NCBI RefSeq assembly: GCF_900105075.1
Contig: NZ_FNSK01000004.1
Location: forward strand, 181,386-245,385
DNA length: 64,000 nucleotides
Direction of reading: 5' to 3'
DNA from: Rhodobacter sp. 24-YEA-8
GTDB lineage: Bacteria > Pseudomonadota > Alphaproteobacteria > Rhodobacterales > Rhodobacteraceae
The position numbers were made by a program, and so were the translations under genes. The notes under the pieces are model-generated. The model saw only the letters and a list, made by a program, of their open reading frames with translations. It had not been told where the DNA came from and made no database searches. Positions 1 through 64,000 of this stretch are shown here, piece after piece (the first letter of the stretch is position 1; each line of letters begins with the position of its first letter).

Positions 1-503
1 TCTCGGTCGATCTTGCACTGCGCATTGCAGGTGTGCTGCATGTGCCGGTAACTTCGTTTCTGGCCTCGCCGGCGGCGCGACCGCTTGCGCGACGTTCGGT
101 CGTGCGGGCGGGGACGGGCACCCGGCATGAGACGCGGGGCATGATTTTCGAGGTGCTCAGCAGCGATTTTCGCGACAAGAGCAATCTCTTCTGGAATGTC
201 ACTGTCACCGGTCGTTCGCTTGAGGAAACCGGCGGCTGGCGTTCACATGCAGGCGAGGAATTCCTTCAGATCCTTTCGGGCAGTCTTTTGCTCCATACCC
301 AGCATTATGAACCGCTGTTGCTGGAAACCGGCGACAGCATTCTGTTCGATGGCGAGATGGAACATGGTTATGTCAATTCCGGCGAGGCGCCTGCGGTGAT
401 GTTCATGTCCAATTCCGTGCGCCCTGCTCTGCCGCCTGGCCTTGGACCGGCGCTGCTGCCTGATCCGCCCGGTTCCGCATCAAACGACGAAGGCAATGCC
501 TGA
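1..503 (+). CDS. XRE-family regulator with C-terminal cupin domain (5' end outside window)
   Basis: The reading frame is open from the first codon (position 3) to the stop at 503, so only the C-terminal part of the gene is here. The first residues (LRIAGVLHVPVTSFLASP) look like the last helix of an XRE/Cro HTH, in which the usual text is 'L..IA.aL.Vpv..ll'. A single cupin barrel follows, with the metal/ligand-site pattern H-A-G-E-E-F and, later, G-E-M-E-H-G. HTH-cupin proteins of this type usually sense small metabolites and control nearby amine or amino-acid genes. The stop (501-503) directly abuts the ATG of the amidotransferase at 504, so the two are translationally coupled. A GTG at 33 could mimic a start, but it cuts through the HTH helix and is unlikely. 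Confidence 0.8.
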   Translation, partial: SVDLALRIAGVLHVPVTSFLASPAARPLARRSVVRAGTGTRHETRGMIFEVLSSDFRDKSNLFWNVTVTGRSLEETGGWRSHAGEEFLQILSGSLLLHTQHYEPLLLETGDSILFDGEMEHGYVNSGEAPAVMFMSNSVRPALPPGLGPALLPDPPGSASNDEGNA

Positions 504-1223
504 ATGCAGCGGCTTCTCATTCTGAAAGCGGGGACACTGGCTCCCTATTCCGAGGTTTTTACCCGCCGTTACGGGGATACCGAAGATACGTTCATCACAG
601 CGGCTGGCCTCACGCCGGATCAGGTCGAGGTGGTTGACATCTATCTTGATCAGCCTTTGCCGGAGCCGGGCCGTCATGCGGGCGTTCTGGTAACCGGCGC
701 TGCCGCCATGGTCACCGAAGAGGCGCCCTGGATGTTGCGCAGCGCCGCCTGGCTGCGCGAAGTCGCAGCTTTGGGCCAGCCTTTGCTGGGCGTTTGCTTT
801 GGTCATCAGTTGCTTGCCCATGCGCTTGGCGGTGAGGTCGGTCCAAATCCCGCCGGGCTTGAGACCGGCTCGCTTCCCATCACGCTGCGGGCGCCCGGGG
901 ATGATCCGCTGTTTGGCGAAATTCCCGATGGCAGCTGCTTTCAGGAACATCACTACCAGACGGTGCTGACCCCGCCGCCCGGATCGGTGGCGCTTGGGTA
1001 CAGCCCGATGGACGCGCATCAGGTGCTGCGCCATGGCCCGCGTGCCTGGGGGGTGCAATTCCATCCCGAACTCTCGGCCGGGATGATGCGCCTGCTGCTG
1101 GAGGGAATGCGGGAAGAACATGCCGCCCTGGGCATTGACCCTGATCAGCTGGATGAAACCATTGCCGATACGCCCGAAGGTCCGGCGCTGCTGCGCCGTT
1201 TCATGGCGCTGAGCGGGATCTGA
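504..1223 (+). CDS. Class I glutamine amidotransferase-like protein
   Basis: 239 aa, a single GATase-1 domain. The nucleophile elbow is G-V-C-F-G-H-Q with Cys98, and the His187/Glu189 pair sits in F-H-P-E, so the catalytic triad is complete. No synthetase domain is attached, so it is either a free glutaminase partner or a hydrolase of gamma-glutamyl amides (PuuD-like role, or the AtdA2/TdnT-like partner of gamma-glutamylanilide synthase). The start abuts the stop of the cupin regulator. The facing operon ends with a glutamine-synthetase-like ligase, which supports a role in gamma-glutamylated amine metabolism. The exact substrate cannot be read from sequence. Confidence 0.85.
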   Translation: MQRLLILKAGTLAPYSEVFTRRYGDTEDTFITAAGLTPDQVEVVDIYLDQPLPEPGRHAGVLVTGAAAMVTEEAPWMLRSAAWLREVAALGQPLLGVCFGHQLLAHALGGEVGPNPAGLETGSLPITLRAPGDDPLFGEIPDGSCFQEHHYQTVLTPPPGSVALGYSPMDAHQVLRHGPRAWGVQFHPELSAGMMRLLLEGMREEHAALGIDPDQLDETIADTPEGPALLRRFMALSGI

Positions 1224-1246
1224 TACCGGCTTATCCGCCCGGAGAT

Positions 1247-1277
1247 ACGGCCCGTTCATGATGACCGGGCCGTTTTT
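1247..1277 (+). terminator. Intrinsic terminator after the amidotransferase gene
   Basis: Perfect 8-bp stem ACGGCCCG (1247-1254) / CGGGCCGT (1266-1273) with an 11-nt loop, running into TTTTC. It lies in the 60 bp between the convergent amidotransferase and glutamine-synthetase-like genes, and its T-tract serves the plus strand. Confidence 0.85.
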
Positions 1278-1284
1278 CTTTCCG

Positions 1285-2670
1285 TCAGACGAAGTAGCGC
1301 TGCCATTCGAAATCGGTGATGCGCTGCGAGGCCCAGGTCTCATAGGCCGCGATCTCATTGCGGCGGCTGTCGGCATAGTGGTCGACAAACTGATCGCCAA
1401 AGGCCGCACGGCAGAAATCAGAAGCTGCGAAATCTGCCACCGCCGCGCCAAGGTTTGGTTGCAGGGGTCGGGCATCACGCGGCATCCCGGGCGAGGCCGG
1501 CAGCGGTTCCGTCTGTTGCGCGATTCCGTCGGCTCCTGCTGCGAGGATCGCCGCAAGCGTCAGATAGGGGTTGATGTCTGCACCAGGCACGCGATGTTCG
1601 AAACGGCAGGCCCCCGGGGTCGGCGTGGTGATGGTACGGATTGCCGCCGTGCGGTTCTCATAGCCCCAGGACACATCGGTCGGCGACCATGCGCCCTGGT
1701 CAAAGCGGCGATAGGAATTCAGGGTCGGGCGGAACATCACATGGGTGTCCCGCAAATGGTTCAGCATCCCGCCAAGGAAATGCTGCCCGACGGGCGAGAG
1801 CGCGTTTACCCCCGCCGCCAGCACCGGCACCTCATCCTGCCAGAGGCTGATATGGTGATGCGCGCCGCAGGCACTTTCTTTGCCCGGCGGCTGGAAACGG
1901 GTCATGAAGGTGGCGACAAGCCCGCGCTCGGCGCAAAGCTCGCGCAGATGCAGTTTCGCGCGCATCGCATCATCCGCCGCCTCGACGGCCGGCTTGGGTG
2001 TCAGCGCGAATTCATACATGCCATAGCCATATTCGGTGACGAATGAGGCGACGCCGATACCCATCATTTCCATCCGGCGCATGAATTCGGTGACCAGATC
2101 CTGGTAGTCACCGCTGCGCACCAGGTCATAATTGACCAGAGAATGTCCCCATGGCTGCAATTCGCGGTAGCGCCCCTGCTGCATCAGGGCGTGATCGGCA
2201 TGGAAGATGCCGAATTCATATTCCAGCGCCACCTTCGCCTCATAGCCAAGTGCCCGCAGCCGGTTATCCGCTGCCTGCAGCACATGGCGCGGGTCCACGG
2301 GGCAGGGCGAGCCGTCGAGCATATAGCCGTTCATGATGATCGAGGCCGTATCTGGTCGCCAGCCATGGTGGCGGATGCTGCCGGGATCGGCCATTGCCTG
2401 GATATTGGGATAGCCGTTTTCATCCGAAGCCATCGCCGAGGCAAAGGCTGTGTCGCCGATCGGCTGGCCGTCGCCATGTGAAATGCAATAGAGGATGCCA
2501 TTCAGCGCATCGCCCGAAGCCGAGAGTTTCAGGGGGGAGATCTTCGAGCGAAACCCGCCCGCCATATCGACCATATGGCTTTGCAAAAAGGTGACGCCCG
2601 CGGCCTTCAGCTTTTTATACTGCGCCTCATAGTCGGATGCCCAGGCCAGCGCCTGTTCGGCAAGTTGCAT
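1285..2670 (-). CDS. Glutamine synthetase-like ligase (GlnT / gamma-glutamyl-amide synthetase type)
   Basis: 461 aa from the ATG at 2670, which has an AGGAGG-type ribosome site just upstream. An ATG further upstream would add 16 residues but lies before that site. Glutamine synthetase landmarks are present: an acidic E-Y-E-F segment near residue 150, the H-H-H-I-S-L-W metal/nucleotide motif at about 271-277, and N-R-T-A-A-I-R near the C-terminus. The family (GlnT, PuuA, gamma-glutamylmethylamide and gamma-glutamylanilide synthases) joins glutamate to ammonia or an amine using ATP. It is the last gene of a minus-strand LIV-type ABC operon, 14 bp after livM, so it probably acts on the imported compound. 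True glutamine synthesis is less likely in this context. Confidence 0.8.
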   Translation of the reverse strand: MQLAEQALAWASDYEAQYKKLKAAGVTFLQSHMVDMAGGFRSKISPLKLSASGDALNGILYCISHGDGQPIGDTAFASAMASDENGYPNIQAMADPGSIRHHGWRPDTASIIMNGYMLDGSPCPVDPRHVLQAADNRLRALGYEAKVALEYEFGIFHADHALMQQGRYRELQPWGHSLVNYDLVRSGDYQDLVTEFMRRMEMMGIGVASFVTEYGYGMYEFALTPKPAVEAADDAMRAKLHLRELCAERGLVATFMTRFQPPGKESACGAHHHISLWQDEVPVLAAGVNALSPVGQHFLGGMLNHLRDTHVMFRPTLNSYRRFDQGAWSPTDVSWGYENRTAAIRTITTPTPGACRFEHRVPGADINPYLTLAAILAAGADGIAQQTEPLPASPGMPRDARPLQPNLGAAVADFAASDFCRAAFGDQFVDHYADSRRNEIAAYETWASQRITDFEWQRYFV

Positions 2671-2684
2671 TTCAGTTCCTCCTG

Positions 2685-3773
2685 TTATTCGTCGCGTGTG
2701 CGCGGCGCTTTGCGCCATTTCGCCACGAAATCATCTGTTTCCCGGTGGCCAAGCAGGCCCTGGGGGCGCAGGGCCATGCAAAGGACGATCACACCTCCAA
2801 GGGCGACGCCCGACAGGCCCAGCAAGGTCGGTGTGGTATAGTTTCCGATGGTGATGCCGGATTCGACGGTGCGGATCAGTTCCAGCATCACGGAAAGGAT
2901 CACCGCGCCCGCGACCGCACCAGAGACGCTGCCCATGCCCCCAAGGATCAGCATGGCAAGGGTCAGCATGACCTGCTGGAAGTAGAAAAGGCGCGGGCTG
3001 ATCGTGCCGCTGAACAGCGCGAAGAGAATGCCCGCAAAGCCGCAGATCAGCGCCGACATGATCCAGGCCCGCCGTCGCAACGCCCGGCTGTCAATCGCGA
3101 TGGAATCGGCGGCCAGCTGATCCTGTGCGGCGGCGCGCAGCTGCAACCCGCCGGGGCTTTCCCGAAACAGCCGCGCCACCAGGATCACCAGTACAGCCGC
3201 CAGCAGGATCCCCGGCAACCCCACCAGCTGCGGGATGCCGAAGAAAGCCTGATTGCCTTTGAAGAGTGCCGGCCAGTGCAGGAAGACGGCATGAACCACG
3301 ATCAGAAAGGCAAGGCTGACAATCGTCGCCGCAATTCCGGAAATCCGCGAGATCACCCGCCCCGTGGCCCAGGCGATCACCAGCACCACCAGGAGCGCAA
3401 GCACCGCGCCGGGCAGCCAGTGCAGCTCGACCGTGGAAAGACCGAAAGGCGCATTCGGGATCGAGAGTTTTTTCATCGCCAGCGGCGTTGTCAGGATGGC
3501 GATGCCATATGCACCCATGCCGACAAAGGCGCTGTGCCCGAGATGGACGATACCGGAATTGCCGGAATAGACCTGCAAGCCCACCACAATGATCAGATTG
3601 ATCAGCGCCATGGCGGCCAGATGCTGCACCCAGCCCGGCGCCAGCAGCAGAATGGCAAGACCGATTGCCACCACCGGCAATGCGGTCATGGCGCCGCCGG
3701 TCAGGGCTTTGGCCCACCATGTCGGGCGCTTTCGGGCGCTTGCTTGCGCGCTGTGGGTCGGTATGGAAGCCAT
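2685..3773 (-). CDS. Branched-chain amino acid-type ABC transporter permease, LivM family
   Basis: 362-aa membrane protein with about nine hydrophobic segments. The LivM signature around residues 70-95 (G-N-S-G-I-V-H-L-G-H-S-A-F) is clear. The N-terminal 40 residues (MASIPTHSAQASARKRP) are a positively charged extension before the first helix. It starts 2 bp after the livH stop and pairs with LivH as the membrane channel of a HAAT-family importer. Substrates of this family reach well beyond leucine to amides, urea and aromatics, and the adjacent glutamine-synthetase-like gene points to a nitrogenous substrate. Confidence 0.88.
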   Translation of the reverse strand: MASIPTHSAQASARKRPTWWAKALTGGAMTALPVVAIGLAILLLAPGWVQHLAAMALINLIIVVGLQVYSGNSGIVHLGHSAFVGMGAYGIAILTTPLAMKKLSIPNAPFGLSTVELHWLPGAVLALLVVLVIAWATGRVISRISGIAATIVSLAFLIVVHAVFLHWPALFKGNQAFFGIPQLVGLPGILLAAVLVILVARLFRESPGGLQLRAAAQDQLAADSIAIDSRALRRRAWIMSALICGFAGILFALFSGTISPRLFYFQQVMLTLAMLILGGMGSVSGAVAGAVILSVMLELIRTVESGITIGNYTTPTLLGLSGVALGGVIVLCMALRPQGLLGHRETDDFVAKWRKAPRTRDE

Positions 3774-3775
3774 GT

Positions 3776-4678
3776 TCAGAACTCCTTGTCGCCCAGTTCG
3801 CGCCGTGATCCGAACAAGCCCTCAGGGCGGTAGATCAGGATCAGCGTGACGATCACATAGGTCAGCGCTTCTTTCAGCCCGCCCATCTCCTGTGGCAGCA
3901 GAACCAGCAGGCCGACTTCGATGAAGCCAAGGATCATCCCGCCCGCCGCTGCGCCGAAAAGTGAGCCAAAGCCCCCGATCACGCAGGCGACGAAGGCCTT
4001 CAGCACCAGCGAAAAGCCCATATCCGGGGTCACGCCGCCGCGTCGTGCCAGGATGAAAACGCAGGCGATTCCCGCCAATGCGCCCGAGATCACGAAAGCC
4101 GCCGCCACAACCCGATTGGCGCGGATACCCATCAGCCGCACCGTCGAAAAATCCCGCGACGCCGCCCGCATCGCGATGCCCAGAGGCGAGCGCCCGAGGA
4201 AAAGCCCAAGCGCCAGCATTGCCAGAAGTGCCGCGGCCAGTTCCATCACCTGCAGGGATGAGACCGCCCATGGCCCGATATGCCAGGTCATGTTCAGCCC
4301 GTTCAGCGCGGGAAAGGCCTGAGGCCGGGGTGAGACCAGCAGCTGAAAGAGGTTCTGCAGCACGATACTGACGCCAAAGGCCGTCAGCAGCCCGGTTGTC
4401 ACCGGCGCATTTCGGACCGGGCGAAAGGCCACACGCTCCAGCATAACCGAGACTATGACCGCCGCTCCGATCGCAAGGCCAATCACCAGCAAGGGGGCAG
4501 CAAGTCCCAGCCCGGCGAAAAGCAGCACCGAATAGGCGGCGGCCGCGATCACCTCGCCATGGGCGAAATTCACCAGTCCCATGATGGAAAACACCACCGC
4601 GAGCCCAAGCGCGATCAGCGCATATTCCGCGCCAAAGGCGAGGGCATTCAGCACTTGCTGGACCAGGTATTCCATCAC
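3776..4678 (-). CDS. Branched-chain amino acid-type ABC transporter permease, LivH family
   Basis: 300 aa with about eight membrane segments and the LivH motif G-L-V-N-F-A-H-G-E-V near residue 35. Its start overlaps the stop of the ATPase gene by 4 bp (ATGA), so the two are translationally coupled. Two consecutive ATG codons (MMEYL) are possible starts. It is the inner-membrane half-channel of the same importer as the neighbouring LivM. Confidence 0.88.
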   Translation of the reverse strand: MMEYLVQQVLNALAFGAEYALIALGLAVVFSIMGLVNFAHGEVIAAAAYSVLLFAGLGLAAPLLVIGLAIGAAVIVSVMLERVAFRPVRNAPVTTGLLTAFGVSIVLQNLFQLLVSPRPQAFPALNGLNMTWHIGPWAVSSLQVMELAAALLAMLALGLFLGRSPLGIAMRAASRDFSTVRLMGIRANRVVAAAFVISGALAGIACVFILARRGGVTPDMGFSLVLKAFVACVIGGFGSLFGAAAGGMILGFIEVGLLVLLPQEMGGLKEALTYVIVTLILIYRPEGLFGSRRELGDKEF

Positions 4679-5388
4679 GCGGCCCCGCCAAGATAGAGTT
4701 TCATCACATCCGTGCCCGCCAGATCCGCCGGAGTGCCGCGATAGCTGATCCTGCCCGAGACAAGTACACAGACCTGATCGGCAACGCGCATTGCCTGAGC
4801 TGCGTTCTGTTCGACAAGGATCACTGTCAGCCCTTCGGATTTCAGCTGGCCGATAAAATCGAAAATCCGGGTGACGATCATCGGCGCAAGGCCCAGCGAC
4901 GGCTCGTCAAGCAAAAGCACCTTTGGCCGCGACATCATCGCGCGGGCAATCGCCAGCATCTGCTGCTCGCCGCCTGAAAGCGTGCCCGCGGGCTGGTTGC
5001 TCCGCTCTCCCAGCACCGGGAAAAGCGCGAGATAGCGTTCGGTATCGGCACGGATCCCCGCCGGGTCGCGGCGCAAAGCCGCCCCGAGGCGGAGGTTCTC
5101 CGCCACGGTCAGATTGACGAAAATGCGCCGCCCCTCGGGCGCCACTGCGATGCCGCCTGCGATCCGGGCCTCGACCGCAAGGGATGAGATATCCCGGCCG
5201 CCGAGGCTTATTCGGCCGCTGGCAGGAACAAGGCCATTGATCGCCCCGATGGTCGAACTTTTGCCCGCGCCATTGGGGCCGAGCAGGGCAATCACCTCGC
5301 CCTCTCCGGCCCTCAGATCAAGATCGGTGACCGCACGAACCGGCCCGTAGCGGACCGAGACCTGTTCCAGCCGCAGCATCGAATTCAT
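4675..5388 (-). CDS. ABC transporter ATP-binding protein, LivF family
   Basis: 237 aa, a cytoplasmic ATPase. Walker A is G-P-N-G-A-G-K-S-S near residue 37, the signature is L-S-G-G-E-Q-Q-M-L, and Walker B is L-L-L-D-E-P-S-L-G-L-A-P. Length and the characteristic G-L-A-P after Walker B place it with LivF rather than LivG. It lies between the binding-protein gene and livH in a tightly packed operon. Confidence 0.88.
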   Translation of the reverse strand: MNSMLRLEQVSVRYGPVRAVTDLDLRAGEGEVIALLGPNGAGKSSTIGAINGLVPASGRISLGGRDISSLAVEARIAGGIAVAPEGRRIFVNLTVAENLRLGAALRRDPAGIRADTERYLALFPVLGERSNQPAGTLSGGEQQMLAIARAMMSRPKVLLLDEPSLGLAPMIVTRIFDFIGQLKSEGLTVILVEQNAAQAMRVADQVCVLVSGRISYRGTPADLAGTDVMKLYLGGAA

Positions 5389-5391
5389 CGC

Positions 5392-6540
5392 TTAACGCCA
5401 GTCCGGCACGAAAGTCGGGATGCTGTCCTGCAGCACAACGCGCTTGCCATCGCGAAAGCCGATGACCGGCACCGTCTTGACCGGCGCGCCGCCATTTTCG
5501 GCATAAGAGATCACCTCGGCAGTGATGCCCGGATTGCCGCCTTCGGCCCGCAACGCCTCGCGAATGGCCACGGGGTCGACGGAACCGGCATGCATTGCGG
5601 CCGCATGGGTTTCGAGCACCATATCGGCGCCAAGCGCGTCAAAGATGCCCTGAACCGCAAAGCCGCGTGCCTTGCAATCGGCCAGGAATTCATCGATCCG
5701 TCCGCCGGTGCCGGTCGGGCCATGGGTTGCGAAGATCACCTTTTCCAGCGTGGCAGCATCATCGACCGCGCCTTCCAGCGACGGGTCGTCAAAGCCGTCG
5801 GACCCGATCACCAGCCCGTCGAAGCCATTCGCGCGCAGCTGACGGATCAGGATTCCGACATCGGGCAGGACCGAGGAAATCATCACCGCATCGGGGGCGG
5901 GATCCATGGCGCGGATCTGCGCGATCTGCGGCGACCAGTCACTTGTGCCGATGCTGTGGCTCAGACGGCCCACCACCTTGCCGCCGTGATGTTCAAAGCT
6001 CTGACCGAACCATTCGGGCAGCATATCCGACCAGGATCCGGCATCCGCCGATTTGAGCAAGACGACATTGCGCGCGCCTGCCGCCCAGGCCGCCTCGGCG
6101 GTGGCGGCGGCATTGACCGGGTCAGGCACCGCGCCCGCGATGAAATTCTCGAACCCTGCCATCTGCATTTCGACCTGGGTGTTCGGCGCCGAAAAGACAG
6201 TCGCACCGCTGGCCTGGGCGACCTGGGCAATCGGGATCAGCGAATCCGGGAAGGGGATGCCGGTCACGACCTGGGCACCACGATCAAGGAATTTCTGCGC
6301 GATGGTCACAGAAAGCTGCGGGTCAGAGCGGGTATCTTCAACCATCAGCTCGATCTTCGGGCCCTTGCCCGCAGCGTTCAGCGTATCAGCCATGCAGCGC
6401 GCGCCTTCCACCTCGGCATAGGGCGCATAGGCCCCGGTCAGGGATGCAGCAATGCCGATGCGCAGATCATCGGCCAGCGCGGCTGCGGGGAATGCAAGCG
6501 TCAGTGCAAGGCCAAGGCCAGTATGTTTCATCGTTTTCAT
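5392..6540 (-). CDS. LIV-type periplasmic substrate-binding protein
   Basis: 382 aa. The first 23 residues form a Sec signal peptide (hydrophobic LGLALTLAFPAAALA, cleavage probably after ALA). The mature part has the type I periplasmic-binding-protein fold of the LivJ/AmiC family (starting D-L-R-I-G-I-A-A-S-L-T-G). The order in this operon is unusual in that livG comes first and the binding protein second. The ligand is unknown; the adjacent ligase suggests an amine, amide or amino acid. Confidence 0.85.
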   Translation of the reverse strand: MKTMKHTGLGLALTLAFPAAALADDLRIGIAASLTGAYAPYAEVEGARCMADTLNAAGKGPKIELMVEDTRSDPQLSVTIAQKFLDRGAQVVTGIPFPDSLIPIAQVAQASGATVFSAPNTQVEMQMAGFENFIAGAVPDPVNAAATAEAAWAAGARNVVLLKSADAGSWSDMLPEWFGQSFEHHGGKVVGRLSHSIGTSDWSPQIAQIRAMDPAPDAVMISSVLPDVGILIRQLRANGFDGLVIGSDGFDDPSLEGAVDDAATLEKVIFATHGPTGTGGRIDEFLADCKARGFAVQGIFDALGADMVLETHAAAMHAGSVDPVAIREALRAEGGNPGITAEVISYAENGGAPVKTVPVIGFRDGKRVVLQDSIPTFVPDWR

Positions 6541-6543
6541 CTT

Positions 6544-7299
6544 TTATCCTCCCTGTTCGACGGCTGATTTTGTGTCAGCCCTGTTTCCGGGCCCTACATA
6601 GACCTCTATCACTGTCGGATCGCGCCAGACGTCCGCAGGGGTTCCACTGGCGATCAGCCTGCCCTGGTCCATCACAAAGAGCCGGTTGCAGACATTGTTG
6701 ATGAATGTCAGGTCGTGATCGATCACGACGACACCGATGCCGCTTTTGTCCCGCAAAAGCGTAATAACCTGGTGCAGCCTTTCGGTTTCCTCGTCGTTCA
6801 GCCCCGCTGCCGGCTCGTCAAGCAGCAGGATGCGCGGGCCGGTCGCCATAGCGCGGGCCATCTCCATCCAGCGCCGTGTGCCATAAGGCAGATCCCCGGC
6901 AGGTTCGTCGGCGCGATCTGCGAGGCCGAACATTTCCAGCAGGTCATCCAGTCGCATCACCGGCGCGCGCCCGGGATGCAGCTGGCCTGCCCGCAACGCG
7001 GCAACCTCGATATTCTGCCGCACAGTCAGGTCACGGAAAATCCGCAGATTCTGAAAGGTGCGGGCAATGCCGCTGGCCGAAATCTGCTGCGGCGAGCGGC
7101 CCTGTAACAAGACCCCCTCCAGCCTGACCTGCCCCGCATCAGGGACAAGAAAGCCGCTGATCACATTGACCAGTGTCGACTTGCCGGCCCCATTGGGTCC
7201 GATCAGACCGACGACCTCGCCGCGAGAACATTCAAGGGCTGCACCGGCAAGCGCATGCACACCCCCAAAGGATTTGTTTATCGCCGAAACGGACAGCAC
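6544..7299 (-). CDS. ABC transporter ATP-binding protein, LivG family
   Basis: 251 aa. Walker A G-P-N-G-A-G-K-S-T lies near residue 35, a Q-loop segment (A-R-T-F-Q-N-L-R) is typical of LivG, and Walker B is I-L-L-L-D-E-P-A-A-G-L-N. The signature is altered: the position of LSGGQ reads D-L-P-Y-G-T-R-R, as is common in this family. It is the first gene of the six-gene importer/ligase operon (livG, binding protein, livF, livH, livM, ligase), read from a promoter in 7300-7450. Confidence 0.88.
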   Translation of the reverse strand: MLSVSAINKSFGGVHALAGAALECSRGEVVGLIGPNGAGKSTLVNVISGFLVPDAGQVRLEGVLLQGRSPQQISASGIARTFQNLRIFRDLTVRQNIEVAALRAGQLHPGRAPVMRLDDLLEMFGLADRADEPAGDLPYGTRRWMEMARAMATGPRILLLDEPAAGLNDEETERLHQVITLLRDKSGIGVVVIDHDLTFINNVCNRLFVMDQGRLIASGTPADVWRDPTVIEVYVGPGNRADTKSAVEQGG

Positions 7300-7702
7300 A
7301 GCCCGAGACCCTTCCCTGAAGCGCCCGGTCTTGGGCCAGGCTGCATCAGGTGAGCCTTATGGAAAATTGGTCATTGAGCAACATAAATTTTCTAATTTGG
7401 AGAATTATTTCCAAACTGGAAAGTGTGGGCGCAGAACTTCTACCCGTTCAGAGGCGCAGAATGACCCATGCCCGGCCTGTTCAGCGCTGTGCAGGCTTTA
7501 CGGCGTCAACGGTTCCTGCCTGACAGGCATTCGGCCAGGAGCCGCCCGGCAGCCATCGCAGCAGGCAGGTGGGGTCAGAGCCGGTCGCTGTGTCGAAACA
7601 GGCAGCTGTCCGACAGCGTCCGGAACTCCGGGCCATGATATGGGTGGCTGAAGCGAAAGTGTCGCGATCAGGGGGAGGTGGCCGCCCTTGCGCTGACTGC
7701 CG
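7300..7702. other. Intergenic region between the valine operon and the first LIV operon
   Basis: About 400 bp without a credible gene; short open frames here lack domain likeness or a ribosome site. The half nearest livG (7380-7425) is strikingly AT-rich compared with its surroundings and carries overlapping palindromes, annotated separately, so it probably holds the promoter of the LIV operon. The other half would contain the 3' end of the valine operon transcript; I saw no convincing terminator with a T-tract. Confidence 0.6.
7396..7422 (-). promoter_or_regulatory. Candidate operator: overlapping palindromes upstream of the LIV/ligase operon
   Basis: Two inverted repeats share a half-site: TTTGGA (7396-7401) with TCCAAA (7410-7415), and TTTCCA (7408-7413) with TGGAAA (7417-7422) around a 3-bp spacer. 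They lie about 100 bp before livG in an AT-rich patch. Dyads of this size suit a dimeric HTH regulator; the XRE-cupin protein at the other end of the module is an obvious candidate, but this is inference. Confidence 0.5.
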
Positions 7703-8476
7703 TCAGTTGCTTTTGAAAGCGGGCGCGCGCTTTTCCAGAAAGGCGCGCATTCCTTCCTGCTGATCGGGGCTGCCGAACAGGCTGTGGAAGATGCGGCGTT
7801 CGAACAGCACCCCTTCGGCAAGGCTCAGCTCTTCGGCGCGGGCGACAGCTTCGCGTGCAAGGCGCAGGGCCGGTGCCGAATGGCTGGCGATCATTGCTGC
7901 GGCAGAAAGTGTTGCGGGCAGCACTTCGCCATCGGGCACAACGCGGGCGATCAGACCCGCGCGCAGCGCTTCGGGCGCATCCATCATCCGGCCCGTCAGA
8001 TGCATGTCCATTGCAAGCGCCCGGCCAATCAGCCGGGTCATCCTTTGCGTGCCGCCAATCCCTGCGATCACGCCCAGCCGGATTTCGGGCTGGCCGAACT
8101 TCGCGCCCGCGCCGGCAATGGCGAAATCGCACATCATCATGAGCTCGCACCCGCCGCCTAGCGCATAGCCGTTGACGGCGGCCAGCCGGGGTTTTTTCAG
8201 CCGTGTAAAGGCATCCCATTCGCCGAACCAGTCCTGCGCGGCCATATCGCCTGCGCTCATCCCGGCCATTTCGGCGATATCCGCCCCTGCGGCAAAGGCC
8301 CGCTCGGATCCGGTCAGCACGATGCAGCCAATGGCGGGATCGGCCTCGGCCTCGACAGCGGCTCTTATGATGTCATGGCTGAGTTGACGGTTAAGGGCGT
8401 TCAGCGCGCCGGGCCGGTTCAGGCGGATCAGCCGCACCCTGCCATGGGTTTCGGTGAGGATCGTCTCCTGTGTCAT
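7703..8476 (-). CDS. Enoyl-CoA hydratase
   Basis: 257 aa, a crotonase-fold protein of normal length. The oxyanion-hole segments are visible: A-F-A-A-G-A-D-I near residue 60 and G-G-G-C-E-L-M-M near residue 107. The two crotonase glutamates seem to be present (E-L in GGGCEL; P-E-I-R-L-G-V about 20 residues on). In this operon it fits hydration of methacrylyl-CoA to 3-hydroxyisobutyryl-CoA in valine breakdown. Its start overlaps the preceding stop by 4 bp and it is the last gene of the operon. Confidence 0.88.
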   Translation of the reverse strand: MTQETILTETHGRVRLIRLNRPGALNALNRQLSHDIIRAAVEAEADPAIGCIVLTGSERAFAAGADIAEMAGMSAGDMAAQDWFGEWDAFTRLKKPRLAAVNGYALGGGCELMMMCDFAIAGAGAKFGQPEIRLGVIAGIGGTQRMTRLIGRALAMDMHLTGRMMDAPEALRAGLIARVVPDGEVLPATLSAAAMIASHSAPALRLAREAVARAEELSLAEGVLFERRIFHSLFGSPDQQEGMRAFLEKRAPAFKSN

Positions 8477-9345
8477 GCCCGACCCCTTTTTTCGAAACGC
8501 GGCAGCATGGCCGAGAAGTCACGACCCCGCCCGTTTTCTTCCTCGACGAATTGCCGGTAAAGCCCCGCCGCCAGCTGCCCCATCGGCGTATCGGCATCGG
8601 CGGCGGCGGCGGCCTCTTGCGACAGGAGCAGATCCTTGAGCATCAGTTCGGCGGCAAAACCCGGACTGTAGTTATTGTCGGCGGGGGACCGGGGGCCCAC
8701 ACCCGGCGCCGGGCAATAGGCGTTCAGTGACCAGCTGGAACCGGAAGAGGTGGAGGCCACATCGAACAGCCGCGCCCGGTCAAGCCCCAGCTTGTCGGCA
8801 AGGGCAAAGGCCTCGCAGGTGGCGATCATTGTCACGCCAAGGATCATATTGTTGCAAATCTTGGCGGCCTGGCCTGCGCCTGCCGTGCCGCAACGCACCG
8901 ATTTTTGCCCCATCACAGCGAAAAGCGGCTGCAGCGCGGCAAAATCCGCTGTCTCTCCGCCCGCCATGAAGGTCAGCGTACCCGCTGCCGCGCCTGCAAT
9001 GCCGCCTGAGACCGGGGCATCAAGGGCACCAAGCCCTGCCGCCGTCGCCGCTGCGGCCACCATACGGGCGCTTTCGACATCGACCGTCGAACAGTCACAG
9101 AATATTGCTCCTGGCCGCATGGCGGGGATCACCTCATCCGCGACCGCCCGCAGGATGGCACCATTTGGCAGCATGGTGATCACCACCTCTGCTCCGACGG
9201 CTGCGGCACCGGCACTTTCCGCCCGTCGGGCACCCTCGGGCAAGGGGGCGGCCGGGTCAAAGCCCCACAGCTCATGCCCCGCCCCAACGAGCCGCGCGGC
9301 CATGGGGCCGCCCATATTGCCAAGGCCGATGAAACCGATCTTCAT
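8473..9345 (-). CDS. mmsB: 3-hydroxyisobutyrate dehydrogenase
   Basis: 290 aa. N-terminal Rossmann motif G-F-I-G-L-G-N-M-G-G-P-M, substrate-binding loop D-A-P-V-S-G-G-I-A-G-A-A-A-G-T-L and a catalytic Lys in the K-I-C-N-N-M segment near residue 168, all as in the beta-hydroxyacid dehydrogenase family. It oxidises 3-hydroxyisobutyrate to methylmalonate semialdehyde with NAD+. Position between the hydrolase and hydratase genes (ATGA overlaps on both sides) makes the valine-pathway assignment strong. No methylmalonate-semialdehyde dehydrogenase gene is in the window. Confidence 0.9.
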   Translation of the reverse strand: MKIGFIGLGNMGGPMAARLVGAGHELWGFDPAAPLPEGARRAESAGAAAVGAEVVITMLPNGAILRAVADEVIPAMRPGAIFCDCSTVDVESARMVAAAATAAGLGALDAPVSGGIAGAAAGTLTFMAGGETADFAALQPLFAVMGQKSVRCGTAGAGQAAKICNNMILGVTMIATCEAFALADKLGLDRARLFDVASTSSGSSWSLNAYCPAPGVGPRSPADNNYSPGFAAELMLKDLLLSQEAAAAADADTPMGQLAAGLYRQFVEEENGRGRDFSAMLPRFEKRGRA

Positions 9346-10403
9346 GGGATCTCCTGTTGGATTGGGTCGGTGGACAGCACCAGATCGCCGCCGGGGGCGG
9401 GCAGGGACATTCGGTCCAGAAGCGCCTTCGGCACCGCGTCGGATGTGGGATAGCGCCAGCGGGGCTGGCGGTCGCGGTCTATCAGAGCGGCGCGAATGCC
9501 CTCGATGAATTCACCTTCGCGCACGGCCCGGCTGGTGACGCGATACTCAGTCCTGAGTGCAACCTTCAGTCCCCCGCCTGCCCGTGCCGCGCGGATTGTC
9601 TGCAGCGCAAGCAAGAGGGCAAGCGGCGCGCCGCGCCCGATGGTTTCCAGCGTGGCCCGGGCGAAATCGCTGTCTGATGCACGCAGCGCCGTCAGGATTT
9701 CGGGCAGATCGGGTGCGGCAAAAAGCGTGTCGATTTCCGCCTGCATCGCCATGAGGTCAGAGGCCGGGGCTGCGCCTGCGAAAGTGGCAACCGTCTCTGC
9801 CGCGCCGGTTTCGCAAAGCTGCGCGATCAGCGCGGGCAGCATCCCGGAGGGTACATAGTGATCGGCCAGCCCGGCCCAGAGGCAATCGGCCGCCGCCAGC
9901 CGTGCCCCTGTCAGACCGGCATATTCCCCTGTCCGCCCCGGCATCCGCGCCAGAAGATGACTGCCGCCTGCATCGGGGATCAGGCCGATCGCACATTCGG
10001 GCATGGCAAAGAGTGTCCGTTCTGTGACCACGCGCTGCGAGCCATGCGCCGAAAGACCGACGCCGCCGCCCATGACCACTCCATCCATCAGCGCCAGATA
10101 GGGTTTGGGGTAATCTGCGATCAGCGCATTCAGCCGGTATTCATCGCGCCAGAAAGCCTGCGCGCCGTCGTCTTCGCCCAGGATGCCCGCCTGATAGATC
10201 GAGACGATATCGCCTCCGGCACAAAAAGCTTTGTCCCCGGCCCCATCGATGATGACCAGCGCGATATCCGGCGCGCAAGCCCAGGTGCGAAGCGCCGTTT
10301 CGATCGAAAGGCACATGTCATGGCGCAGCGCATTCAGCGCTTCGGGCCGGTTCAGCGTGATGCGTCCGGCACGGCCTTCGCGCCGGATCAGAACCCCGGT
10401 CAT
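9342..10403 (-). CDS. 3-hydroxyisobutyryl-CoA hydrolase (enoyl-CoA hydratase/isomerase family)
   Basis: 353 aa, longer than ordinary crotonases, as expected for HIBCH. Crotonase core with N-R-P-E-A-L-N-A-L, A-F-C-A-G-G-D-I and G-G-G-V-G-L-S, plus the HIBCH-type C-terminal half containing E-G-I-R-A-A-L-I-D-R-D and a P-R-W segment. It hydrolyses 3-hydroxyisobutyryl-CoA, releasing the free acid for the next enzyme. It overlaps both neighbours by 4 bp. Confidence 0.88.
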   Translation of the reverse strand: MTGVLIRREGRAGRITLNRPEALNALRHDMCLSIETALRTWACAPDIALVIIDGAGDKAFCAGGDIVSIYQAGILGEDDGAQAFWRDEYRLNALIADYPKPYLALMDGVVMGGGVGLSAHGSQRVVTERTLFAMPECAIGLIPDAGGSHLLARMPGRTGEYAGLTGARLAAADCLWAGLADHYVPSGMLPALIAQLCETGAAETVATFAGAAPASDLMAMQAEIDTLFAAPDLPEILTALRASDSDFARATLETIGRGAPLALLLALQTIRAARAGGGLKVALRTEYRVTSRAVREGEFIEGIRAALIDRDRQPRWRYPTSDAVPKALLDRMSLPAPGGDLVLSTDPIQQEIP

Positions 10404-11539
10404 GCCGCAACCAGACTGCGGGCCACGATCAGGCGCATGATCTCATTCGTACCCTCAAGGATCTGGTGCACCCTGAGGTCACGCAGGATCTTTTCGATGC
10501 CGTAATCTGCCAGATAGCCGTAGCCCCCATGAAGTTGCAGGCATTGGTTCGCCACATCAAAGGCGGTGTCGGTGACGCTGAGTTTCGCCATAGCGCAGTG
10601 CTTGGTGGCATCGGGCGCATTCCGGTCCAGCAGCCAGGCTGCCTGACGCAGGAAGGTCCTGGCCGATTGCAGGCGGGTCTCCATTTCGGCCAGCCGGAAC
10701 TGCAATGCCTGAAAACGGTCCAGCGCCTGGCCGAAGGCCTCGCGTTCGGCCATATAGGCGAGCGTCGCGTCAAAGGCGGCCTGCGCGCCGCCAAGCGCGG
10801 TGGCGGCAATGTTCAGCCTTCCGCCATCCAGCCCGGCCATGGCCTGGGCAAAGCCGCCGCCTTCTTCCCCAAGAAGATCGCCCGCTTCGACCCGGACCGC
10901 ATCCAGATGGACGGCGCAGGTCGGTTGCGCGCGCCAGCCCATCTTGTCTTCGGGCGGACCAAAGGACAGGCCCGGCGCATCCGCCTCGACCACAAAGGCC
11001 GAAATGCCGCGCGGCCCCGCCGCGCCGCTGCGGGCCATGACAATATAGGCATCGGAATAGCCGCCCCCCGAAATGAAGGCCTTGCTGCCGGTGAGCCGCC
11101 AGCCGGTACCGTCGCGCTCGGCCCTTGTGCGCAGGGCCGCCGCATCCGAGCCCGAGCCGGGTTCTGTCAGGCAGTAAGAGAGCACCCGGTCCATGCGGCA
11201 GGCCTCGGGCAGGATGCGCGCCCGCAATGCGGGGCTGCCAAATCGGTCCACCATTGCGGCACACATATTATGGATCGACAGAAAGGCCGCGACCGAGGGG
11301 CAGGCCATGGCCAGCCCCTCGAAAACCAGAGTGGCGTCAAGCCGGGTGAGCCCGCTTCCGCCATGGTCCGGCCCGACACAAAGCCCCCCAAGCCCGAGTG
11401 CCGCGAGCTTTGGCCAAAGCGTGCGGGGGATGGTGCCCGCGGTTTCCCAGGCGCGGGCATGGGGGGCGATCTCGGCCGTGCCGAGGTCACGGGCCATGTC
11501 GAAAATCGCCTGTTGTTCTTCGCTTAAGGCGAAATCCAT
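10400..11539 (-). CDS. Acyl-CoA dehydrogenase, probably isobutyryl-CoA dehydrogenase
   Basis: 379 aa from the ATG at 11539 (M-D-F-A-L-S-E-E-Q), the normal family start; the longer open frame upstream is noncoding overlap with the E3 gene. FAD-binding segments L-T-E-P-G-S-G-S-D-A and Q-L-H-G-G-Y-G-Y-L are present, as is the C-terminal Q-I-L-E-G-T-N-E-I-M-R. Branched-chain acyl-CoA dehydrogenation (isobutyryl-CoA to methacrylyl-CoA) is inferred from operon position between the BCKDH genes and the hydrolase. It starts 10 bp after the E3 stop. Confidence 0.87.
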   Translation of the reverse strand: MDFALSEEQQAIFDMARDLGTAEIAPHARAWETAGTIPRTLWPKLAALGLGGLCVGPDHGGSGLTRLDATLVFEGLAMACPSVAAFLSIHNMCAAMVDRFGSPALRARILPEACRMDRVLSYCLTEPGSGSDAAALRTRAERDGTGWRLTGSKAFISGGGYSDAYIVMARSGAAGPRGISAFVVEADAPGLSFGPPEDKMGWRAQPTCAVHLDAVRVEAGDLLGEEGGGFAQAMAGLDGGRLNIAATALGGAQAAFDATLAYMAEREAFGQALDRFQALQFRLAEMETRLQSARTFLRQAAWLLDRNAPDATKHCAMAKLSVTDTAFDVANQCLQLHGGYGYLADYGIEKILRDLRVHQILEGTNEIMRLIVARSLVAA

Positions 11540-11549
11540 GTCGATATCC

Positions 11550-12932
11550 TCACAGATGCAAAGGCTGGCCGAGCGCGCGCAGGCCGGCCTCATGAAAGGC
11601 CTCGCCCCGGCTTGGATGGGCGTGGATGGTGGCGGCGATATCGGCAAGGGTTGCGCCCATCTCGATGGCAAGCGCGAATTCCCCGGCGAGTTCCGCCACG
11701 CCTGCGCCGGTTGCCTGGATGCCGAGGATCTCGCGGCCCTGCGGGTCGGCGATGACCCGGACAAAGCCGTCGGACTGTGCTTCGGTCAGGGCTTTGCCAT
11801 TGGCAGCAAAGGGGAAAATGGCGATTTTAACCGCGCCGCGCGCTGCGGCCTCTTCGGGCAAAAGCCCGACCGAGACGATTTCGGGATCGGTGAAGCAGAT
11901 CGCCGGCATGGCGCGGTGATCGGTCGGATGACGTTCGCCTGCGATCAGGCGGGCAACCCTTTCGCCCTGCGCCATGGCGCGATGCGCCAGCATCGGGTTG
12001 CCGGTCACATCCCCGATGGCAAAGACGCCTGCCATCGAGGTGCGGCAATCGGCATCGACCCGGATGAAATCCCCGTCACGGGCCAGATCAAGCCCGGGGA
12101 TCCCGGCCTCGCGGCTGCGCGGACGTCTGCCGATGGTGACCAGCACCTTTTCTGCAGTGACTTCACGCGGCCCGCTGCCATCGGTCAGGTGCAGAACACC
12201 GTCGGCATGGGATCCGGCGCGGGCCCCGGTCAGCACGGTAACGCCCAGCCGGTCCAGCGCGGCATGCAGCGGCGCCGTCAGATCCCGGTCCCAGACCGGC
12301 AGGAGGCGCGGCCCCGCCTCGGCCACAGTGACCTGCACGCCCAGCTTTGCGAAAGCCATGCCGAGTTCCAGCCCGATATAGCCGCCCCCAACCACCGCCA
12401 GACTTGCGGGCAGGCTGGTCAGGGCAAGCGCCGCGGCTGAAGAGAGGATGGCGCCGCCAAAGGGCAGGGCGGCCAGTTCAGCCGGCGCAGAACCAGTGGC
12501 AATGACCAGGGTTTCCGCCCTGATCTGCAACATGCCATCTGGCGTTGTCACCACTGCCGTTTTGCCGTCGCGCAGTTCGGCATGGCCGGTCACCAGCCTG
12601 ACCTTTGCCTTGCGCAACAGCGTGACCACCCCCTGGGAAAGCTGGCGCACCACACCGTCTTTCCATTCAAGCGCCTCACCCATATCGAAAGCGGCACCTG
12701 TCGCGCTCAGCCCGGCAAAGCTCCGGCGTGACAGGCTTTTGATCCGATGGAACTCTCCCGCGACATGGATCAGCGCCTTTGACGGGATGCAGCCGATATT
12801 GAGGCAGGTCCCCCCTGCCGCAGCTTCTTCGACCAGCACCGTATCGATGCCCAGCTGCGCGGCGCGCAACGCGCAGACATAACCGCCGGGCCCACCGCCG
12901 ATGATCAGCAGCCGACAGGTGATTTCGTTCAT
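11550..12932 (-). CDS. lpdV: Dihydrolipoyl dehydrogenase (E3) of the branched-chain keto acid dehydrogenase
   Basis: 460 aa. FAD motif G-G-G-P-G-G-Y-V near residue 12, redox-active disulfide G-T-C-L-N-I-G-C (Cys43/Cys48), NAD-binding V-V-G-G-G-Y-I-G-L-E and the C-terminal H-P-S-R-G-E segment carrying the catalytic His-Glu dyad (about 439/444). It reoxidises the lipoyl group of E2 and passes electrons to NAD+. ATGA overlap with the E2 gene. A complex-specific E3 in the bkd operon is known in pseudomonads and other bacteria. Confidence 0.92.
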   Translation of the reverse strand: MNEITCRLLIIGGGPGGYVCALRAAQLGIDTVLVEEAAAGGTCLNIGCIPSKALIHVAGEFHRIKSLSRRSFAGLSATGAAFDMGEALEWKDGVVRQLSQGVVTLLRKAKVRLVTGHAELRDGKTAVVTTPDGMLQIRAETLVIATGSAPAELAALPFGGAILSSAAALALTSLPASLAVVGGGYIGLELGMAFAKLGVQVTVAEAGPRLLPVWDRDLTAPLHAALDRLGVTVLTGARAGSHADGVLHLTDGSGPREVTAEKVLVTIGRRPRSREAGIPGLDLARDGDFIRVDADCRTSMAGVFAIGDVTGNPMLAHRAMAQGERVARLIAGERHPTDHRAMPAICFTDPEIVSVGLLPEEAAARGAVKIAIFPFAANGKALTEAQSDGFVRVIADPQGREILGIQATGAGVAELAGEFALAIEMGATLADIAATIHAHPSRGEAFHEAGLRALGQPLHL

Positions 12933-14203
12933 CTCATGGCCTCAAGAAACAAAAGAGCGGGGGTTTCCAGCAGCTCTTTCAGGTGCTGCACGAAAAGCGC
13001 GGCATCATGGCCGTCGATGATGCGGTGATCGAAGCTGCATGAGATATTCATCATCCGGCGTGGCTCGAAACCCGATCCGTTCCAGAAGGGGCGGATCGCC
13101 ATACGGTTGACGCCGATAATGGCAACTTCGGGCGCATTCAGGATCGGCGTCGTTGCGATGGCCCCAAGGGCACCCAGCGAGCTGATGGTGATGCTTGAGC
13201 CGGAAAGTTCTTCGCGGCTGGCGCGGCCATCGCGGGCGGCCTCTGCCAGACGGGCGATTTCTGACGCGATCCCGGTCAGATCAAGCGTTTCGGCATGGCG
13301 CAGAACCGGCACCACCAGCCCCGCTTCGGTCTGGGTTGCAATGCCCGCATGAAGCCCGCCGAAACGGCGCAGGATGCCTTCATCGGCCAGATGATGCGCG
13401 TTCATCACCGGCTGATCGGCGACCGCAATCACCAGCGCGCGGATGAGAAAGGGCAGAAGCGTCAGCTTCGCCACGCCGGGTCTGTTCTTTGCCCTAGTGT
13501 TGAGGCTCTGGCGCAGGGTCTCAAGCGCCGAGACATCGATCTCTTCGATGATGGTGATATGGGGGATGCGGTTTGCCTCCTCCATCCGCTGCGAGATGCG
13601 TCGGCGCAGCCCGATCACCCGGCTTTCCGTGACCGAGAGATCCGGGCGTGGCCCGTGCCGGCTTGCGAAAGGATCGAACCGCTCGATATCCTCGCGCAGG
13701 ATGCGGCCTTCGGGACCGGAGCCGGTGAGAAGCCGCAGGTCGATGCCGCGTTCGCGCGCGAAGGCCCGCACCGAAGGCGCGGCGAGGACAGCGCCCGTCG
13801 CAGGCTGCGCTGCCTTTGCCGGAATGGCGACAGGTTTCACCGGATCAGATGCCTGGACCACGGATGCGACTGTGGCGGAAGTGTCTGCCACAGGGGCGAC
13901 GGTTTCCGGGGCAAGCGGGTCAGAGGACAGGAGATCCGCGGGCAGGGGGGCGCTGCCAGGCCCATCTACCTCAAGCCGTATCAGTTCGGCCCCGACAGCA
14001 AGGATCGTGCCGGTCTCGGCCGCAAGCGCTATCACCCGCCCCGCCACCGGCGAGGGGATCTCGACCGTGGCCTTGTCGGTCATTACGGCAGCGACCGGCT
14101 GATCCTCGGCCACCAGGTCACCGGGCGAAACCAGCCATTCGGCGATTTCGGTTTCAGCGATGCCTTCGCCGATATCGGGGACACGGATGCTGTGAATGCC
14201 CAT
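12929..14203 (-). CDS. bkdB: Branched-chain alpha-keto acid dehydrogenase E2, lipoamide acyltransferase
   Basis: 424 aa from the ATG at 14203, which overlaps the E1beta stop by one base (TGATG). One lipoyl domain (residues 1-80, lipoylated Lys44 in T-D-K-A-T), a proline/alanine linker, the peripheral-subunit-binding domain (about 142-175, S-V-R-A-F-A-R-E-R-G-I-D-L) and the acyltransferase domain ending with D-H-R-I-I-D-G (catalytic His393). A start 22 codons upstream is open but would encode residues unlike the family before the lipoyl domain. Confidence 0.92.
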   Translation of the reverse strand: MGIHSIRVPDIGEGIAETEIAEWLVSPGDLVAEDQPVAAVMTDKATVEIPSPVAGRVIALAAETGTILAVGAELIRLEVDGPGSAPLPADLLSSDPLAPETVAPVADTSATVASVVQASDPVKPVAIPAKAAQPATGAVLAAPSVRAFARERGIDLRLLTGSGPEGRILREDIERFDPFASRHGPRPDLSVTESRVIGLRRRISQRMEEANRIPHITIIEEIDVSALETLRQSLNTRAKNRPGVAKLTLLPFLIRALVIAVADQPVMNAHHLADEGILRRFGGLHAGIATQTEAGLVVPVLRHAETLDLTGIASEIARLAEAARDGRASREELSGSSITISSLGALGAIATTPILNAPEVAIIGVNRMAIRPFWNGSGFEPRRMMNISCSFDHRIIDGHDAALFVQHLKELLETPALLFLEAMR

Positions 14204-15255
14204 CAGCCTTGCTCCATCACGCGGCGACAGGCCGCGGCCACCCGCGCCGGTCCGGGAAAGTAATCCCATTCATTGGTATGGGGATAAGGCGTATCCCAGC
14301 CCGCCACCCGTTCGACCGGGGCTTCGAGATGCCAGAAACATTCCGCCTGGATCAGCGCCGCCAGCTCGGCCCCGAAACCCGAGGTCAGGGTGGCCTCGTG
14401 CAGGACAAGGCAGCGCCGGGTCTTGCGCACCGATGCCGTGATGGTTTCCAGATCCAGCGGCAGCAGGCTGCGCAGGTCGATCACCTCGGCATCGATCCCG
14501 GCCTCAGCCACCGCAGCAAGTGCGACATGGACCATGGTCCCATAGGTCAGGACACTGAGCGCCCGGCCTTCGCGGCGGATAGCGGCCTGACCAAGCGGCA
14601 CGTGGTAGCGCCCCTGCGGCACCTCGCCCAGCGGATGCCTGCGCCAGGGCGTGACGGGGCGGTCGTGATACCCGTCAAACGGGCCATTATAGAGCCGTTT
14701 CGGCTCCAGAAAGATCACCGGATCGGGATCGTCGATCGCGCTGAGCAAAAGCCCCTTTGCGTCAAAGGGGTTCGAGGGCATCACGGTTTTCAGCCCGGTG
14801 ACATGGGTGAACAGTGCCTCGGGGCTTTGGCTATGGGTCTGAGCCCCGAAAATGCCGCCACCGGTCGGCATCCGCACCACCATCGGGCAGGTGAATTCCC
14901 CCGCCGTGCGATAGCGCAGCCGCGCCGCCTCGGATACGATCTGATCATAGGCGGGGTACATGTAATCGGCGAACTGGATCTCGACCACCGGTTTGCGGCC
15001 ATAGCTGGCCATGCCGATGGCGGCCCCGACAATGCCCAGCTCGGAAATCGGAGTGTCGAAACAGCGGTCGGTGCCATGGCGCGCCTGAAGCCCGGCAGTG
15101 CAGCGGAACACGCCACCGAAATAGCCGACATCCTCGCCAAAGACGGTGACAGCGGGATCATCGGTCAAAGCCACATCCAGCGCATCGCGGATCGCTTCGA
15201 TCATTGTCATGGTCGTGGTCTTTGCAGCCGGGGGTGGGGAAAGGGTGGCTGTCAT
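14203..15255 (-). CDS. bkdA2: Branched-chain alpha-keto acid dehydrogenase E1 beta subunit
   Basis: 350 aa. Transketolase-like pyrimidine-binding domain with E-D-V-G-Y-F-G-G-V-F-R near residue 40 and the H-S-Q-S-P-E loop near 150, followed by the transketolase C-terminal domain. The first 12 residues are an extra Pro/Ala-rich lead-in before the family start. It pairs with E1alpha, 3 bp upstream, to decarboxylate keto acids of valine, leucine and isoleucine using thiamine diphosphate. Confidence 0.92.
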   Translation of the reverse strand: MTATLSPPPAAKTTTMTMIEAIRDALDVALTDDPAVTVFGEDVGYFGGVFRCTAGLQARHGTDRCFDTPISELGIVGAAIGMASYGRKPVVEIQFADYMYPAYDQIVSEAARLRYRTAGEFTCPMVVRMPTGGGIFGAQTHSQSPEALFTHVTGLKTVMPSNPFDAKGLLLSAIDDPDPVIFLEPKRLYNGPFDGYHDRPVTPWRRHPLGEVPQGRYHVPLGQAAIRREGRALSVLTYGTMVHVALAAVAEAGIDAEVIDLRSLLPLDLETITASVRKTRRCLVLHEATLTSGFGAELAALIQAECFWHLEAPVERVAGWDTPYPHTNEWDYFPGPARVAAACRRVMEQG

Positions 15256-15258
15256 GGC

Positions 15259-16506
15259 TCAGAACCCCGCCTGCTGGCGCTGCCGCCGCAGATGCGGCGG
15301 CATTTCGGCATAGACATCCTGGAACATCTCTGCCGGGCTGGGCCGATTGCCGGAATGCAGGGTGCCAATCGCTTCGGCCTCTTTCTGTGCGGCGATGACT
15401 TCGGCCAGGATTTCTGCCTCGGCCTGGGTATGGCGTTCCTCTGACCACAGGCCTTTGGCGATGAGATGCCGTTTCAGCCGGGCGACCGGATCACCAAGCG
15501 GCCAGCAGTCGCCTTCATCCGTGGGGCGGTAGGCCGATGGGTCATCCGAGGTGGAATGCCCCGCTGCGCGATAGGTGACATATTCGATCACGGTCGCACC
15601 CAGATTGGCGCGGGCGCGCCCGGCTGCCCAATGCGCTGCTGCCAGCACCGCCAGATAATCGTTGCCATCGACCCGCAGCGCGGGCAGCCCAAAGCCGTGA
15701 CCGCGCGCCGCAAACGTATCTGCATCGCCGCGCGCCACACCCTGCCAGGTCGAAATCGCCCATTGATTGTTCACGATATTGAGGATCACCGGCGCCCGAT
15801 AGCCCGAGGCAAAGACCAGTGCGGCATGGAAATCGCTTTCCGCGGTAGAACCGTCGCCGATCCAGGCGGCTGCGATCTTGTCGTCCCCCGACAGCGCCGA
15901 TCCCATCGCCCAGCCCACGGCCTGGATATATTGCGTGCCAAGATTGCCGGAGATCGAGAAAAAGCCGTGCGCCTTCGAGGAATAGAACACCGGCAGCTGG
16001 CGTCCGCGCACCGGGTCGCCGTCATTGCCATAGACCTGGCACATCATGGTTCTGACCGGATAATCGCCTGCAATCAGCAATCCGGCCTGGCGATAGGTGG
16101 GGAAATTCATGTCGCCCGGCCGCAATGCGCGCTGAAAGGCACAGGACACCGCCTCTTCGCCGAGATGCTGCATGTAAAAGCTGGTCTTTTGCTGGCGCTG
16201 CGCCAGCAGCATCCTTGCATCATAGGCGCGCAGCTTCAGCATATCGCGCAGCCCCGCCAGCAGGGTTACATCGTCACAGGGCAGGGCATCGGCCCAGGGG
16301 CCGACTGCATTCCCGTCATCATCCAGCACCCGGATCAGGCCAAAAGCCAGATCGCGCATATCGCTTGCCGGGCTGTCGGAAGGGGGGCGTCGCGTCTCGC
16401 CGGCCCCGGGCACCACAAAGCCCGAGAAATCCGGTGCGGCGCCCGGGCGCACGGGAGGGGCCGCGAATTTCAGCTGCAGCGGCATTGATGCCCCGGCGCG
16501 GGTCAT
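15259..16506 (-). CDS. bkdA1: Branched-chain alpha-keto acid dehydrogenase E1 alpha subunit
   Basis: 415 aa. Thiamine diphosphate motif G-D-G-S (217-220) through N-N (246-247), typical of E1alpha; the phosphorylation-loop-like stretch Y-R-A-A-G-H-S-T-S-D-D-P is present. The N-terminal tail of about 45 residues matches the longer BCKDH-type E1alpha rather than pyruvate dehydrogenase. Its start overlaps the stop of the small upstream gene by 4 bp. Confidence 0.92.
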   Translation of the reverse strand: MTRAGASMPLQLKFAAPPVRPGAAPDFSGFVVPGAGETRRPPSDSPASDMRDLAFGLIRVLDDDGNAVGPWADALPCDDVTLLAGLRDMLKLRAYDARMLLAQRQQKTSFYMQHLGEEAVSCAFQRALRPGDMNFPTYRQAGLLIAGDYPVRTMMCQVYGNDGDPVRGRQLPVFYSSKAHGFFSISGNLGTQYIQAVGWAMGSALSGDDKIAAAWIGDGSTAESDFHAALVFASGYRAPVILNIVNNQWAISTWQGVARGDADTFAARGHGFGLPALRVDGNDYLAVLAAAHWAAGRARANLGATVIEYVTYRAAGHSTSDDPSAYRPTDEGDCWPLGDPVARLKRHLIAKGLWSEERHTQAEAEILAEVIAAQKEAEAIGTLHSGNRPSPAEMFQDVYAEMPPHLRRQRQQAGF

Positions 16507-16775
16507 GCCAGGCCTCCCCGATCTGCAAGCCCGGCTTCGCCTTGCGCATCCGCTCCGCCCGTCAGAACCGAGACGCCGGGCATCCGGCGCAGCCGTTCCA
16601 GATAGGTTTCCGGCGAAATGGTGCCCCCGGCGAAAAAGCCGATGCGGACCTGACTTGCCGCCCCGTTCCCGGTGACCTCAAGCCTCCCGAAGCCAAGCCC
16701 GGCCCGTGCCAGCTCGTCCAGCGCACGGGGCACATGATCGAGCGGTGTTTCTGTCGCGAAACTGGCAAAGTACAT
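16503..16775 (-). CDS. Small protein of unknown function leading the bkd operon (ACT-like fold possible)
   Basis: 90 aa. I do not recognise a named family. The predicted pattern (short strand MYFASFAT, helix with D-H-V-P-R-A-L-D-E-L-A-R-A, strand F-G-R-L-E-V-T-G, strand Q-V-R-I-G-F-F-A, helix P-E-T-Y-L-E-R-L-R-R-M, strand V-S-V-L) is beta-alpha-beta-beta-alpha-beta, the layout of ACT/RAM domains. Support for being real: ATGA overlap with bkdA1, coding-like codon use, and it is the first frame after the operon promoter. An effector-binding role for the complex or for regulation is only a guess. Confidence 0.65.
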   Translation of the reverse strand: MYFASFATETPLDHVPRALDELARAGLGFGRLEVTGNGAASQVRIGFFAGGTISPETYLERLRRMPGVSVLTGGADAQGEAGLADRGGLA

Positions 16776-16880
16776 GCTTTTCCCCCCCCTGGCCCAGCCC
16801 TCGCAACAAGGCGTCTGTTGCGACGGATCGGCGGGCCTCCCGGTGAAAGGGTAGCGGCGGGTCAGAAAAATATCCTTTCG

Positions 16881-16913
16881 ATCTTCTATGATTTATGTAA
16901 AAATACAGAAGAT
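16881..16913 (+). promoter_or_regulatory. Imperfect palindrome between the bkd operon and its Lrp-type regulator
   Basis: ATCTTCT (16881-16887) and AGAAGAT (16907-16913) form a perfect 7-bp inverted repeat around an AT-rich 19-bp centre, ending 19 bp before the regulator ATG. Size, AT-rich centre and location between divergent genes fit an Lrp/AsnC-family autoregulatory and activation site. Confidence 0.55.
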
Positions 16914-16932
16914 ACTTTTGCGCAGGTGTAAT

Positions 16933-17415
16933 ATGTCAGCAGATAGTTCTGACAGGGGATTGGATGCGATTGACCGGCGCATTCTGCTGGAACTCAGCCG
17001 CGATGGCAGGCTGACCAACAGTCAGCTGGCGGAAAAGGTGGGACTTTCGGCCAGCCCCTGCTGGCAGCGCACGCGCCGGCTGGAAACAGAAGGCTATATC
17101 CGCGGTTATACGGCGACCATTGACCGGGCGCGGCTTGGAGTGCCCGACACGGTTTTGATCGAGGTCACGCTGGATCGGCATGACGATGCAGTATTGGAGA
17201 ATTTCGGCCGCCAGATGGCCGGCATGCCCGAGGTGCTGGAGGTCTGGCTGGTCACCGGAGAATACGACTACATGATCCGGGTCGCGGTAAATGGCACGCG
17301 CGGCTATGAGGAATTTCTGCGCAAACGGCTATACCGTGTCCCAGGGATCCGACATTCCCGGTCAAGTTTTGCGCTGCGCTGCCTGAAGGAAGGCGGCACG
17401 CCCGTAATCATATGA
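16933..17415 (+). CDS. bkdR: Lrp/AsnC-family transcriptional regulator (BkdR type)
   Basis: 160 aa from the ATG at 16933. An upstream in-frame ATG (16888) would add 15 residues that overlap the palindrome and do not resemble the family. N-terminal winged HTH (residues 10-60: L-D-A-I-D-R-R-I-L-L-E-L then N-S-Q-L-A-E-K-V-G-L-S) and a C-terminal RAM/ACT domain (70-150). It is divergent from the branched-chain keto acid operon, as bkdR is in pseudomonads, so activation of that operon by branched-chain amino acids is the likely role. Confidence 0.85.
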   Translation: MSADSSDRGLDAIDRRILLELSRDGRLTNSQLAEKVGLSASPCWQRTRRLETEGYIRGYTATIDRARLGVPDTVLIEVTLDRHDDAVLENFGRQMAGMPEVLEVWLVTGEYDYMIRVAVNGTRGYEEFLRKRLYRVPGIRHSRSSFALRCLKEGGTPVII

Positions 17416-17480
17416 TGCGGCCAGGGTAAGGCGCGCGTTCTCTTTGTGATTTCGGCGGTTCAGCCTCGCGTTTGATGCCG

Positions 17481-17500
17481 AAACCGGGCTGCCCGGTTTT
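17481..17500 (+). terminator. Terminator-like hairpin after the Lrp-type regulator
   Basis: AAACCGGG (17481-17488), a 3-nt loop and CCCGGTTTT (17492-17500): an 8-bp GC-rich stem whose A-tract pairs with the trailing Ts. It sits 65 bp after the regulator stop. The remaining bases up to 17693 show nothing recognisable. Confidence 0.6.
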
Positions 17501-17693
17501 GGGTCAGAACCCATTGATCATGCGCTTTGAGAATCCTCCAGGCTCCGCAAGGAGACCGGTGAATGAGCAGGCTGTTATGACGGACAAGCTGCACAGCTGC
17601 GATGTCGCTGCTCGGAAGCTGTGCCCCGCTGCGGATCCCCGCCAACGGAATCCCTTTTGTCAACAGGACCTCACAGTCTGAACTGACTGGCCA

Positions 17694-18605
17694 TCATCCC
17701 GCCTGCAACTTTGCCTCCAGCGTATCCAGCGCAAGCTGGAACACATGGTCATGCACCAGCGGGATCAGCGTTACATCGTCATTGGGAGATGCTACCCAAT
17801 CCGCGGTCCAGACCGCCAGCGTGCTGTTGTCGGCGGTGACAGGCCAGAGCCGCGCGCCCGCGTGATAATTCATCCAGGGCTGCGGGCTTTTGAGGATCCG
17901 ATAGCGGAAGGCGCGGTCGGTATCGGACAAAAGCGTGAGCTGCTCATGCAGCTGCCCCGCTCCGAACTGAAAGTCACGCACAGCCGAAACCCGATCCGAT
18001 GGAGCGCCCTGCAGCATTGCCATCGAGCGGATATCGGGGTGCCAGCCATCCATTCCGGCAAAATCGCGCATGGTCTGCCAGACACGGTCCACCGCAACCG
18101 CCATCGGGGTCGAGACAAAGACCTTTGCCGGGCGCCAGCCCTGCCAGAGCTGCTCATCGACTGCCGGCAGATCCTTCACGAATTCTGCAAGCGCCTCCAG
18201 TCCGGCGGAAAAGACCGCCGCCGATATGATATCGACATATTTTCCCTGATCATCCGGTGCCTCGTCGAATTCGGCCCACCACTGCACATAGGTTCCGCCG
18301 GTTTTCGTGACCGGGATCAGATCGATTCCGGCGCGGTAATTGCTGACAGGGAAGGCCGGGGTCTCGAAATTGTAGCTGAAGCTGTAACGGCTGTCGTCAA
18401 GCGACAAAAGCCGCTCGCGTACCAGCGCTCCGTCCTGAAGATGGAAGGCCCGGATCGCCCCGACCTGATCGGCGGGGGCACCGCCCTCGATTTCGCTGTC
18501 GCGGATTGCAGGATGCCACTTCGGCAACCCGTTGAAATCGCGAACGACATTCCAGACCGCCCCGACGGGTGCGGTGATGATCCGGCTGGCAAAGGCACGC
18601 GCCAT
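17694..18605 (-). CDS. Tandem SRPBCC-domain protein (polyketide cyclase/START-like)
   Basis: 303 aa made of two homologous halves. Residues 1-150 contain V-W-N-V-V-R-D-F-N-G-L-P-K-W-H-P and 158-300 contain V-W-Q-T-M-R-D-F-A-G-M-D-G-W-H-P, each followed by G-A-P-x-D-x-V-x-A-x-R and an L-L-S-x-x-D motif. Each half is a SRPBCC ligand-binding fold, so the gene is an internal duplication. SRPBCC proteins bind hydrophobic or aromatic ligands or act as cyclases/lyases. It is the last gene of the minus-strand Tm-1-like/PEP-hydrolase/ABC cluster, 27 bp after the TIM-barrel gene, so its ligand is likely the transported compound. Confidence 0.8.
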   Translation of the reverse strand: MARAFASRIITAPVGAVWNVVRDFNGLPKWHPAIRDSEIEGGAPADQVGAIRAFHLQDGALVRERLLSLDDSRYSFSYNFETPAFPVSNYRAGIDLIPVTKTGGTYVQWWAEFDEAPDDQGKYVDIISAAVFSAGLEALAEFVKDLPAVDEQLWQGWRPAKVFVSTPMAVAVDRVWQTMRDFAGMDGWHPDIRSMAMLQGAPSDRVSAVRDFQFGAGQLHEQLTLLSDTDRAFRYRILKSPQPWMNYHAGARLWPVTADNSTLAVWTADWVASPNDDVTLIPLVHDHVFQLALDTLEAKLQAG

Positions 18606-18632
18606 GGCAATCTCCCTCGTCTTTGGGTCAGT

Positions 18633-19472
18633 TCAGAAGGTAAGCGATTTGAAGCGCCGCGTCTGATCGACAAGCGCCAGTTCGGCCGGCAGCCGCTCCA
18701 TCGAGCTGGCGCCGTAAAAGCCGTTAATGTCCGGCGCGTTGCGCAGCACATATTCCGCATCCGAGGGCGAGGAAATCGGCCCGCCATGGCAAAGAACCAG
18801 CACATCCTTGCGCACCGCCCGCGCTGCTTCGGACCATTCGGTGATGTCGCGCACACAATCATCCAGCGTGCGCGCGGTCTCGGCTCCGATCGAGCCGCCG
18901 GTCGTCAGCCCCATATGCGGCACGATGATATCGGCCCCGGCGCGGGTCATAGCTGCGGCCTCATCGGCGGAAAAAACATAGGGTGTGGTCAGCAGATCCT
19001 TGGCATGGGCCGCCGCGATCATGTCGATCTCCAGCGAAAAGCTCATACCGGTCTCTTCGAGATTCTGGCGGAAGACACCGTCGATCAACCCGACCGTGGG
19101 GAAATTCTGGACACCGGAAAAGCCAAGCGCCTTCAGCTGGTCAAGGTGGTGGTCGAGGATCAGAAAGGGATCGGTGCCGTTCACCCCGGCCAGAACCGGC
19201 GTGTGGCGGGTGACGGGCAGCACCTCGCGCGCCATATCCAGCACGATCTCATTGGCATTGCCATAGGCCAGCACGCCCGCAAGCGATCCGCGCCCCGCCA
19301 TGCGGTAGCGACCGGAATTGTAGATTACGATCAGATCGATACCGCCTTCTTCCTCGCATTTGGCTGAAAGGCCGGTGCCAGCGCCACCGCCTATGATCGG
19401 CTGACGGCGTGCAGCCATATCCTGGAACCGCTCCATCAGGGCTTTGCGGTCGGGCACGTTTCTTCTGCTCAT
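18633..19472 (-). CDS. PEP-hydrolase-like TIM-barrel protein (partner of Tm-1-like proteins)
   Basis: 279 aa. Full-length member of the phosphoenolpyruvate-hydrolase-like/TIM-barrel signal-transduction family: [12 protein letters not shown] near residue 26, N-S-G-R-Y-R-M-A-G near 52, N-F-P-T-V near 123 and H-G-G-P-I-S-S-P near 220. The chemistry of the family is not well settled despite its name. Its start overlaps the stop of the UPF0261/Tm-1-like gene by 4 bp; in other organisms these two domains occur fused or adjacent, so they almost certainly act together. Confidence 0.82.
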
Positions 19473-20665
19473 TGGATGGTCTCCCGGTAGTGACGCGCAA
19501 GCTCCACTGCGAAGGCGGGCGCGTTGATATGGTGGTCTGTCTCGATCAGGTGGCGCTTTGGCCCGGGGCGGAAAGTCGCGCGGATCTCATCAAAGAGCGC
19601 CTGATCTGCCGTGGGGTCGTGGAAGGGCATGCCGGGCGCATCAATCGCGGAAACGCCCCCCAGCGGCAGCAAAAGCCGCACTTCGCCCTCGCAGGTATTC
19701 AGTGCATCTGTGATGAAACGCGCGATGGCGCGGTTTTCGTCCGCCGTGGTGCGCATTAGCGTGACCTGGGTGTTGTGGACATAGAGGTTCCGGTCGCGGT
19801 ATTTCTCCGGCACCGTTTCAAGTGCCCCGAAATTCACCATATCCACCGCCCCGACCGAGCCGATCCAGGGACGCTGGCTGCGGGCAAAGACACGGTAGCG
19901 GTCAGCTGTGCAGGGAAAGACGCCGCCCATCAGCAGATCGGGCACTTCGGTTGCCGTCACATCCAGCGCTGCCGATAAAAGCCCCCCCTCAACCAGCTTT
20001 TCCATCGACTGGCCGCCGGTGCCGGTGGCATGGAAGACATAGGGCTCGACCTCGCCGGCAAGCTCTGCGCGCAGCTGGTCGATACAGGTGGTGGTGACGC
20101 CGAACATGGTCATGCCAACCCCAGGCCGGTCCTGCGCTGCAAGCGGCACCGGCCATTTCACCATCCCGGCCAGCGCATGGGCCGCATTGCCGATCACCCG
20201 GCGCGAGATCGCGTTCAGCCCCGCTACGTCGGTCACCGAATACATCATCGCGATATCGGTCGGCCCTACATAGGGCGCGACATTGCCGGAGGCGACGGTC
20301 GAGACCATCAGCTTTGGCAGCGTGACCGGCAGCGCCCGCATCCCTTCGGTCACCAGCGCCGTATTACCCGAGCCGCCCAGCCCCAGCACGCCGCCGATAT
20401 CCTTTTGCGCCAGCAGCCAGTGTGACAGCGCCAGCGCCATGCCCGACACCGCCTGCCCGCGGTCGCCAAGCCCCAGTACCGCCGCCTGTCCGCCGGGGTG
20501 GTGGGCGGCAACCTCTGCCGCGCTCACATCGGGGCCTGTCACCGTTCCGGCGGTTGAAACATCGACCAGCCGCACCGGCACACCGGCCGCGCGGATCAGA
20601 TCTGCCGCAAACCGCAGCTCATCTGCCTTGGTGTCCATCGTTCCGATCACGAGAACCGTTTTCAT
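19469..20665 (-). CDS. Tm-1-like ATP-binding protein (UPF0261)
   Basis: 398 aa. The N-terminal [14 protein letters not shown] and the internal [10 protein letters not shown] and [14 protein letters not shown] motifs are those of the UPF0261/Tm-1 family, named after the tomato resistance protein Tm-1. The bacterial role is unknown; the H-A-T-G-x-G-G loop resembles a nucleotide or phosphate site. It is coupled to the PEP-hydrolase-like gene and preceded by an LIV-type transporter. Confidence 0.85.
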
Positions 20666-20698
20666 CCCTGCTCCTCCTCCCCGATCTCACCCGTCAAA

Positions 20699-21400
20699 TC
20701 ATGCTCCCACGCCCAGCCAGCGCTGTTGCGCGGCCGGATCATTCGCCAACACTGACGAGGCCATGGGCTCTGTCAGCTGGCCGTTCACCATGACCGCCAC
20801 CTGGTCCGAAACCGAGGTGGCAACATGCAGTGCCTGTTCGATCAGCAAGACGCCCATGCCCTCCGCAGCAATCTGGCGCAGCACCCGGATCAGATGGTCA
20901 ACGATCACCGGCGCAAGGCCCTCTGATGGCTCATCCATCACGACCAGTGCCGGGTTCATCAAAAGCGCGCGTGCGATGGCGACCATCTGCGCCTCACCCC
21001 CCGAAAGCTGATTGCCGTGGTTCTGGCGGCGCTCGGCAAGGCGCGGGAAGGTGTCATAGACCCTTTCGATGGTCCAGGCTGGAGCCCCGGGCTGTGCCAC
21101 CAGCCGCAGATGTTCTTGCACCGTGAGCGAGCGAAAAAGCCTGCGCCCCTGCGGCACCAACGCGATTCCGGCGCGGGCGACAGTGGTCGGCCCGGCCCCC
21201 CGAAGCGCCCGCCCATTCAGGCGGATCTCGCCTTTCTGCGCCGGAACCAGCTCCGCAATTGCCTGGCACAACGTGGTCTTGCCCATGCCGTTGCGCCCCA
21301 CAATCGACAAGGGCGCGGCCCCCAGCTGCAACGAGACGCCCTGCAGAATATGGGCCTTGCCGAAATGGACATGTAGGTTTTCGATATGCAAAAGGCCCAT
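20699..21400 (-). CDS. ABC transporter ATP-binding protein, LivF family (second system)
   Basis: 233 aa. Walker A is V-G-R-N-G-M-G-K-T-T, with Met in the loop where most have Ala/Ser; the signature is L-S-G-G-E-A-Q-M-V and Walker B is V-V-M-D-E-P-S-E-G-L-A-P. It overlaps the livG stop by 1 bp. It is the ATPase partner in a second HAAT-type importer whose sequence differs clearly from the first one in this window. Confidence 0.86.
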   Translation of the reverse strand: MGLLHIENLHVHFGKAHILQGVSLQLGAAPLSIVGRNGMGKTTLCQAIAELVPAQKGEIRLNGRALRGAGPTTVARAGIALVPQGRRLFRSLTVQEHLRLVAQPGAPAWTIERVYDTFPRLAERRQNHGNQLSGGEAQMVAIARALLMNPALVVMDEPSEGLAPVIVDHLIRVLRQIAAEGMGVLLIEQALHVATSVSDQVAVMVNGQLTEPMASSVLANDPAAQQRWLGVGA

Positions 21401-22170
21401 CAGTGATGCCCCGCACCCAGATAGATCTCGCGCACCACGGCATTGTCAGAGATGCGATCGGGCAGGTCTTCGGCGACCAGGCGGCCATCCTTCATCACCG
21501 TGACCATATCGGCATTTTTAAGCGCCACATCCATGTCATGCTCGATCAGCACCAGCGTCAGATCGCGCGGCAGGCTGGCGAGGATCCTGTTCAGCTCGGG
21601 ACGTTCGGCGGCGGAAAGCCCTGCGGCGGGCTCGTCCAGCATCAGAACCTTCGGCTCTGTCGCCAGCGCCATGCCGATCTCGACCTGGCGGCGCTGACCA
21701 TGTGACAGATCGCTGACATCGCGGGCAAGCAGATGGCTGATCCGCATCCGCTCGGCCGTGGCGCGCGCCTGGGCCAGCGCGCTGTCGCCCTTGCGCGGGC
21801 GCATAAGGGAAAGCCGGTTCGCCCGCATGCCGCGTACCGCGAGATAGAGGTTTTCTTCGACACTCAGCCCGTCAAACAGAAGCGAGGTCTGATAGGTGCG
21901 CGCCATCCCGCGCCGGATCCGGTGCTGAGGCCGCATCCGGGTGATATCCTCACCGAAAAGCGCAATCGTGCCCGAGGTCGGCGGGAAATCCCCCAGCAAA
22001 GTATTGAAAAGCGTTGTTTTTCCGGCCCCGTTCGGCCCAAGGATCGCGCGGCGTTCGCCCTTTGCAATGGCAATCGTCACATCCGCCACCGCCTTCAGGC
22101 TGCCAAAAGCGCGCCCGACGGAGCGCAGATCAAGCGCGGGTGGTGCAGCGGTGTTCGGGGGGGCTGTCAT
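21400..22170 (-). CDS. ABC transporter ATP-binding protein, LivG family (second system)
   Basis: 256 aa. Walker A G-P-N-G-A-G-K-T-T near residue 48, A-R-T-Y-Q-T-S-L Q-loop, signature region D-L-S-H-G-Q-R-R-Q-V and Walker B V-L-M-L-D-E-P-A-A-G-L-S. Order in this operon is livH, livM, binding protein, livG, livF, then the Tm-1-like and TIM-barrel genes. A strong hairpin precedes it. Confidence 0.86.
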   Translation of the reverse strand: MTAPPNTAAPPALDLRSVGRAFGSLKAVADVTIAIAKGERRAILGPNGAGKTTLFNTLLGDFPPTSGTIALFGEDITRMRPQHRIRRGMARTYQTSLLFDGLSVEENLYLAVRGMRANRLSLMRPRKGDSALAQARATAERMRISHLLARDVSDLSHGQRRQVEIGMALATEPKVLMLDEPAAGLSAAERPELNRILASLPRDLTLVLIEHDMDVALKNADMVTVMKDGRLVAEDLPDRISDNAVVREIYLGAGHH

Positions 22171-22198
22171 CAGGGCCTCATGGGAAACAGGTCGTGGC

Positions 22199-22227
22199 CC
22201 GGGCCGAGGGAAATGCCCCCGGCCCGG
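22199..22227 (-). other. Intercistronic hairpin between binding-protein and livG genes
   Basis: On the transcribed (minus) strand an 8-bp stem, CCGGGCCG / CGGCCCGG, with additional G:C pairing inside, lies between the binding-protein stop and livG. There is no T-tract, so it is more likely an mRNA-stability or partial-attenuation element that lets the binding protein be made in excess. Confidence 0.55.
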
Positions 22228-22243
22228 CAGTGTCGGTTAAGGA

Positions 22244-23503
22244 TCAGGGCGCGCAATCAGGGTTGTCACGCGATGGCGCCCCGAGGGCGAGGAAGGCTTC
22301 CGTCTCCATCCCGAGGCTTTGCGAAACCCCTTCGGTCTTGCCGAAGGCTTTGGTCCGCATGGTGCCGTCATCATTGATGATCTCGGTCAGGAAGATGTCG
22401 GAAATCGCCTGGCGGTTGGCATCAAGCGAGACCTTCGCCCCCACCGGATTGACGAATTCAACCTTTGCCAGTGCCTCCTGGAAGGCCTTCTGATCGCCTG
22501 AAAGATCGCCATCAACCGCTTCCAGGGCGAGCAGCACTGCTTTGGTATTGGTGTAATAATTCACCCCGTGGATCGAGGGACTTTCAAACCCGTCCGGGAA
22601 TTTCTCGCGATAGGTGGCGACGAAAGCGTTCCAGCCCTCATCATCGATCACATCGGCGATCGGACCGGCCGCAACCATCCCCTCCATCAGCCGCTGATGC
22701 GGGCCGCGCGCAGAGAGGAGCGTCTGATCGGCGGTAATCGAGCCGCCCATGATTGGCAGCTCGCCGCCGTTCTGGGCATATTCCGTCAGGAAAGCCAGCG
22801 CATCCGTACCGCCCTGCACCACCAGAAGTCCGTCAGAATCCGCCGGGATCGAGGTGATGATCGACGCGAAATCGGTGGTGTTCAGCGGCGACCAAAGCTT
22901 GGTGACCTTGCCCCCTGCCGCACAGTATTCATGCATGAAGCCAAAGACCTGCGCATAGGGGAAAGCATAGTCCGCCGCGACAATGGTCACATGGCGCATC
23001 CCCTTTTCGTTATAGGCATGGCTGCCGAGGCCCGCCATCCACTGGGTGCCCTCGGTGTTGAAACGGAAGAAATTCTCCGACACATCGCGCAGCGTTGCAT
23101 CCGCAGCCGCAGCCGAGCCATTGACGAAGGTTTTGCCCGGCACGGTTTTAGAATAGTCGCGCAGCGCCATGCCTTCGGCGCCAGAAAGCGGCCCGATCAC
23201 GATATCGACGCCATCCTGTTCGATCAGCTTCCGCGCGCGTGCAAGCGCCACATCCGCCTGCGCGTTAGAGCTTTCGCGGATCCATTCGATCTTCTTGCCG
23301 TTGATCTCCCAGCCGACCTCGTCAAAGGCCAGTTCCATCATGCGGTAGGCATCCTGGCCGCCGGTGGCGAATGGCCCCTCCAGCGTGGTAACGGATCCTA
23401 TACGGATCACATCGCCATCTGCAAAGGCCGGACTGCCGAAGGCCGCGAGAAGGGCAATCGCTGCGACCATTGGTCGGAACGGGTTCTGTTTGACAGCTTG
23501 CAT
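22244..23503 (-). CDS. LIV-type periplasmic substrate-binding protein (second system)
   Basis: 419 aa from the ATG at 23503, which has a GGGAGGAAAAC ribosome site; the upstream frame is discounted. Signal peptide of about 28 residues (V-A-A-I-A-L-L-A-A-F-G-S-P-A-F-A). The mature protein has the type I binding fold (V-I-R-I-G-S-V-T-T-L-E-G-P-F-A-T-G-G) and is longer than LivJ, closer to the branched HAAT subgroup that takes amides or aromatic acids. The ligand is unknown. Confidence 0.85.
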   Translation of the reverse strand: MQAVKQNPFRPMVAAIALLAAFGSPAFADGDVIRIGSVTTLEGPFATGGQDAYRMMELAFDEVGWEINGKKIEWIRESSNAQADVALARARKLIEQDGVDIVIGPLSGAEGMALRDYSKTVPGKTFVNGSAAAADATLRDVSENFFRFNTEGTQWMAGLGSHAYNEKGMRHVTIVAADYAFPYAQVFGFMHEYCAAGGKVTKLWSPLNTTDFASIITSIPADSDGLLVVQGGTDALAFLTEYAQNGGELPIMGGSITADQTLLSARGPHQRLMEGMVAAGPIADVIDDEGWNAFVATYREKFPDGFESPSIHGVNYYTNTKAVLLALEAVDGDLSGDQKAFQEALAKVEFVNPVGAKVSLDANRQAISDIFLTEIINDDGTMRTKAFGKTEGVSQSLGMETEAFLALGAPSRDNPDCAP

Positions 23504-23525
23504 GTTTTCCTCCCTCATGCGTGCT

Positions 23526-24518
23526 TCATCCCTGGTTGCCGGGGTGCTCCTCAACACTCCGGAACAGTTTGCGGATCTGACGGCCGGCGATTTGGATCAG
23601 GCCTGGCACCCCATCGGGCGACAGAAGGACGATCCCCAGAAAAACCATGCCAATCAGGGTATTGAAACGGTCGCGATCATAAATAGAGGCCGCGAATGTA
23701 TCGAGCAGCGTGAAGATCAGCGCCCCGATGAAGGCGCCTGCGGGATGGCGCATTCCGCCGATCACGCACATGACCAGAATATTGACGGTCGCTCCCATGC
23801 CGATGGAGGCAGGCGTGATGCCGATATTGTAGATCGTCACCATGATGCCACCGACACCCGCGATAAGGCCTGCCACCGCAAAGGCCATCACCCGATGCAG
23901 CCTGGCATCAAAGCCAAGCGCCGAGACCCGGCGCGGATGGCTGCGCAGCCCCTGCAGGACCAGCCCGAACGGCGTTTTCACCAGCCAGAGCACTGCCAGA
24001 TAAAGGGCCACCGCAATTGCCAGCGCAGTCAGATAGAAGGTCAGCGGATTGCGCAGGGGCAGGCCAAAAACCTCGGGCCCCAGCACATTGCGGATGCCCT
24101 CATAGCCGTTCAGAAGTGCGGTATTGGCCTGGGCAAACAGGCTGACCCCCACCGCCAGTGCCAGCGTGATCATAAGCAGGTAGATGTCATTGGTGCGCAT
24201 CGAGATCAGGCCTACCAGAAGCCCGGCAAGGCTTGCGGCCATGAGCGCAAGCGGGATCGCCAGCAGATAGGGCAGCTGCGCGCCATTTGCCGGCACGGCC
24301 TCGGGAACAGTGATCGCGACAGCATAGCCCGCAACCCCGGCAATCATCGTCTGCGCCAGCGAGACAAAACCGCCATAGGTGGCCAGAAAGGTCAGCGAAA
24401 GCGCAACGATGCCATAGACCAGAGTGCGCCCCAGGATATTCATCAGCCAGAAATCAGACAGCAGCAGCGGCGCGGCCAGCAGGCAAAGCGCAGTGGCCAG
24501 ATTTAAAGCGCGGATCAT
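23526..24518 (-). CDS. ABC transporter permease, LivM family (second system)
   Basis: 330 aa from the ATG at 24518, which overlaps the livH stop as ATGA; the earlier open frame lies inside livH. Eight to nine membrane segments; the LivM signature Y-G-G-F-V-S-L-A-Q-T-M-I-A-G is near residue 48. It ends with a hydrophilic tail 22 bp before the binding-protein gene. Confidence 0.86.
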   Translation of the reverse strand: MIRALNLATALCLLAAPLLLSDFWLMNILGRTLVYGIVALSLTFLATYGGFVSLAQTMIAGVAGYAVAITVPEAVPANGAQLPYLLAIPLALMAASLAGLLVGLISMRTNDIYLLMITLALAVGVSLFAQANTALLNGYEGIRNVLGPEVFGLPLRNPLTFYLTALAIAVALYLAVLWLVKTPFGLVLQGLRSHPRRVSALGFDARLHRVMAFAVAGLIAGVGGIMVTIYNIGITPASIGMGATVNILVMCVIGGMRHPAGAFIGALIFTLLDTFAASIYDRDRFNTLIGMVFLGIVLLSPDGVPGLIQIAGRQIRKLFRSVEEHPGNQG

Positions 24519-25399
24519 TTCACCGCTCCCATGATGCCCTGCGGCCGGATCGCCAGTGTCGCCACCATGATTGCGAAGGTCAGGATCACCGACCAGGTCG
24601 GGAACAGCGCCAGGCCCCATTGCTCAGCCAGCCCGATCAGCAGCGCGCCGATCGCTGTGCCGCCGATCGAGCCCATACCACCTACGATCACCACCACCAG
24701 CGAGGACAAAAGGAACCGCGTATCGACCCCAAGTGCGACCGGCTGCGCCGTGGCGCCGATCACGCCGCCAAGGCCCGCGAGGGCCGCACCAAGCGCGAAA
24801 ACCAGTGCCGAGGTGACCGGCACATTGATGCCGCAGGCCGCCAGCATCTCGCGGTCATCAACGCCCGCGCGCACCACGATCCCCAGCTTCGTGCGGTTCA
24901 GGATCAGCCACAGGCCAACCCCCACCGCCACCGCCGCCATGATCTGAAACAGGCGGAAGAACGGATAGCGCCCAACACCCGGCAGCACCACCGGCCCGAA
25001 CAGCGCATCCGGCGCAAAGAACTGAAAGGGCGAGCCGCCGAATTGCGCCAGGATCTGATCGGCGATGATGATCGAGAGGCCAATGGTCACCAGCGCCTGG
25101 CGCAGCTCCTGGCCCTGCATCCAGCCAAGAAAGGCCACCTGCATCACCACGCCGGTCAGCGACGCCGCCGCCATCCCGGCAAGTATCGCCAGATACCAGG
25201 CATAGGCGAATGTCGCATCATTGGCATATAGCGGATCATAGACCGCGTAGCCGACATAGGCCCCGATCAGATAGAGCGAGCCATGGGCCATGTTCACCGT
25301 ACGCATCAGGCCAAAGATCAGCGAAAAGCCGCAAGCGACGATGAAATACAGCGCGGCAAGGGTCACCCCATTGAGCGTGACAGTCAGAAACCAGGCCAA
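24515..25399 (-). CDS. ABC transporter permease, LivH family (second system)
   Basis: About 294 aa, strongly hydrophobic, with the LivH motif T-V-N-M-A-H-G-S-L-Y. Two starts are possible: ATG at 25441 gives 14 extra polar residues (MRRPCLPRVGESFA), while TTG at 25399 follows a GGGGGAGAG ribosome site by 7 bases and begins directly at the first membrane helix, as is usual. I prefer the TTG. It is the first gene of the minus-strand LIV/Tm-1-like/PEP-hydrolase-like operon, divergent from the regulator pair. Confidence 0.82.
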   Translation of the reverse strand: MAWFLTVTLNGVTLAALYFIVACGFSLIFGLMRTVNMAHGSLYLIGAYVGYAVYDPLYANDATFAYAWYLAILAGMAAASLTGVVMQVAFLGWMQGQELRQALVTIGLSIIIADQILAQFGGSPFQFFAPDALFGPVVLPGVGRYPFFRLFQIMAAVAVGVGLWLILNRTKLGIVVRAGVDDREMLAACGINVPVTSALVFALGAALAGLGGVIGATAQPVALGVDTRFLLSSLVVVIVGGMGSIGGTAIGALLIGLAEQWGLALFPTWSVILTFAIMVATLAIRPQGIMGAVK

Positions 25400-25541
25400 G
25401 GCAAAACTCTCCCCCACGCGCGGAAGGCAGGGCCGCCGCACGTCTCTTTTCAGCAGTCAGGACAAAGGCCGGCAGGGCTCCTCTCCCCGGCGGCTTTCTA
25501 TTGGTTGCATGGGACAGCGAGGCTGAGTAGTGGCCTTCTGG

Positions 25542-25572
25542 CGGAATTATGGGTAAAAACGGGTAAATTCCG
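25542..25572 (+). promoter_or_regulatory. Candidate operator in the divergent promoter of the Tm-1-like/LIV cluster
   Basis: CGGAATT (25542-25548) and AATTCCG (25566-25572) form a perfect 7-bp inverted repeat; the space between holds a direct repeat of GGGTAAA. It lies 20 bp before the ATG at 25593 and about 140 bp from livH. A Fis-type HTH dimer, such as the regulator encoded alongside, could bind it. Confidence 0.5.
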
Positions 25573-25592
25573 GCATGCAGATGAGGTTCAGA

Positions 25593-26315
25593 ATGATGCT
25601 CTCCGGTGAGCTCCCTTGCCCCGAAGGGCCTGCAGCACGACAGGACTGGCGGCTGTCCAGCGAGGCGACAGGAGCGGCGGGCTGGCGCAGCATAATCTGT
25701 CCGGGCCTCGCTCTGTTGCCGCCGGGCCTTGAAGAAATCGCGACATTGCTGCCGCTGGCGGATCTGAACGGCGTTGCGCTCAGCTATTGCGGCAACCGGG
25801 CCGGGACACCTGAACCGGGCCAGAAACGGGGGCAGGATCAGCCAGGGGCGCTCGCCCTGATGATGTCGGACCCGTTCCTGAATCCTGGCCGCATCGCCGA
25901 CACATTGCGCGCTGCGGGGATGGACACCGTGATCAACTGGCCAAGTTGCCAGATCCTTGACGGAGATACCGCCCGCGCCGTGGCCAGCGCCGGATTGGGC
26001 GTTGCGCGCGAGGCAGCGATGATTGCAGAATTCAGCGCCCTCGGCTTTCGGACCCTGGGTCTGGTCAGGGGGGCAGGCCATGGAGCGCTGATGGCAAAGG
26101 CGGGGGCCACGCAGATCGTGCTCCATCCCGGCATCGCTCTGCGCGACTGGCGCAGCAGGGCCATGGCCGCCCGGCTGCTGGACGAGGAAATGCAGGCGAG
26201 CGCGGGGCTGGAGCTTCCCCTTCTGGTATTCCGCTCGCGGGGCTATGGCAGCGAGCTTGATGCGGTGATCTCCCGCAGCGCAGGGGTGGTTTCGCTGGTC
26301 GAGGCGGCCATATGA
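25593..26315 (+). CDS. Degenerate PEP-hydrolase-like TIM-barrel protein
   Basis: 240 aa from the ATG at 25593, chosen because GAGG lies 6 bases before it; an ATG at 25575 has no ribosome site. Residues 95-240 align by eye with the neighbouring PEP-hydrolase-like proteins (D-P-F-L then an A-L/A-A-G-x-x-x-V-x-N-x-P-S segment; E-A-A-M-I-A-E-F). It lacks the conserved N-x-G-R-Y-R-M and G-G-P-I-x-S-P motifs; R-S-R-G-Y stands in their place. It is probably a catalytically dead paralogue acting as a sensor or partner. It overlaps the fused regulator by 4 bp. Confidence 0.65.
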   Translation: MMLSGELPCPEGPAARQDWRLSSEATGAAGWRSIICPGLALLPPGLEEIATLLPLADLNGVALSYCGNRAGTPEPGQKRGQDQPGALALMMSDPFLNPGRIADTLRAAGMDTVINWPSCQILDGDTARAVASAGLGVAREAAMIAEFSALGFRTLGLVRGAGHGALMAKAGATQIVLHPGIALRDWRSRAMAARLLDEEMQASAGLELPLLVFRSRGYGSELDAVISRSAGVVSLVEAAI

Positions 26316-28045
26316 TCCCGGGTGACAGCCGCCGTGCTCTGATCGCCCGTGCCGAGCGCCGCCTCGGGGCCGGCGAGCCGCTGGTGGGCGCAGCGGTCGG
26401 CGCGGGTCTTGCCGCCCAGGCCGCCGTTCAGGGCGGTGCAGATTTCGTCCTTGCGCTGAATGCCGGGCGCTACCGCATGATGGGGGCGGCGTCGGTTGCG
26501 GCCATGCTGCCTCTGGCCGATGCCAATGAATTCACCGATGATTTCGCGCAGCGCGAAATCCTTGGCACGGTGGCGGCACCGGTCCTGCGCGGCGTCTCGG
26601 GCTTTGATCCCCGGCTGGATCTGGCCCGGCTTGCCGCCGGGACGCATCAGGCGGGCTATGCCGGCATCGCCAATTTTCCCACCGTCATCCATCATGACGG
26701 CCAGTTCCGTCAGGCGCTGGAAGAGGCCGGCATGGGGTTCTCGCGCGAGATAGCCCTGATGCGCGCCGCGCAGGCGGCGGGGCTTGCCACCCTCGCCTAT
26801 GTCAAGACCCGCGCCGAGCTTGAGGCCATGGCCGAGGTCGGCCCCGATATGATTTGCCTGAATTTCGGCTGGAATGCCGGCGGGATGCGCGATGTGGCTC
26901 AGGAATTCACTCTGGACGAGGCCGCCGACCGCGCCCGCCACATGTTCCGCCGGCTGCGGCGCACCAACTCTGACATCTTGTGCCTGGTCGAAGGCGGGCC
27001 GATCATCAGCCCCGATGATATGTTCCGCGTCTGGCAAAGCTCCGAGGCGGATGGCTATCTCGGCGGCTCGACGCTGGACCGCATGCCATTGGAACGCGCG
27101 ATCATCGAGGCGACCTCCGCCTTTAAAACCGTGGGGGCGCTGCGTGCCGCCGAAAGTTCCCGCAGCCGCACCCTGACCGAGATACGCCGTCTGACAGGAA
27201 TCTTTGGCCATTCCGACAGCATGACCCGCGCCGTGGATCAGATAAGCCAGCTTGCGGGGCTGGAACTGCCGGTGCTGATTCTGGGCGAGCCGGGCTCCGG
27301 GCGGATCAACATCGCGCGGAGCCTGCACACGCTCAGTCGCCGTGAGGGCGGGCTGTTGCAGATCACCGCCGAAGAGGTGAACCGCGATCCCGAAGCCGCG
27401 CTGCTGGGCCGCGGCCGTGCGGACCGGCGCGCGGCCCTGTTGCGGCGCAAGGGCGTGACGCTGATCTTCCCCGATGCCGGAAATCTGCTGCCCAGGGCAC
27501 TGCAAATCATCCATGACTGGGCAGAGATGAGCGATCCCGGCCCTGATCGCAGCCGCGCCATTCTGATCGGCGGATCGGCTGCCGAATTCGACCGCGAGAC
27601 TTTGCGGCTCTTTCGCGCCGCGCTGATCGAGATCCCGCCTTTGCGCGACCGGCCCGAGGACATCCTGCCCTATCTGCGGCAGTTCCTTGCGCATCTCACC
27701 GCGCCCGATGCGCCAGGACCGCGCCCCGAGATTTCGCCCGACGGGCTGCGGCGGCTGTTTTCCCATTCCTGGCCGGGCAATATCCGCGAATTGCGCCGCG
27801 TGGCCGAAGGCGCATTGGCGAGGATGCGCGGCAATGTGATCGGCGCGACCGAGTTGGCAGGGCTGATCGGTGGGCCGGAAACTGCTCCGCCAGTTACCGC
27901 CATGGCACAGATTGCCGATGAAGCCGAATGGCTTCTGGATGCGCTGCGCCGCAACCGATTCCGAAAGGGAGATACCGCCAACTTTCTCGGCATCTCCCGC
28001 AAAACACTTTATAACCGCATGAAGGCGCTCAGGATCGGAAAATGA
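26312..28045 (+). CDS. PEP-hydrolase-like barrel fused to degenerate AAA+ and Fis HTH: transcriptional regulator
   Basis: 577 aa, three parts. Residues 1-270 are a PEP-hydrolase-like barrel (A-L-N-A-G-R-Y-R-M-M-G near 48, N-F-P-T-V near 121, V-E-G-G-P-I-I-S-P near 226). Residues 295-520 resemble a sigma-54-activator AAA+ domain but Walker A is G-E-P-G-S-G-R (Lys replaced), the GAFTGA loop is missing and Walker B is L-I-F-P-D-A-G instead of L-F-L-D-E. Residues 536-574 are a Fis-type HTH (F-R-K-G-D-T-A-N-F-L-G-I-S-R-K-T-L-Y). It probably senses a metabolite through the barrel and works as a sigma-70-type regulator without ATP hydrolysis. It is divergent from the operon carrying the matching barrel and transporter. 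Confidence 0.8.
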   Translation: MIPGDSRRALIARAERRLGAGEPLVGAAVGAGLAAQAAVQGGADFVLALNAGRYRMMGAASVAAMLPLADANEFTDDFAQREILGTVAAPVLRGVSGFDPRLDLARLAAGTHQAGYAGIANFPTVIHHDGQFRQALEEAGMGFSREIALMRAAQAAGLATLAYVKTRAELEAMAEVGPDMICLNFGWNAGGMRDVAQEFTLDEAADRARHMFRRLRRTNSDILCLVEGGPIISPDDMFRVWQSSEADGYLGGSTLDRMPLERAIIEATSAFKTVGALRAAESSRSRTLTEIRRLTGIFGHSDSMTRAVDQISQLAGLELPVLILGEPGSGRINIARSLHTLSRREGGLLQITAEEVNRDPEAALLGRGRADRRAALLRRKGVTLIFPDAGNLLPRALQIIHDWAEMSDPGPDRSRAILIGGSAAEFDRETLRLFRAALIEIPPLRDRPEDILPYLRQFLAHLTAPDAPGPRPEISPDGLRRLFSHSWPGNIRELRRVAEGALARMRGNVIGATELAGLIGGPETAPPVTAMAQIADEAEWLLDALRRNRFRKGDTANFLGISRKTLYNRMKALRIGK

Positions 28046-28124
28046 GCCGGCTTTTACTTTGCAATCCACGCGAAAATCGCGGCTTCTGCCACTTCGCGGT
28101 CCTGGACCGCTCGGAGCCACCTCC

Positions 28125-28574
28125 TGGCCCGTGGACGAGACCTGTATCAAGGTGAAGGGCAAGTGGACCTATCTCTGCCGGGCTGTGGATCGCGACGGCC
28201 AAATCCTTGATTTAATGCTGTCCAATCACTGCGACCTTGCCGCAGCCCGGCGTTTCTTCAGGCAGGCGATCGCCGCTCATGGTACGCCCGACCGGATCGC
28301 GTTCGACAAGAGCGGCGCCAATCTCGCAGCTTTGCAGGCAGTGAACGTTTCTCTGAAATTCACTGACAACGGGCGCGTCATTGAGGTACGGCAGGTCAAA
28401 TAGCTGAACAACATCCTCGAGCAGGACCACCGCTTCATCAAGCGGATCACCAACCCGATGATGGGCTTCAGGGCGTTTCGCCCGGCAGCCGCTACCATCG
28501 CTGGCATCGAGACCGCATACATGATCCGCAAAGGCCAGGTCCCGCTAACGGCACCACGCCGTTCCAGACCTTAG
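28125..28574 (+). pseudogene. IS6-family transposase remnant with internal stop
   Basis: Only the catalytic core and C-terminus remain, and the N-terminal HTH half is missing. V-D-E-T-C-I-K-V-K-G-K-W, then I-A-F-D-K-S-G-A-N and (after the stop) L-E-Q-D-H-R-F-I-K-R give the DDE triad of the IS6/IS26 family. A TAG at 28401-28403 stands where the family has Tyr (V-K-Y-L-N-N), a one-base nonsense change; the frame then stays open to 28574. I found no IS6-type terminal repeat on either side. Confidence 0.8.
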
Positions 28575-28852
28575 CGAGCCTTGCTGCATAAGTCTGTCCA
28601 ACGTGACGCCGATCTCAGCCTGAGGCATCATTTGCGACAGAACCCCAAGACGTACCCGGGGCGTAACATTGTCACTTTCGCGGTCATTCTGCCCCCTGTT
28701 ACGGCTATCGCCACAGGGGGATATAAGAACATCGCCCCAAACAGACCGCCTTGCTGAACGACCGGACGCTGAGGACGGCCAGAAGACTGATCCCCCGACC
28801 TTCCGCCCAAAAGGGGCCGGAAGGCCGGAAGATAAGCAAGGTGCCGCGAGGC
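28575..28852. other. Noncoding stretch after the IS6 remnant
   Basis: Short open frames on both strands but no recognisable protein. It probably holds more decayed mobile-element DNA. The 3' end carries a hairpin serving the minus-strand operon, listed separately. Confidence 0.5.
28799..28824 (-). terminator. Hairpin at the end of the TRAP/dehydrogenase operon
   Basis: CCTTCCG (28799-28805) pairs with CGGAAGG (28818-28824), and CCC/GGG pair inside. It lies about 30 bp beyond the stop of the last operon gene on the minus strand. There is no T-tract, so it may be a processing or Rho-assisted end. Confidence 0.45.
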
Positions 28853-29743
28853 TCATCCCTTTGACGCCACGTCGCCGAAATAGCGGGCGGTTTCGGACAG
28901 GAAGCCCTGGCCAAAGCCGCCGTCCGTCAGGCTTTGCAGTGCCCCGTAAACCCCGCTTGCCGTCTGGTGACCGGCAGAGACGTCTTCGGCCATCTGGACA
29001 TAATAGCTCAGATCCTTATGGGCGTTCGAGATGAAGAACTTCATTTTAGAGTTGTCGCCCTCAAGCAGGAAGGGGCTGACCCGGTCGAAAGCCGCGCCAT
29101 AACCGCCGCCTTTCGCCAGAACTTCGGTAAAGATCTCCGGCGAGATACCGCCGCGCTCGGCACAGGCCGCCGCTTCGCCGATCAGCGTCACCATGCCAAG
29201 CGAGCAGAAATTATGCAGCAACTTCAGCTTATGGCCCGCACCGGCACCGCCTGCGTGGAAGATGTTCTCGGCAAAGGTTTCCAGCAGCGGGCGGATCCGC
29301 GCGAAAAGCTCCGGATTCGCACCGACCAGCAGGTTAAGGCGCCCGGCCTCGGCCTCCAGCGGCGTGCGGGTCATGGGGGCATCCATGAAGAGCGCGCCGG
29401 CGGCCTCGGCCTGTTTGGCAATCGCCTCGGTTGAACTCGGGATCGCGGTCGAGCAGTCGATGATGATCGTACCCTTTTTCACCGTTTTCAGGATGCCGTT
29501 CTCGCCCAGAAGCACGTCTTCGACCTGGGGCGTGCCGGAAACGCAGAGGATGACCACCTCGGATGCCGCCACCAGATCATGCTTGTCGGCAAATCTGCCC
29601 GCGCCAAAGCCGATCAGGTCGCTGCAGTCCTGGTTGCCCGGATGGTCGAGGAACCCAAGCGCCCAGCCCTTGGAAACCACGTTTTTCGCGATGCCATGCC
29701 CCATCAGGCCGACGCCGATAATTCCAACTTTCAGATTGCCCAT
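28853..29743 (-). CDS. NAD(P)-dependent beta-hydroxyacid dehydrogenase
   Basis: 296 aa from the ATG at 29743, which has a GAGGAGGGG ribosome site. Rossmann motif G-I-I-G-V-G-L-M-G-H-G-I-A near residue 7, substrate loop D-A-P-M-T-R-T-P-L-E-A and catalytic Lys in H-K-L-K-L-L-H-N near residue 173. The usual D-A-P-V-S-G-G is changed to D-A-P-M-T-R-T, so the substrate carboxylate is probably held differently from 3-hydroxyisobutyrate; LtnD/GarR-like hydroxyacids are options. It is the last gene of the TRAP operon. Confidence 0.82.
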   Translation of the reverse strand: MGNLKVGIIGVGLMGHGIAKNVVSKGWALGFLDHPGNQDCSDLIGFGAGRFADKHDLVAASEVVILCVSGTPQVEDVLLGENGILKTVKKGTIIIDCSTAIPSSTEAIAKQAEAAGALFMDAPMTRTPLEAEAGRLNLLVGANPELFARIRPLLETFAENIFHAGGAGAGHKLKLLHNFCSLGMVTLIGEAAACAERGGISPEIFTEVLAKGGGYGAAFDRVSPFLLEGDNSKMKFFISNAHKDLSYYVQMAEDVSAGHQTASGVYGALQSLTDGGFGQGFLSETARYFGDVASKG

Positions 29744-29754
29744 GAGACCCCTCC

Positions 29755-30840
29755 TCACGCCAGAGCGCGGCAGATCGCATCTGCCATTTCAGTGCATTTC
29801 GCGGAACCGCCCAGATCGGTTGGCACAGTCTCGCCCGCCGCCAGCACGCGTCCAACGGCGCTTTCGATCCGGTTACCGGCATCAAGCAGGCGCGCATCAC
29901 CTTTGCGGTCGCCCAGCCAGCGCAGCATCATCACCGCTGACAGCACGCTCGCGACCGGGCTTGCGATATTCTGCCCGGCAATGTCCGGGGCCGACCCATG
30001 CGCGCCCTGGAAAAGCGCGTAATCATCGCCGATTTCACCCGAGGGCGAGATCCCCATGCCGCCAACGGTCGCGGCGCCGAGATCCGAGATGATATCGCCG
30101 AACATATTCTCGGCCACGATCACGTCATAGAAATCGGGGCGCTTGACCATATGGACGGTGATCGCGTCGGCATAGGCATAGTCGATGCCGATGTCCGGGT
30201 AGCCCTGATGCACCTCGTCGCAGATCTTGCGGAAGAAGGCATAGGTGCGCAGGATATTTGCCTTGTCGCAGACCGTGACCCGCGACGTGCCGTCACGCGG
30301 TGCGCCATTTCGCTTTTTCGCCAGCTCAAACGCGAATTTCGCCACGCGCTCGGTGCCTTTGCGGGTGACAACAAGGCTGTCCGATGCGAATTCATCGCGC
30401 AAGACCACACCCGCGCCACGGCTGGCGTAAAGCCCCTCGGTGTTCTCGCGGATGATGACATAATCAATCCCGCCGCCCTCAAAGGCGCGCAGCGGTGACA
30501 GCACCCCCGGCAGCAGTTTCACCGGCCGCACATTGGCGTAAAGATCCAGCCGGAACCGCAGCCGCAGGTGAAGGTCATTGCCGACTTCTGTCCCGTCCGG
30601 ATAGACAACACCCGGCAGACCGGCAGCGCCGTGCAGGATTGCGTCAGACGAACGGCAGGCGGCATAGGTGTCGTCGGGCAGCACATCGCCAGTCTTGACA
30701 TAGTGACCAGCGCCACCATCAAACATCTGGAAATCAAGCATATTTTCTCCGACCGCCGCTTTCAGCACCCTGATCGTGGCATCGGTGATCTCGGGGCCGA
30801 TTCCGTCACCGGCAATGGTCGCAATCGTGTAGTTGGTCAT
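29755..30840 (-). CDS. Isocitrate/isopropylmalate dehydrogenase family protein, tartrate dehydrogenase-like
   Basis: 361 aa. Family motifs: G-D-G-I-G-P-E-I near residue 11, I-I-R-E-N-T-E-G-L-Y-A near 125, D-K-A-N-I-L near 193, and the metal-binding N-M-F-G-D-I-I-S-D-L-G near 250. It carries out Mg-dependent oxidative decarboxylation of a 2-hydroxyacid with NAD+. Neither leuB context nor isocitrate-type sequence is seen, so tartrate/D-malate-type substrates fit best within this sugar-acid operon. It starts 18 bp after the aldehyde dehydrogenase stop. Confidence 0.8.
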   Translation of the reverse strand: MTNYTIATIAGDGIGPEITDATIRVLKAAVGENMLDFQMFDGGAGHYVKTGDVLPDDTYAACRSSDAILHGAAGLPGVVYPDGTEVGNDLHLRLRFRLDLYANVRPVKLLPGVLSPLRAFEGGGIDYVIIRENTEGLYASRGAGVVLRDEFASDSLVVTRKGTERVAKFAFELAKKRNGAPRDGTSRVTVCDKANILRTYAFFRKICDEVHQGYPDIGIDYAYADAITVHMVKRPDFYDVIVAENMFGDIISDLGAATVGGMGISPSGEIGDDYALFQGAHGSAPDIAGQNIASPVASVLSAVMMLRWLGDRKGDARLLDAGNRIESAVGRVLAAGETVPTDLGGSAKCTEMADAICRALA

Positions 30841-30858
30841 GTTTCAGATCCCCGTCGC

Positions 30859-32304
30859 TTACCAGTTGGTCGCGATATATTTGGCTTCCATGAATTCGAG
30901 CATCCCGTGATGGGCGCCTTCGCGTCCCAGCCCGCTTTGCTTGACACCGCCGAACGGGGCTGCCGGGTCAGAGACCAGACCCCGGTTCAGCGCCAGCATC
31001 CCGGCCTCCAGCTTTTCTGATACCCGCAGGCCCCTTGCGAGGTCTTGCGTATAGACATAGGCCACCAGGCCATATTCCGTGTCATTGGCGCGGCGGATCG
31101 CTTCTTCCTCGGTGTCGAAGGTGTAGATCGGCGCAACCGGCCCGAAGATTTCTTCGCGGGCGAGATCGGCGGAGTCAGGCACGTCAGCCAGAACGGTGGC
31201 CGGGTAGAAATAGCCCTCGCCTTCAATCGCCTTGCCACCGGTGGTCACGCGTGCGCCTTTGGCGACCGCGTCATCGACCAGTTCGCCAACCTTTTTCACC
31301 GCCGCCGCATTGACCAGAGGGCCGAGATCGGTGGTCTCTGCCGCGCCCGGGCCAACCCGTAAGGCCGCCATGCGTTCGGTCAGGCGGCGGGTGAATTCCC
31401 CGACCACGCCACGCTGCACATAGATGCGGTTCGCTGCCGTGCAGGCCTCGCCGCCATTACGCATCTTGGCAACCATGGCGCCCTCAATGGCCGCGTCCAG
31501 ATCGGCATCATCGAAGACGACGAAAGGCGCATTGCCGCCCAGTTCCATCGAGGAATGGATCACCTGATCGGCAGCCTTGCGCAAGAGCACCCGGCCCACT
31601 TCGGTCGAGCCGGTGAAGGACAGTTTGCGCACACGCGGATCATCCAGCATCGCGTTCACGACCTGGCCGGTGGTCGAGGTGGTCAGCACGTTTACCACTC
31701 CATCCGGCACGCCGGCCTCGGCGAGGATCGCAGCGACGGCATAGGCGGTCAGCGGCGTCTCAGTCGCGGGTTTCAGCACGCAGGTACAACCAGCGGCCAG
31801 CGCAGGCGCGATCTTGCGTGTCGCCATCGCGGCAGGGAAGTTCCAGGGCGTGATCAGCAGAGAGACGCCGATCGGCTGGTATTGCACAAGAATCCGGTTC
31901 GCACCGGAGGGCGCCACCCCCAGATCGCCATGACCGCGCACGGCTTCTTCGGCGAACCAGCGGAAGAATTCAGCGGCATAGGCCACTTCGCCGCGCGCAT
32001 CTTTCAGTGCCTTGCCGTTTTCCAGCGAGATGAGGCGGGCCAGCGCTTCGGCGTCGCGCACCATCAACTCCCAGCATTTCCTGAGGATCTCGCCACGTTG
32101 GCGGGCGGGCGTTGCGGCCCAGCCGGCAGCGGCGGCAGCGGCAGCGTCAACGGCGGCGATAGCGTCTTCGGGCGAGGCATTGGCGACCGAGCCCAGAACC
32201 GACCCGTCGGAAGGGTTGGTCACGTCGATCCGGGTCGGGCGGGCGCCTTCGCGCCATTTGCCGCCAATGAAAAGGTCGGTCGGCCAGGTATTTTCTTTGG
32301 TCAT
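30859..32304 (-). CDS. NAD(P)-dependent succinate-semialdehyde dehydrogenase-type aldehyde dehydrogenase
   Basis: 481 aa. ALDH motifs: P-W-N-F-P-A-A-M near 150, F-T-G-S-T-E-V-G near 228, general base in M-E-L-G-G-N-A-P near 250, nucleophile in N-G-G-E-A-C-T-A-A-N-R near 284. The GabD-like Ala-Met and C-T-A-A-N-R pattern suggests a semialdehyde of a dicarboxylic or hydroxy acid. It probably oxidises the aldehyde made by the Fe-ADH encoded next to it. Confidence 0.85.
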   Translation of the reverse strand: MTKENTWPTDLFIGGKWREGARPTRIDVTNPSDGSVLGSVANASPEDAIAAVDAAAAAAAGWAATPARQRGEILRKCWELMVRDAEALARLISLENGKALKDARGEVAYAAEFFRWFAEEAVRGHGDLGVAPSGANRILVQYQPIGVSLLITPWNFPAAMATRKIAPALAAGCTCVLKPATETPLTAYAVAAILAEAGVPDGVVNVLTTSTTGQVVNAMLDDPRVRKLSFTGSTEVGRVLLRKAADQVIHSSMELGGNAPFVVFDDADLDAAIEGAMVAKMRNGGEACTAANRIYVQRGVVGEFTRRLTERMAALRVGPGAAETTDLGPLVNAAAVKKVGELVDDAVAKGARVTTGGKAIEGEGYFYPATVLADVPDSADLAREEIFGPVAPIYTFDTEEEAIRRANDTEYGLVAYVYTQDLARGLRVSEKLEAGMLALNRGLVSDPAAPFGGVKQSGLGREGAHHGMLEFMEAKYIATNW

Positions 32305-32322
32305 CTTACGGTCCTCAGGGTC

Positions 32323-33534
32323 TCAGGCGGACGCCATGGCAGTGTCGAGAATTTCACGGATCGCCTGCGGCGACAGCGGGCGGGGGTTGTTTTCCACAAG
32401 GCGGGCTGCGTTCATTGACAGCGTCGCGATGGAATCGAGGCTGGCCTCCGTCACACCGATCTTGTCGATGGTGGCGGGCATGCCGATACGGGCGAACAGC
32501 CCCGACAGCGCCTGGATCAGCGCGTAAGAAGCTTTGGCATCCTCATCCGCAGCTGTCGCCACGCCGATCTCGCGCGCGATTTCAGCATAGTCGCCCGCCG
32601 CCACCGGCGCATTGAATCGCATGGTGAAGGGCAGCAGCACGCCGACCCCAAGCCCATGCGCGGTATGGGTTTCCGCGCCGATCGGATATTGGATCGCATG
32701 GGCGGCAGCGGTGCCGGCCGAGCCGAATGCCAGCCCGGCAAGGGTGGATCCCAGCATCACCGCCGAACGCGCTTCGATATTCTCCGGCTGGTTCACGGCG
32801 GTTTCCAGGTGATCGTAGATCAGCTTGATTGCCCGCAGCGCATAGACATCGGAAAGCGTGTTCTTGCCAACGAAAACCCGGGTCACCGCCAGATCCGGCG
32901 TCGCCGCGCGGCTGACGGCGGCAAAGCCCTCAATCGCATGGGCCAGAGCATCGGCACCCGAGATCGCGGTCAGCCCCTTCGGGCAGGTCACCGTCAGTTC
33001 CGGGTCGCAGATCGAGGTATGCGGGATCAGTTCGGGTGACGAGATGCCGACCTTCATCACGCGTTCCGGATCAGCCAGAACCGCGACCGGGGTAGCCTCG
33101 GATCCGGTGCCGGCGGTCGTGGGGATCGCGATGATCGGGCGCACCGGGCAAGGGATCTTGAACTCGCCGTAATAGTCGGACAGCGGGCCCGGGAAGGTCA
33201 GGAGCAGGCTCACAAGCTTCGCGAGGTCAAGGCAGCTGCCACCGCCAAAGCCGATCACCATATCCGGCGCGAAATCCTTGTAGCGGTCGGCGCAGGTGGT
33301 GATGCCATCGAGCGGCAGCTCGGGTTGGGTTTCCGCAAAAACCTCGACCGTGACGCCATTTGCCTGAAGATCGGCCACCAGTTCGCCCAGCAGTGGCAGC
33401 CCGCCGAGGCGCTCATCGGTGCAGATCAGCGCGCGGGTGCCAAGGTCTCGGGCCAGCCGGCCAAGCGCGGCACGCTGGCCGGGGCCGAAGACCAGACGCT
33501 GCGGGGCGCGGGTGACGCCATAATCGAACCGCAT
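32323..33534 (-). CDS. Iron-containing alcohol dehydrogenase
   Basis: 403 aa, type III Fe-ADH. NAD-binding G-F-G-G-G-S-C-L-D-L-A-K near residue 95, P-T-T-A-G-T-G-S-E-A near 140, metal ligands in D-A-L-A-H-A-I-E and A-A-A-H-A-I-Q-Y-P-I-G-x-x-T-H-T-A-H-G. All three histidine ligands are present. Probable oxidation of a primary alcohol, or reduction of its aldehyde, in the operon's pathway. Confidence 0.85.
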   Translation of the reverse strand: MRFDYGVTRAPQRLVFGPGQRAALGRLARDLGTRALICTDERLGGLPLLGELVADLQANGVTVEVFAETQPELPLDGITTCADRYKDFAPDMVIGFGGGSCLDLAKLVSLLLTFPGPLSDYYGEFKIPCPVRPIIAIPTTAGTGSEATPVAVLADPERVMKVGISSPELIPHTSICDPELTVTCPKGLTAISGADALAHAIEGFAAVSRAATPDLAVTRVFVGKNTLSDVYALRAIKLIYDHLETAVNQPENIEARSAVMLGSTLAGLAFGSAGTAAAHAIQYPIGAETHTAHGLGVGVLLPFTMRFNAPVAAGDYAEIAREIGVATAADEDAKASYALIQALSGLFARIGMPATIDKIGVTEASLDSIATLSMNAARLVENNPRPLSPQAIREILDTAMASA

Positions 33535-33581
33535 GAAACTACTCCTTCTTTGCCCGGCAAAGGGGCGGATCGTTGAAATTC

Positions 33582-34571
33582 TCAGGCCAGTGCGCAGATG
33601 CGTTGCCAGACCTCGGAGGCGACGTTCAGCCCGTCGCGGCCCGCGTGCGCGCGGGTGACAGTGGCACGGTCGCCGGGGATGCGGACGGGCTGTGCCGGAT
33701 CGGCCGGCGCCGATTGGCGCAGTTCTTCCAGAAAGCCCGAGACCAGCGGCATGAAGCCCGAGGCAGGCTCCATCACCACGAAAAGATCGCCCTTGTTGCA
33801 GGGCTCGGTGGAATCGAGAGTGCCTTTCACAGCCGTGCCGATCGCCGATCCGGTCAGGGCGGATACAAGCACCTCGAAGGCCAGCCCCAGGCCGTAGCCT
33901 TTCGCGCCGCCGAAAGGGGCAATCGCACCAAGTTTGGCGGCATTCGGGTCGGTGGTCGGATTGCCCTCGGCATCGAGCGCCCAGCCCTCTGGGATCGGGG
34001 CGCCGCGATGGGCGTGATCATGGATCTTGCCCATTGAGACAAGGCTGGTGGCCATGTCGAAGACAAAAGGCAGCGGCTCTGCCGGCACGCCGATGGTGAT
34101 CGGATTGGTGCCAATCATCGCATGACGCCCGCCGTAAGGATGCACCAGCGCCTCAGACACGGTCATGCCCAAAAGCACCTTGCCTTCGCGGGCCAGCTTT
34201 TCGGCGTAGAAGGCGAGCATGCCAAGATGGTCGCAATTGCGGATCGCCACCACGCAGGAGCCGGTCTCCGCCGCCCGCGCCGTTGCCGTCTCCAGCGCGG
34301 CAAGCGCCACGACTGGCCCGAGCCCCTGCTCGCCGTCAACATCCAGGAGCGCCTGTCCGCGCCAGGACTGCGCTCCGCGCGTCGCCGGATTGGTCACGCC
34401 ATTCGCGACACGCTCGATCACGCGGGGCAGTCGCAAAAGACCATGCGATGGCACGCCACGCATTTCGGCATCAAGCAACAGCTCCAGCTGGATTGCGGCG
34501 TGCTCGGGCGAAAGACCACCTTTGGTCAGCGCGCGGATCGCGACAGATCGGATTTCCTCGACAGGGATCAT
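33582..34571 (-). CDS. Ldh family (malate/L-lactate/ureidoglycolate-type) NAD(P)-dependent oxidoreductase
   Basis: 329 aa. YlbC/YiaK-like fold: S-H-G-L-L-R-L-P-R-V near residue 40 (His/Arg substrate site), D-H-L-G-M-L-A-F-Y near 117, and the D-M-A-T-S motif near 170. This family reduces 2-oxo acids or oxidises 2-hydroxyacids, including sugar-derived ones such as 2,3-diketogulonate. It sits between a TRAP transporter and the Fe-ADH, in keeping with a hydroxyacid substrate. Confidence 0.83.
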   Translation of the reverse strand: MIPVEEIRSVAIRALTKGGLSPEHAAIQLELLLDAEMRGVPSHGLLRLPRVIERVANGVTNPATRGAQSWRGQALLDVDGEQGLGPVVALAALETATARAAETGSCVVAIRNCDHLGMLAFYAEKLAREGKVLLGMTVSEALVHPYGGRHAMIGTNPITIGVPAEPLPFVFDMATSLVSMGKIHDHAHRGAPIPEGWALDAEGNPTTDPNAAKLGAIAPFGGAKGYGLGLAFEVLVSALTGSAIGTAVKGTLDSTEPCNKGDLFVVMEPASGFMPLVSGFLEELRQSAPADPAQPVRIPGDRATVTRAHAGRDGLNVASEVWQRICALA

Positions 34572-34634
34572 GGGTCAGCCTTCGTATCTGAAAGTGGCGG
34601 CAACCGGGGGAGCGCCGATCGCCGCCGGGGTTAC

Positions 34635-35915
34635 CTATTGCGCCAGTGAGAGATCGCGGAGGAACAGCGATATCTGTGGCACATAGGTGATGAGCATCAG
34701 TGACAGGATGATCGTCGTCACCGGCCAGATCAGCGGTTTGAACATCCGCTGCACCGGGATCTTCGCGACCGATGCAGCAGCGAAGAGGTTCACCCCAAGC
34801 GGCGGCGTGATCATCCCCATGGCAAGGTTCACGATCATGATCATGCCGAAATGCACCGGGTCGACGCCGTAAGCGATGGCGATCGGCGCAAGGATCGGCG
34901 CCAGCACCAGGATCGCCGCCGAGGTCTCGACAAACATGCCGACCACGAACAACAGCAGATTCACGAAGAGCAGGAAGGTGATCCAGCTCTCGAAACTGTC
35001 CGAGGCCCAGGCGCCAACCAGTTTCGGCAGGCCCGACATCGAGACGAGGAACGAGAACAGCCCCGCCGCCGCGATGATCAGCATGACCGCGCCGGTCGAG
35101 ACCACCGACTGGCGGAAGATTTTCGGCAAATCAGAGAAACGCAGCTCGCGATAGATGAAAAGCCCGATCACCAGCGCAAGGAAGACGGCAACGGCTGCGG
35201 CTTCGGTCGGGGTGAAGATCCCGCCATAGATGCCGCCCACGATCACCACCGGCATCATCAGCGACCAGAAGGCACTTGCCGCGGATTTCAGGAAGGGCTG
35301 ACGGTCATTTCCATCCTCTTTGCCGTAGCCTTTCATGCGGCACCAGATCTGCGTCATCACGATCAGTGCAACCGCGATCAGGATGCCCGGTCCGATACCG
35401 GCAATGAATACCTGCGTAACAGAGGTCTCAGTGGAGACCGCGTAAAGGATCATCGGGATCGAAGGCGGCAGGATGACGCCCAGCTCCGCCGAGGCCGCCT
35501 GAATCGTGCCCGCGACCGGGGTCGGATAGCCGTGCTTTACCATGGCCGGGATCAGGATCGCGCCCACGGCAAAGGTGGTTGCGACGGAGGAACCCGAGAT
35601 CGACGAAAAGATCATACAGGTCAGCACGCAGGAGGCGGCAAGCCCGCCCTGAACGCCGCCGACCAAGGATTTCGCAAAATCAACCAGCCGACGCGACACG
35701 CCGCCATGGCTCATCAGATTGCCGGCAAGGATGAAGAACGGGATCGCCAGCAGCGGAAAGCTGTCCAGCGCGTTGAACATCTTTTGCGGCACCACCATCA
35801 GCGGCAGATTGCTGAACATGGTAATGCCGAAGATCGCCGAAAGCGCGATGGCAACCGCCACCGGCACCGATAGCGCGAAGAGAACAATCAGCGCGGATAC
35901 GAGAGCGATATTCAT
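34635..35915 (-). CDS. TRAP transporter large permease, DctM family
   Basis: 426 aa with about 12 hydrophobic segments; family motifs L-A-I-P-F-F-I-L-A-G-N-L-M-S-H-G-G near 55 and P-P-S-I-P-M-I-L-Y-A near 150. Overlaps the DctQ stop by 4 bp. It is the ion-driven channel of a tripartite importer for an organic acid. Confidence 0.9.
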   Translation of the reverse strand: MNIALVSALIVLFALSVPVAVAIALSAIFGITMFSNLPLMVVPQKMFNALDSFPLLAIPFFILAGNLMSHGGVSRRLVDFAKSLVGGVQGGLAASCVLTCMIFSSISGSSVATTFAVGAILIPAMVKHGYPTPVAGTIQAASAELGVILPPSIPMILYAVSTETSVTQVFIAGIGPGILIAVALIVMTQIWCRMKGYGKEDGNDRQPFLKSAASAFWSLMMPVVIVGGIYGGIFTPTEAAAVAVFLALVIGLFIYRELRFSDLPKIFRQSVVSTGAVMLIIAAAGLFSFLVSMSGLPKLVGAWASDSFESWITFLLFVNLLLFVVGMFVETSAAILVLAPILAPIAIAYGVDPVHFGMIMIVNLAMGMITPPLGVNLFAAASVAKIPVQRMFKPLIWPVTTIILSLMLITYVPQISLFLRDLSLAQ

Positions 35916-36397
35916 TCGGGCAACCTTTCATCCGCGACCGGGCGGAAATGGCCGAGCAGCACGCCCGGCAGCGCGCAGATGCAGCCAACGGGGATTGCCG
36001 AATAGAACCAGGCCATCGATACGCCGAGCATGGCGATCTTCTGGTTCGCGACCCGCATCGCCATCTGGATCCCGTACCAGGACATCACGAAGAGGAAGAC
36101 AAGCGTCAGCACAAAGACCGCCCAGAGCACCAGAGACTTGATCGGCGCCGGCACCACGTCGCGAATGAATTCCAGCGGAATCATGGCGTTGAGGCGGAAC
36201 CCGGCACAGGCGGCCATGAAGACCATCCAGATCACCGTGCCGCGCGCCAGAATTTCGGTCCAGGCCAGCGAATGCCCGCCCCCGAAACGCGACACCACCT
36301 GCAGGAAGACCAGAATTGCGGATACGGCAAGCAATGCAGCCGCGATATTATGTGTAAGAGAGACAAATTTCTCTCCGGCGTGCACAAGCCTGCGCAT
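35912..36397 (-). CDS. TRAP transporter small permease, DctQ family
   Basis: 161 aa, four membrane segments; W-T-E-I-L-A-R near residue 45 is the DctQ signature. It lies between the binding protein (96 bp upstream, with a hairpin) and DctM (ATGA overlap). It holds DctM and docks the binding protein. Confidence 0.88.
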   Translation of the reverse strand: MRRLVHAGEKFVSLTHNIAAALLAVSAILVFLQVVSRFGGGHSLAWTEILARGTVIWMVFMAACAGFRLNAMIPLEFIRDVVPAPIKSLVLWAVFVLTLVFLFVMSWYGIQMAMRVANQKIAMLGVSMAWFYSAIPVGCICALPGVLLGHFRPVADERLPE

Positions 36398-36432
36398 CGC
36401 TCCTCCTCCATATGTTGTTGTGGGAGAGTTGG

Positions 36433-36484
36433 GTCGCGCCCCTGTCCTGGCTCTTCAGCAGGGCCTGTCCAGACGAGGCGCGAC
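36433..36484 (-). other. Hairpin between dctP and dctQ
   Basis: GTCGCGCC (36433-36440) pairs with GGCGCGAC (36477-36484), closing a 36-nt loop with further partial pairing. It lies between the binding-protein stop and dctQ. Such elements usually favour the dctP message over the permease part. Confidence 0.5.
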
Positions 36485-36493
36485 GGGCTCAGC

Positions 36494-37477
36494 TCACTGC
36501 TGTGCGGCGCGGATTTTCTCGAGCGTCTCGCTGCCATAGGTCGAGGTGAAAACGTCATAGACCGCGGAAACCGCCTCGGCGAAAGCTTCCTGGTCGACGG
36601 TTTCGATCACTTCCATGCCATTGGCGCGCAGCATTTCAAGGCCGCGCTTTTCGTCGTTTTCGACATAGGCGCGATTGGCGGCAACACCGGCGGCGGCCGC
36701 TTCTCGCACCCAGCCCTGCTCTTCTTCGCTCAGCTGGTCCCAATGGACTTTCGACATCATGATCAGCGAGGGCGAATAGAAATGGCCAGTCAGCGTCGCG
36801 TATTTCTGCACTTCCCAGATGCGGTTCGCGATGAAGATCGACATCGGCGTTTCCTGGCCGTCGATGGTGCCCTGTTGCAGCGCGGTGATGACCTCGTTCC
36901 AGGACATCGGCAGCGGTGCGGCCCCAAGCGCGGTGAAAGACCCCAGATGGATGTCATTTTCCATCGTGCGGATCTTCATGTCCTTCATGTCTTCCGGGGT
37001 CTCGATCGGCTTTTTCGAATTGGTGACATAGCGGAAGCCGTTTTCGGCCCAACCAAGCGCCATGATCCCGATCGGTTCGAAATCGTCCAGAAGGTCCTGG
37101 CCAATCGGACCGTCAAGGATGGCGCGGGCATTGGCGTAATCTTTGAACAGGAACGGCAGGTCGAGAACATAGGTCGAAGGCACGAAGCCACCAACCGGAC
37201 CGGTCGAGGTGACACCCATTTCGATGGAGCCGATCTGCATCCCCTCGAGGATCTCGCGCTCGCCACCAAGGACGCCATTGGCTTTGATCTCGACCGTGAT
37301 ATCGCCGCCCGAAAGCTCTTCGATCTTTTCCTTAAAGGCCTTGGCTGCCGCGCCGTAATGCGATTCTTCCGGCGGCGTCATCGCTATATTCAGAGTGCGG
37401 GCTTCAAGTGCAGTCCCAGCCAGCACGGCACAAGCCGAAACGGCAGAAAGCGCCAGAGCGCGGAAATTAAAAGACAT
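36494..37477 (-). CDS. TRAP transporter substrate-binding protein, DctP family
   Basis: 327 aa. Signal peptide of about 26 residues (L-A-L-S-A-V-S-A-C-A-V-L-A-G-T-A-L-E-A). Mature part with P-P-E-E-S-H-Y-G-A-A-A-K near 40, L-P-F-L-F-K-D near 115 and the carboxylate-binding arginine region K-I-R-T-M-E-N near 170. First gene of the minus-strand operon; the promoter is in 37478-37633 with a GntR-type palindrome. Confidence 0.9.
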   Translation of the reverse strand: MSFNFRALALSAVSACAVLAGTALEARTLNIAMTPPEESHYGAAAKAFKEKIEELSGGDITVEIKANGVLGGEREILEGMQIGSIEMGVTSTGPVGGFVPSTYVLDLPFLFKDYANARAILDGPIGQDLLDDFEPIGIMALGWAENGFRYVTNSKKPIETPEDMKDMKIRTMENDIHLGSFTALGAAPLPMSWNEVITALQQGTIDGQETPMSIFIANRIWEVQKYATLTGHFYSPSLIMMSKVHWDQLSEEEQGWVREAAAAGVAANRAYVENDEKRGLEMLRANGMEVIETVDQEAFAEAVSAVYDVFTSTYGSETLEKIRAAQQ

Positions 37478-37548
37478 TTTATCCTCCCTGGGGTGGCGGG
37501 ACTCCCTCCAGAAACGCGCACCACCCTTGTCATGATATCAACGTATGG

Positions 37549-37563
37549 ATCGGAAAATCCGAT
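37549..37563 (+). promoter_or_regulatory. Candidate GntR/FCD operator between dctP and the regulator
   Basis: ATCGGA (37549-37554), AAA, TCCGAT (37558-37563): a perfect 6-bp inverted repeat, followed by GATACGATACGAT. It is 71 bp before the GntR start and 72 bp before dctP, so it can serve both divergent promoters. Confidence 0.55.
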
Positions 37564-37633
37564 ACGATACGATTTTACGCTAGACATCCGATGCGGAAGG
37601 GTCAAGAGATTACGGACGGGGAGGAGACGGAAA

Positions 37634-38344
37634 ATGTCAGGGAAGACGCTTAGCCCACAATTATCTTCTGCGGCGCAGCCCCCGCGGGAGAAGCATGTGT
37701 CGCAGCCGCTCGGGGATGAGATTTATGACGCTTTGCTGGGGGATCTGATCTCGCTCCGGATTCCACCGGGCGAAAGGCTCTCGGTCGATGCGCTCGCAAG
37801 GCATTTCGGCGTCTCGCAGACGCCGATCCGGGCGGCTCTGATCCGGCTGGAATCCGAAGGGCTTGTGCAGCAGAAATTCAATTCCGGCTTTTCCGCCGCC
37901 CCCCTTCCCGAGGGCAGATATTTTCGCGATGTCTATGCCTTTCGCCGCATGATTGAGCCGGAACTGGCGGCGCTGGCGGCAGAGAAGGCAACCGCCGAAG
38001 ACATCGCGGCCCTCGAAGAGCTTTGCGCAGAGATGAGTCGCATCGCCGCCGAAAGCCGGCCCGATAATTTCGGCAGCTTTGCCGAGCGCGACAATGCCTT
38101 CCACGCCCGGATCGCTCGGATCGCTGGCAACCAGGTCGCCGCCGAAGCGCTGGCGCGGCTCTATATCCATTCGAATCTGTTTCGCCTGCGCTATCACGCG
38201 ACGATCACGACAAGCGCGGTCAGCGAACATATGGACTTGCTGGATACTCTCAGAAACAAGGATGCCGCAGCCGCAAGGGAAACCATGGCCCGCCACCTTG
38301 GCCATTCGAAAGACCGGGTTGAGCCGTTCTTTATCGAAAGCTGA
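37634..38344 (+). CDS. GntR-family transcriptional regulator with FCD ligand domain
   Basis: 236 aa from the ATG at 37634, with a GGGGAGGAGA ribosome site; a longer upstream frame is overlap with dctP. Winged HTH (residues 20-90: Y-D-A-L-L-G-D-L-I, S-V-D-A-L-A-R-H-F-G-V-S-Q-T-P-I-R) and an all-helical FCD domain with the metal/carboxylate residues in D-N-A-F-H and H and E-H-M-D-L-L-D. It very likely represses or activates the TRAP operon and its own downstream genes in response to the transported acid. Confidence 0.87.
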   Translation: MSGKTLSPQLSSAAQPPREKHVSQPLGDEIYDALLGDLISLRIPPGERLSVDALARHFGVSQTPIRAALIRLESEGLVQQKFNSGFSAAPLPEGRYFRDVYAFRRMIEPELAALAAEKATAEDIAALEELCAEMSRIAAESRPDNFGSFAERDNAFHARIARIAGNQVAAEALARLYIHSNLFRLRYHATITTSAVSEHMDLLDTLRNKDAAAARETMARHLGHSKDRVEPFFIES

Positions 38345-38409
38345 AACCCGTCTGAAATCAGATACCTATGAGGCGCGCAGCCGCCTCTTGTCAGATATGG
38401 AGGAAAATC

Positions 38410-39870
38410 ATGGCACTTGATCAACTGATGTGGATCGATTCCACGAAAGTGTTCGTAAACGGCGCATGGGTCACGCCCGCGGGCGCTGAGACGATCCCGG
38501 TTGAGAACCCCTCGACCGGGGAAGTGATTGGTCAGATCGGGCGTGGCACCACCGCCGAGGTCGATGCCGCCGTCGCCGCTGCACGTGGCGCGCTGAATGG
38601 CGAATGGGGGAAGCTGACCGCGACACAGCGCGGCCGGATCCTCATGAAAATGTCCGCGCTGGTGCTGGAACGCGCCGAAGAGCTCGCGATGATCGAGACG
38701 CTGGATGTCGGCAAACCGCTGAACCAGTCGCGCAATGATTCCATCGCGCTCGCCCGCTACCTGGAATTCTACGCCGGTGCCGCCGACAAGCTGATGGGCA
38801 CCACGATCCCCTATCAGGAAGGCTTCACGGTCTACACCTTGCGTGAGCCGCATGGCGTTTGCGGCATCATCATCCCGTGGAATTACCCGATGCAGATCCT
38901 CGGGCGCGGTGTCGGTGCGGCGCTCGCTGCCGGGAATACGGTTGTGCTGAAGCCGGCAGAAGACGCCTCGCTTTCGTCACTGGCGGTTGCCGCCATCGCG
39001 GCTGAGGCCGGGGTTCCGGCAGGTGTGATCAACGTGGTCACCGGCTATGGCCATGACGTGGGCGCACATCTTTCGTCGCATCCGGGCATCAACCATGTGT
39101 CCTTCACCGGCTCGGTCGGAACCGGGGTCCGCATCCAGGAGGCGGCGGCGAAGAATGTCGTGCCGGTGACGCTCGAGCTCGGCGGCAAATCGCCGCATAT
39201 CGTGTTCGACGATGTCGATCTGGAGAAAGCTATGCCGGTGCTGGTCGGCGCCTGTATGCAAAATGCCGGCCAGACCTGTTCAGCCGCCTCGCGCGTGCTG
39301 GTGCAAAAGGGCATCTATGAAGAGGTCAAGGCCCGTATGATCGCGATCTATGAGGGCCTGACGGTTGGTCCGGCGATTGAAAGCCACAATCTCGGCCCTG
39401 TCGTCTCGAAAAAACAGCATCAGATCGTTCAGGGTTTCATCGACCGTGGTCGTGCCGAACTGACCACCGCAGCCCAGGGCAAGCTGCACGCTGACGCACC
39501 GGCAGGCGGCAATTACATCCTGCCGACGCTCTTCTCGGAAGTCTCGCCGGATCACGCCCTGGCACAGCAGGAGATTTTCGGGCCGGTACAGGTTCTGATT
39601 CCCTTCGAGGATGAAGAAGAGGCCCTGAAAATCGCCAATGGCACCGATTACGGCCTGGTGACCGGCGTCTGGACCCAGGACGGCTCGCGTCAGCTGCGCA
39701 TGGCAAGGAAGATCCATTCCGGCCAGGTCTTCATCAACAATTACGGTGCAGGCGGCGGGATCGAGCTTCCCTTCGGCGGTGTCGGCAAATCCGGCCATGG
39801 CCGCGAAAAGGGCTTCGAGGCGCTGAACGGCTTCACCCATATCAAGACCGTGACCATCAGCCACGGCTGA
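38410..39870 (+). CDS. NAD-dependent aldehyde dehydrogenase (betaine-aldehyde-type)
   Basis: 486 aa from the ATG at 38410, with a perfect AGGA ribosome site. P-W-N-Y-P-M-Q-I near 152, F-T-G-S-V-G-T-G near 232, base Glu in L-E-L-G-G-K-S-P-H and nucleophile Cys in N-A-G-Q-T-C-S-A-A-S-R. Downstream of the GntR gene, 65 bp away, so likely in its regulon. The substrate is unknown but should be an aldehyde of the same pathway. Confidence 0.86.
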   Translation: MALDQLMWIDSTKVFVNGAWVTPAGAETIPVENPSTGEVIGQIGRGTTAEVDAAVAAARGALNGEWGKLTATQRGRILMKMSALVLERAEELAMIETLDVGKPLNQSRNDSIALARYLEFYAGAADKLMGTTIPYQEGFTVYTLREPHGVCGIIIPWNYPMQILGRGVGAALAAGNTVVLKPAEDASLSSLAVAAIAAEAGVPAGVINVVTGYGHDVGAHLSSHPGINHVSFTGSVGTGVRIQEAAAKNVVPVTLELGGKSPHIVFDDVDLEKAMPVLVGACMQNAGQTCSAASRVLVQKGIYEEVKARMIAIYEGLTVGPAIESHNLGPVVSKKQHQIVQGFIDRGRAELTTAAQGKLHADAPAGGNYILPTLFSEVSPDHALAQQEIFGPVQVLIPFEDEEEALKIANGTDYGLVTGVWTQDGSRQLRMARKIHSGQVFINNYGAGGGIELPFGGVGKSGHGREKGFEALNGFTHIKTVTISHG

Positions 39871-39881
39871 GACAGATCCCT

Positions 39882-39907
39882 GCGGGCGCGTGAAGGAACG
39901 CGCCCGC
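39882..39907 (+). terminator. Hairpin after the aldehyde dehydrogenase gene
   Basis: Perfect 10-bp stem GCGGGCGCGT (39882-39891) / ACGCGCCCGC (39898-39907) with a 6-nt loop, followed by CCCTTCTC. It could attenuate transcription into the downstream ApnO-like gene. Confidence 0.55.
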
Positions 39908-39987
39908 CCCTTCTCATATCGCAACGGCAAGCCCCCCGTTTTTGCGGGCCGGCCTGTTGTTGCCGCGAACCCGCTGGGGACATCACC

Positions 39988-40815
39988 ATGACCAGAATAG
40001 CTCTGTTCGGCGCGGGCGGAAAAATGGGCACCCGCCTGACCCGCAATCTCTTGAAAACCGATTTCGATGTGGCCCATGTCGAACTGTCACCCGAAGGTCA
40101 GCAGCGCCTGAAAGATGATTTCGCGGTCACCTGTGTCGCGCCCGATGAGGCGATCATCGGTGCCGACGTCGTGGTGCTGGCCGTGCCCGATGCGGTGATC
40201 GGCAAGGTCGCAAGCCTGGTGGTGCCGAAGCTCGCCTCTGGCACGGTCGTCATCTGTCTTGACCCCGCTGCGCCCCATGCCGGCCATCTGCCACCGCGCG
40301 ATGATATCGCCTATTTCGTCACGCATCCCTGCCATCCGGGCCTCTTCCGCAATGAGGACAGCGAGGCCGGACGGCGTGATTTCTTTGGCGGCGTTGCGGC
40401 ACCCCAGGGCATCGTCAACGCACTGATGCAGGGCAGCGAGGCGCAATATGCGCTTGGCGACGCGGTTGCCCGCGCGATCTTTGCTCCGGTTGCCCGCAGT
40501 CACCGCGTGACCGTCGAGCATATGGCCTATCTGGAGCCCGGGCTGACCGAAACCGTCTGCGCCTCGCTGGTCACCGTGCTTCGCGAAGCGATGGAAGAAG
40601 TGATCCGGCGCGGCATTGACCGCGACTGCGCGCGCGAGTTCCTGCTTGGTCATATGAGCGTGCTGACCGCCGTGATGTTCGACGAGATCCCAGGCAAATT
40701 CTCGGAGGCCTGCGAGAAGGCTATTGAATTCGGCAAGCCGATGCTGATGCGCGATGACTGGAAAAAGGTGTTCGAGCCCGAGGAAATCCGCGCAAGCATC
40801 GTACGGATCACCTGA
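39988..40815 (+). CDS. D-apionate oxidoisomerase-like protein (phosphogluconate-dehydrogenase C-terminal-domain family)
   Basis: 275 aa. N-terminal Rossmann I-A-L-F-G-A-G-G-K-M-G-T-R near residue 4; then L-D-P-A-A-P-H-A-G near 94, T-H-P-C-H-P near 112, E-H-M-A-Y-L-E-P near 178 and F-L-L-G-H near 218. From memory these motifs recur in the D-apionate oxidoisomerase (ApnO) family, which oxidises and isomerises the branched acid D-apionate. The aldehyde dehydrogenase and TRAP transporter nearby fit a branched or polyhydroxylated acid, but the partner kinases or RuBisCO-like proteins of known apionate routes are absent, so the substrate is open. Confidence 0.7.
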   Translation: MTRIALFGAGGKMGTRLTRNLLKTDFDVAHVELSPEGQQRLKDDFAVTCVAPDEAIIGADVVVLAVPDAVIGKVASLVVPKLASGTVVICLDPAAPHAGHLPPRDDIAYFVTHPCHPGLFRNEDSEAGRRDFFGGVAAPQGIVNALMQGSEAQYALGDAVARAIFAPVARSHRVTVEHMAYLEPGLTETVCASLVTVLREAMEEVIRRGIDRDCAREFLLGHMSVLTAVMFDEIPGKFSEACEKAIEFGKPMLMRDDWKKVFEPEEIRASIVRIT

Positions 40816-40829
40816 ACAGCCAGACGAGG

Positions 40830-40854
40830 CGGAGACCGGTTTTCCCGGTCTCCG
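40830..40854 (+). terminator. Hairpin at the end of the GntR/ALDH/ApnO-like transcript
   Basis: Perfect 10-bp stem CGGAGACCGG (40830-40839) / CCGGTCTCCG (40845-40854) with a 5-nt loop (TTTTC). There is no T-tract after it. The stretch 40855-41047 that follows shows nothing else. Confidence 0.6.
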
Positions 40855-41047
40855 TATCCCGGCAATATGCCTGTGGCGACAATAGTCCGGCGCAGTGGCG
40901 CCAGGCTCCGGGTAGTGTCAGGTCCCGGTCGGAACCGACATCGCCGCTCGCAGGAATTACCTGCGCAGCCATGTATCCGCCATGACATGTATTGACCCGG
41001 CGAAACCTGCTCAGGTTACCGCAGATCTGCGGGGCGCTGCTTTTCAC

Positions 41048-41372
41048 AAAGTCATGCATGTTCTTTGCCCATTGCATGGCGACAGGGAAGCATTTTGCAC
41101 TGGGCAGGATCAGGAACGTTATCGGCAGCACCGTCGCCAGCACGATAGTGGCAACCGCAAGCGAGCTGAGGTTGGTATCGGTCATCAGGATCTGGACCAT
41201 AAAGCGCGCGATATGGCAGATGATCAGCATGGTGATATAGGCTGGCCCGTCATCCGCGCTGAGGCGAAAGATCCTCACCGCAGGCAGGGCAATGCTGGCG
41301 CATGGCACGGAACAGGGCCGGCTTCAGCGGGCGCAATTCATAGCCGTTGTCATCGCGCTGAGTATCCGACAT
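41048..41372 (-). pseudogene. DUF983 family protein gene, frameshifted
   Basis: From an ATG at 41372 with an AGGAGG ribosome site the protein begins like DUF983 (R-P-L-K-P-A-L-F-R-A, H-C-P-A-C-G-E-D-L-S-P-Q-R) and hits TGA just where A-D-D-G-P-A-Y should follow. The rest continues in another frame: A-D-D-G-P-A-Y-I-T-M-L-I, membrane segments, then M-Q-W-A-K-N-M-H. The family usually reads Q-R-A-D-D, so a CG dinucleotide seems to be missing at about 41254-41259. The first of the two zinc-ribbon cysteine pairs is also missing. Inactive unless it is a sequencing error. Confidence 0.72.
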
Positions 41373-41403
41373 GGAATCCTCCTGACTTGCCACGAATGCT
41401 ACT

Positions 41404-41460
41404 CATACATATGCGATAAATTGTATTTTTATGTGAAAAACAATTTACCGCATATGTATG
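41404..41460. repeat. 57-bp AT-rich near-perfect inverted repeat
   Basis: Two 21-bp arms (41404-41424 and 41440-41460) match with one mismatch around a 15-nt loop; the outer ends read CATACATATGCG and CGCATATGTATG. It is far more AT-rich than its surroundings. It lies 14 bp after the MTHFR-like stop and 32 bp before the DUF983 start, so it may be a terminator, an operator or an integration scar. Confidence 0.8.
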
Positions 41461-41474
41461 TTTTCTTGCAGGGC

Positions 41475-42290
41475 TCAAGCCAAGCCTGGCCAGGATTGCG
41501 CCCATTTCGCGGCAATGCCGATCCCGCCGAAAGGGTAGAGATGAGCGTCGATGCGGCCGGTATCCATATTGGAAAGCCGCTCTTTCAGCACTTGGAGGAA
41601 TGGCTCGGGTGCGGTGATCAGTGCCGGATCATCAGGCATTTGATACCGGGCAAGAATGGAGGCATTGGCCTTTGTACCGAACATCCGCGCATAGGTCAGC
41701 AGCCGCCCTGCCGGGGCCGGAGCATTGACACCGAGCCGGACAAGGTTGGCGATCCCGCGGGCCCGCAGCTCAGAAAGCCAGGCTGGGATGGCCATTGGAT
41801 CCAGCACGAACTGCGTCGTGATTTCGAAGGATACCCCTGCCTCATTGAGGAAGTGACGCTTCCATTCGAGCGCCTGCCAGAGGGTGTCTGTGGGTATAGC
41901 AGGGTGCCCCTCGGGATAGGCCACGATGCCGATTGAGGTAATGCCAAAGCGTTTCAGAACACCGCTTTTCATAAGCTCCATAGAGTTCTGATAAGGCCCC
42001 TGCGGGGTATCGGGGTCGCCACCGACAAAGAGGAACCGCTCCGGTGCGGCGGCTTCCTGGTAGCCCGAGATCACCGTAGCCGCATCGGTCTCTGACATCA
42101 GACGGCGCGATGAAATGATAGGAACCGGCTGGAACCCGCAAGCCCGGATCACGCGGGCGGCGTTGAACCGCTGTGCATGCGTCTCATTGCCGAGAAAGGC
42201 GATATTGATCTGGGTGCCGGGAGGGATCAGCGCCTGTGCCTCTTCGATCTGGCGCACGGCTTTTCCGGTGATTTCCAGCGCATATCCCAT
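41475..42290 (-). CDS. Methylenetetrahydrofolate reductase family protein
   Basis: 271 aa from the ATG at 42290; the open frame upstream has no family likeness. F-A-D-binding (beta/alpha)8 barrel: P-G-T-Q-I-N-I-A-F near residue 22, F-V-G-G-D-P-D-T-P near 103, and F-E-I-T-T-Q-F-V-L-D-P near 170, corresponding to the glutamine-containing folate site. Shorter than MetF (about 295 aa), as in orphan MTHFR-like proteins that feed one-carbon units from demethylation or amine catabolism. No metH or folate gene is nearby. It sits in a decay zone but looks intact. Confidence 0.78.
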   Translation of the reverse strand: MGYALEITGKAVRQIEEAQALIPPGTQINIAFLGNETHAQRFNAARVIRACGFQPVPIISSRRLMSETDAATVISGYQEAAAPERFLFVGGDPDTPQGPYQNSMELMKSGVLKRFGITSIGIVAYPEGHPAIPTDTLWQALEWKRHFLNEAGVSFEITTQFVLDPMAIPAWLSELRARGIANLVRLGVNAPAPAGRLLTYARMFGTKANASILARYQMPDDPALITAPEPFLQVLKERLSNMDTGRIDAHLYPFGGIGIAAKWAQSWPGLA

Positions 42291-42549
42291 GGTGGTTCCT
42301 GCCTGATGACGAGTGATGCTCCGCGCCAGTATCCATGCATTTCGTGGATCGTGTATGCTATAAATGCGACATTGTATGCTGCTTCCCGCCTCCGTTCCGG
42401 CATCCACAGCGCGCTCATGAGCGACATCAGGAGGTTGATCTTTTTTGCCGCCTGGTTTCGGAGACCCGTTACCTTGGGGAAGTCGGACTTGATGGTGGAG
42501 ATGAGTTCGCACGGCACCTTGTTGTTCAAAAGGAAGTCTTCAACAGGGT
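42291..42549. other. Region upstream of the MTHFR-like gene; possible promoter with repeats
   Basis: No complete gene. On the minus strand 42360-42375 and 42343-42358 both carry GCATACA, a spaced direct repeat like the ends of the 57-bp repeat beyond the gene. A minus-strand frame (42360-42560, containing P-C-E-L-I-S-T-I-K-S-D-F-P-K-V) has good codon use but I do not recognise it; it may be a truncated gene cut off at the junction near 42550. Confidence 0.4.
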
Positions 42550-42552
42550 GTC

Positions 42553-42950
42553 ACGGTCCGCCGTGGATCAGGGGGCGGATGCGGTGATCGTCTCGAACCA
42601 TGGCGGCAGGCAGCTGGATGGCGCGCCGTCAAGCATCAGTGCATTGCCTGCGATCGTGGCGAAGATCGGATCCCAGGCCGAGATTCATATCGATGGCGGT
42701 ATCCGCAGCGGCCAGGATCTTTTGCGCGCGCGCGCTTGGTGCCCATGCGGCCCATATCGGCCGGCCCTTTCTCTATGGGCTTGGCGCAATGGGAGAAACC
42801 GGTGTCCGCCGCTGCCTCGAAATCATCCATCGCGAGCTTGATATCACCATGGCACTCTGCGGCCAGACCGATATCGCGCAGGTCGATACAGCCATTCTGG
42901 CTGCCGCAGACCTGCCGGCCGGCTTTCCCCATACCTCTCTGACCGACTGA
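42553..42950 (+). pseudogene. C-terminal fragment of an LldD-like FMN-dependent alpha-hydroxyacid dehydrogenase, frameshifted
   Basis: Begins abruptly inside the family: A-V-D-Q-G-A-D-A-V-I-V-S-N-H-G-G-R-Q-L-D-G-A-P-S-S, then D-G-G-I-R-S-G-Q-D-L-L-R. The frame then slips at a CGCGCGCGCGC run (42725-42735) and continues in another frame as A-L-G-A-H-A-A-H-I-G-R-P-F-L-Y-G-L-G-A-M-G-E-T-G-V to the stop at 42950. The catalytic His (S-N-H-G-G-R) is there but the N-terminal two thirds are gone. Not functional. Confidence 0.85.
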
Positions 42951-42961
42951 AAGGACAAAAC

Positions 42962-43291
42962 ATGTTCGGCAATTACAAGATGCATCCCGACAGCGGTATG
43001 ATGCCGCCTTACGCCCCCGCTTATCCGCTGGAATGGGAATGCCAGCTGCGAAATCTTGAGGTGATGACCCGCGTCAATACGACAAAGCTGCATGATCTGC
43101 TGGCCCATACCCCGTTTGAGCCGGTAAATGACCGGGTGGCCTTCCGCTTCATGGCCTCGCCCGGCCATACGCTGTCTTACCACAATGACCGTATGTTCGA
43201 CCTGATGGTGACAGCCGCCGTCCGCTGCGAAGGGCTCTTTACCCAGACCCATCTTTATATGTTCTGCTCGGATCGGGGCGCATCCCCATAA
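42962..43291 (+). pseudogene. Acetoacetate decarboxylase-family fragment (C-terminus missing)
   Basis: 109 codons from an ATG with an AAAGGA ribosome site. The text (Y-P-L-E-W-E-C-Q-L-R, F-M-A-S-P-G-H-T, H-N-D-R-M-F-D-L, T-Q-T-H-L-Y-M-F-C-S-D) resembles the N-terminal part of the acetoacetate decarboxylase family, which is normally over 240 aa. It stops just past the central strand, before the part that would carry the Schiff-base lysine. 11 bp after the LldD-like remnant, so both were probably one operon before decay. Confidence 0.65.
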
Positions 43292-43568
43292 GGCGCATCG
43301 TCCTCCGGAGGATCGGACAACGCCGCAATGGGCGCTGCACTTCGCCGATCCGTGGCCCACGAGACGCCGCACCCCATTTCAGCGGCCTTTTGACAATGTG
43401 CCCGTCGAAGACACTGACTCGTTCGGATTGCTTTTTCCTTTGACGACGCAATTCGGAGCCGCGTGGCCCAGAAAATCCTTCGCTGTCAATGTTCCCTGCG
43501 CTTCGCCAGGCACAGGCCTGTTTCCGCGGGCGCACCAGGCAATCCGGTCTGGACTGTCACCATCGCAA

Positions 43569-43757
43569 TCTCGCCCGAGCAATGAGGTCCGGCAGGAGGT
43601 GAATGCTGCGATCCGCGCAAGGCGACGAGAAGAAGGAAAGCTGGGCGGTGACGAAACCAGAATTCAGGGCCTTGCGCTGCACAACTTCACACGCGCCGAA
43701 GCAGCAGAGGCTGCCAGCTACAGGCTCGGCGATGACGTCGTCCCGATCCGAAACCTG
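43569..43757 (+). pseudogene. Remnant of a conjugative relaxase/helicase (TrwC/TraA-like)
   Basis: About 63 codons inside a longer open frame: P-S-N-E-V-R-Q-E-V-N-A-A-I-R, E-E-G-K-L-G-G-D-E-T-R-I, F-T-R-A-E-A-A-E-A-A-S-Y-R-L-G-D-D-V-V. This spacing (no I-R-x-x-R-x-E-G-x-L then T-R-A-E then N/S-Y-x-x-G-D-x-V) is typical of the C-terminal helicase part of MobF relaxases. It points to former conjugative DNA here. Identification by eye only. Confidence 0.5.
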
Positions 43758-43964
43758 AGAGCGGCCGGGCTGACCGCCGATGTGCTCAATCATGTGAGTG
43801 AACCAGTATTCGCAGCAATACGATTTCACTGCAGCTTGCGGATGGTGGGACACCCATCCGCATTCCTCTCTCCGGACGGAAAGGTCGCAATCAGCGCCGT
43901 CTCAGCGCTGCCAGATGCGCAGCTCGCGGGCGGAGGCATCCGGGTGGCGGGGCGGGCGGATCGT

Positions 43965-44127
43965 TCGGGTGCATGCCGCAGATGAGGCATTCTTCACCTC
44001 TGCTTCTTCCTTCGCGCTGGCGGTGATCGAGATCGACAGTCAGCGTTTGCCCGCCGGTCAGCCCGGTCCCGCAACACGGCGGCTGTGCGGAATCTATATC
44101 CGAGAAGCACGTAAAGCCGCCATATGA
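43965..44127 (+). pseudogene. C-terminal fragment of a D-amino-acid aminotransferase (class IV)
   Basis: A-A-D-E-A-F-F-T-S-A-S-S-F-A-L-A-V-I-E-I-D then P-G-P-A-T-R-R-L-C-G-I-Y-I-R-E-A-R-K-A-A-I and a stop, the C-terminal end of class IV D-amino-acid transaminases. The PLP-lysine half is missing. Preceded by unrelated sequence, so a truncated remnant. Confidence 0.75.
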
Positions 44128-44161
44128 TCCTCTGGCCCGGCGGGCCTGTCGCGCAGGGCGG

Positions 44162-44947
44162 TCAGTCTGGCAAAAGCAATCCTGAGCCGTTGCGGCGCAG
44201 GGCCGCTGACAGTTCCGCCGCCGGTTCGCGATCTGTGATGAGCGAAAGCCCGTCATGCCACCGGTCAAGCAGCACAAGCGCCCGCTTTTCAAACTTGCTG
44301 TGATCGGCCAGCACATAAGAGCGGCCCGCACTGGCGAGCATGGCGGAATAGACTTCGCCTACCCCCAGCATCGCCTCGCTGATCCCGTCAACGCTGACCC
44401 CCGAAGCACCGATCAGGACCACAGGCGCCCGGTAACGTTCGACCGCGCGGATGGTTTCGGGGCCGCAGACCATGCGTTCCTGCGGCTCGAACCCGCCGGG
44501 CAGAAGAACGATCTCGATGAGCGGATTTGACGAAAGTTCCAGCGCGATCGGGTAGGCCGGGGTAATCACGGTGATGCGGCGTGCAATATTTCGCAGCACC
44601 CGCGCGAATTGCAGCATCGTGGCGCCGCCGCCAAGCAGCAATGCCTCTTCGCCCGCCACCTCTTCCAGCGCCCGGGTGGCTATGGCCTGACGTTCGGCGA
44701 CATTGAGATTGATGCGGTCATTGAGCAGGGGCTCGAACCGGTTCTGCGCCACGATTGCACCCCCATAGGTGCGGCTGAGCCGGCCGGCCTGATCCAGTTC
44801 GGCAAGGTCGCGTCTGATCGTCTCGGTCGAAACATCCAGCTCTTCGGCAAGCTGGTTCACCCGCAGCGCCGGATTGGCCTCAAGCGCACTGAGGATGTTG
44901 TCCTGGCGCTGTTCCTTGCGCGATCTGCTCGGTTTCACTGCTGGCAC
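44162..44947 (-). CDS. DeoR-family transcriptional regulator of the microcompartment locus
   Basis: 261 aa. DeoR HTH at residues 12-65 (V-N-Q-L-A-E-E-L-D-V-S-T-E-T-I-R-R-D-L) and a DeoRC sugar/phosphate-isomerase-like sensor domain (A-L-L-L-G-G-G-A-T-M near 105, L-L-P-G-G near 148, A-D-H-S-K-F near 213). Such regulators sense phosphorylated intermediates. It is divergent from the BMC operon with inverted repeats in the shared promoter, so the likely effector is the 1-amino-2-propanol phosphate or a related ester. Confidence 0.85.
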   Translation of the reverse strand: MPAVKPSRSRKEQRQDNILSALEANPALRVNQLAEELDVSTETIRRDLAELDQAGRLSRTYGGAIVAQNRFEPLLNDRINLNVAERQAIATRALEEVAGEEALLLGGGATMLQFARVLRNIARRITVITPAYPIALELSSNPLIEIVLLPGGFEPQERMVCGPETIRAVERYRAPVVLIGASGVSVDGISEAMLGVGEVYSAMLASAGRSYVLADHSKFEKRALVLLDRWHDGLSLITDREPAAELSAALRRNGSGLLLPD

Positions 44948-44979
44948 CTTCTTACATTACGCCCCCGGATTCTGCGGAG

Positions 44980-45063
44980 TTCTGCATCATCGCAACCTGA
45001 TTGACAAAACTCAAACAGAGGAAATGACCAACTAGCAACAATTAAATGTTGCCAGATGCAGAA
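44980..45063. promoter_or_regulatory. Divergent promoter with nested inverted repeats (DeoR / BMC operon)
   Basis: TTCTGCATC (44980-44988) is repeated inverted as GATGCAGAA (45055-45063); each is followed, one base offset, by GCAAC / GTTGC. Between them GCAACA (45035-45040) and TGTTGC (45047-45052) form another perfect dyad. A TTGACA lies at 45001-45006. The arrangement suggests two operators for the DeoR protein flanking the promoter. Confidence 0.6.
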
Positions 45064-45098
45064 TCAAATGCCAATCTTCGGTCAAACGGAGGTGCCTC

Positions 45099-46379
45099 GT
45101 GTTCAACTACGGATACTTCAGCTTCGATTCGAAAGCAGAATTGCTTGCGAAATCGATCGAATACTGGAACCCCGGCAAGACAAAGTTCTGGCAGGATGCC
45201 GGGATCGATATGGTGATCGACCGGCGTGAGGGATATTACCTTTACGACATGTCTGGCCGCAGGCTGATCGACCTGCATCTCAATGGCGGAACGTATAATT
45301 TTGGCCATCGCAACCCCGAACTGGTGGCGACGCTGAAATCCGCGCTCGACTATTTCGACATGGGCAATCACTGGTTCCCGTCAGTGGCCCGCGCGGCCTT
45401 TGCCGAAAAGCTGGTGAAGACCACAAACCATATGCAATACGCGATCTTCGGCGCAGGTGGCGCTGAAGCTGTGGAGATCGCGCTAAAAACTGCCCGATAT
45501 GCCACAAAGCGCCGCAAGATCGTTTCGATCATCAAGGGCTATCACGGCCATTCCGGTCTGTCGGTTGCCACCGGGGACGAACGGTTTTCGAAGATCTTCC
45601 TCGCGGATAAGCCCGATGAATTCATCCAGGTGCCATTCAACGATATCGACGCGCTGGATCGCGCCCTTAAAGGACGGGATGTCGCTGGTTTCATTATCGA
45701 AACCATCCCCGCCACCTATGGGTTCCCGATGCCGGATGACGGCTATCTGAAGGCCTGCCAGGACCTCTGCCGCCGGTATGGCACCCTCTATATCGCTGAT
45801 GAGGTGCAGACCGGGCTGATGCGCTGCGGCAGCATGTGGGGCTGGCAAAGCTATGGGCTGGAGCCGGATATGTTCGTGACCGGCAAGGGGCTTGGCGGCG
45901 GCATTTACCCGATTTCTGCCTGTGTGGTGACCGAAAAATGTGGCGGCTGGCTGCATGAGGATGGCGCCGCGCATATCTCGACCTCGGGCGGCTCAGAGCT
46001 TGGCTGTATCGTCGGCCATCAGGTGATCGACATTCTGCAACGCCCTGAGGTGATCGCGAATGTGCAGTCGGTGGCAGAGTTCTTCCGCCGCGCGCTGACC
46101 CAGATGATGGCAGCCCACAGCGATATTTTCGTGGGCATCCGCCAGCGCGGCGTCATTCTCGGGCTGGAATATGACCATCCCGAAGGCGCGGTCGCGGTGT
46201 CGCGGGCGCTTTATGAACACGGGGTCTGGGCGATCTTTTCCTCGCTCGACAAACGGGTTTTGCAGTTCAAGCCGGGTGTGTTGCTGGATGTGGCAACCTG
46301 CCAGGAAATCATAGACCGGATGGAGGCCGCGATGCCGCGCGCCCGTGCTTTGCTGCGCGACATGCGCCGCGCGGCCTGA
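45099..46379 (+). CDS. Class III PLP enzyme, probable aminopropanol-phosphate phospho-lyase
   Basis: 426 aa from a GTG with a GGAGGTG ribosome site. Class III aminotransferase fold: G-A-G-G-A-E-A near 118, Y-H-G-H near 148, A-D-E-V-Q-T-G with PLP Asp234, and G-K-G with Schiff-base Lys263. Enzymes of this fold in the aminoacetone (RMM) microcompartment split 1-amino-2-propanol O-phosphate into propionaldehyde, ammonia and phosphate. First gene of the BMC operon. Ordinary transamination is the alternative. Confidence 0.82.
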   Translation: MFNYGYFSFDSKAELLAKSIEYWNPGKTKFWQDAGIDMVIDRREGYYLYDMSGRRLIDLHLNGGTYNFGHRNPELVATLKSALDYFDMGNHWFPSVARAAFAEKLVKTTNHMQYAIFGAGGAEAVEIALKTARYATKRRKIVSIIKGYHGHSGLSVATGDERFSKIFLADKPDEFIQVPFNDIDALDRALKGRDVAGFIIETIPATYGFPMPDDGYLKACQDLCRRYGTLYIADEVQTGLMRCGSMWGWQSYGLEPDMFVTGKGLGGGIYPISACVVTEKCGGWLHEDGAAHISTSGGSELGCIVGHQVIDILQRPEVIANVQSVAEFFRRALTQMMAAHSDIFVGIRQRGVILGLEYDHPEGAVAVSRALYEHGVWAIFSSLDKRVLQFKPGVLLDVATCQEIIDRMEAAMPRARALLRDMRRAA

Positions 46380-46391
46380 GGGAGACAGCCG

Positions 46392-47960
46392 ATGCCGATG
46401 CAGCTTCATGACGACGCGCCGCGCCTGCAAATCCCCGACCGGGCAGAGCAGGCGGCGAAGATGAAAATCGACCGCGCCACCTGGGCGGGGCAGGCCTTTG
46501 CGAAATTCGACCGGGCTGCCGTGATGCGGATCGCACGCGCCGTGGCCGAGGCGGCGCATCATTCAGCCGCGCATTTTGCCGAAGCGGCGGTGGCGGAAAC
46601 CGGCATGGGCGTGGTGGCCGATAAGAAGCTCAAGAACGAGCTGTCGGCGCATCCATTGCTGGATTTTTACGAGAATCTCGATCTGGTGAACCCGAAAGTG
46701 GATGCGGATCGCCGGATGATCGAATTGCCGCGCCCGGCGGGCGTAGTGCTGGCGCTGACGCCGGCGACCAACCCGGTTTCGACGCTGTATTACAAAACGA
46801 TCCTTGCCATTCTGTCGCGCAATGCGATCCTTTTCAGTCCGCATCCGCTGGCAAAGCGCTGCTGCAATGAGGCCGCCGCGCGGCTGGAGGCGGCAGCACA
46901 GGCGGCGGGCGCGCCTTCGGGTCTGATCCAATGTGTTGAAGAGCCTTCGGTGCCGCTGGTGCAATCGCTGATGACCTCGCCAAAGGTGCAGGTGATCCTT
47001 GCGACGGGCGGCGGGCCGATGGTGCGGGCGGCCTATTCCTCGGGCAATCCGGCGATTGGCGTCGGGCCGGGCAATGCGCCGGTCTATGTCGATCCCGGCT
47101 GCGATCAGATGGTCGCGGCAAAGCGGGTCATCGACAGCAAGGCTTTTGATAATTCGGTGCTTTGCACCAATGAAAGCGTGCTGATCTCGCAGGAACAGGA
47201 TCGCAGCCGGCTTGAGCGCGCGCTGCGGGCAGGCGGGGCCCATATCTGCAACGCGGGCGAGGTGACGAAACTGCGCGACTGGCTGTTCCCGGGCGGGCAT
47301 CTGAACACTTCCGCCGTGGGCAAATCGGCGGTCTGGATCGCCGGTCAGGCGGGCCTGCGTGTGGTGGCCTCGACCCGGGCACTGGTGGCACCGGTGGAAC
47401 TGGTCGGGGTCGACGAGCCGCTGACGAAGGAAAAGCTGTGCCCGGTTCTGGGCTGGGCGCTGGTCAGCAATGCCGCCCATGCTGCAAGCATGGCGCAGAT
47501 GATCCTGCGAATGAGCGGGGCGGGCCATTCCGCCGCGATCCATACCGATGATCCGCAGCTGGCGCTCGATTTTGCAAGCGCGCTTTCGGTTTACCGCGTG
47601 GTGGTCAATGCGCCCTGTTCCCAGGGAGCCGCAGGTTTCGCGACGCATCTGGCGCCGTCCTTCATGATCGGCACCGGCTATTTCGGCCGGTCTTCCGTGG
47701 GCGAGAATATCGGGCCGCAGCATCTGGTTCACTGGACGCGGCTGGCCTGGAACTCCGACCCCGCGATGAAGACGGGCGACCTGACCGGGCTGCGTGCCCC
47801 CTTTGAAGGGCCGGGCGCCACGCGCCCGCAACCGGTGGCGCCTCCCTTTGCCGCGCCACCTGCGGCCAGCCGGCCCGCCGGCGATGGCGGTGTCGACCGC
47901 GACCTGCTGCGCGAGCTTATTTTGCAGGAACTCCGTGATCTGACGAGGGGCCAGTCGTGA
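46392..47960 (+). CDS. CoA-acylating aldehyde dehydrogenase of a microcompartment, with C-terminal encapsulation-like helix
   Basis: 522 aa, PduP/EutE-like. Nucleophile Cys258 in N-S-V-L-C-T-N-E-S; N-P-V-S-T near 127 and G-V-G-P-G-N-A-P near 223. No classic ALDH E-L-G-G-K, as expected for acylating enzymes. Residues 470-500 are a Pro/Ala linker, and 502-517 (DRDLLRELILQELRDL) form an amphipathic helix typical of shell-targeting peptides, here at the C-terminus. Turns propionaldehyde plus CoA and NAD+ into propionyl-CoA inside the shell. It overlaps the first BMC-T gene by 4 bp. Confidence 0.9.
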   Translation: MPMQLHDDAPRLQIPDRAEQAAKMKIDRATWAGQAFAKFDRAAVMRIARAVAEAAHHSAAHFAEAAVAETGMGVVADKKLKNELSAHPLLDFYENLDLVNPKVDADRRMIELPRPAGVVLALTPATNPVSTLYYKTILAILSRNAILFSPHPLAKRCCNEAAARLEAAAQAAGAPSGLIQCVEEPSVPLVQSLMTSPKVQVILATGGGPMVRAAYSSGNPAIGVGPGNAPVYVDPGCDQMVAAKRVIDSKAFDNSVLCTNESVLISQEQDRSRLERALRAGGAHICNAGEVTKLRDWLFPGGHLNTSAVGKSAVWIAGQAGLRVVASTRALVAPVELVGVDEPLTKEKLCPVLGWALVSNAAHAASMAQMILRMSGAGHSAAIHTDDPQLALDFASALSVYRVVVNAPCSQGAAGFATHLAPSFMIGTGYFGRSSVGENIGPQHLVHWTRLAWNSDPAMKTGDLTGLRAPFEGPGATRPQPVAPPFAAPPAASRPAGDGGVDRDLLRELILQELRDLTRGQS

Positions 47961-48571
47961 CCGATCTTCGTGCCTTCATCTTTATCGACCAGCTTCAGCC
48001 GCAGACGCTTGCCTATACCTCCACCTGGATGCGGGGCACCTTACCGCGCGCAAGGATGGCGGCTCAGATCATCGAGATCGCGCCTGGCCTTGATGTCGAG
48101 GCGCTGACCGACACCGTGCTGAAAAGCGCCGAGGTGCGGGCGGGGTTTCTGGTGGTCGAGCGCCAGTTCGGCACGCTGCAATTCCATGCCCGCTCGACCG
48201 CTGAAGTTCAGGCCGGGGCGGCGGCAGCGCTGTCTGCCATGGGCAAGACGCGCGAGGATGCGGAAAAGCCGAAGATCATGGCGTCAAAGATCGTGACGCG
48301 GATCGATGATCAGCATGCTTTCCTGATGAACCGCAACAAGACCGGCTCCATGGTGCTGGCAGGAGAGAGCATCTACCTGCTGGAATGCCAGCCGGCGGCC
48401 TACGCGATTCTTGCCTGCAACGAGGCCGAGAAAGAGGCGGATATCAAGGTTATCGACATGCGGATGATCGGCGCGAATGGCCGGCTCTATCTTGCCGGAA
48501 GCGAGGCCGATGTCCGCAATGCCCGCGACGCGGCGGAACGCGCGCTGCGTGAGGCAGGGGCGGGCCGATGA
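47957..48571 (+). CDS. BMC-T shell protein 1 (tandem BMC trimer)
   Basis: 204 aa, about twice a BMC domain. Two BMC-like halves: residues 5-95 (F-G-T-L-Q-F-H-A) and 105-200 (A-G-E-S-I-Y-L-L-E-C, M-I-G-A-N-G-R-L-Y-L-A-G). Trimeric BMC-T proteins form pseudohexameric tiles, often with gated pores. Clearly homologous to the second BMC-T at 49638. ATGA-linked to the aldehyde dehydrogenase and to the next gene. Confidence 0.85.
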   Translation: MTDLRAFIFIDQLQPQTLAYTSTWMRGTLPRARMAAQIIEIAPGLDVEALTDTVLKSAEVRAGFLVVERQFGTLQFHARSTAEVQAGAAAALSAMGKTREDAEKPKIMASKIVTRIDDQHAFLMNRNKTGSMVLAGESIYLLECQPAAYAILACNEAEKEADIKVIDMRMIGANGRLYLAGSEADVRNARDAAERALREAGAGR

Positions 48572-49035
48572 GCGAGCTGCGTGCCCTGATCCGCGAGTTA
48601 CTGTCCGAGGAGATCGCGGCGCTGCGCGCCGAGATCCTCGGTGGCGGCCCGGCGACCGAGCGCGTCGAGGTCGCGACCGTGGCCCAGCTGACCGATTTTG
48701 CGCTGACCATCGCGCGTCGCGCGCAGGAGCCGGGATTTCTGGCCGGACTTGAAGCCGGGCAGATCCGGTTTGCGCCTGCGGTGACCACCTCTCAGCCGGT
48801 TCCGATGCGTGACTTTGCAGATCTTCCCGCCGCCACGGCGCCGGCAGCAAGGCTGGTCACCACCGTCCCGGCCGGAATACCCGAATTGCGCAAGACCCTC
48901 GTCACCGAACGCGACATCGCAGCCATCGGCGAGGGCGAGACGCGGCTGCGCATCACCAGGCAGGCGCGGCTGACACCTCTGGCGGGTGACGAGGCCCGCC
49001 GCCGCGGCATCAGGATCGAAAGGACACTGGCATGA
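48568..49035 (+). CDS. BMC-locus protein of unknown function with N-terminal amphipathic helix
   Basis: 155 aa, not recognised as a named enzyme. Residues 1-24 (start MSELRALIRELLSEEIAALR) form a strong amphipathic helix like shell-targeting peptides. Residues 40-65 look helical; the C-terminal 45 residues end in R-L-T-P-L-A-G-D-E-A-R-R-R-G-I-R-I-E-R, a short 'L-T-P-x-A-x-D' tail also seen on various BMC-associated proteins. Embedded between shell genes with 4-bp overlaps on both sides. Could be a scaffold or core-assembly protein; that is inference. Confidence 0.75.
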   Translation: MSELRALIRELLSEEIAALRAEILGGGPATERVEVATVAQLTDFALTIARRAQEPGFLAGLEAGQIRFAPAVTTSQPVPMRDFADLPAATAPAARLVTTVPAGIPELRKTLVTERDIAAIGEGETRLRITRQARLTPLAGDEARRRGIRIERTLA

Positions 49036-49301
49036 TAAGGGCGCGCGTCAGCGGCAGGCTCTGGTCCACCCGCCATATCGGCACGCTTCCCACCGGGGCG
49101 CTGCTGGAGGTCGAGACCGAAACCGGCGCAAAACTGATCGCCTTCGACCCTCTGGGCTGTGCCGAGGGCGAGGCTGTGCTGATCACCCAGGGCTCGGTTG
49201 CAGCCGCCTGGTTTACCGAACGCGCGGCGCCGGTTGACGCATTGATCATCGGTTCCATCGACGAAGAATCTGCCGGGAAACCGGCTGCGAAACGCAAGTA
49301 A
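49032..49301 (+). CDS. BMC-P pentamer shell protein (EutN/CcmL family)
   Basis: 89 aa. EutN/CcmL OB-like fold: M-I-R-A-R-V-S-G-R-L-W-S-T near 1, L-I-A-F-D-P-L-G-C-A-E-G-E near 36, V-D-A-L-I-I-G-S-I-D near 68. Forms the vertex caps of the icosahedral shell. The only BMC-P in the locus. The tail after residue 80 is Lys-rich. Confidence 0.9.
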   Translation: MIRARVSGRLWSTRHIGTLPTGALLEVETETGAKLIAFDPLGCAEGEAVLITQGSVAAAWFTERAAPVDALIIGSIDEESAGKPAAKRK

Positions 49302-49313
49302 GGGAGTTCTCAA

Positions 49314-49595
49314 ATGGCTAATCTTGCAATCGGAATGATCGAAACCAAGGGTTACGTGCCGGCGCTTGCGGCGGCGGATGCCATGGTCAAGGCCGCCAAT
49401 GTTGAAATCGTCGCCCGCAACGAGGTTGGCGGCGGACTGGTCTCGGTCGTGGTGCGCGGCGATGTCGGCGCGGTGAAGGCCGCGACGGAAGCCGGGGCCG
49501 AGGCTGCGGCCCAGATCGGCGAAGTGACCGCCGTCCATGTGATCCCGCGCCCGCATGGCGATCTCGCAAAGCATTTCGACGCGCTTAAGGCCTGA
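49314..49595 (+). CDS. BMC-H hexamer shell protein
   Basis: 93 aa, a single canonical BMC domain: [18 protein letters not shown] near 5, V-R-G-D-V-G-A-V near 47, H-V-I-P-R-P-H near 79. The main facet tile of the shell and the only BMC-H in the window. GGGAG ribosome site 12 bp after the BMC-P stop. Confidence 0.92.
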
Positions 49596-49637
49596 GCCGG
49601 GGCGGCCTCTCACAGAGACCCAGATAAGGATTGAGGT

Positions 49638-50261
49638 ATGACAGAGCTTCGCGTCTATCTTCCCATCGAGGATCTGCAGCCCCAGTTCGCGGCGTATCTT
49701 TCCTCGCCCACCCGGGCGAGGGGATATCCGCCCTTCCGGGGCCAGAACTCGCTGATCATCGAGGTCGCGCCGGCTCTGGCGATCCACCGCGTCACCGATC
49801 TGGCGCTGAAGGCCGCGCCCGACATGGAACCGGGCATTCTTTATACCGAACGTCAGTTTGGTTTGCTGGAGCTGCATGCTGACCGGATGGAGGATCTGAC
49901 GGCTGCGGGCGAGGCGATTCTTGCCGGTATCGGCGCAAAACCCGATGATCAGATGCGCCCGCAGATCCTGTATCACGATATCATCGAAGATCTGTCGGAC
50001 CAGCATGCGATCATCCTCAACCGCTCGCGCGATGCCTCGATCCTGGTGCCGGGGGTTGCGCTGCTGATTTACGAAATGGCTCCGGCGCTTTTTGCCTGTG
50101 TTGCGGCGAATGAGGCGGAAAAGGCTGCCCCCAATGCGATTATCAATGATGTGCAGATGATGGGGGCGACCGGGCGGCTTTTCATGTCCGGCACCGCCGA
50201 AGACATGCGGATCGCGCGTGACACCATCACCGCAAAACTGGAGGCGATCACCGGACGATAG
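49638..50261 (+). CDS. BMC-T shell protein 2 (tandem BMC trimer)
   Basis: 207 aa. Same architecture as the first BMC-T (shared L-Q-P-Q near 14, E-R-Q-F-G-L-L-E-L near 70, A-N-E-A-E-K-A near 158, M-M-G-A-T-G-R-L-F-M near 175), but clearly diverged, so an old duplication. GGATTGAGG before the start. The two may form mixed or stacked trimers with different pores. Confidence 0.85.
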   Translation: MTELRVYLPIEDLQPQFAAYLSSPTRARGYPPFRGQNSLIIEVAPALAIHRVTDLALKAAPDMEPGILYTERQFGLLELHADRMEDLTAAGEAILAGIGAKPDDQMRPQILYHDIIEDLSDQHAIILNRSRDASILVPGVALLIYEMAPALFACVAANEAEKAAPNAIINDVQMMGATGRLFMSGTAEDMRIARDTITAKLEAITGR

Positions 50262-50342
50262 GCGAAAGGGCCGGCGGCCCTCACTCAGGCCCGGGAGATG
50301 GATCAACCATCCGGGAGGCACCACCAACAAGGGAGAAAGAAG

Positions 50343-51473
50343 ATGATTACGAGACGTCAGTTCTCGCTGGGGGCGGCCGGTATGGCTGGTCTTTCGGCGT
50401 TTTCGATGCCGGGCCGTGCGCTCGCAGACCGCAACAATCAGCTCAATATCCTGTGCTGGGAAGGCTATAACTCGGATACGGTGCTGAACCCGTTCCGCAC
50501 GGCGCATCCCGGGGCCACGGTACGTGCTGAAAGCGGCACCTCGGACCCCGAGATGGTCAACCGCCTGCGCGCAGGCGAAATCGGAACCTGGGATCTTATC
50601 AATGTCAATCAGCCCTGGGCGCGGGGCGAGCTGAGCCGGGACAATCTGATCAGACCGCTGGACAAAGAGCGTTTCCTGCCCTGGTTCGACAAGATGACCC
50701 CGGAATTTGCCAGACCCTATGCGCTGGCTTTTGGCGAAAACGGCGATCTTCTGGGCATGCCGCAGCGCTACGGGCCATTCTCATTTGTGGTCAATACCGA
50801 CAAGATCAGCCAGGAAAGCGCCGAGGAACAGGGCTGGAACCTGTTCTTTGATCCGGCGATGAAGGGCCGCTATGGCCTTCTGACCTATGACAACTGGAAT
50901 GTGATCCATCTCTGCCTTGCCGCCGGACTTGATCCGTTCCGGCCGGTCGAGGGCGCCGATGCCGAAAAATTCGCCGAGACCTGCAAACAGATCGTCGCCG
51001 GGGCACGGATGATGACCGATGATCTCGTGGCAATGAACACGGCACTGATCAATGGCGAAATCGATGCCTATTTCACCGGGGGCACCTATACCGCCTCGCC
51101 CGCCCGTTATGACGGGGCGACCTTCGTGCGCGCGATCACGCCGCGCAGCGGACCGGTCGATGGCAAGGGTGGCGTTGTCTGGGTCGAGCTGACCTCGGCG
51201 GTGAACAACCCCGATCCCTCGTCGCTGGCCGAGGATTTCCTTGAATTCGTGCAGCAGCCCGAAATCTGCAAGGCCGTGGCTTTTTCTGAGGGCACCTACA
51301 ACCCGATCGCCCAGATGGGCAATCCCGAGGTCATGGCGCTGTTCGACGACGAGATGCTGGAAGCGATCCAGTTCGACACGCTTGAAGACGAGCTGTCGCG
51401 TTGTCTCGAATTTGATGTCGTGCCCTCCTACGACGCCCTGCTTGCGACCTATGTCGCGGCAAGACGCGGCTGA
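50343..51473 (+). CDS. Polyamine-type ABC transporter substrate-binding protein with Tat signal (PotD/PotF-like)
   Basis: 376 aa from the ATG at 50343, with an AGGGAGAAAG site. The N-terminus M-I-T-R-R-Q-F-S-L-G-A-A-G is a twin-arginine signal, then a hydrophobic stretch ending at about residue 32. Mature protein starts N-I-L-C-W-E-G-Y-N, typical of spermidine/putrescine-binding proteins. In this operon it should bind a small amine such as aminoacetone or 1-amino-2-propanol. The only binding protein of the locus. Confidence 0.86.
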   Translation: MITRRQFSLGAAGMAGLSAFSMPGRALADRNNQLNILCWEGYNSDTVLNPFRTAHPGATVRAESGTSDPEMVNRLRAGEIGTWDLINVNQPWARGELSRDNLIRPLDKERFLPWFDKMTPEFARPYALAFGENGDLLGMPQRYGPFSFVVNTDKISQESAEEQGWNLFFDPAMKGRYGLLTYDNWNVIHLCLAAGLDPFRPVEGADAEKFAETCKQIVAGARMMTDDLVAMNTALINGEIDAYFTGGTYTASPARYDGATFVRAITPRSGPVDGKGGVVWVELTSAVNNPDPSSLAEDFLEFVQQPEICKAVAFSEGTYNPIAQMGNPEVMALFDDEMLEAIQFDTLEDELSRCLEFDVVPSYDALLATYVAARRG

Positions 51474-51492
51474 GGTCCCGGCTTCAGCCATT

Positions 51493-51517
51493 CTGCCGGG
51501 CGCTCTCTGCCCGGCAG
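51493..51517 (+). terminator. Hairpin between the binding-protein and ATPase genes
   Basis: Perfect 9-bp stem CTGCCGGGC (51493-51501) / GCCCGGCAG (51509-51517), 7-nt loop, then TCTTTGCTTT. A weak terminator that would let the binding protein be made in excess over the membrane parts. Confidence 0.65.
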
Positions 51518-51549
51518 TCTTTGCTTTCCCTTAAAATCTGGAATGGACG

Positions 51550-52638
51550 ATGGTTGCTCAGCCCTTCGTGCGGATCGAGAATGTCACCAAACGCTTCGGT
51601 CGCTTTACCGCGCTTGACCGGATCAGCCTCGATATTGCCGAGGGAGAATTTCTGACCATCGTCGGCCCTTCGGGCAGCGGCAAATCCACCCTGATCCGGC
51701 TGCTGGTCGGCATTGACGACGTGTCTGACGGCACGATCAGTCTGAACGGCACCCGTATCGACACCATGCCCGCGAACAAGCGCCCCACCTGTATGGTGTT
51801 CCAGTCGCTTGCTCTGTTCCCGCATATGAGCGTCGGCAGGAATATCGAATTTCCGCAAAAGCTGAAAAAGGTGGCGCCAGAAGCGCGCAAGGCCCGCACG
51901 CTGGATCTGCTGCGGCTGCTGCGATTGCCGGAAGAGTATTATGGCAAGATGATCAGCCAGCTTTCGGGCGGCGAACGTCAGCGGGTCGCGCTGGCGCGGG
52001 CACTGGCCTTCGATCCGCAGATCATTGTCTTTGACGAGCCCCTGTCAGCGCTGGACTACCGGCTGCGGAAAACCCTGGAAAAAGAGCTGAAAGACCTGCA
52101 CGCCCGCACCGGCAAGACCTTTGTCTACATCACCCATTCGCTGGAAGAGGCGATGGTGATGTCTGACCGCATCGCCATCATGAAGCAGGGCCGCTTCGAG
52201 CAGATCGCCGTTGCGGAAGAGATCTATTCCCGCCCGGTCAGCCGCTTCGTCGCCAGCTTCATGGGCGAGGTCAATCTGTTTGAAGCGCGCGAGGACAATG
52301 GGCTGGTCCGCTGGAAGGACCCCGGCGTCACCGCTGCCCCCGGCGCGCTGAACCTGCCGCAGGGATGGCGCGGTGCGCTGATGGTGCGACCCGAGCTGTT
52401 GCGGTTCATCGGCGAGGGCATGACTGCGGATTTCACCCTCTCGGGCAGCGTGGTGGCCGAATATGCGCTCGGCTCTCGCATCCAGTATTCGGTCGAGACC
52501 AGTGCCGGGACAATGATCACGGTCGAGCGGCCCTTTGAGGCGCGGCTTGCCTCGGGCGCCGACACATCCGTCACCCTCGGCTGGGACCGGGACGCGGTCC
52601 ATCCGATCCCTGAGGAGGCGGATCATGCAAAGGCTTGA
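51550..52638 (+). CDS. ABC transporter ATP-binding protein (PotA-like)
   Basis: 362 aa. Walker A G-P-S-G-S-G-K-S-T near 37, Q-loop V-F-Q-S-L, signature L-S-G-G-E-R-Q-R-V, Walker B I-V-F-D-E-P-L-S-A-L-D, and H-loop I-T-H-S. The C-terminal third is a TOBE domain. Overlaps the next gene by 14 bp. Confidence 0.9.
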   Translation: MVAQPFVRIENVTKRFGRFTALDRISLDIAEGEFLTIVGPSGSGKSTLIRLLVGIDDVSDGTISLNGTRIDTMPANKRPTCMVFQSLALFPHMSVGRNIEFPQKLKKVAPEARKARTLDLLRLLRLPEEYYGKMISQLSGGERQRVALARALAFDPQIIVFDEPLSALDYRLRKTLEKELKDLHARTGKTFVYITHSLEEAMVMSDRIAIMKQGRFEQIAVAEEIYSRPVSRFVASFMGEVNLFEAREDNGLVRWKDPGVTAAPGALNLPQGWRGALMVRPELLRFIGEGMTADFTLSGSVVAEYALGSRIQYSVETSAGTMITVERPFEARLASGADTSVTLGWDRDAVHPIPEEADHAKA

Positions 52639-53479
52639 GGGACGGCTTGGCTTTCTGAGCGGCCTGCCGATCATCGTACTGTTGCTGCTGGCATTCATCA
52701 TGCCGCTTTTCGTGGTGGCGGGCTTCGCCATCATGCCGCAAAAAGTATTCGAGCTGACCCATCTGCCCGATTTTTCCTCGTTCGCAGTGATCTGGGAACA
52801 GGGCTATTACCGTTCGCTGCTGCGCTCGCTGGGGCTTGCCCTCATGACCACGGTGATCCTGTTTATCGTCTGCTGGCCGCTGGCTTACGGCATGGCGAAG
52901 GTCTTCGGACGTTTTACCATCGTGATCACCCTGGCGGTCGTGCTGATCCTTTTCGTGTCCGAGAATATCCGTCTGTTCGGCTGGAGCCTCTCTTTGATGA
53001 AGGGCGGGTTGCTGGAGGGCTATCTGCGTTCGCTGACGGGGCTGAGCTTTGAGACACCGCTTTATGACTGGCCGGTGATCGTCTTTGGCATGGCCTATGT
53101 CTATTTCCCCTTCATGCTGTTTCCGCTGGCCCAGGGCATCAGCCTTGTTCCCGACGATGCCAGGCTTGCCGCATCAGACCTCGGGGCCAGCCCGATGCGC
53201 ATTCTCTTTGAAATCGAAATGCCGCTGGCGGCGCCGGGCATCATGGTCGGAAGCCTGCTGACCTTTGTCCTCTCCGCCGGCGCGGTGGCCGAGGCAAAGC
53301 TTTTGGGCGGGCGTGCGGTGGTGGTGCTGACAGATGATGTCGAAAGCGCCTTCACCTTCGCGCAGAACTGGCCGCTCGGATCGGCGCTGTCGCTGATGCT
53401 GATCGTCATTGTCGCCCTTCTGGTGCTGGTGCCCGTCAGCCGCGTGAACCTTGATGCGATCATGGGGAGGAAACCATGA
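52625..53479 (+). CDS. ABC transporter permease 1 (PotB-like)
   Basis: 284 aa from the ATG at 52625, preceded by GAGGAGG; the longer frame is overlap with potA. Six membrane segments and the EAA loop (A-A-S-D-L-G-A-S-P-M-R-I-L near 185). Forms the heterodimeric channel with the next gene (ATGA overlap). Confidence 0.88.
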   Translation: MQRLEGRLGFLSGLPIIVLLLLAFIMPLFVVAGFAIMPQKVFELTHLPDFSSFAVIWEQGYYRSLLRSLGLALMTTVILFIVCWPLAYGMAKVFGRFTIVITLAVVLILFVSENIRLFGWSLSLMKGGLLEGYLRSLTGLSFETPLYDWPVIVFGMAYVYFPFMLFPLAQGISLVPDDARLAASDLGASPMRILFEIEMPLAAPGIMVGSLLTFVLSAGAVAEAKLLGGRAVVVLTDDVESAFTFAQNWPLGSALSLMLIVIVALLVLVPVSRVNLDAIMGRKP

Positions 53480-54270
53480 GATCGGTCTCCAACACCACCC
53501 GCATCGCGCTTTACCTTTACGGGCTGCTGATCCTGCTGGTGCTTTACCTGCCGCTGGTTTCGGTCGGCTTCGCATCGGTCTCGAAGGCGCGGTATCTCAG
53601 CTTTCCGGTCAACCGCTATACCAGTGAATGGATGGTCCAGGCGGTCACCAGCCCGAACGTCCACGCGCTGGTGCTGACCTCGCTGAAGATCGCGGTACTG
53701 GTGACCCTGCTGTCGATGATCCTCGGCTTTTTCGGTGCCCTTGCTTTCGCGCGGTTCCAGTGGCGGTATCGCCCGCTGTTCCAGAAGCTGATCCTGTTGC
53801 CGATTTTCTTCCCGCAGACGGTGCTGGGGCTTGCGCTGCTGATCTGGTTTTCGGCGCTTGGGGTTCAGCCCAGCTGGAAGACCGCCGTGATCGCGCATCT
53901 GGTCTGGATTGCGCCCATCACCACGCTGATCATCGCGATCCGTGCCTATGCCTTTGATCCGGCGCTGGAAGAGGCGGCGCGGGATATGGGCGCCTCGACC
54001 TTTACAATCCTGCGCGAGGTGACGCTGCCCCTGCTGATGCCGGGGGTGATTTCGGCGGGGCTCTTCGCCTTTCTGCTGTCCTGGGGGAATTTCCCGCTCT
54101 CGCTGTTCACCACAGGGCTCGATTCAACTTTGCCGAAATGGCTCTATGCCCGGATGGTCTCCGGCTACACGCCGCAGATCCCCGCGCTTGGTGTTCTGTC
54201 TGTCACCGGATCCGCCGCGCTGATGCTGATCGGGCTGCTGGTGTTCCGCTGGACGCGAAAACGCGCCTGA
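53476..54270 (+). CDS. ABC transporter permease 2 (PotC-like)
   Basis: 264 aa, six membrane segments; EAA loop E-E-A-A-R-D-M-G-A-S-T-F-T near 172. Ends with basic R-W-T-R-K-R-A. Last transporter gene of the BMC operon; the SDR gene starts 39 bp on. Confidence 0.88.
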   Translation: MRSVSNTTRIALYLYGLLILLVLYLPLVSVGFASVSKARYLSFPVNRYTSEWMVQAVTSPNVHALVLTSLKIAVLVTLLSMILGFFGALAFARFQWRYRPLFQKLILLPIFFPQTVLGLALLIWFSALGVQPSWKTAVIAHLVWIAPITTLIIAIRAYAFDPALEEAARDMGASTFTILREVTLPLLMPGVISAGLFAFLLSWGNFPLSLFTTGLDSTLPKWLYARMVSGYTPQIPALGVLSVTGSAALMLIGLLVFRWTRKRA

Positions 54271-54309
54271 AGCCGCGATAAAACTATAAAAAAACAGGGA
54301 GAAAAACAG

Positions 54310-55089
54310 ATGCTGACATCATTGCAGGGCCGGAGTGTCATCGTTACCGGCGGATCAAAAGGTATCGGCCGCGGTATTGCGCGGGTCTTTGCCCGGGCCG
54401 GTGTGAAACTGACCATTGCCGGGCGCGACAAGGCCGCGCTGGCGGCGGCCGTGGCCGAGATGAACGAGGCGGGGGCGACAGCCCGCAGTGCCGTCTGCGA
54501 TGTGAGCGATTACGACCAGGTGCAGCGCATGGTCGATGAGGCGGCTGAAGCCCAGGGCGGGCTGCATGTGGTTTGTGCCAATGCCGGATCCTTCCCGCAG
54601 GTGAAGATGGTCGATATGTCGCCCGCCGAATGGGATCAGATGATGGCGAACAACCTGCGTTCGACTTTTCTCTGCGTCAAAGCCGCGATCCCGCATTTCG
54701 AACGGGCAGGCAAAGGCCGCGTGGTGGTAACCTCTTCGATCACCGGGCCGGTGACAGGCTATCCGGGCTGGTCGCATTACGGCGCGTCAAAGGCCGGGCA
54801 GCTTGGTTTCATCAAGACCGCCGCGATGGAACTGGCGCGCTACAACACCACGATCAACGCGGTGATGCCGGGCAATATCGTGACCGAGGGGCTTGAGGGG
54901 CTGGGCGCGGATTACCTGAAAACCATGGCCGCCTCGATCCCGCTGAAACGGCTGGGCGCCGTCGAGGATATCGGCAATGCGGCGCTGTTTTTCGCATCGG
55001 ATGAGGCGGCCTATATCACCGGGCAGCAGATCATCGTCGATGGGGGTCAGATCCTGCCGGAATCCCTGGAAGCCATCGAGTCGATCTGA
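54310..55089 (+). CDS. SDR oxidoreductase, probable (S)-1-amino-2-propanol dehydrogenase (aminoacetone reductase)
   Basis: 259 aa. Classic SDR: T-G-G-S-K-G-I-G (13-20), N-A-G (91-93), catalytic Ser143, Tyr157 and Lys161 in Y-G-A-S-K. In the aminoacetone microcompartment an SDR interconverts aminoacetone and 1-amino-2-propanol with NAD(H), which fits this position next to the kinase. Substrate assignment rests on context. Confidence 0.83.
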   Translation: MLTSLQGRSVIVTGGSKGIGRGIARVFARAGVKLTIAGRDKAALAAAVAEMNEAGATARSAVCDVSDYDQVQRMVDEAAEAQGGLHVVCANAGSFPQVKMVDMSPAEWDQMMANNLRSTFLCVKAAIPHFERAGKGRVVVTSSITGPVTGYPGWSHYGASKAGQLGFIKTAAMELARYNTTINAVMPGNIVTEGLEGLGADYLKTMAASIPLKRLGAVEDIGNAALFFASDEAAYITGQQIIVDGGQILPESLEAIESI

Positions 55090-55100
55090 GGGAGGGGGAT

Positions 55101-56108
55101 ATGGCCGGAGAGCAAATGCCGCTTCAGGAGGTCCTGAAGCATCTGGAGCGCCTTGCGAATGACTCACTGTCCCTTTGGCCGGTGCCGGAGGGAGCGACAG
55201 CGCGGCTGATCAATGTCTCGGAAAACGCGACCTATCTGGTCGAGGCCGGGGCATATCGATCGGTCCTGCGCATTCACCGCCCGGCCTATCACACAAAGCG
55301 CGGCATCGGCCAGGAGCTGGCCTGGGCGCAGGCGCTGGCCTCAAGCGGGCTGGTGCAGACGCCGCCGCCACTGGCGGCCAGGAATGGCGATCTGGTGCAG
55401 GAAGGCCATGTTTCGGGCCTGCCCGAGCCACGTTTCATGGTGATGTTCCAGTTTGCCGAAGGCCGTCAGCCCGATGAGAACGAAGATCTGATCGGGCCCT
55501 TCGAACGGCTCGGGGCAATTGCCGCCCGCACCCATCTTCATTCCATGACCTGGCCGCGCCCTGCGCCGCTGGAAAGGCTCCGCTGGGATGCCGATGCGGT
55601 ATTCGGCCAAAAGGCGAACTGGGGCGACTGGCGCGATGCGCCCCATGTCACCCCGCCCGTTCGCGCAGTGCTCGAAGAGGTAGAGGCGACCATCCGCCGC
55701 CGGCTTAAGGATTTCGGTCAGGGGCCAGAGCGTTACGGGCTGATCCATGCCGATATGCGGCTGGCTAATCTTCTGATCGATGGTGAAAACACGACGCTGA
55801 TCGACTTTGATGACTGCGGTCAGGGCTGGTTTCTTTATGATTTCGCCACCGGCGTCAGCTTTATGGAGGATCACCACCAGGTCCCTGCGATGCGCGCCGC
55901 CTGGGTGCGCGGATATCGCAGCGTCCGCCCACTCAGCGATGCGGAAGAGCGGGAGATCGACACATTCATCATGCTCCGCCGCATGGCGCTGCTGGCCTGG
56001 ATCGGCAGCCACATCGAGGCCCCCGAACCCCAGGCCATGGCGCCGGATTTCGCCCGGGTCTCGGCCGAGCTCGGCCGCACCTATCTGGCGCAGTTCGCCA
56101 CACAATGA
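55101..56108 (+). CDS. APH-fold kinase, probable (S)-1-amino-2-propanol kinase
   Basis: 335 aa. Aminoglycoside-phosphotransferase fold: H-A-D-M-R-L-A-N catalytic loop (His216, Asp218, Asn223) and D-F-D (235-237) metal motif. Homologues in RMM/AAUM loci phosphorylate 1-amino-2-propanol, giving the substrate for the phospho-lyase at 45099. Last gene of the operon, GAGGGAGGGG ribosome site. Confidence 0.85.
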   Translation: MAGEQMPLQEVLKHLERLANDSLSLWPVPEGATARLINVSENATYLVEAGAYRSVLRIHRPAYHTKRGIGQELAWAQALASSGLVQTPPPLAARNGDLVQEGHVSGLPEPRFMVMFQFAEGRQPDENEDLIGPFERLGAIAARTHLHSMTWPRPAPLERLRWDADAVFGQKANWGDWRDAPHVTPPVRAVLEEVEATIRRRLKDFGQGPERYGLIHADMRLANLLIDGENTTLIDFDDCGQGWFLYDFATGVSFMEDHHQVPAMRAAWVRGYRSVRPLSDAEEREIDTFIMLRRMALLAWIGSHIEAPEPQAMAPDFARVSAELGRTYLAQFATQ

Positions 56109-56641
56109 TGTATCTTGCGGCGAAGGTTCGGGCCCGATGCAAAAGTGTCAGGCCATTCCAGTCACCCTGTCGAGAAAGTCATCAGGCCACCCGGCCATCG
56201 GTGAAGATCGCAGCAAGGATTTCTGCCTCGAACGCGGCCACGGGTTTCCAGCCCGCGGGCAATCATGTCGGCGAGTTTGCCCAGCAGCGCATAGAGCAGG
56301 ATCGACAGCACCATGACATCCAGCTTCATGAATTCGCGCGCCTGCATCGCCCGGTCAATCACGCGGTTTCGCGGCTGCAAAACATCCTGTGCTGGCGGGA
56401 TGAGCGGCTGGTCAGCAAGGATCGCGCTGCGAACCTATGGGAAAGAAGCCTCCCGGTTGCAAAAACTGGCCCGACAAACACGCAGAACAGCGCGCAGCTG
56501 AAGCCGCAGCACGTCATGCGGCAGAAGGAGCACACCGGCGCGAAGCGCTCATAGCGGGCGTTCAGTCACTTTACAGCAAAACCCACTCATATGGCAGGCC
56601 CGGTCAGGCAGATCATATCAGGGAACATCGGCAGCGCGATA
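56109..56641. other. Decayed stretch between the BMC operon and the DMT exporter
   Basis: No intact gene in 530 bp. It contains a short ABC-permease remnant on the minus strand (listed separately) and otherwise short frames without likeness. I saw no clear terminator for the BMC operon. Confidence 0.5.
56246..56380 (-). pseudogene. Remnant of an SsuC/TauC-type ABC permease C-terminus
   Basis: About 45 codons: A-R-E-F-M-K-L-D-V-M-V-L-S-I-L-L-Y-A-L-L-G-K-L-A-D, then I-A-R-G-L-E. The family ends with such a membrane helix followed by L-E-R-R. Surroundings do not continue the protein on either side. Confidence 0.5.
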
Positions 56642-57532
56642 TCAATCAGCTTTTCTGTCGCCCCATTGCAAAGTGGTTCCAAGGCTTGCCAACAACACAC
56701 AAAGAAAGCCGGCGATCTGAACCAGGGAAGTCGGGTGTCCGAACCAGGCGGCATCTACAATGATGGCACTGATCGGGTAGAGGAACAGCAAAACGGCCGC
56801 CACCGCAGTCGGCAGCTTAGGCAAGGCGTTGTAAAGCAAAATATACACCGCGCCGGTATGGACGAGGCCAATGATCGCAAACCATTTCCATTGCTCGCCC
56901 GTCACCTCTGCGGGGGTGAGCGACAGCCAGGGCGCCAGTACAATCGCTCCGCACAGGCACTGGATCAGAGTCAGTCGTAGCCCGCCTGAACGCGGCAGCC
57001 GTTTTGCGATAATCGTGACCAGCGCGTAAAGGAACGCAGCTGCGACGGCGGCCGCGATGCCGTTCCCGTCAATCGCCACCGCGCCGCCTGTCACTCCTGA
57101 CAGGTCTATGATCCCGGTGGCAAAGGCGAGACCAATCAGTGCGAGGCCAAACCAGAGGAAGGTGACGGCACGCAGCCTCTCACGAAACAGGATCGCACTG
57201 ATCAGCACCATCAGGAAGGGCTGGACATGAAAGACGATGGTTGCAACCGAGATCCCTGACCGGCGGATGGCCTCGAAAAACAGGACCCAGTTTCCGACCA
57301 TCAGAAACCCGCTGAGGACCGCCAGCAAAAGTGTCCGTCGCGGCAAGCGCAAAAGCCCCGCAAGATCGCCGCGCAGGGCCGCATATAAGCCCAGCCCCAG
57401 GGCCGCGATGACACAGCGATAGAAGGCCACCGAGAGCGGCGAGGCTGCCGCCTGCAAGACGCAAAGCCCCAATGTGCCCAGCATCGTCTGTGCCAGAACG
57501 ACGCCGGCAATCCCCTGGTTTTGCGGTGTCAT
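56642..57532 (-). CDS. EamA/DMT-family transporter
   Basis: 296 aa, ten hydrophobic segments in two repeats, each with the EamA pattern (G-L-A-L-I-G-L-A-F near 130; L-F-L-Y-P-I-S-A-I-I near 245). Exporter of a metabolite or amino acid. Divergent from a LysR regulator, 98 bp apart, the usual control pair. Confidence 0.85.
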   Translation of the reverse strand: MTPQNQGIAGVVLAQTMLGTLGLCVLQAAASPLSVAFYRCVIAALGLGLYAALRGDLAGLLRLPRRTLLLAVLSGFLMVGNWVLFFEAIRRSGISVATIVFHVQPFLMVLISAILFRERLRAVTFLWFGLALIGLAFATGIIDLSGVTGGAVAIDGNGIAAAVAAAFLYALVTIIAKRLPRSGGLRLTLIQCLCGAIVLAPWLSLTPAEVTGEQWKWFAIIGLVHTGAVYILLYNALPKLPTAVAAVLLFLYPISAIIVDAAWFGHPTSLVQIAGFLCVLLASLGTTLQWGDRKAD

Positions 57533-57630
57533 TTCTGCCCTCGTGTGATCTGCTCAGGGACAGGAATAGCGCTGGCGCAACAATAGTAAATCAATATAGT
57601 CGAAAGGGATTATTTGGATTTTTTGAACAG

Positions 57631-58470
57631 ATGCAGCTTGACCATACCCTGCTTCGCACCTTCATCGCCTGCGTTGATGCCATGAGTTTCAACCGGGCGG
57701 CGCAGCATGTGCATCGTTCGCCCGCAACCGTCTCGACCCATATCTCACGGCTGGAGCAAGAGGTCGGCGAGGCACTGTTCCTGCGCGATACGCGCAACCT
57801 GGCCCTGACCCGGGCAGGCGAGAAGCTTGATGGCTATGCGCGCCGCATCCTGCGCCTGCATGACCAGGCAGCCGAGAGCTTTGGCCGGCCTGCGATCAGG
57901 GGCACGATTACCATTGGCGCGCCAGATGACTACATCTCGCAATTCCTGCCGCCGGTTTTCCGGCGTTTTGGTCTGCTCTATCCCCAGGCAGAAATCAGGG
58001 TGTTCTGCGCGCAATCCACTGCTCTCGTGCCGTTGATTGCAGCGGGGGAGATTGATCTGGCGGTTGTGACCCGCTCGAAAGGCGTCGGCGGGCGGCTGAT
58101 CCGGCGCGAGCCGATGGTGTGGATAGCGGCCCGGGATGGGGCGGCTTTAGAGAAAGATCCGCTTCCGGTGGCGCTGTTCGAGCCGGGATCCGAGGCGCGC
58201 CGCGTGACGCTCGCGGCCCTTGCACAAAGCAATCTGCCCTATCGTGCGGCGTATGAGAGCTTCAGTCTCGCCGGGTTGCTGACAATCGTCGAAGCAGGTC
58301 TTGCGGTTGCTGCAGTAAGCAAGATGTCGGCGCCTCCCGAGCTGATACTTCCACCAGGGGCCGTCGGGCTAAAGGCGCCGGAAAGCCTCGATATCGCCCT
58401 TATTCGCAATCCCACAGCGAACCAGCAGCTATCCGATGCAGTGGAAGAACTGGTGATGCAGGTGCCCTAG
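57631..58470 (+). CDS. LysR-family transcriptional regulator
   Basis: 279 aa from the ATG at 57631; the upstream extension runs into the divergent gene. HTH at 1-60 (M-S-F-N-R-A-A-Q-H-V-H-R-S-P-A-T-V-S) and a periplasmic-binding-like effector domain (G-T-I-T-I-G-A-P near 92). Slightly shorter than most (about 300 aa). Probably controls the DMT exporter. Confidence 0.85.
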   Translation: MQLDHTLLRTFIACVDAMSFNRAAQHVHRSPATVSTHISRLEQEVGEALFLRDTRNLALTRAGEKLDGYARRILRLHDQAAESFGRPAIRGTITIGAPDDYISQFLPPVFRRFGLLYPQAEIRVFCAQSTALVPLIAAGEIDLAVVTRSKGVGGRLIRREPMVWIAARDGAALEKDPLPVALFEPGSEARRVTLAALAQSNLPYRAAYESFSLAGLLTIVEAGLAVAAVSKMSAPPELILPPGAVGLKAPESLDIALIRNPTANQQLSDAVEELVMQVP

Positions 58471-58900
58471 ATAATGCGCCTGCACGCTGGTTACACGGCT
58501 TCGCGGGGATTACAGGCATTTATGGGGCTTGTCCGAAATGGCAAAGCAGAGGGAGGTGCGAAGCTCCCGGAGATCCCGCCTGAAACACAGCCAGGAGTTC
58601 ACGCCAGCGGCCACTCCGTCCGATCAGCTGCTGCCGCTGCCCGGATTCAGAACCGCTGGCGGGGTGCAAGCCACCAGAATCGACGCCCGGAGCCCATTGC
58701 GGACGGCTATCGGTGTAGGAACACATTACCTTCTGGCGGACAAACCCTCGATCCGATCACAAAAGTGATCTTTCGCCTCGGTATAGGAGCGCCTGTCATG
58801 TTGATGAAGCATGGCTAATCGTCACACTGTTCGCCCATTGCTCACTCGGATCGAGAACGAAGTTGGCAATTGCATCATCGCCGTCGCGCAAGGGTTTTAC
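58471..58900. other. Intergenic region without recognisable gene
   Basis: 430 bp between the LysR gene and the convergent MocA-like gene. Frames up to 114 codons exist, but none has family motifs or a ribosome site. No terminator seen. Confidence 0.5.
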
Positions 58901-59512
58901 TCACTCAGGAGCGGAAGAACCCGCGGCTCCAGCCTCCAAATCTGATTGACACTCTTCCAGTTCCTGAAGGTCTTCTCTGACATCGATGTCAAGGCCCTCT
59001 GCACTCGTGATGCGCACCAGAGCTTCCTGCGGAATCCTGGCGATCAGGGCTCTTGCTCCCTGATCTGCATAAGGATCGACACCCAAGGAAAGACACTCCT
59101 TTAAAGCCAGAAACGCGGGAGGAAGCGCCTTGTCACCAAGGCAGCACGCGCTGTTTCCAAATCTGACCCCTCGCCTTATCAGGTCATGCAGGATGCCATC
59201 GGTAAGGTTCGGCATGTCACCAAGCATGATAAGCAAGTTGTCTGCCCCGGCCTCCTGTGCGTATTGCAAAGCGCTCCGCCAGGAGAGCGACATGGTCTGT
59301 CCTTGGGGGATCTGCAGCTGCTTCATGCCAGCCGGCAAAACTGCGGCCACCGCGGGAGAGGACACAACGGCAACAGATTCGTCGCAGAAGGCGGCCATAA
59401 GCAGATTGGCTGCCTGACAGACCAGCGGAGCGCCGCGCCATTCCACGAGGAGCTTGTCGTCCGCCCCGAACCTCCGGGATGCACCTGCCGCGAACAGGAC
59501 GCCGAGGTTCAC
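58901..59512 (-). CDS. MocA-like nucleotidyltransferase (molybdenum cofactor cytidylyltransferase type)
   Basis: 203 aa. L-F-A-A-G-A-S-R-R-F-G near residue 5 (usual L-A-A-G-x-S-x-R-x-G), and L-G-D-M-P near 107, the nucleotide/metal motifs of the MobA/MocA fold. Shorter than MocA fused forms. Coupled (4 bp) to XdhC, and both mature molybdenum hydroxylases, which suggests a xanthine- or CO-dehydrogenase-like enzyme encoded upstream, outside the window. Confidence 0.82.
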   Translation of the reverse strand: MNLGVLFAAGASRRFGADDKLLVEWRGAPLVCQAANLLMAAFCDESVAVVSSPAVAAVLPAGMKQLQIPQGQTMSLSWRSALQYAQEAGADNLLIMLGDMPNLTDGILHDLIRRGVRFGNSACCLGDKALPPAFLALKECLSLGVDPYADQGARALIARIPQEALVRITSAEGLDIDVREDLQELEECQSDLEAGAAGSSAPE

Positions 59513-60468
59513 TTCACCAATCCGGCATGGACATCGACGATCTGGGCAAGAACCGACAACGCGAGGGTCTGCGGATCGCGTGAAGACGGGATCAGGCCGA
59601 TAGGCCCCCGAAGCCGCGATAAAGCCTCTGCAGGCACACCCATAGCGGCAAGGGTTTCCAGCCGTCTGGCCTGAGTGGCACGGCTGCCCTGCGCACCAAT
59701 ATAGAAGGCTGAGCTGCGCAGCATCTGCCGAAGGATGACCCGCTCGAAGTCATGATCATGATAGAAAAGGACGATGGCGGTATCAGCATCGACCGGCAGG
59801 TCCTGCAGCCGGGCCTGCGGCGTAATTTCCTGCACCTGGCTGCCCTGCGACGAGATCGCAGCGAGGGTCGAAAGCTCGTGCGACAGCGCGAGATGGTTGT
59901 GCCCCATGCCCCTCAGCAGCCCTGTAAAGGCTGCTGCCTCGGCTCCGGTGCCGAAGACCACGAATTGCGGTCCGGGGCGAAAGCCGAGATGAAAGGCCTC
60001 CTCATCGCCCGCAGTGGGTCGCCAGTCCTCCAGCTTCAGCGAACCATCGTCGCCAACCGCCAGCGCCACCGGCTTGCGGTTAGCCCGGGCCTCCTGCAGC
60101 AGCAACAGAATGGCCGGATCTTTCGGAAGAAACAGCCGCACATCAATCCCGCCGCCACAGGGTAGTTTCAGGTCAAAGAAGGGGGAGCCCATGCCATAGC
60201 GGAGGGTCTGCGTCCGACCGGTCCGCCGGACCTCGGCCGCCCGCAGGATCAGATCCGCTTCGACGCAGCCTGAAGTGATCGCCCCGGCAAACCGACCGTC
60301 TGGTGCTACCGCGAGCGTGGCTCCGGGGTTGCGATAAGCCGGCCCCTCAGTCCCGGTCAGCACGGCGATAACCGTGCCCCTGCCCCAAATTGCGGCCATG
60401 TCCCACGGGTCCAGGAGGGCCGGATGGCCCATGGCGACCTCCCCTATCTCGGGCGGATGGCAGATCAT
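59509..60468 (-). CDS. XdhC/CoxI family protein
   Basis: 319 aa. N-terminal XdhC/CoxI domain (G-A-I-T-S-G-C-V-E-A-D near 65, with the conserved Cys) and a C-terminal Rossmann domain (V-V-F-G-T-G-A-E-A-A-A near 168, Y-I-G-A-Q-G-S-R near 255). Binds and inserts molybdenum cofactor into hydroxylases. GAGGGGGG ribosome site before the ATG at 60468; a second ATG at 60432 is possible. 9 bp after the SSADH-type gene. Confidence 0.86.
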   Translation of the reverse strand: MICHPPEIGEVAMGHPALLDPWDMAAIWGRGTVIAVLTGTEGPAYRNPGATLAVAPDGRFAGAITSGCVEADLILRAAEVRRTGRTQTLRYGMGSPFFDLKLPCGGGIDVRLFLPKDPAILLLLQEARANRKPVALAVGDDGSLKLEDWRPTAGDEEAFHLGFRPGPQFVVFGTGAEAAAFTGLLRGMGHNHLALSHELSTLAAISSQGSQVQEITPQARLQDLPVDADTAIVLFYHDHDFERVILRQMLRSSAFYIGAQGSRATQARRLETLAAMGVPAEALSRLRGPIGLIPSSRDPQTLALSVLAQIVDVHAGLVK

Positions 60469-60477
60469 GCGCCCCCC

Positions 60478-61926
60478 TCAGAGTTGCAGGCAGAGGTATT
60501 TCACCTCGATATAGTCCTCTATCCCGTATTTCGAACCTTCACGGCCCTGCCCGCTTTCTTTGACACCGCCGAACGGCGCCGCCTCGTTCGAGATCAGGCC
60601 GGTGTTCACCCCGACCATTCCATATTCCAGCTTTTCGGCGACGCGGAACACCCGGCCGATGTCGCGCCCGTAGAAATAGGAGGCCAGTCCGAAGGGGGTG
60701 TCATTGGCCAGTGCCACGACCTCGGCCTCGGTTTCGAAGCGGAAGACCGGCGCGACGGGGCCAAAGATCTCTTCGTCGAAAAAGGCCATGTCGCGTCGGG
60801 TACCGGTGACGACCGTGGGCTGAAAGAACGTACCGCCAAGCGCATGGGGCTGGCCACCGGTGGCGATAGTCGCACCCTTTTCCCGGGCGTCGGCCAGCAA
60901 CTCCTGCACCTTCCTGACGGCGGCCACGTCGATCAGCGGCCCGATCTCGATCCCCGGCTCTGTCCCCTTCCCCACCTTCAGCGCAGAAACCCGCGCGGCC
61001 AGCTTTTCGACAAAGGCATCATGCACCCCTGCCTGCACAAACAGCCGGTTGGCGCAGACGCAGGTCTGCCCGGCATTGCGATATTTCGAGATCATCGCCC
61101 CTTCGACCGCCGCGCCCAGATCTGCATCGTCAAAAACGATGAACGGGGCATTGCCGCCCAGTTCCATCGAGGTCCGCTTCACCGTATCGGCGCATTGCCG
61201 CATCAATTCCTTGCCAACTTCTGTGGATCCGGTGAACGAGAGCTTGCGGATCGTGGGGTTGGAGGTGAGTTCGGCACCGATCTCGCGCGCGGATCCTGTC
61301 ACGACCGAAAGAACCCCGGACGGAACCCCCGCACGCTCAGCCAGAACTGCCAGCGCAAGGGCTGTGAGGGGGGTCTGGCTGGCGGGTTTCAGAACCATGG
61401 CGCAGCCCGCAGCCAGAGCCGGAGCGATCTTGCGGGTGATCATCGCGGCCGGGAAGTTCCAGGGCGTGATCGCCGCCGTCACCCCGACGGGCTGTTTCAG
61501 CACGATGATGCGCCGGTCGGGGGCCGGGCCGGGGATGGTGTCACCGTAAAGCCTCTTCGCCTCTTCGGCGAACCATTCGATATAGGCGGCGCCATAGGCA
61601 ATCTCGCCTTTCGCTTCGGCCAGCGGCTTGCCCTGTTCGCTGGTCAGGATCAGCGCAAGATCATCGGTCGCCGCCGTCACCAGATCGAACCAGCGGCGCA
61701 GGATAGCGGTGCGGTCCTTCGCGGGCCGGGCGGCCCAAGGTTCCTGCGCGATCCGGGCGGCCTCGATGGCCTTAGCAACTTCGGCCCGGCTGACCGATGG
61801 CACGGTGCCGATCACTGCGCCGGTGGCCGGGTCGGTCACTGCGATGGTCTTGCCGCTTTCCGCCGTCGCCCATGCGCCTGCGATCAGGTTGCGGCATTTC
61901 AGCAGGGAAGGATCGTTCAGCTTCAT
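60478..61926 (-). CDS. NAD(P)-dependent succinate-semialdehyde dehydrogenase-type aldehyde dehydrogenase
   Basis: 482 aa. P-W-N-F-P-A-A-M near 155, F-T-G-S-T-E-V-G near 231, base Glu in M-E-L-G-G-N-A-P, nucleophile in [10 protein letters not shown] second copy of the type also found at 30859; both belong with Fe-ADH genes, so the two operons have a similar alcohol-aldehyde-acid logic. Confidence 0.86.
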
Positions 61927-62354
61927 TTCACAAGTCCCTCAAGGGCGGACCGCACATCCGCAGGAATCGGACAGGGCCGATGGGTCGCGGCATCCACATA
62001 CACATGGATGAAGAACCCCTCGGCCGAGGCCGTGTCGCTGTCGTCAGCAAACAGCGCCAGCTCATAGCGCACCGAGGAGTTGCCCAGCTTCGCCACCCGC
62101 ATCCCCGCAGTGATCCGCTGCGGATAGGACATCTCGCCGTGGTAGCGGCAGCCGGTTTCGGCAACGAGGCCGATGGAAGGGCTGGCCCTGGTGTCCAGCA
62201 ACCCAGCACGGATCAGCCATTCGTTCACGGTGGTATCGAACAGCTTGTAATGGACCACGTTGTTCAGGTGGCCATAGACGTCATTGTCGCTCCACCGCGT
62301 GGTGTGGCTTTGGAAATAGGCGTAATCGGCGCGTGTTCCGGGGGGGGTCCGCAT
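61923..62354 (-). CDS. Acyl-CoA thioesterase, 4-hydroxybenzoyl-CoA thioesterase-like hotdog fold
   Basis: 143 aa from the ATG at 62354, 1 bp after the Fe-ADH stop; the longer frame lies in that gene. Hotdog motif [13 protein letters not shown] near residue 18 with the catalytic Asp. Hydrolyses an acyl-CoA to the free acid; overlaps the SSADH-type gene by 4 bp. Confidence 0.85.
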
Positions 62355-62355
62355 A

Positions 62356-63513
62356 TCACCAGGCCTCCGTATAGATCGCCAGCGCATCCGCTTCGGTCAC
62401 CGGACGCGGGTTGTTGACCAGAAGGCGCTGCTGTTTCATCGCATCTGCCGCCATGCGCGGGAGGGCGTCTTCCGGAATGCCCACATCGCGCAGGCGCTGC
62501 GGCATCTGCAGCCGGCCGCTCAACGCCTGAAGTTCGCGCAGGAAAGCCTCGGCCCGGGTATCGAGCGGATGGTCAGCCAATTGCGGGAAGGCATCAGCGG
62601 CGATCTCCGCATAGGTCTCCGCCGCTATAGGCAGGTTGAAGCGCAGCACCGACGCCAGGACCAGCGCGTTCGACAGCCCATGCGGGATATGGAAGATGCC
62701 GCCCACCGGGTAGGCCAGCGCATGCACCGCCGCGACCGGCGAATTGGCAAAGGCCTGACCGGCCAGCATGGACCCCAGAAGCATCGCTTCCCGCGCGGCC
62801 ACGTCCGAGCCATCGCGCATGGCGGTCTCGATATTGGCGCCCAGCAGGCGCAGCGCCTCACGCGCCAGCATCCGCGACAGGGGGTTGTTGTTGGCATTGG
62901 CCGAGGCATAGGCCTCGATCGCATGGACCATGGCATCCACCCCGGTCGCCGCCGTGATCGACGCGGGGAGGCCCAGCGTCAGTTCAGCATCCAGGAGGGC
63001 GATGTCGGGCAGGATCAGCGGCGTGGAGACGCCGCGCTTTTCCTCCCCGCCCACGGTCAGGATCGCCACGGGCGTCACTTCGGACCCCGTGCCAGCGGTG
63101 GTCGGCACCAGAACCAGCGGCAGGCGCGGGCCACGGGCATTGCCCACGCCCCAGGCCTCATCCAGCGGCTGGTCCGAGCCGAGAAGCAGCGCCGCGACCT
63201 TGGCCACGTCAAGCGAAGACCCACCACCGAAGCCCAGGATCCCGGTCGCTTCCGCCGCGTGCCCGGCCTCGAGGGTGGCCATCAGGGTCGCGACCGAAGG
63301 ATCGGCCTCGACCGCGTCAAAGATCGTGACCTCATGCCCGGCGCCCCGCAGGGCAGCGATGGCCGGATCGGTCAGCCCCAGCTTGCGCAGCCCCGGATCC
63401 GTGACGACCAGTACGCGCGGGCCCAGCAGAGCCCCGGCGTGGCGGTCCAACTCTGCTGCCGCACCGGGACGGCACAGGATGGATTTTGTGGTGTTGAAGG
63501 TGAAGGGATTCAT
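62356..63513 (-). CDS. Iron-containing alcohol dehydrogenase
   Basis: 385 aa. NAD loop G-F-G-G-G-S-S-L-D-V-A-K near 95, P-T-T-A-G-T-G-S-E near 137, metal ligands in D-A-M-V-H-A-I-E and V-H-A-L-A-Y-P-V-G-G-x-F-H-I-P-H-G. A distant paralogue of the Fe-ADH at 32323. Probable diol or alcohol oxidation. Confidence 0.85.
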   Translation of the reverse strand: MNPFTFNTTKSILCRPGAAAELDRHAGALLGPRVLVVTDPGLRKLGLTDPAIAALRGAGHEVTIFDAVEADPSVATLMATLEAGHAAEATGILGFGGGSSLDVAKVAALLLGSDQPLDEAWGVGNARGPRLPLVLVPTTAGTGSEVTPVAILTVGGEEKRGVSTPLILPDIALLDAELTLGLPASITAATGVDAMVHAIEAYASANANNNPLSRMLAREALRLLGANIETAMRDGSDVAAREAMLLGSMLAGQAFANSPVAAVHALAYPVGGIFHIPHGLSNALVLASVLRFNLPIAAETYAEIAADAFPQLADHPLDTRAEAFLRELQALSGRLQMPQRLRDVGIPEDALPRMAADAMKQQRLLVNNPRPVTEADALAIYTEAW

Positions 63514-63525
63514 GCCGTTCTCCGG

Positions 63526-64000
63526 TCAGACCATCGAGAAGCCGCCATTGACGCTGATCACTTGCCCGGTCACCCAGGAGGCCGCGTCCGAGGCAAGGAA
63601 GGCCACCATCGGGGCCACGTCACCCGGCTGGCCCATGCGGCGCAGGGGATAGGCCTTAACGATTTTGTCCATGTTTTTAGCCAGGAATTCCGGGTCGCTG
63701 TGCGAGGTCTGGATCAGACCCAGCGAGACCGAATTGACCGTCACATTGTTGCGCCCCAGCTCACGCGCGATGGATTTGCCCAATTGCACGGTCGCACCAC
63801 GCGCGGCGGCGGCCAGCGCCAGATTCGCCTCGCCGATACGCGAGCTGTCGCCGATCAGGTTGATGATCCGCCCGCCGTTCTGCGCAATGAAATGCGGCGT
63901 CACGGCATGGCTGCAATGCAAGGCACCATAGAAGCAGGTATCGACCTGGGCCTTCCAGTCTGCCGGGGTGCTGTCCACGAACTTCTGGTATTCACGTAAC
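63526..64000 (-). CDS. SDR-family protein lacking the catalytic Tyr/Lys (5' end outside window)
   Basis: The frame is open to the window edge, so the Rossmann N-terminus is missing. About 158 residues remain: G-R-I-I-N-L-I-G-D-S-S-R, then A-A-A-A-R-G-A-T-V-Q-L-G-K-S-I-A-R-E-L, and the C-terminal G-Q-V-I-S-V-N-G-G-F-S. Where SDRs have Y-x-x-x-K-G/A-A, this has A-A-A-A-R-G-A, so both catalytic residues are replaced. Either a non-classical dehydrogenase or a hydratase/lyase-type SDR; first seen gene of the operon. Confidence 0.78.
   Translation of the reverse strand, partial: LREYQKFVDSTPADWKAQVDTCFYGALHCSHAVTPHFIAQNGGRIINLIGDSSRIGEANLALAAAARGATVQLGKSIARELGRNNVTVNSVSLGLIQTSHSDPEFLAKNMDKIVKAYPLRRMGQPGDVAPMVAFLASDAASWVTGQVISVNGGFSMV

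Follow-up and report, generated by a model that had tools for sequence, protein, structure and literature searches.

The closest described relatives of the locus reported here are the RMM/Aaum/Aut microcompartments of Rhodococcus and Mycolicibacterium. The biochemical identity of their substrate reportedly rests on work in M. smegmatis, and we know of no RMM system with the alcohol dehydrogenase and phosphotransacylase recycling usual for metabolosomes. The RMM pathway knowledge that we found in the literature comes from a few actinobacteria. Axen 2014 treats the GntR regulator, amino acid permease, and hydrolases of RMM1 as putative ancillary proteins and distinguishes RMM2 by diol dehydratase genes within the locus. 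Sutter 2021 describes RMM2 outliers from two phyla, an epsilonproteobacterium and a Marinimicrobia genome. Asija 2021 (PMC8156839) catalogues Paracoccus yeei as RMM2, and Ravcheev 2019 (PMC6620236) reports the cluster in Proteobacteria, there without a kinase gene.

We analyzed a 64,000-nucleotide stretch of Rhodobacter sp. 24-YEA-8, called the window below. Its locus comprises 14 genes at 44162-56108, with a divergent DeoR regulator at one end and an APH-fold kinase at the other (Table 1). An earlier note on this DNA had claimed a complete gene set for the region together with an ABC importer of its own; every piece it listed was found there, the importer as a four-gene PotABCD-like set. Both PF00936 matches obtained in a profile search of this genome lie inside the locus. 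Judging from the reading frames, the substrate-binding protein probably starts at ATG 50343, downstream of the first ORF start at 50298, and the first permease (perm1) probably at ATG 52625 rather than at 52535.

Table 1 Features of the locus in window coordinates
Feature	Position	Strand	Evidence
DeoR-family repressor, divergent from operon	44162..44947	-	PF00455 112.5 bits, PF08220 62 bits
Palindrome GCAACA-N6-TGTTGC, candidate DeoR operator	45035..45052	.	perfect; begins 64 bp upstream of PLP gene
Class III PLP enzyme, predicted 1-amino-2-propanol-phosphate phospho-lyase	45099..46379	+	PF00202 236 bits
CoA-acylating aldehyde dehydrogenase with C-terminal encapsulation-peptide (EP)-like helix	46392..47960	+	AdhE/TIGR02518 profiles
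BMC-T, MSM0275 type	47957..48571	+	best solved match 5l39 MSM0275, E 1.9e-79, 65% identity
155-aa uncharacterised RMM component	48568..49035	+	N-terminal EP-like helix, two small domains, flexible linker
BMC-P vertex protein, 89 aa, MSM0273 type	49032..49301	+	best solved match 5l37, E 1e-26
BMC-H, MSM0272 type	49314..49595	+	PF00936 93 bits; 5l38 MSM0272, E 2.4e-35
BMC-T, MSM0271 type	49638..50261	+	best solved match 5suh MSM0271, E 1.6e-84
PotD-like substrate-binding protein	50298..51473	+	NF007048 PotD 8e-9; 8y5h, 1pot weak matches
PotA-like ABC ATPase	51550..52638	+	NF006987 295.5 bits, cut-off 482 not reached
PotB-like permease (perm1)	52625..53479	+	NF007044 112 bits, cut-off 348 not reached
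PotC-like permease	53476..54270	+	NF007047 118 bits, cut-off 326 not reached
SDR, predicted aminoacetone / 1-amino-2-propanol oxidoreductase	54310..55089	+	best solved matches 6ci8/6ci9, 312 + 311 bits
APH-fold kinase, predicted 1-amino-2-propanol kinase	55101..56108	+	6ef6, E 1.1e-78, 268 bits

By sequence, the locus is of the RMM/Aaum/Aut type in the broad sense, since mycobacterial RMM proteins are the closest solved structures for the kinase, the SDR, and all four shell proteins (for BMC-H, MSM0272 is the second-best solved match after a tandem-fusion BMC-H). The RMM/AAUM assignment made earlier therefore stands. An MSM0271/MSM0275-type BMC-T pair, both CcmP-like, and MSM0272/MSM0273-type BMC-H and BMC-P proteins occur together with an SDR, an APH-fold kinase, a class III PLP enzyme, and an acylating-type aldehyde dehydrogenase. 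We take 6ci8/6ci9 and 6ef6 to be the M. smegmatis SDR and kinase of Mallette and Kimber 2018. The regulator is DeoR, the importer is of the ABC kind, and no RMM1 hydrolase was found among the 14 genes, so the locus departs from RMM1 of Axen 2014 and we file it as RMM in the broad sense. Diol dehydratase, the RMM2 mark of Axen 2014, is likewise absent from the locus; the genome has two PF02286 diol dehydratase genes on contigs C2 and C5 and none on C4, and they are thus unlinked.

To see how far this arrangement extends, we scanned genomes for BMC-T and obtained 320 confirmed stretches. Ranked by BMC-T similarity, the top 80 of these (L013-L092), to which the frequencies below apply, are mostly from Alpha- and Gammaproteobacteria, and genes of the same operon adjoin BMC-T in 80/80 of these fetched loci, so the locus is more than a chance assembly. 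The RMM type is widespread in proteobacteria and is not an actinobacterial speciality. The locus had been called noteworthy as an exception to actinobacterial examples, a standing that the scan does not support. An evenly drawn class sample yielded 11 of 385 genomes, the window's included. Six of the ten others have the PLP enzyme, SDR, and kinase with at least three Pot-type genes; as for the remainder, L121 is cut by a contig end, and L123-L125 have a divergent shell with those genes not in view. L117 and L083, whose contigs have equal length, are probably the same and L015/L016 and L083/L085 are near-identical, so the counts are not all independent. A Sulfurimonas MAG (L071) and a Neomarinimicrobiota MAG (L072) are, matched by taxon, probably the outliers of Sutter 2021. 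The proteobacterial clade is unrooted, with R. jostii as the sole actinobacterial RMM source sampled, and we claim no direction of transfer.

The PLP enzyme belongs to class III and its top profiles are of the ArgD, PigE, and PatA type. This would suit a transaminase route, published as scenario 1 in Ravcheev 2019 (PMC6620236), in which the PLP enzyme would turn 1-amino-2-propanol into lactaldehyde and the dehydrogenase would form lactyl-CoA, with the kinase acting last. Upon alignment, however, the transaminase Arg and Glu were found replaced by Gln389 and Thr206 in 73/73 RMM-type PLP sequences, and PATYGF stands where transaminases have QGEGG in the same 73; the window enzyme thus lacks both keto-acid transaminase residues. 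We take these positions to be the carboxylate-binding Arg and the switch Glu (QGEGG) that mark keto-acid transaminases. All five keto-acid transaminases from E. coli in the comparison (PatA, ArgD, GabT, AstC, and PuuE) keep both residues; BioA and HemL, which were included as well, do not. Phospho-lyase rather than transaminase chemistry is supported for the predicted enzyme at the sequence level. The transaminase route is also at odds with the linkage to diol dehydratase, which indicates propionaldehyde, and with the kinase's match to 6ef6, presumably an (S)-1-amino-2-propanol kinase. We judge it quite unlikely.

The earlier note had named clustering of the PLP enzyme and kinase with ethanolamine or polyamine enzymes as a result that would refute it. 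Instead, the RMM-type PLP enzymes make up a clade of their own (100/100), to which neither the GABA, putrescine, and ornithine-type transaminases of E. coli nor the PRK06148-type proteins belong, in a tree whose long stems and meeting long branches lead us to claim no exact sister group (the L105 row, in a wrong reading frame, was excluded). The kinase groups with RMM kinases in a tree that is poorly resolved inside (12/27 inner branches open) and in which the distant kinases of R. jostii, L020, and L023 share an unresolved set with them; PRK06148-type fusions have kinase domains that branch far away. Against the 268 bits of 6ef6, the next solved match reaches 46 bits. Polyamine and ethanolamine assignments of the two enzymes are countered by these trees and by the residues.

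An ethanolamine compartment could nevertheless operate via phosphoethanolamine, with kinase and PLP lyase yielding acetaldehyde and then acetyl-CoA without B12. EutB (PF06751) is absent from the window genome (the E. coli control was positive), which sets the locus apart from EUT and fits such a route, as do the acetaldehyde-type profiles that match the dehydrogenase best. In addition, an RMM-shell locus on R. jostii pRHL2 encodes a PLP enzyme of the PRK06148 type and a permease with the annotation of an ethanolamine permease, while an SDR is not annotated there. The window PLP enzyme, however, does not fall into one clade with its R. jostii counterpart, and the SDR, present in 65/80 loci, would be unexplained for an achiral primary alcohol. 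We consider this alternative unlikely.

The kinase gene is also found in 65 of the best 80 of 320 loci; SDR and kinase occur together in 64/80, both are absent in 14/80, several of which end at contig ends, and a single one is present in 2/80. Among 65 SDR sequences, the window's included, the commonest variants show the catalytic stretch and an Arg after beta-2, and we assume this Arg to be NADP-type. Since the next solved relatives, 3pk0 (287 bits) and 3rih (273 bits), are also near, the sequence does not point to a single specificity of the SDR. The enzyme seems to depend on NADP(H), whereas NADH is the expected product of the dehydrogenase, which leaves the cofactors unbalanced.

The PotABCD-like importer accompanies the core in 42/49 full-flank loci and is thus its usual partner. 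In the literature searched, we found no description of the importer of RMM loci, of the amidase-kinase module treated below, or of the 155-aa protein. The importer's best profiles are mostly Pot-type and the PLP enzyme has PatA as one of its better matches, as would be expected if putrescine or a related amine were taken up by this importer and degraded by a PatA-like PLP enzyme. Yet the importer scores fall below the Pot cut-offs (PotD 35 vs 582 bits, PotA 295.5 vs 482 bits), the substrate-binding protein aligns Asn with the equivalent of Glu171, in what we take to be PotD numbering, and the kinase, SDR, and shell have no evident use in polyamine transamination. With the PLP tree and residues also contrary, polyamine catabolism appears very improbable. 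As read from the alignment, acidic residues stand at two PotD amine-binding positions, so a diamine ligand may still suit the binding protein.

The best NCBIfam profiles of the aldehyde dehydrogenase are AdhE PRK13805 (407 bits) and TIGR02518 (368 bits), both below cut-off; TIGR02518 is a profile for acetylating acetaldehyde dehydrogenase. An EP-like motif, defined after inspecting 11 tails and then counted on all 76, lies within the last 40 residues of 75/76 dehydrogenase orthologues and in 0/76 shuffled tails. It was absent from the first and last 40 residues of the PLP enzyme (0/72), kinase (0/65), and SDR (0/64). The 155-aa protein is found in 79/80 loci, judged by position (best 80 of 320), and carries an EP-like motif in 81/81, which is not an independent count as a second motif, designed after viewing its alignment, was added. 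Its structure model has a pLDDT of 83.8, and no PDB match was found at E<=0.001. This ORF is not the BMC-P; it has no Pfam or NCBIfam match, and BMC-P is the next ORF.

With regard to regulation, a DeoR relative with at least 40% identity occurs in 34/80 loci (best 80 of 320). A CAAC-N6..10-GTTG palindrome lies 63-65 bp upstream in 6/35 DeoR loci (the window, L013, L017, L019, L023, and L032), L038 has it at a different place, and 28/35 are without any; the shuffled rate is 0.023 per locus. The operon is probably repressed by the DeoR protein at the palindrome before the PLP gene. Elsewhere in the window, the hexamers GCAACA/TGTTGC recur once, at 16803, with a 7-base spacer.

We also examined what else accompanies the core. 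A B12 diol dehydratase, an enzyme that converts 1,2-propanediol to propionaldehyde, is encoded in the fetched stretch beside the core in 15/49 full-flank loci. Among 21 records chosen for search, eight have a diol dehydratase, in-locus for seven of these, and 13 are without one. This linkage lends independent support to propionaldehyde as the shared intermediate; the 13 records without the enzyme and the unlinked copies in the window genome weigh on the other side. A second front end, consisting of a ribose-type importer, an amidase, and a choline-kinase-like gene, adjoins the core in three relatives and is alone in two. Four relatives with the choline-kinase-like gene (L017, L020, L032, and L067) were followed into their whole assemblies. 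In the L067 genome, a window-type SDR (68%) and kinase (56%) lie on the same contig beyond the fetched flank, and the enlarged L131 stretch has both front ends in tandem. For L017, L020, and L032, the searches found neither an SDR at E<=1e-60 nor a kinase exceeding 36% identity; the 36% kinase of L020 adjoins its DeoR gene. All three are MAGs, L020 being TPA-assembled, and these absences may reflect assembly loss. On the tree, at least four changes are needed to explain where the choline-kinase-like gene was gained or lost, and at least five to explain where the SDR is absent, with several forks open.

We propose that the window locus encodes a catabolic RMM/Aaum microcompartment that probably converts an amino alcohol to propionaldehyde and then propionyl-CoA. 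The aminoacetone/1-amino-2-propanol route put forward earlier is the best supported by sequence, through the PLP residues; its substrate and reaction order we infer. The importer would take up aminoacetone or, more likely, 1-amino-2-propanol. If the ketone is the substrate, the SDR would reduce aminoacetone to 1-amino-2-propanol, which the kinase would convert with ATP to the phosphate ester. Propionaldehyde would then arise as the PLP enzyme eliminates ammonia and phosphate, with no need for a keto-acid co-substrate. The acylating dehydrogenase, presumably held in the lumen via its C-terminal helix, would form propionyl-CoA for the methylmalonyl-CoA route, while the shell would contain the toxic, volatile aldehyde. 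Methylmalonyl-CoA mutase is present in the window genome (861 bits). The best Tdh match in that genome is 144 bits, far below the cut-off of 458, which makes it unlikely that threonine supplies aminoacetone inside the cell and agrees with import.

A broader reading, which we offer tentatively and hold to be somewhat short of an even chance, is that RMM shells of proteobacteria serve as an all-purpose organelle for propionaldehyde, whose front ends can be exchanged and stacked and whose cargo adaptor is the 155-aa protein. The core would comprise the PLP lyase, acylating dehydrogenase, and shell cassette. It could be fed by the Pot-type importer with SDR and kinase; by the ribose-type importer with amidase and two kinases, one choline-kinase-like, probably importing an amide-bound amino alcohol; or by the B12 diol dehydratase. 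These front ends could work alone or next to one another. The 155-aa adaptor would load enzymes that have no encapsulation helix of their own. If so, the front-end swapping sought by microcompartment engineers already occurs in nature. The comparison yields two handles, namely the PLP-enzyme residues and the conserved 155-aa protein, which may load cargo. The whole set in easier-to-handle Paracoccus and Roseovarius relatives makes substrate, cofactor recycling, and cargo loading testable.

Taken as a whole, this is a known microcompartment type and an informative variant, with the same core and different front-end enzymes and importers. The window locus shares with RMM/Aaum/Aut of Rhodococcus and Mycolicibacterium the four shell-protein kinds, SDR, kinase, PLP enzyme, and acylating dehydrogenase, and in R. 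jostii, too, a small hypothetical protein is encoded after BMC-T and before BMC-P. Where those loci have GntR and an amino acid/GabP-type permease, however, the window has DeoR and a four-gene ABC importer. The BMC-T of Paracoccus yeei, an RMM2 example, is 91% identical to that of the window. In contrast to PDU and EUT metabolosomes, the 13 of 14 locus genes scanned include neither a phosphotransacylase nor an alcohol dehydrogenase of the iron or zinc type. In PDU and EUT, the aldehyde is produced within the shell and then oxidised to acyl-CoA, as proposed for the window locus, but a kinase and PLP enzyme here take the place of their B12 enzyme.

Our reading of ORFs and profiles in the window bears out the earlier note in its description of a complete microcompartment locus of the RMM/AAUM type. 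All of the pieces are there, in a divergent DeoR gene and a densely packed operon whose adjacent genes either share 4-14 bases or are no more than about 80 bases apart, and a profile search of the window's genome (5.0 Mb, 7 contigs) found no further PF00936 place. Upon a search against all solved structures, the top match of both BMC-T proteins and of BMC-P was a shell protein of the M. smegmatis RMM; for BMC-H such a protein came second, after a tandem-fusion BMC-H. The matched shell chains carry the names MSM0271-MSM0275 in the PDB table. The top matches of the SDR and the kinase were 6ci8/6ci9 and 6ef6, which we take to be the RMM dehydrogenase and RMM kinase, as fits titles in the papers' reference lists. 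These structure matches show that the type was correctly recognised; the substrate of the locus is one that we infer.

Coordinates of the locus and of side observations in the window, its genome (G000; C, contig) and related stretches (L)
Feature	Location	Details
Microcompartment locus	window 44162-56108	+ strand operon order: PLP enzyme, aldehyde dehydrogenase, BMC-T, 155-aa ORF, BMC-P, BMC-H, second BMC-T, four ABC-importer genes, SDR, kinase
Valine-degradation genes	window 7.7-16.5 kb	over cut-off: 3-hydroxyisobutyrate dehydrogenase, 3-hydroxyisobutyryl-CoA hydrolase, dihydrolipoyl dehydrogenase; E1-type genes under their cut-offs
UPF0261 protein; PEP-hydrolase-like domain fused to sigma-54-activator-type and Fis-type domains	window 19469-20665 and 26312-28045	
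Second kinase	G000:C1:2712034-2713035 (L112:9026-10045)	62-63% identical to locus kinase; SDR, PLP and shell relatives not found in surrounding 19 kb
Cluster without shell genes	G000:C5:138001-158000 (L129)	diol dehydratase with large and medium subunits fused, plus its small subunit; SDR-like reading frame; APH kinase; PLP enzyme of the PRK06148 type; sugar-type ABC genes alongside; might be a second route for an amino alcohol or diol
PLP gene split by transposase-like ORFs, Olavius algarvensis Gamma 3 endosymbiont	L089:5275-8426	shell ORFs full length
Isochorismatase-family hydrolase adjoining RMM genes	L053:2664-3374, L117:9542-10213, L121:7618-8286	PF00857 shown for L053; L117 and L121 by similar first residues
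AraC-type regulator with arabinose-binding-like domain near SDR-kinase block	L119:5916-6983	Pfam for L119 only; similar ORFs in L120, L122 and L131 by similar first residues
RMM core flanked by glycine-betaine/choline-type ABC and sarcosine/dimethylglycine-dehydrogenase-like genes	L043:1-16101	window-type SDR or kinase not found in whole-assembly search

To an alignment in which E. coli PatA, ArgD, GabT, AstC and PuuE all keep the Arg in their C-terminal motif of R-F-A-P type and the QGEGG Glu, the RMM-type PLP enzymes contribute Gln389 and Thr206 at these positions (73/73, the window's and those of 72 loci). The Arg and Glu presumably have the roles assigned in ornithine aminotransferase work, and their replacement argues for an enzyme that would carry out elimination rather than transamination. 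Neither residue is present in BioA, which takes its amino group from SAM, or in the aminomutase HemL. PRK06148-type rows have Lys and no Glu in 8/8, including that of R. jostii, whose pRHL2 combines an RMM shell with this enzyme, which ends in its own encapsulation-peptide-like helix; an RMM shell can thus pair with a PLP enzyme of another family.

The aldehyde dehydrogenase ends in a helix of the L-R-x-L-I-x-x-E-L type in 75/76 orthologues, and a motif search found no such helix in the PLP enzyme, kinase or SDR. A similar helix opens the 155-aa protein in 81/81, which has nine invariant residues in 74 sequences (including TPLA close to the end) and is present in Verminephrobacter and Paracoccus yeei. 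Its model comprises a helix and two small mixed domains with a low-confidence linker (mean pLDDT 83.8, pTM 0.38). From this anatomy, our guess is an adaptor.

Scanning one genome per species with a BMC-T alignment yielded 414 stretches, 320 of them confirmed. The best 80 of the 320 by BMC-T similarity are, by title, mostly from Alpha- and Gammaproteobacteria, the outliers being single MAGs from Sulfurimonas and Neomarinimicrobiota. The premise that the locus is an actinobacterial speciality therefore does not hold. RMM2 of Paracoccus yeei is also in print (PMC8156839, in excerpt), and the BMC-T proteins of P. yeei and the window share 91% identity. The locus type is not rare, and near the window it is patchy, with 8/100 relatives and 11/385 genomes of the class carrying it, the window's genome included in both. 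Three genomes of one genus (L123, L124, L125) encode an RMM-like shell that has diverged (BMC-T at 56%) together with an aldehyde dehydrogenase, joined in L125 by a DctP TRAP binding protein; PLP enzyme, SDR and kinase are not in view in these stretches, and the shell is perhaps another BMC type.

The importer singled out in the earlier note is real and widely shared. Among the 49 of the best 80 loci that have full 10-kb flanks, 42 hold a complete set of four Pot-type importer genes together with PLP enzyme, SDR and kinase; another three (L022, L053, L056) hold these enzymes, but less than the whole importer set is in view. L051 has a kinase without an SDR plus an amino acid permease; in L017, L020 and L089 no SDR, window-type kinase or importer is in view, with a kinase at 36% identity in L020. 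The SDR-kinase-importer block follows the shell genes in some loci, precedes them in others and is elsewhere inverted, so this front end behaves as a module distinct from the core of PLP enzyme, aldehyde dehydrogenase and shell genes.

A second front end adjoins the core in L017, L020 and L067. It consists of an ABC importer of the ribose type (PF13407 and PF02653 hits from L017), an amidase (PF01425 hits from L020 and L067) and two further proteins, one of the APH fold and one choline-kinase-like (PF01633 hit from L067, 71 bits). Counterparts across these three loci are 46-81% identical, and the edge of the L032 stretch cuts into the choline-kinase-like gene, leaving its final 171 aa (74%). 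Whole-assembly searches found no window-type SDR or kinase for L017, L020 and L032, and found both for L067, where the contig runs from Pot-type importer, SDR and kinase through ribose-type importer, amidase and kinases to the core, with one regulator for each block. In L046, a 54-aa choline-kinase-like remnant (63%, E 6e-14) sits between the shell genes and an inverted SDR-kinase block, as if both front ends had once been present. On a core tree of four proteins (1362 columns, several forks open), a minimum of four changes is required to explain where the choline-kinase-like gene is present, and of five to explain where the SDR is absent. The PLP enzymes of second-front-end loci interleave with the window's in the PLP tree, which suggests that both front ends probably deliver the same phosphorylated intermediate.

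A PF02286 gene was found in 8 of 21 hand-chosen records (20 genomes, one plasmid), within the locus for seven of the eight. With the window genome's own two dehydratase copies as tblastn queries, a dehydratase lies inside 15/49 full-flank loci and 16/80 overall (best 80 of 320). The copy on contig C2, at the contig end (L130), adjoins an SDR that shares 61% identity with that of the window, with what appear to be ABC and FGGY-like kinase genes nearby; the copy on C5 has an APH kinase and a PLP enzyme of the PRK06148 type in its vicinity. A dehydratase with 1,2-propanediol as its substrate yields propionaldehyde, the aldehyde also expected from 1-amino-2-propanol phosphate. Because both routes would lead to it, the linkage makes propionaldehyde a better candidate than lactaldehyde or methylglyoxal, two options weighed in earlier papers (PMC4207490 and PMC6620236, in excerpt). 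That RMM2 is perhaps bifunctional was already proposed by Axen 2014 (PMC4207490, same excerpt).

The window's genome has a methylmalonyl-CoA mutase; EutB is absent from it, and none of its genes reached the Tdh cut-off. Valine degradation is another route to propionyl-CoA within the same window, so that "embedded in a catabolic island" was a fair phrase.

The value of the locus lies in comparison, where the importer proves conserved, front ends occur as alternatives and can be stacked, a dehydratase is linked, and one conserved component is as yet unstudied. The closest described systems, going by excerpts of the papers, are RMM1/RMM2 (Axen 2014, PMC4207490), Aut (Ravcheev 2019, PMC6620236) and the RMM types of Sutter 2021 (PMC8217296).
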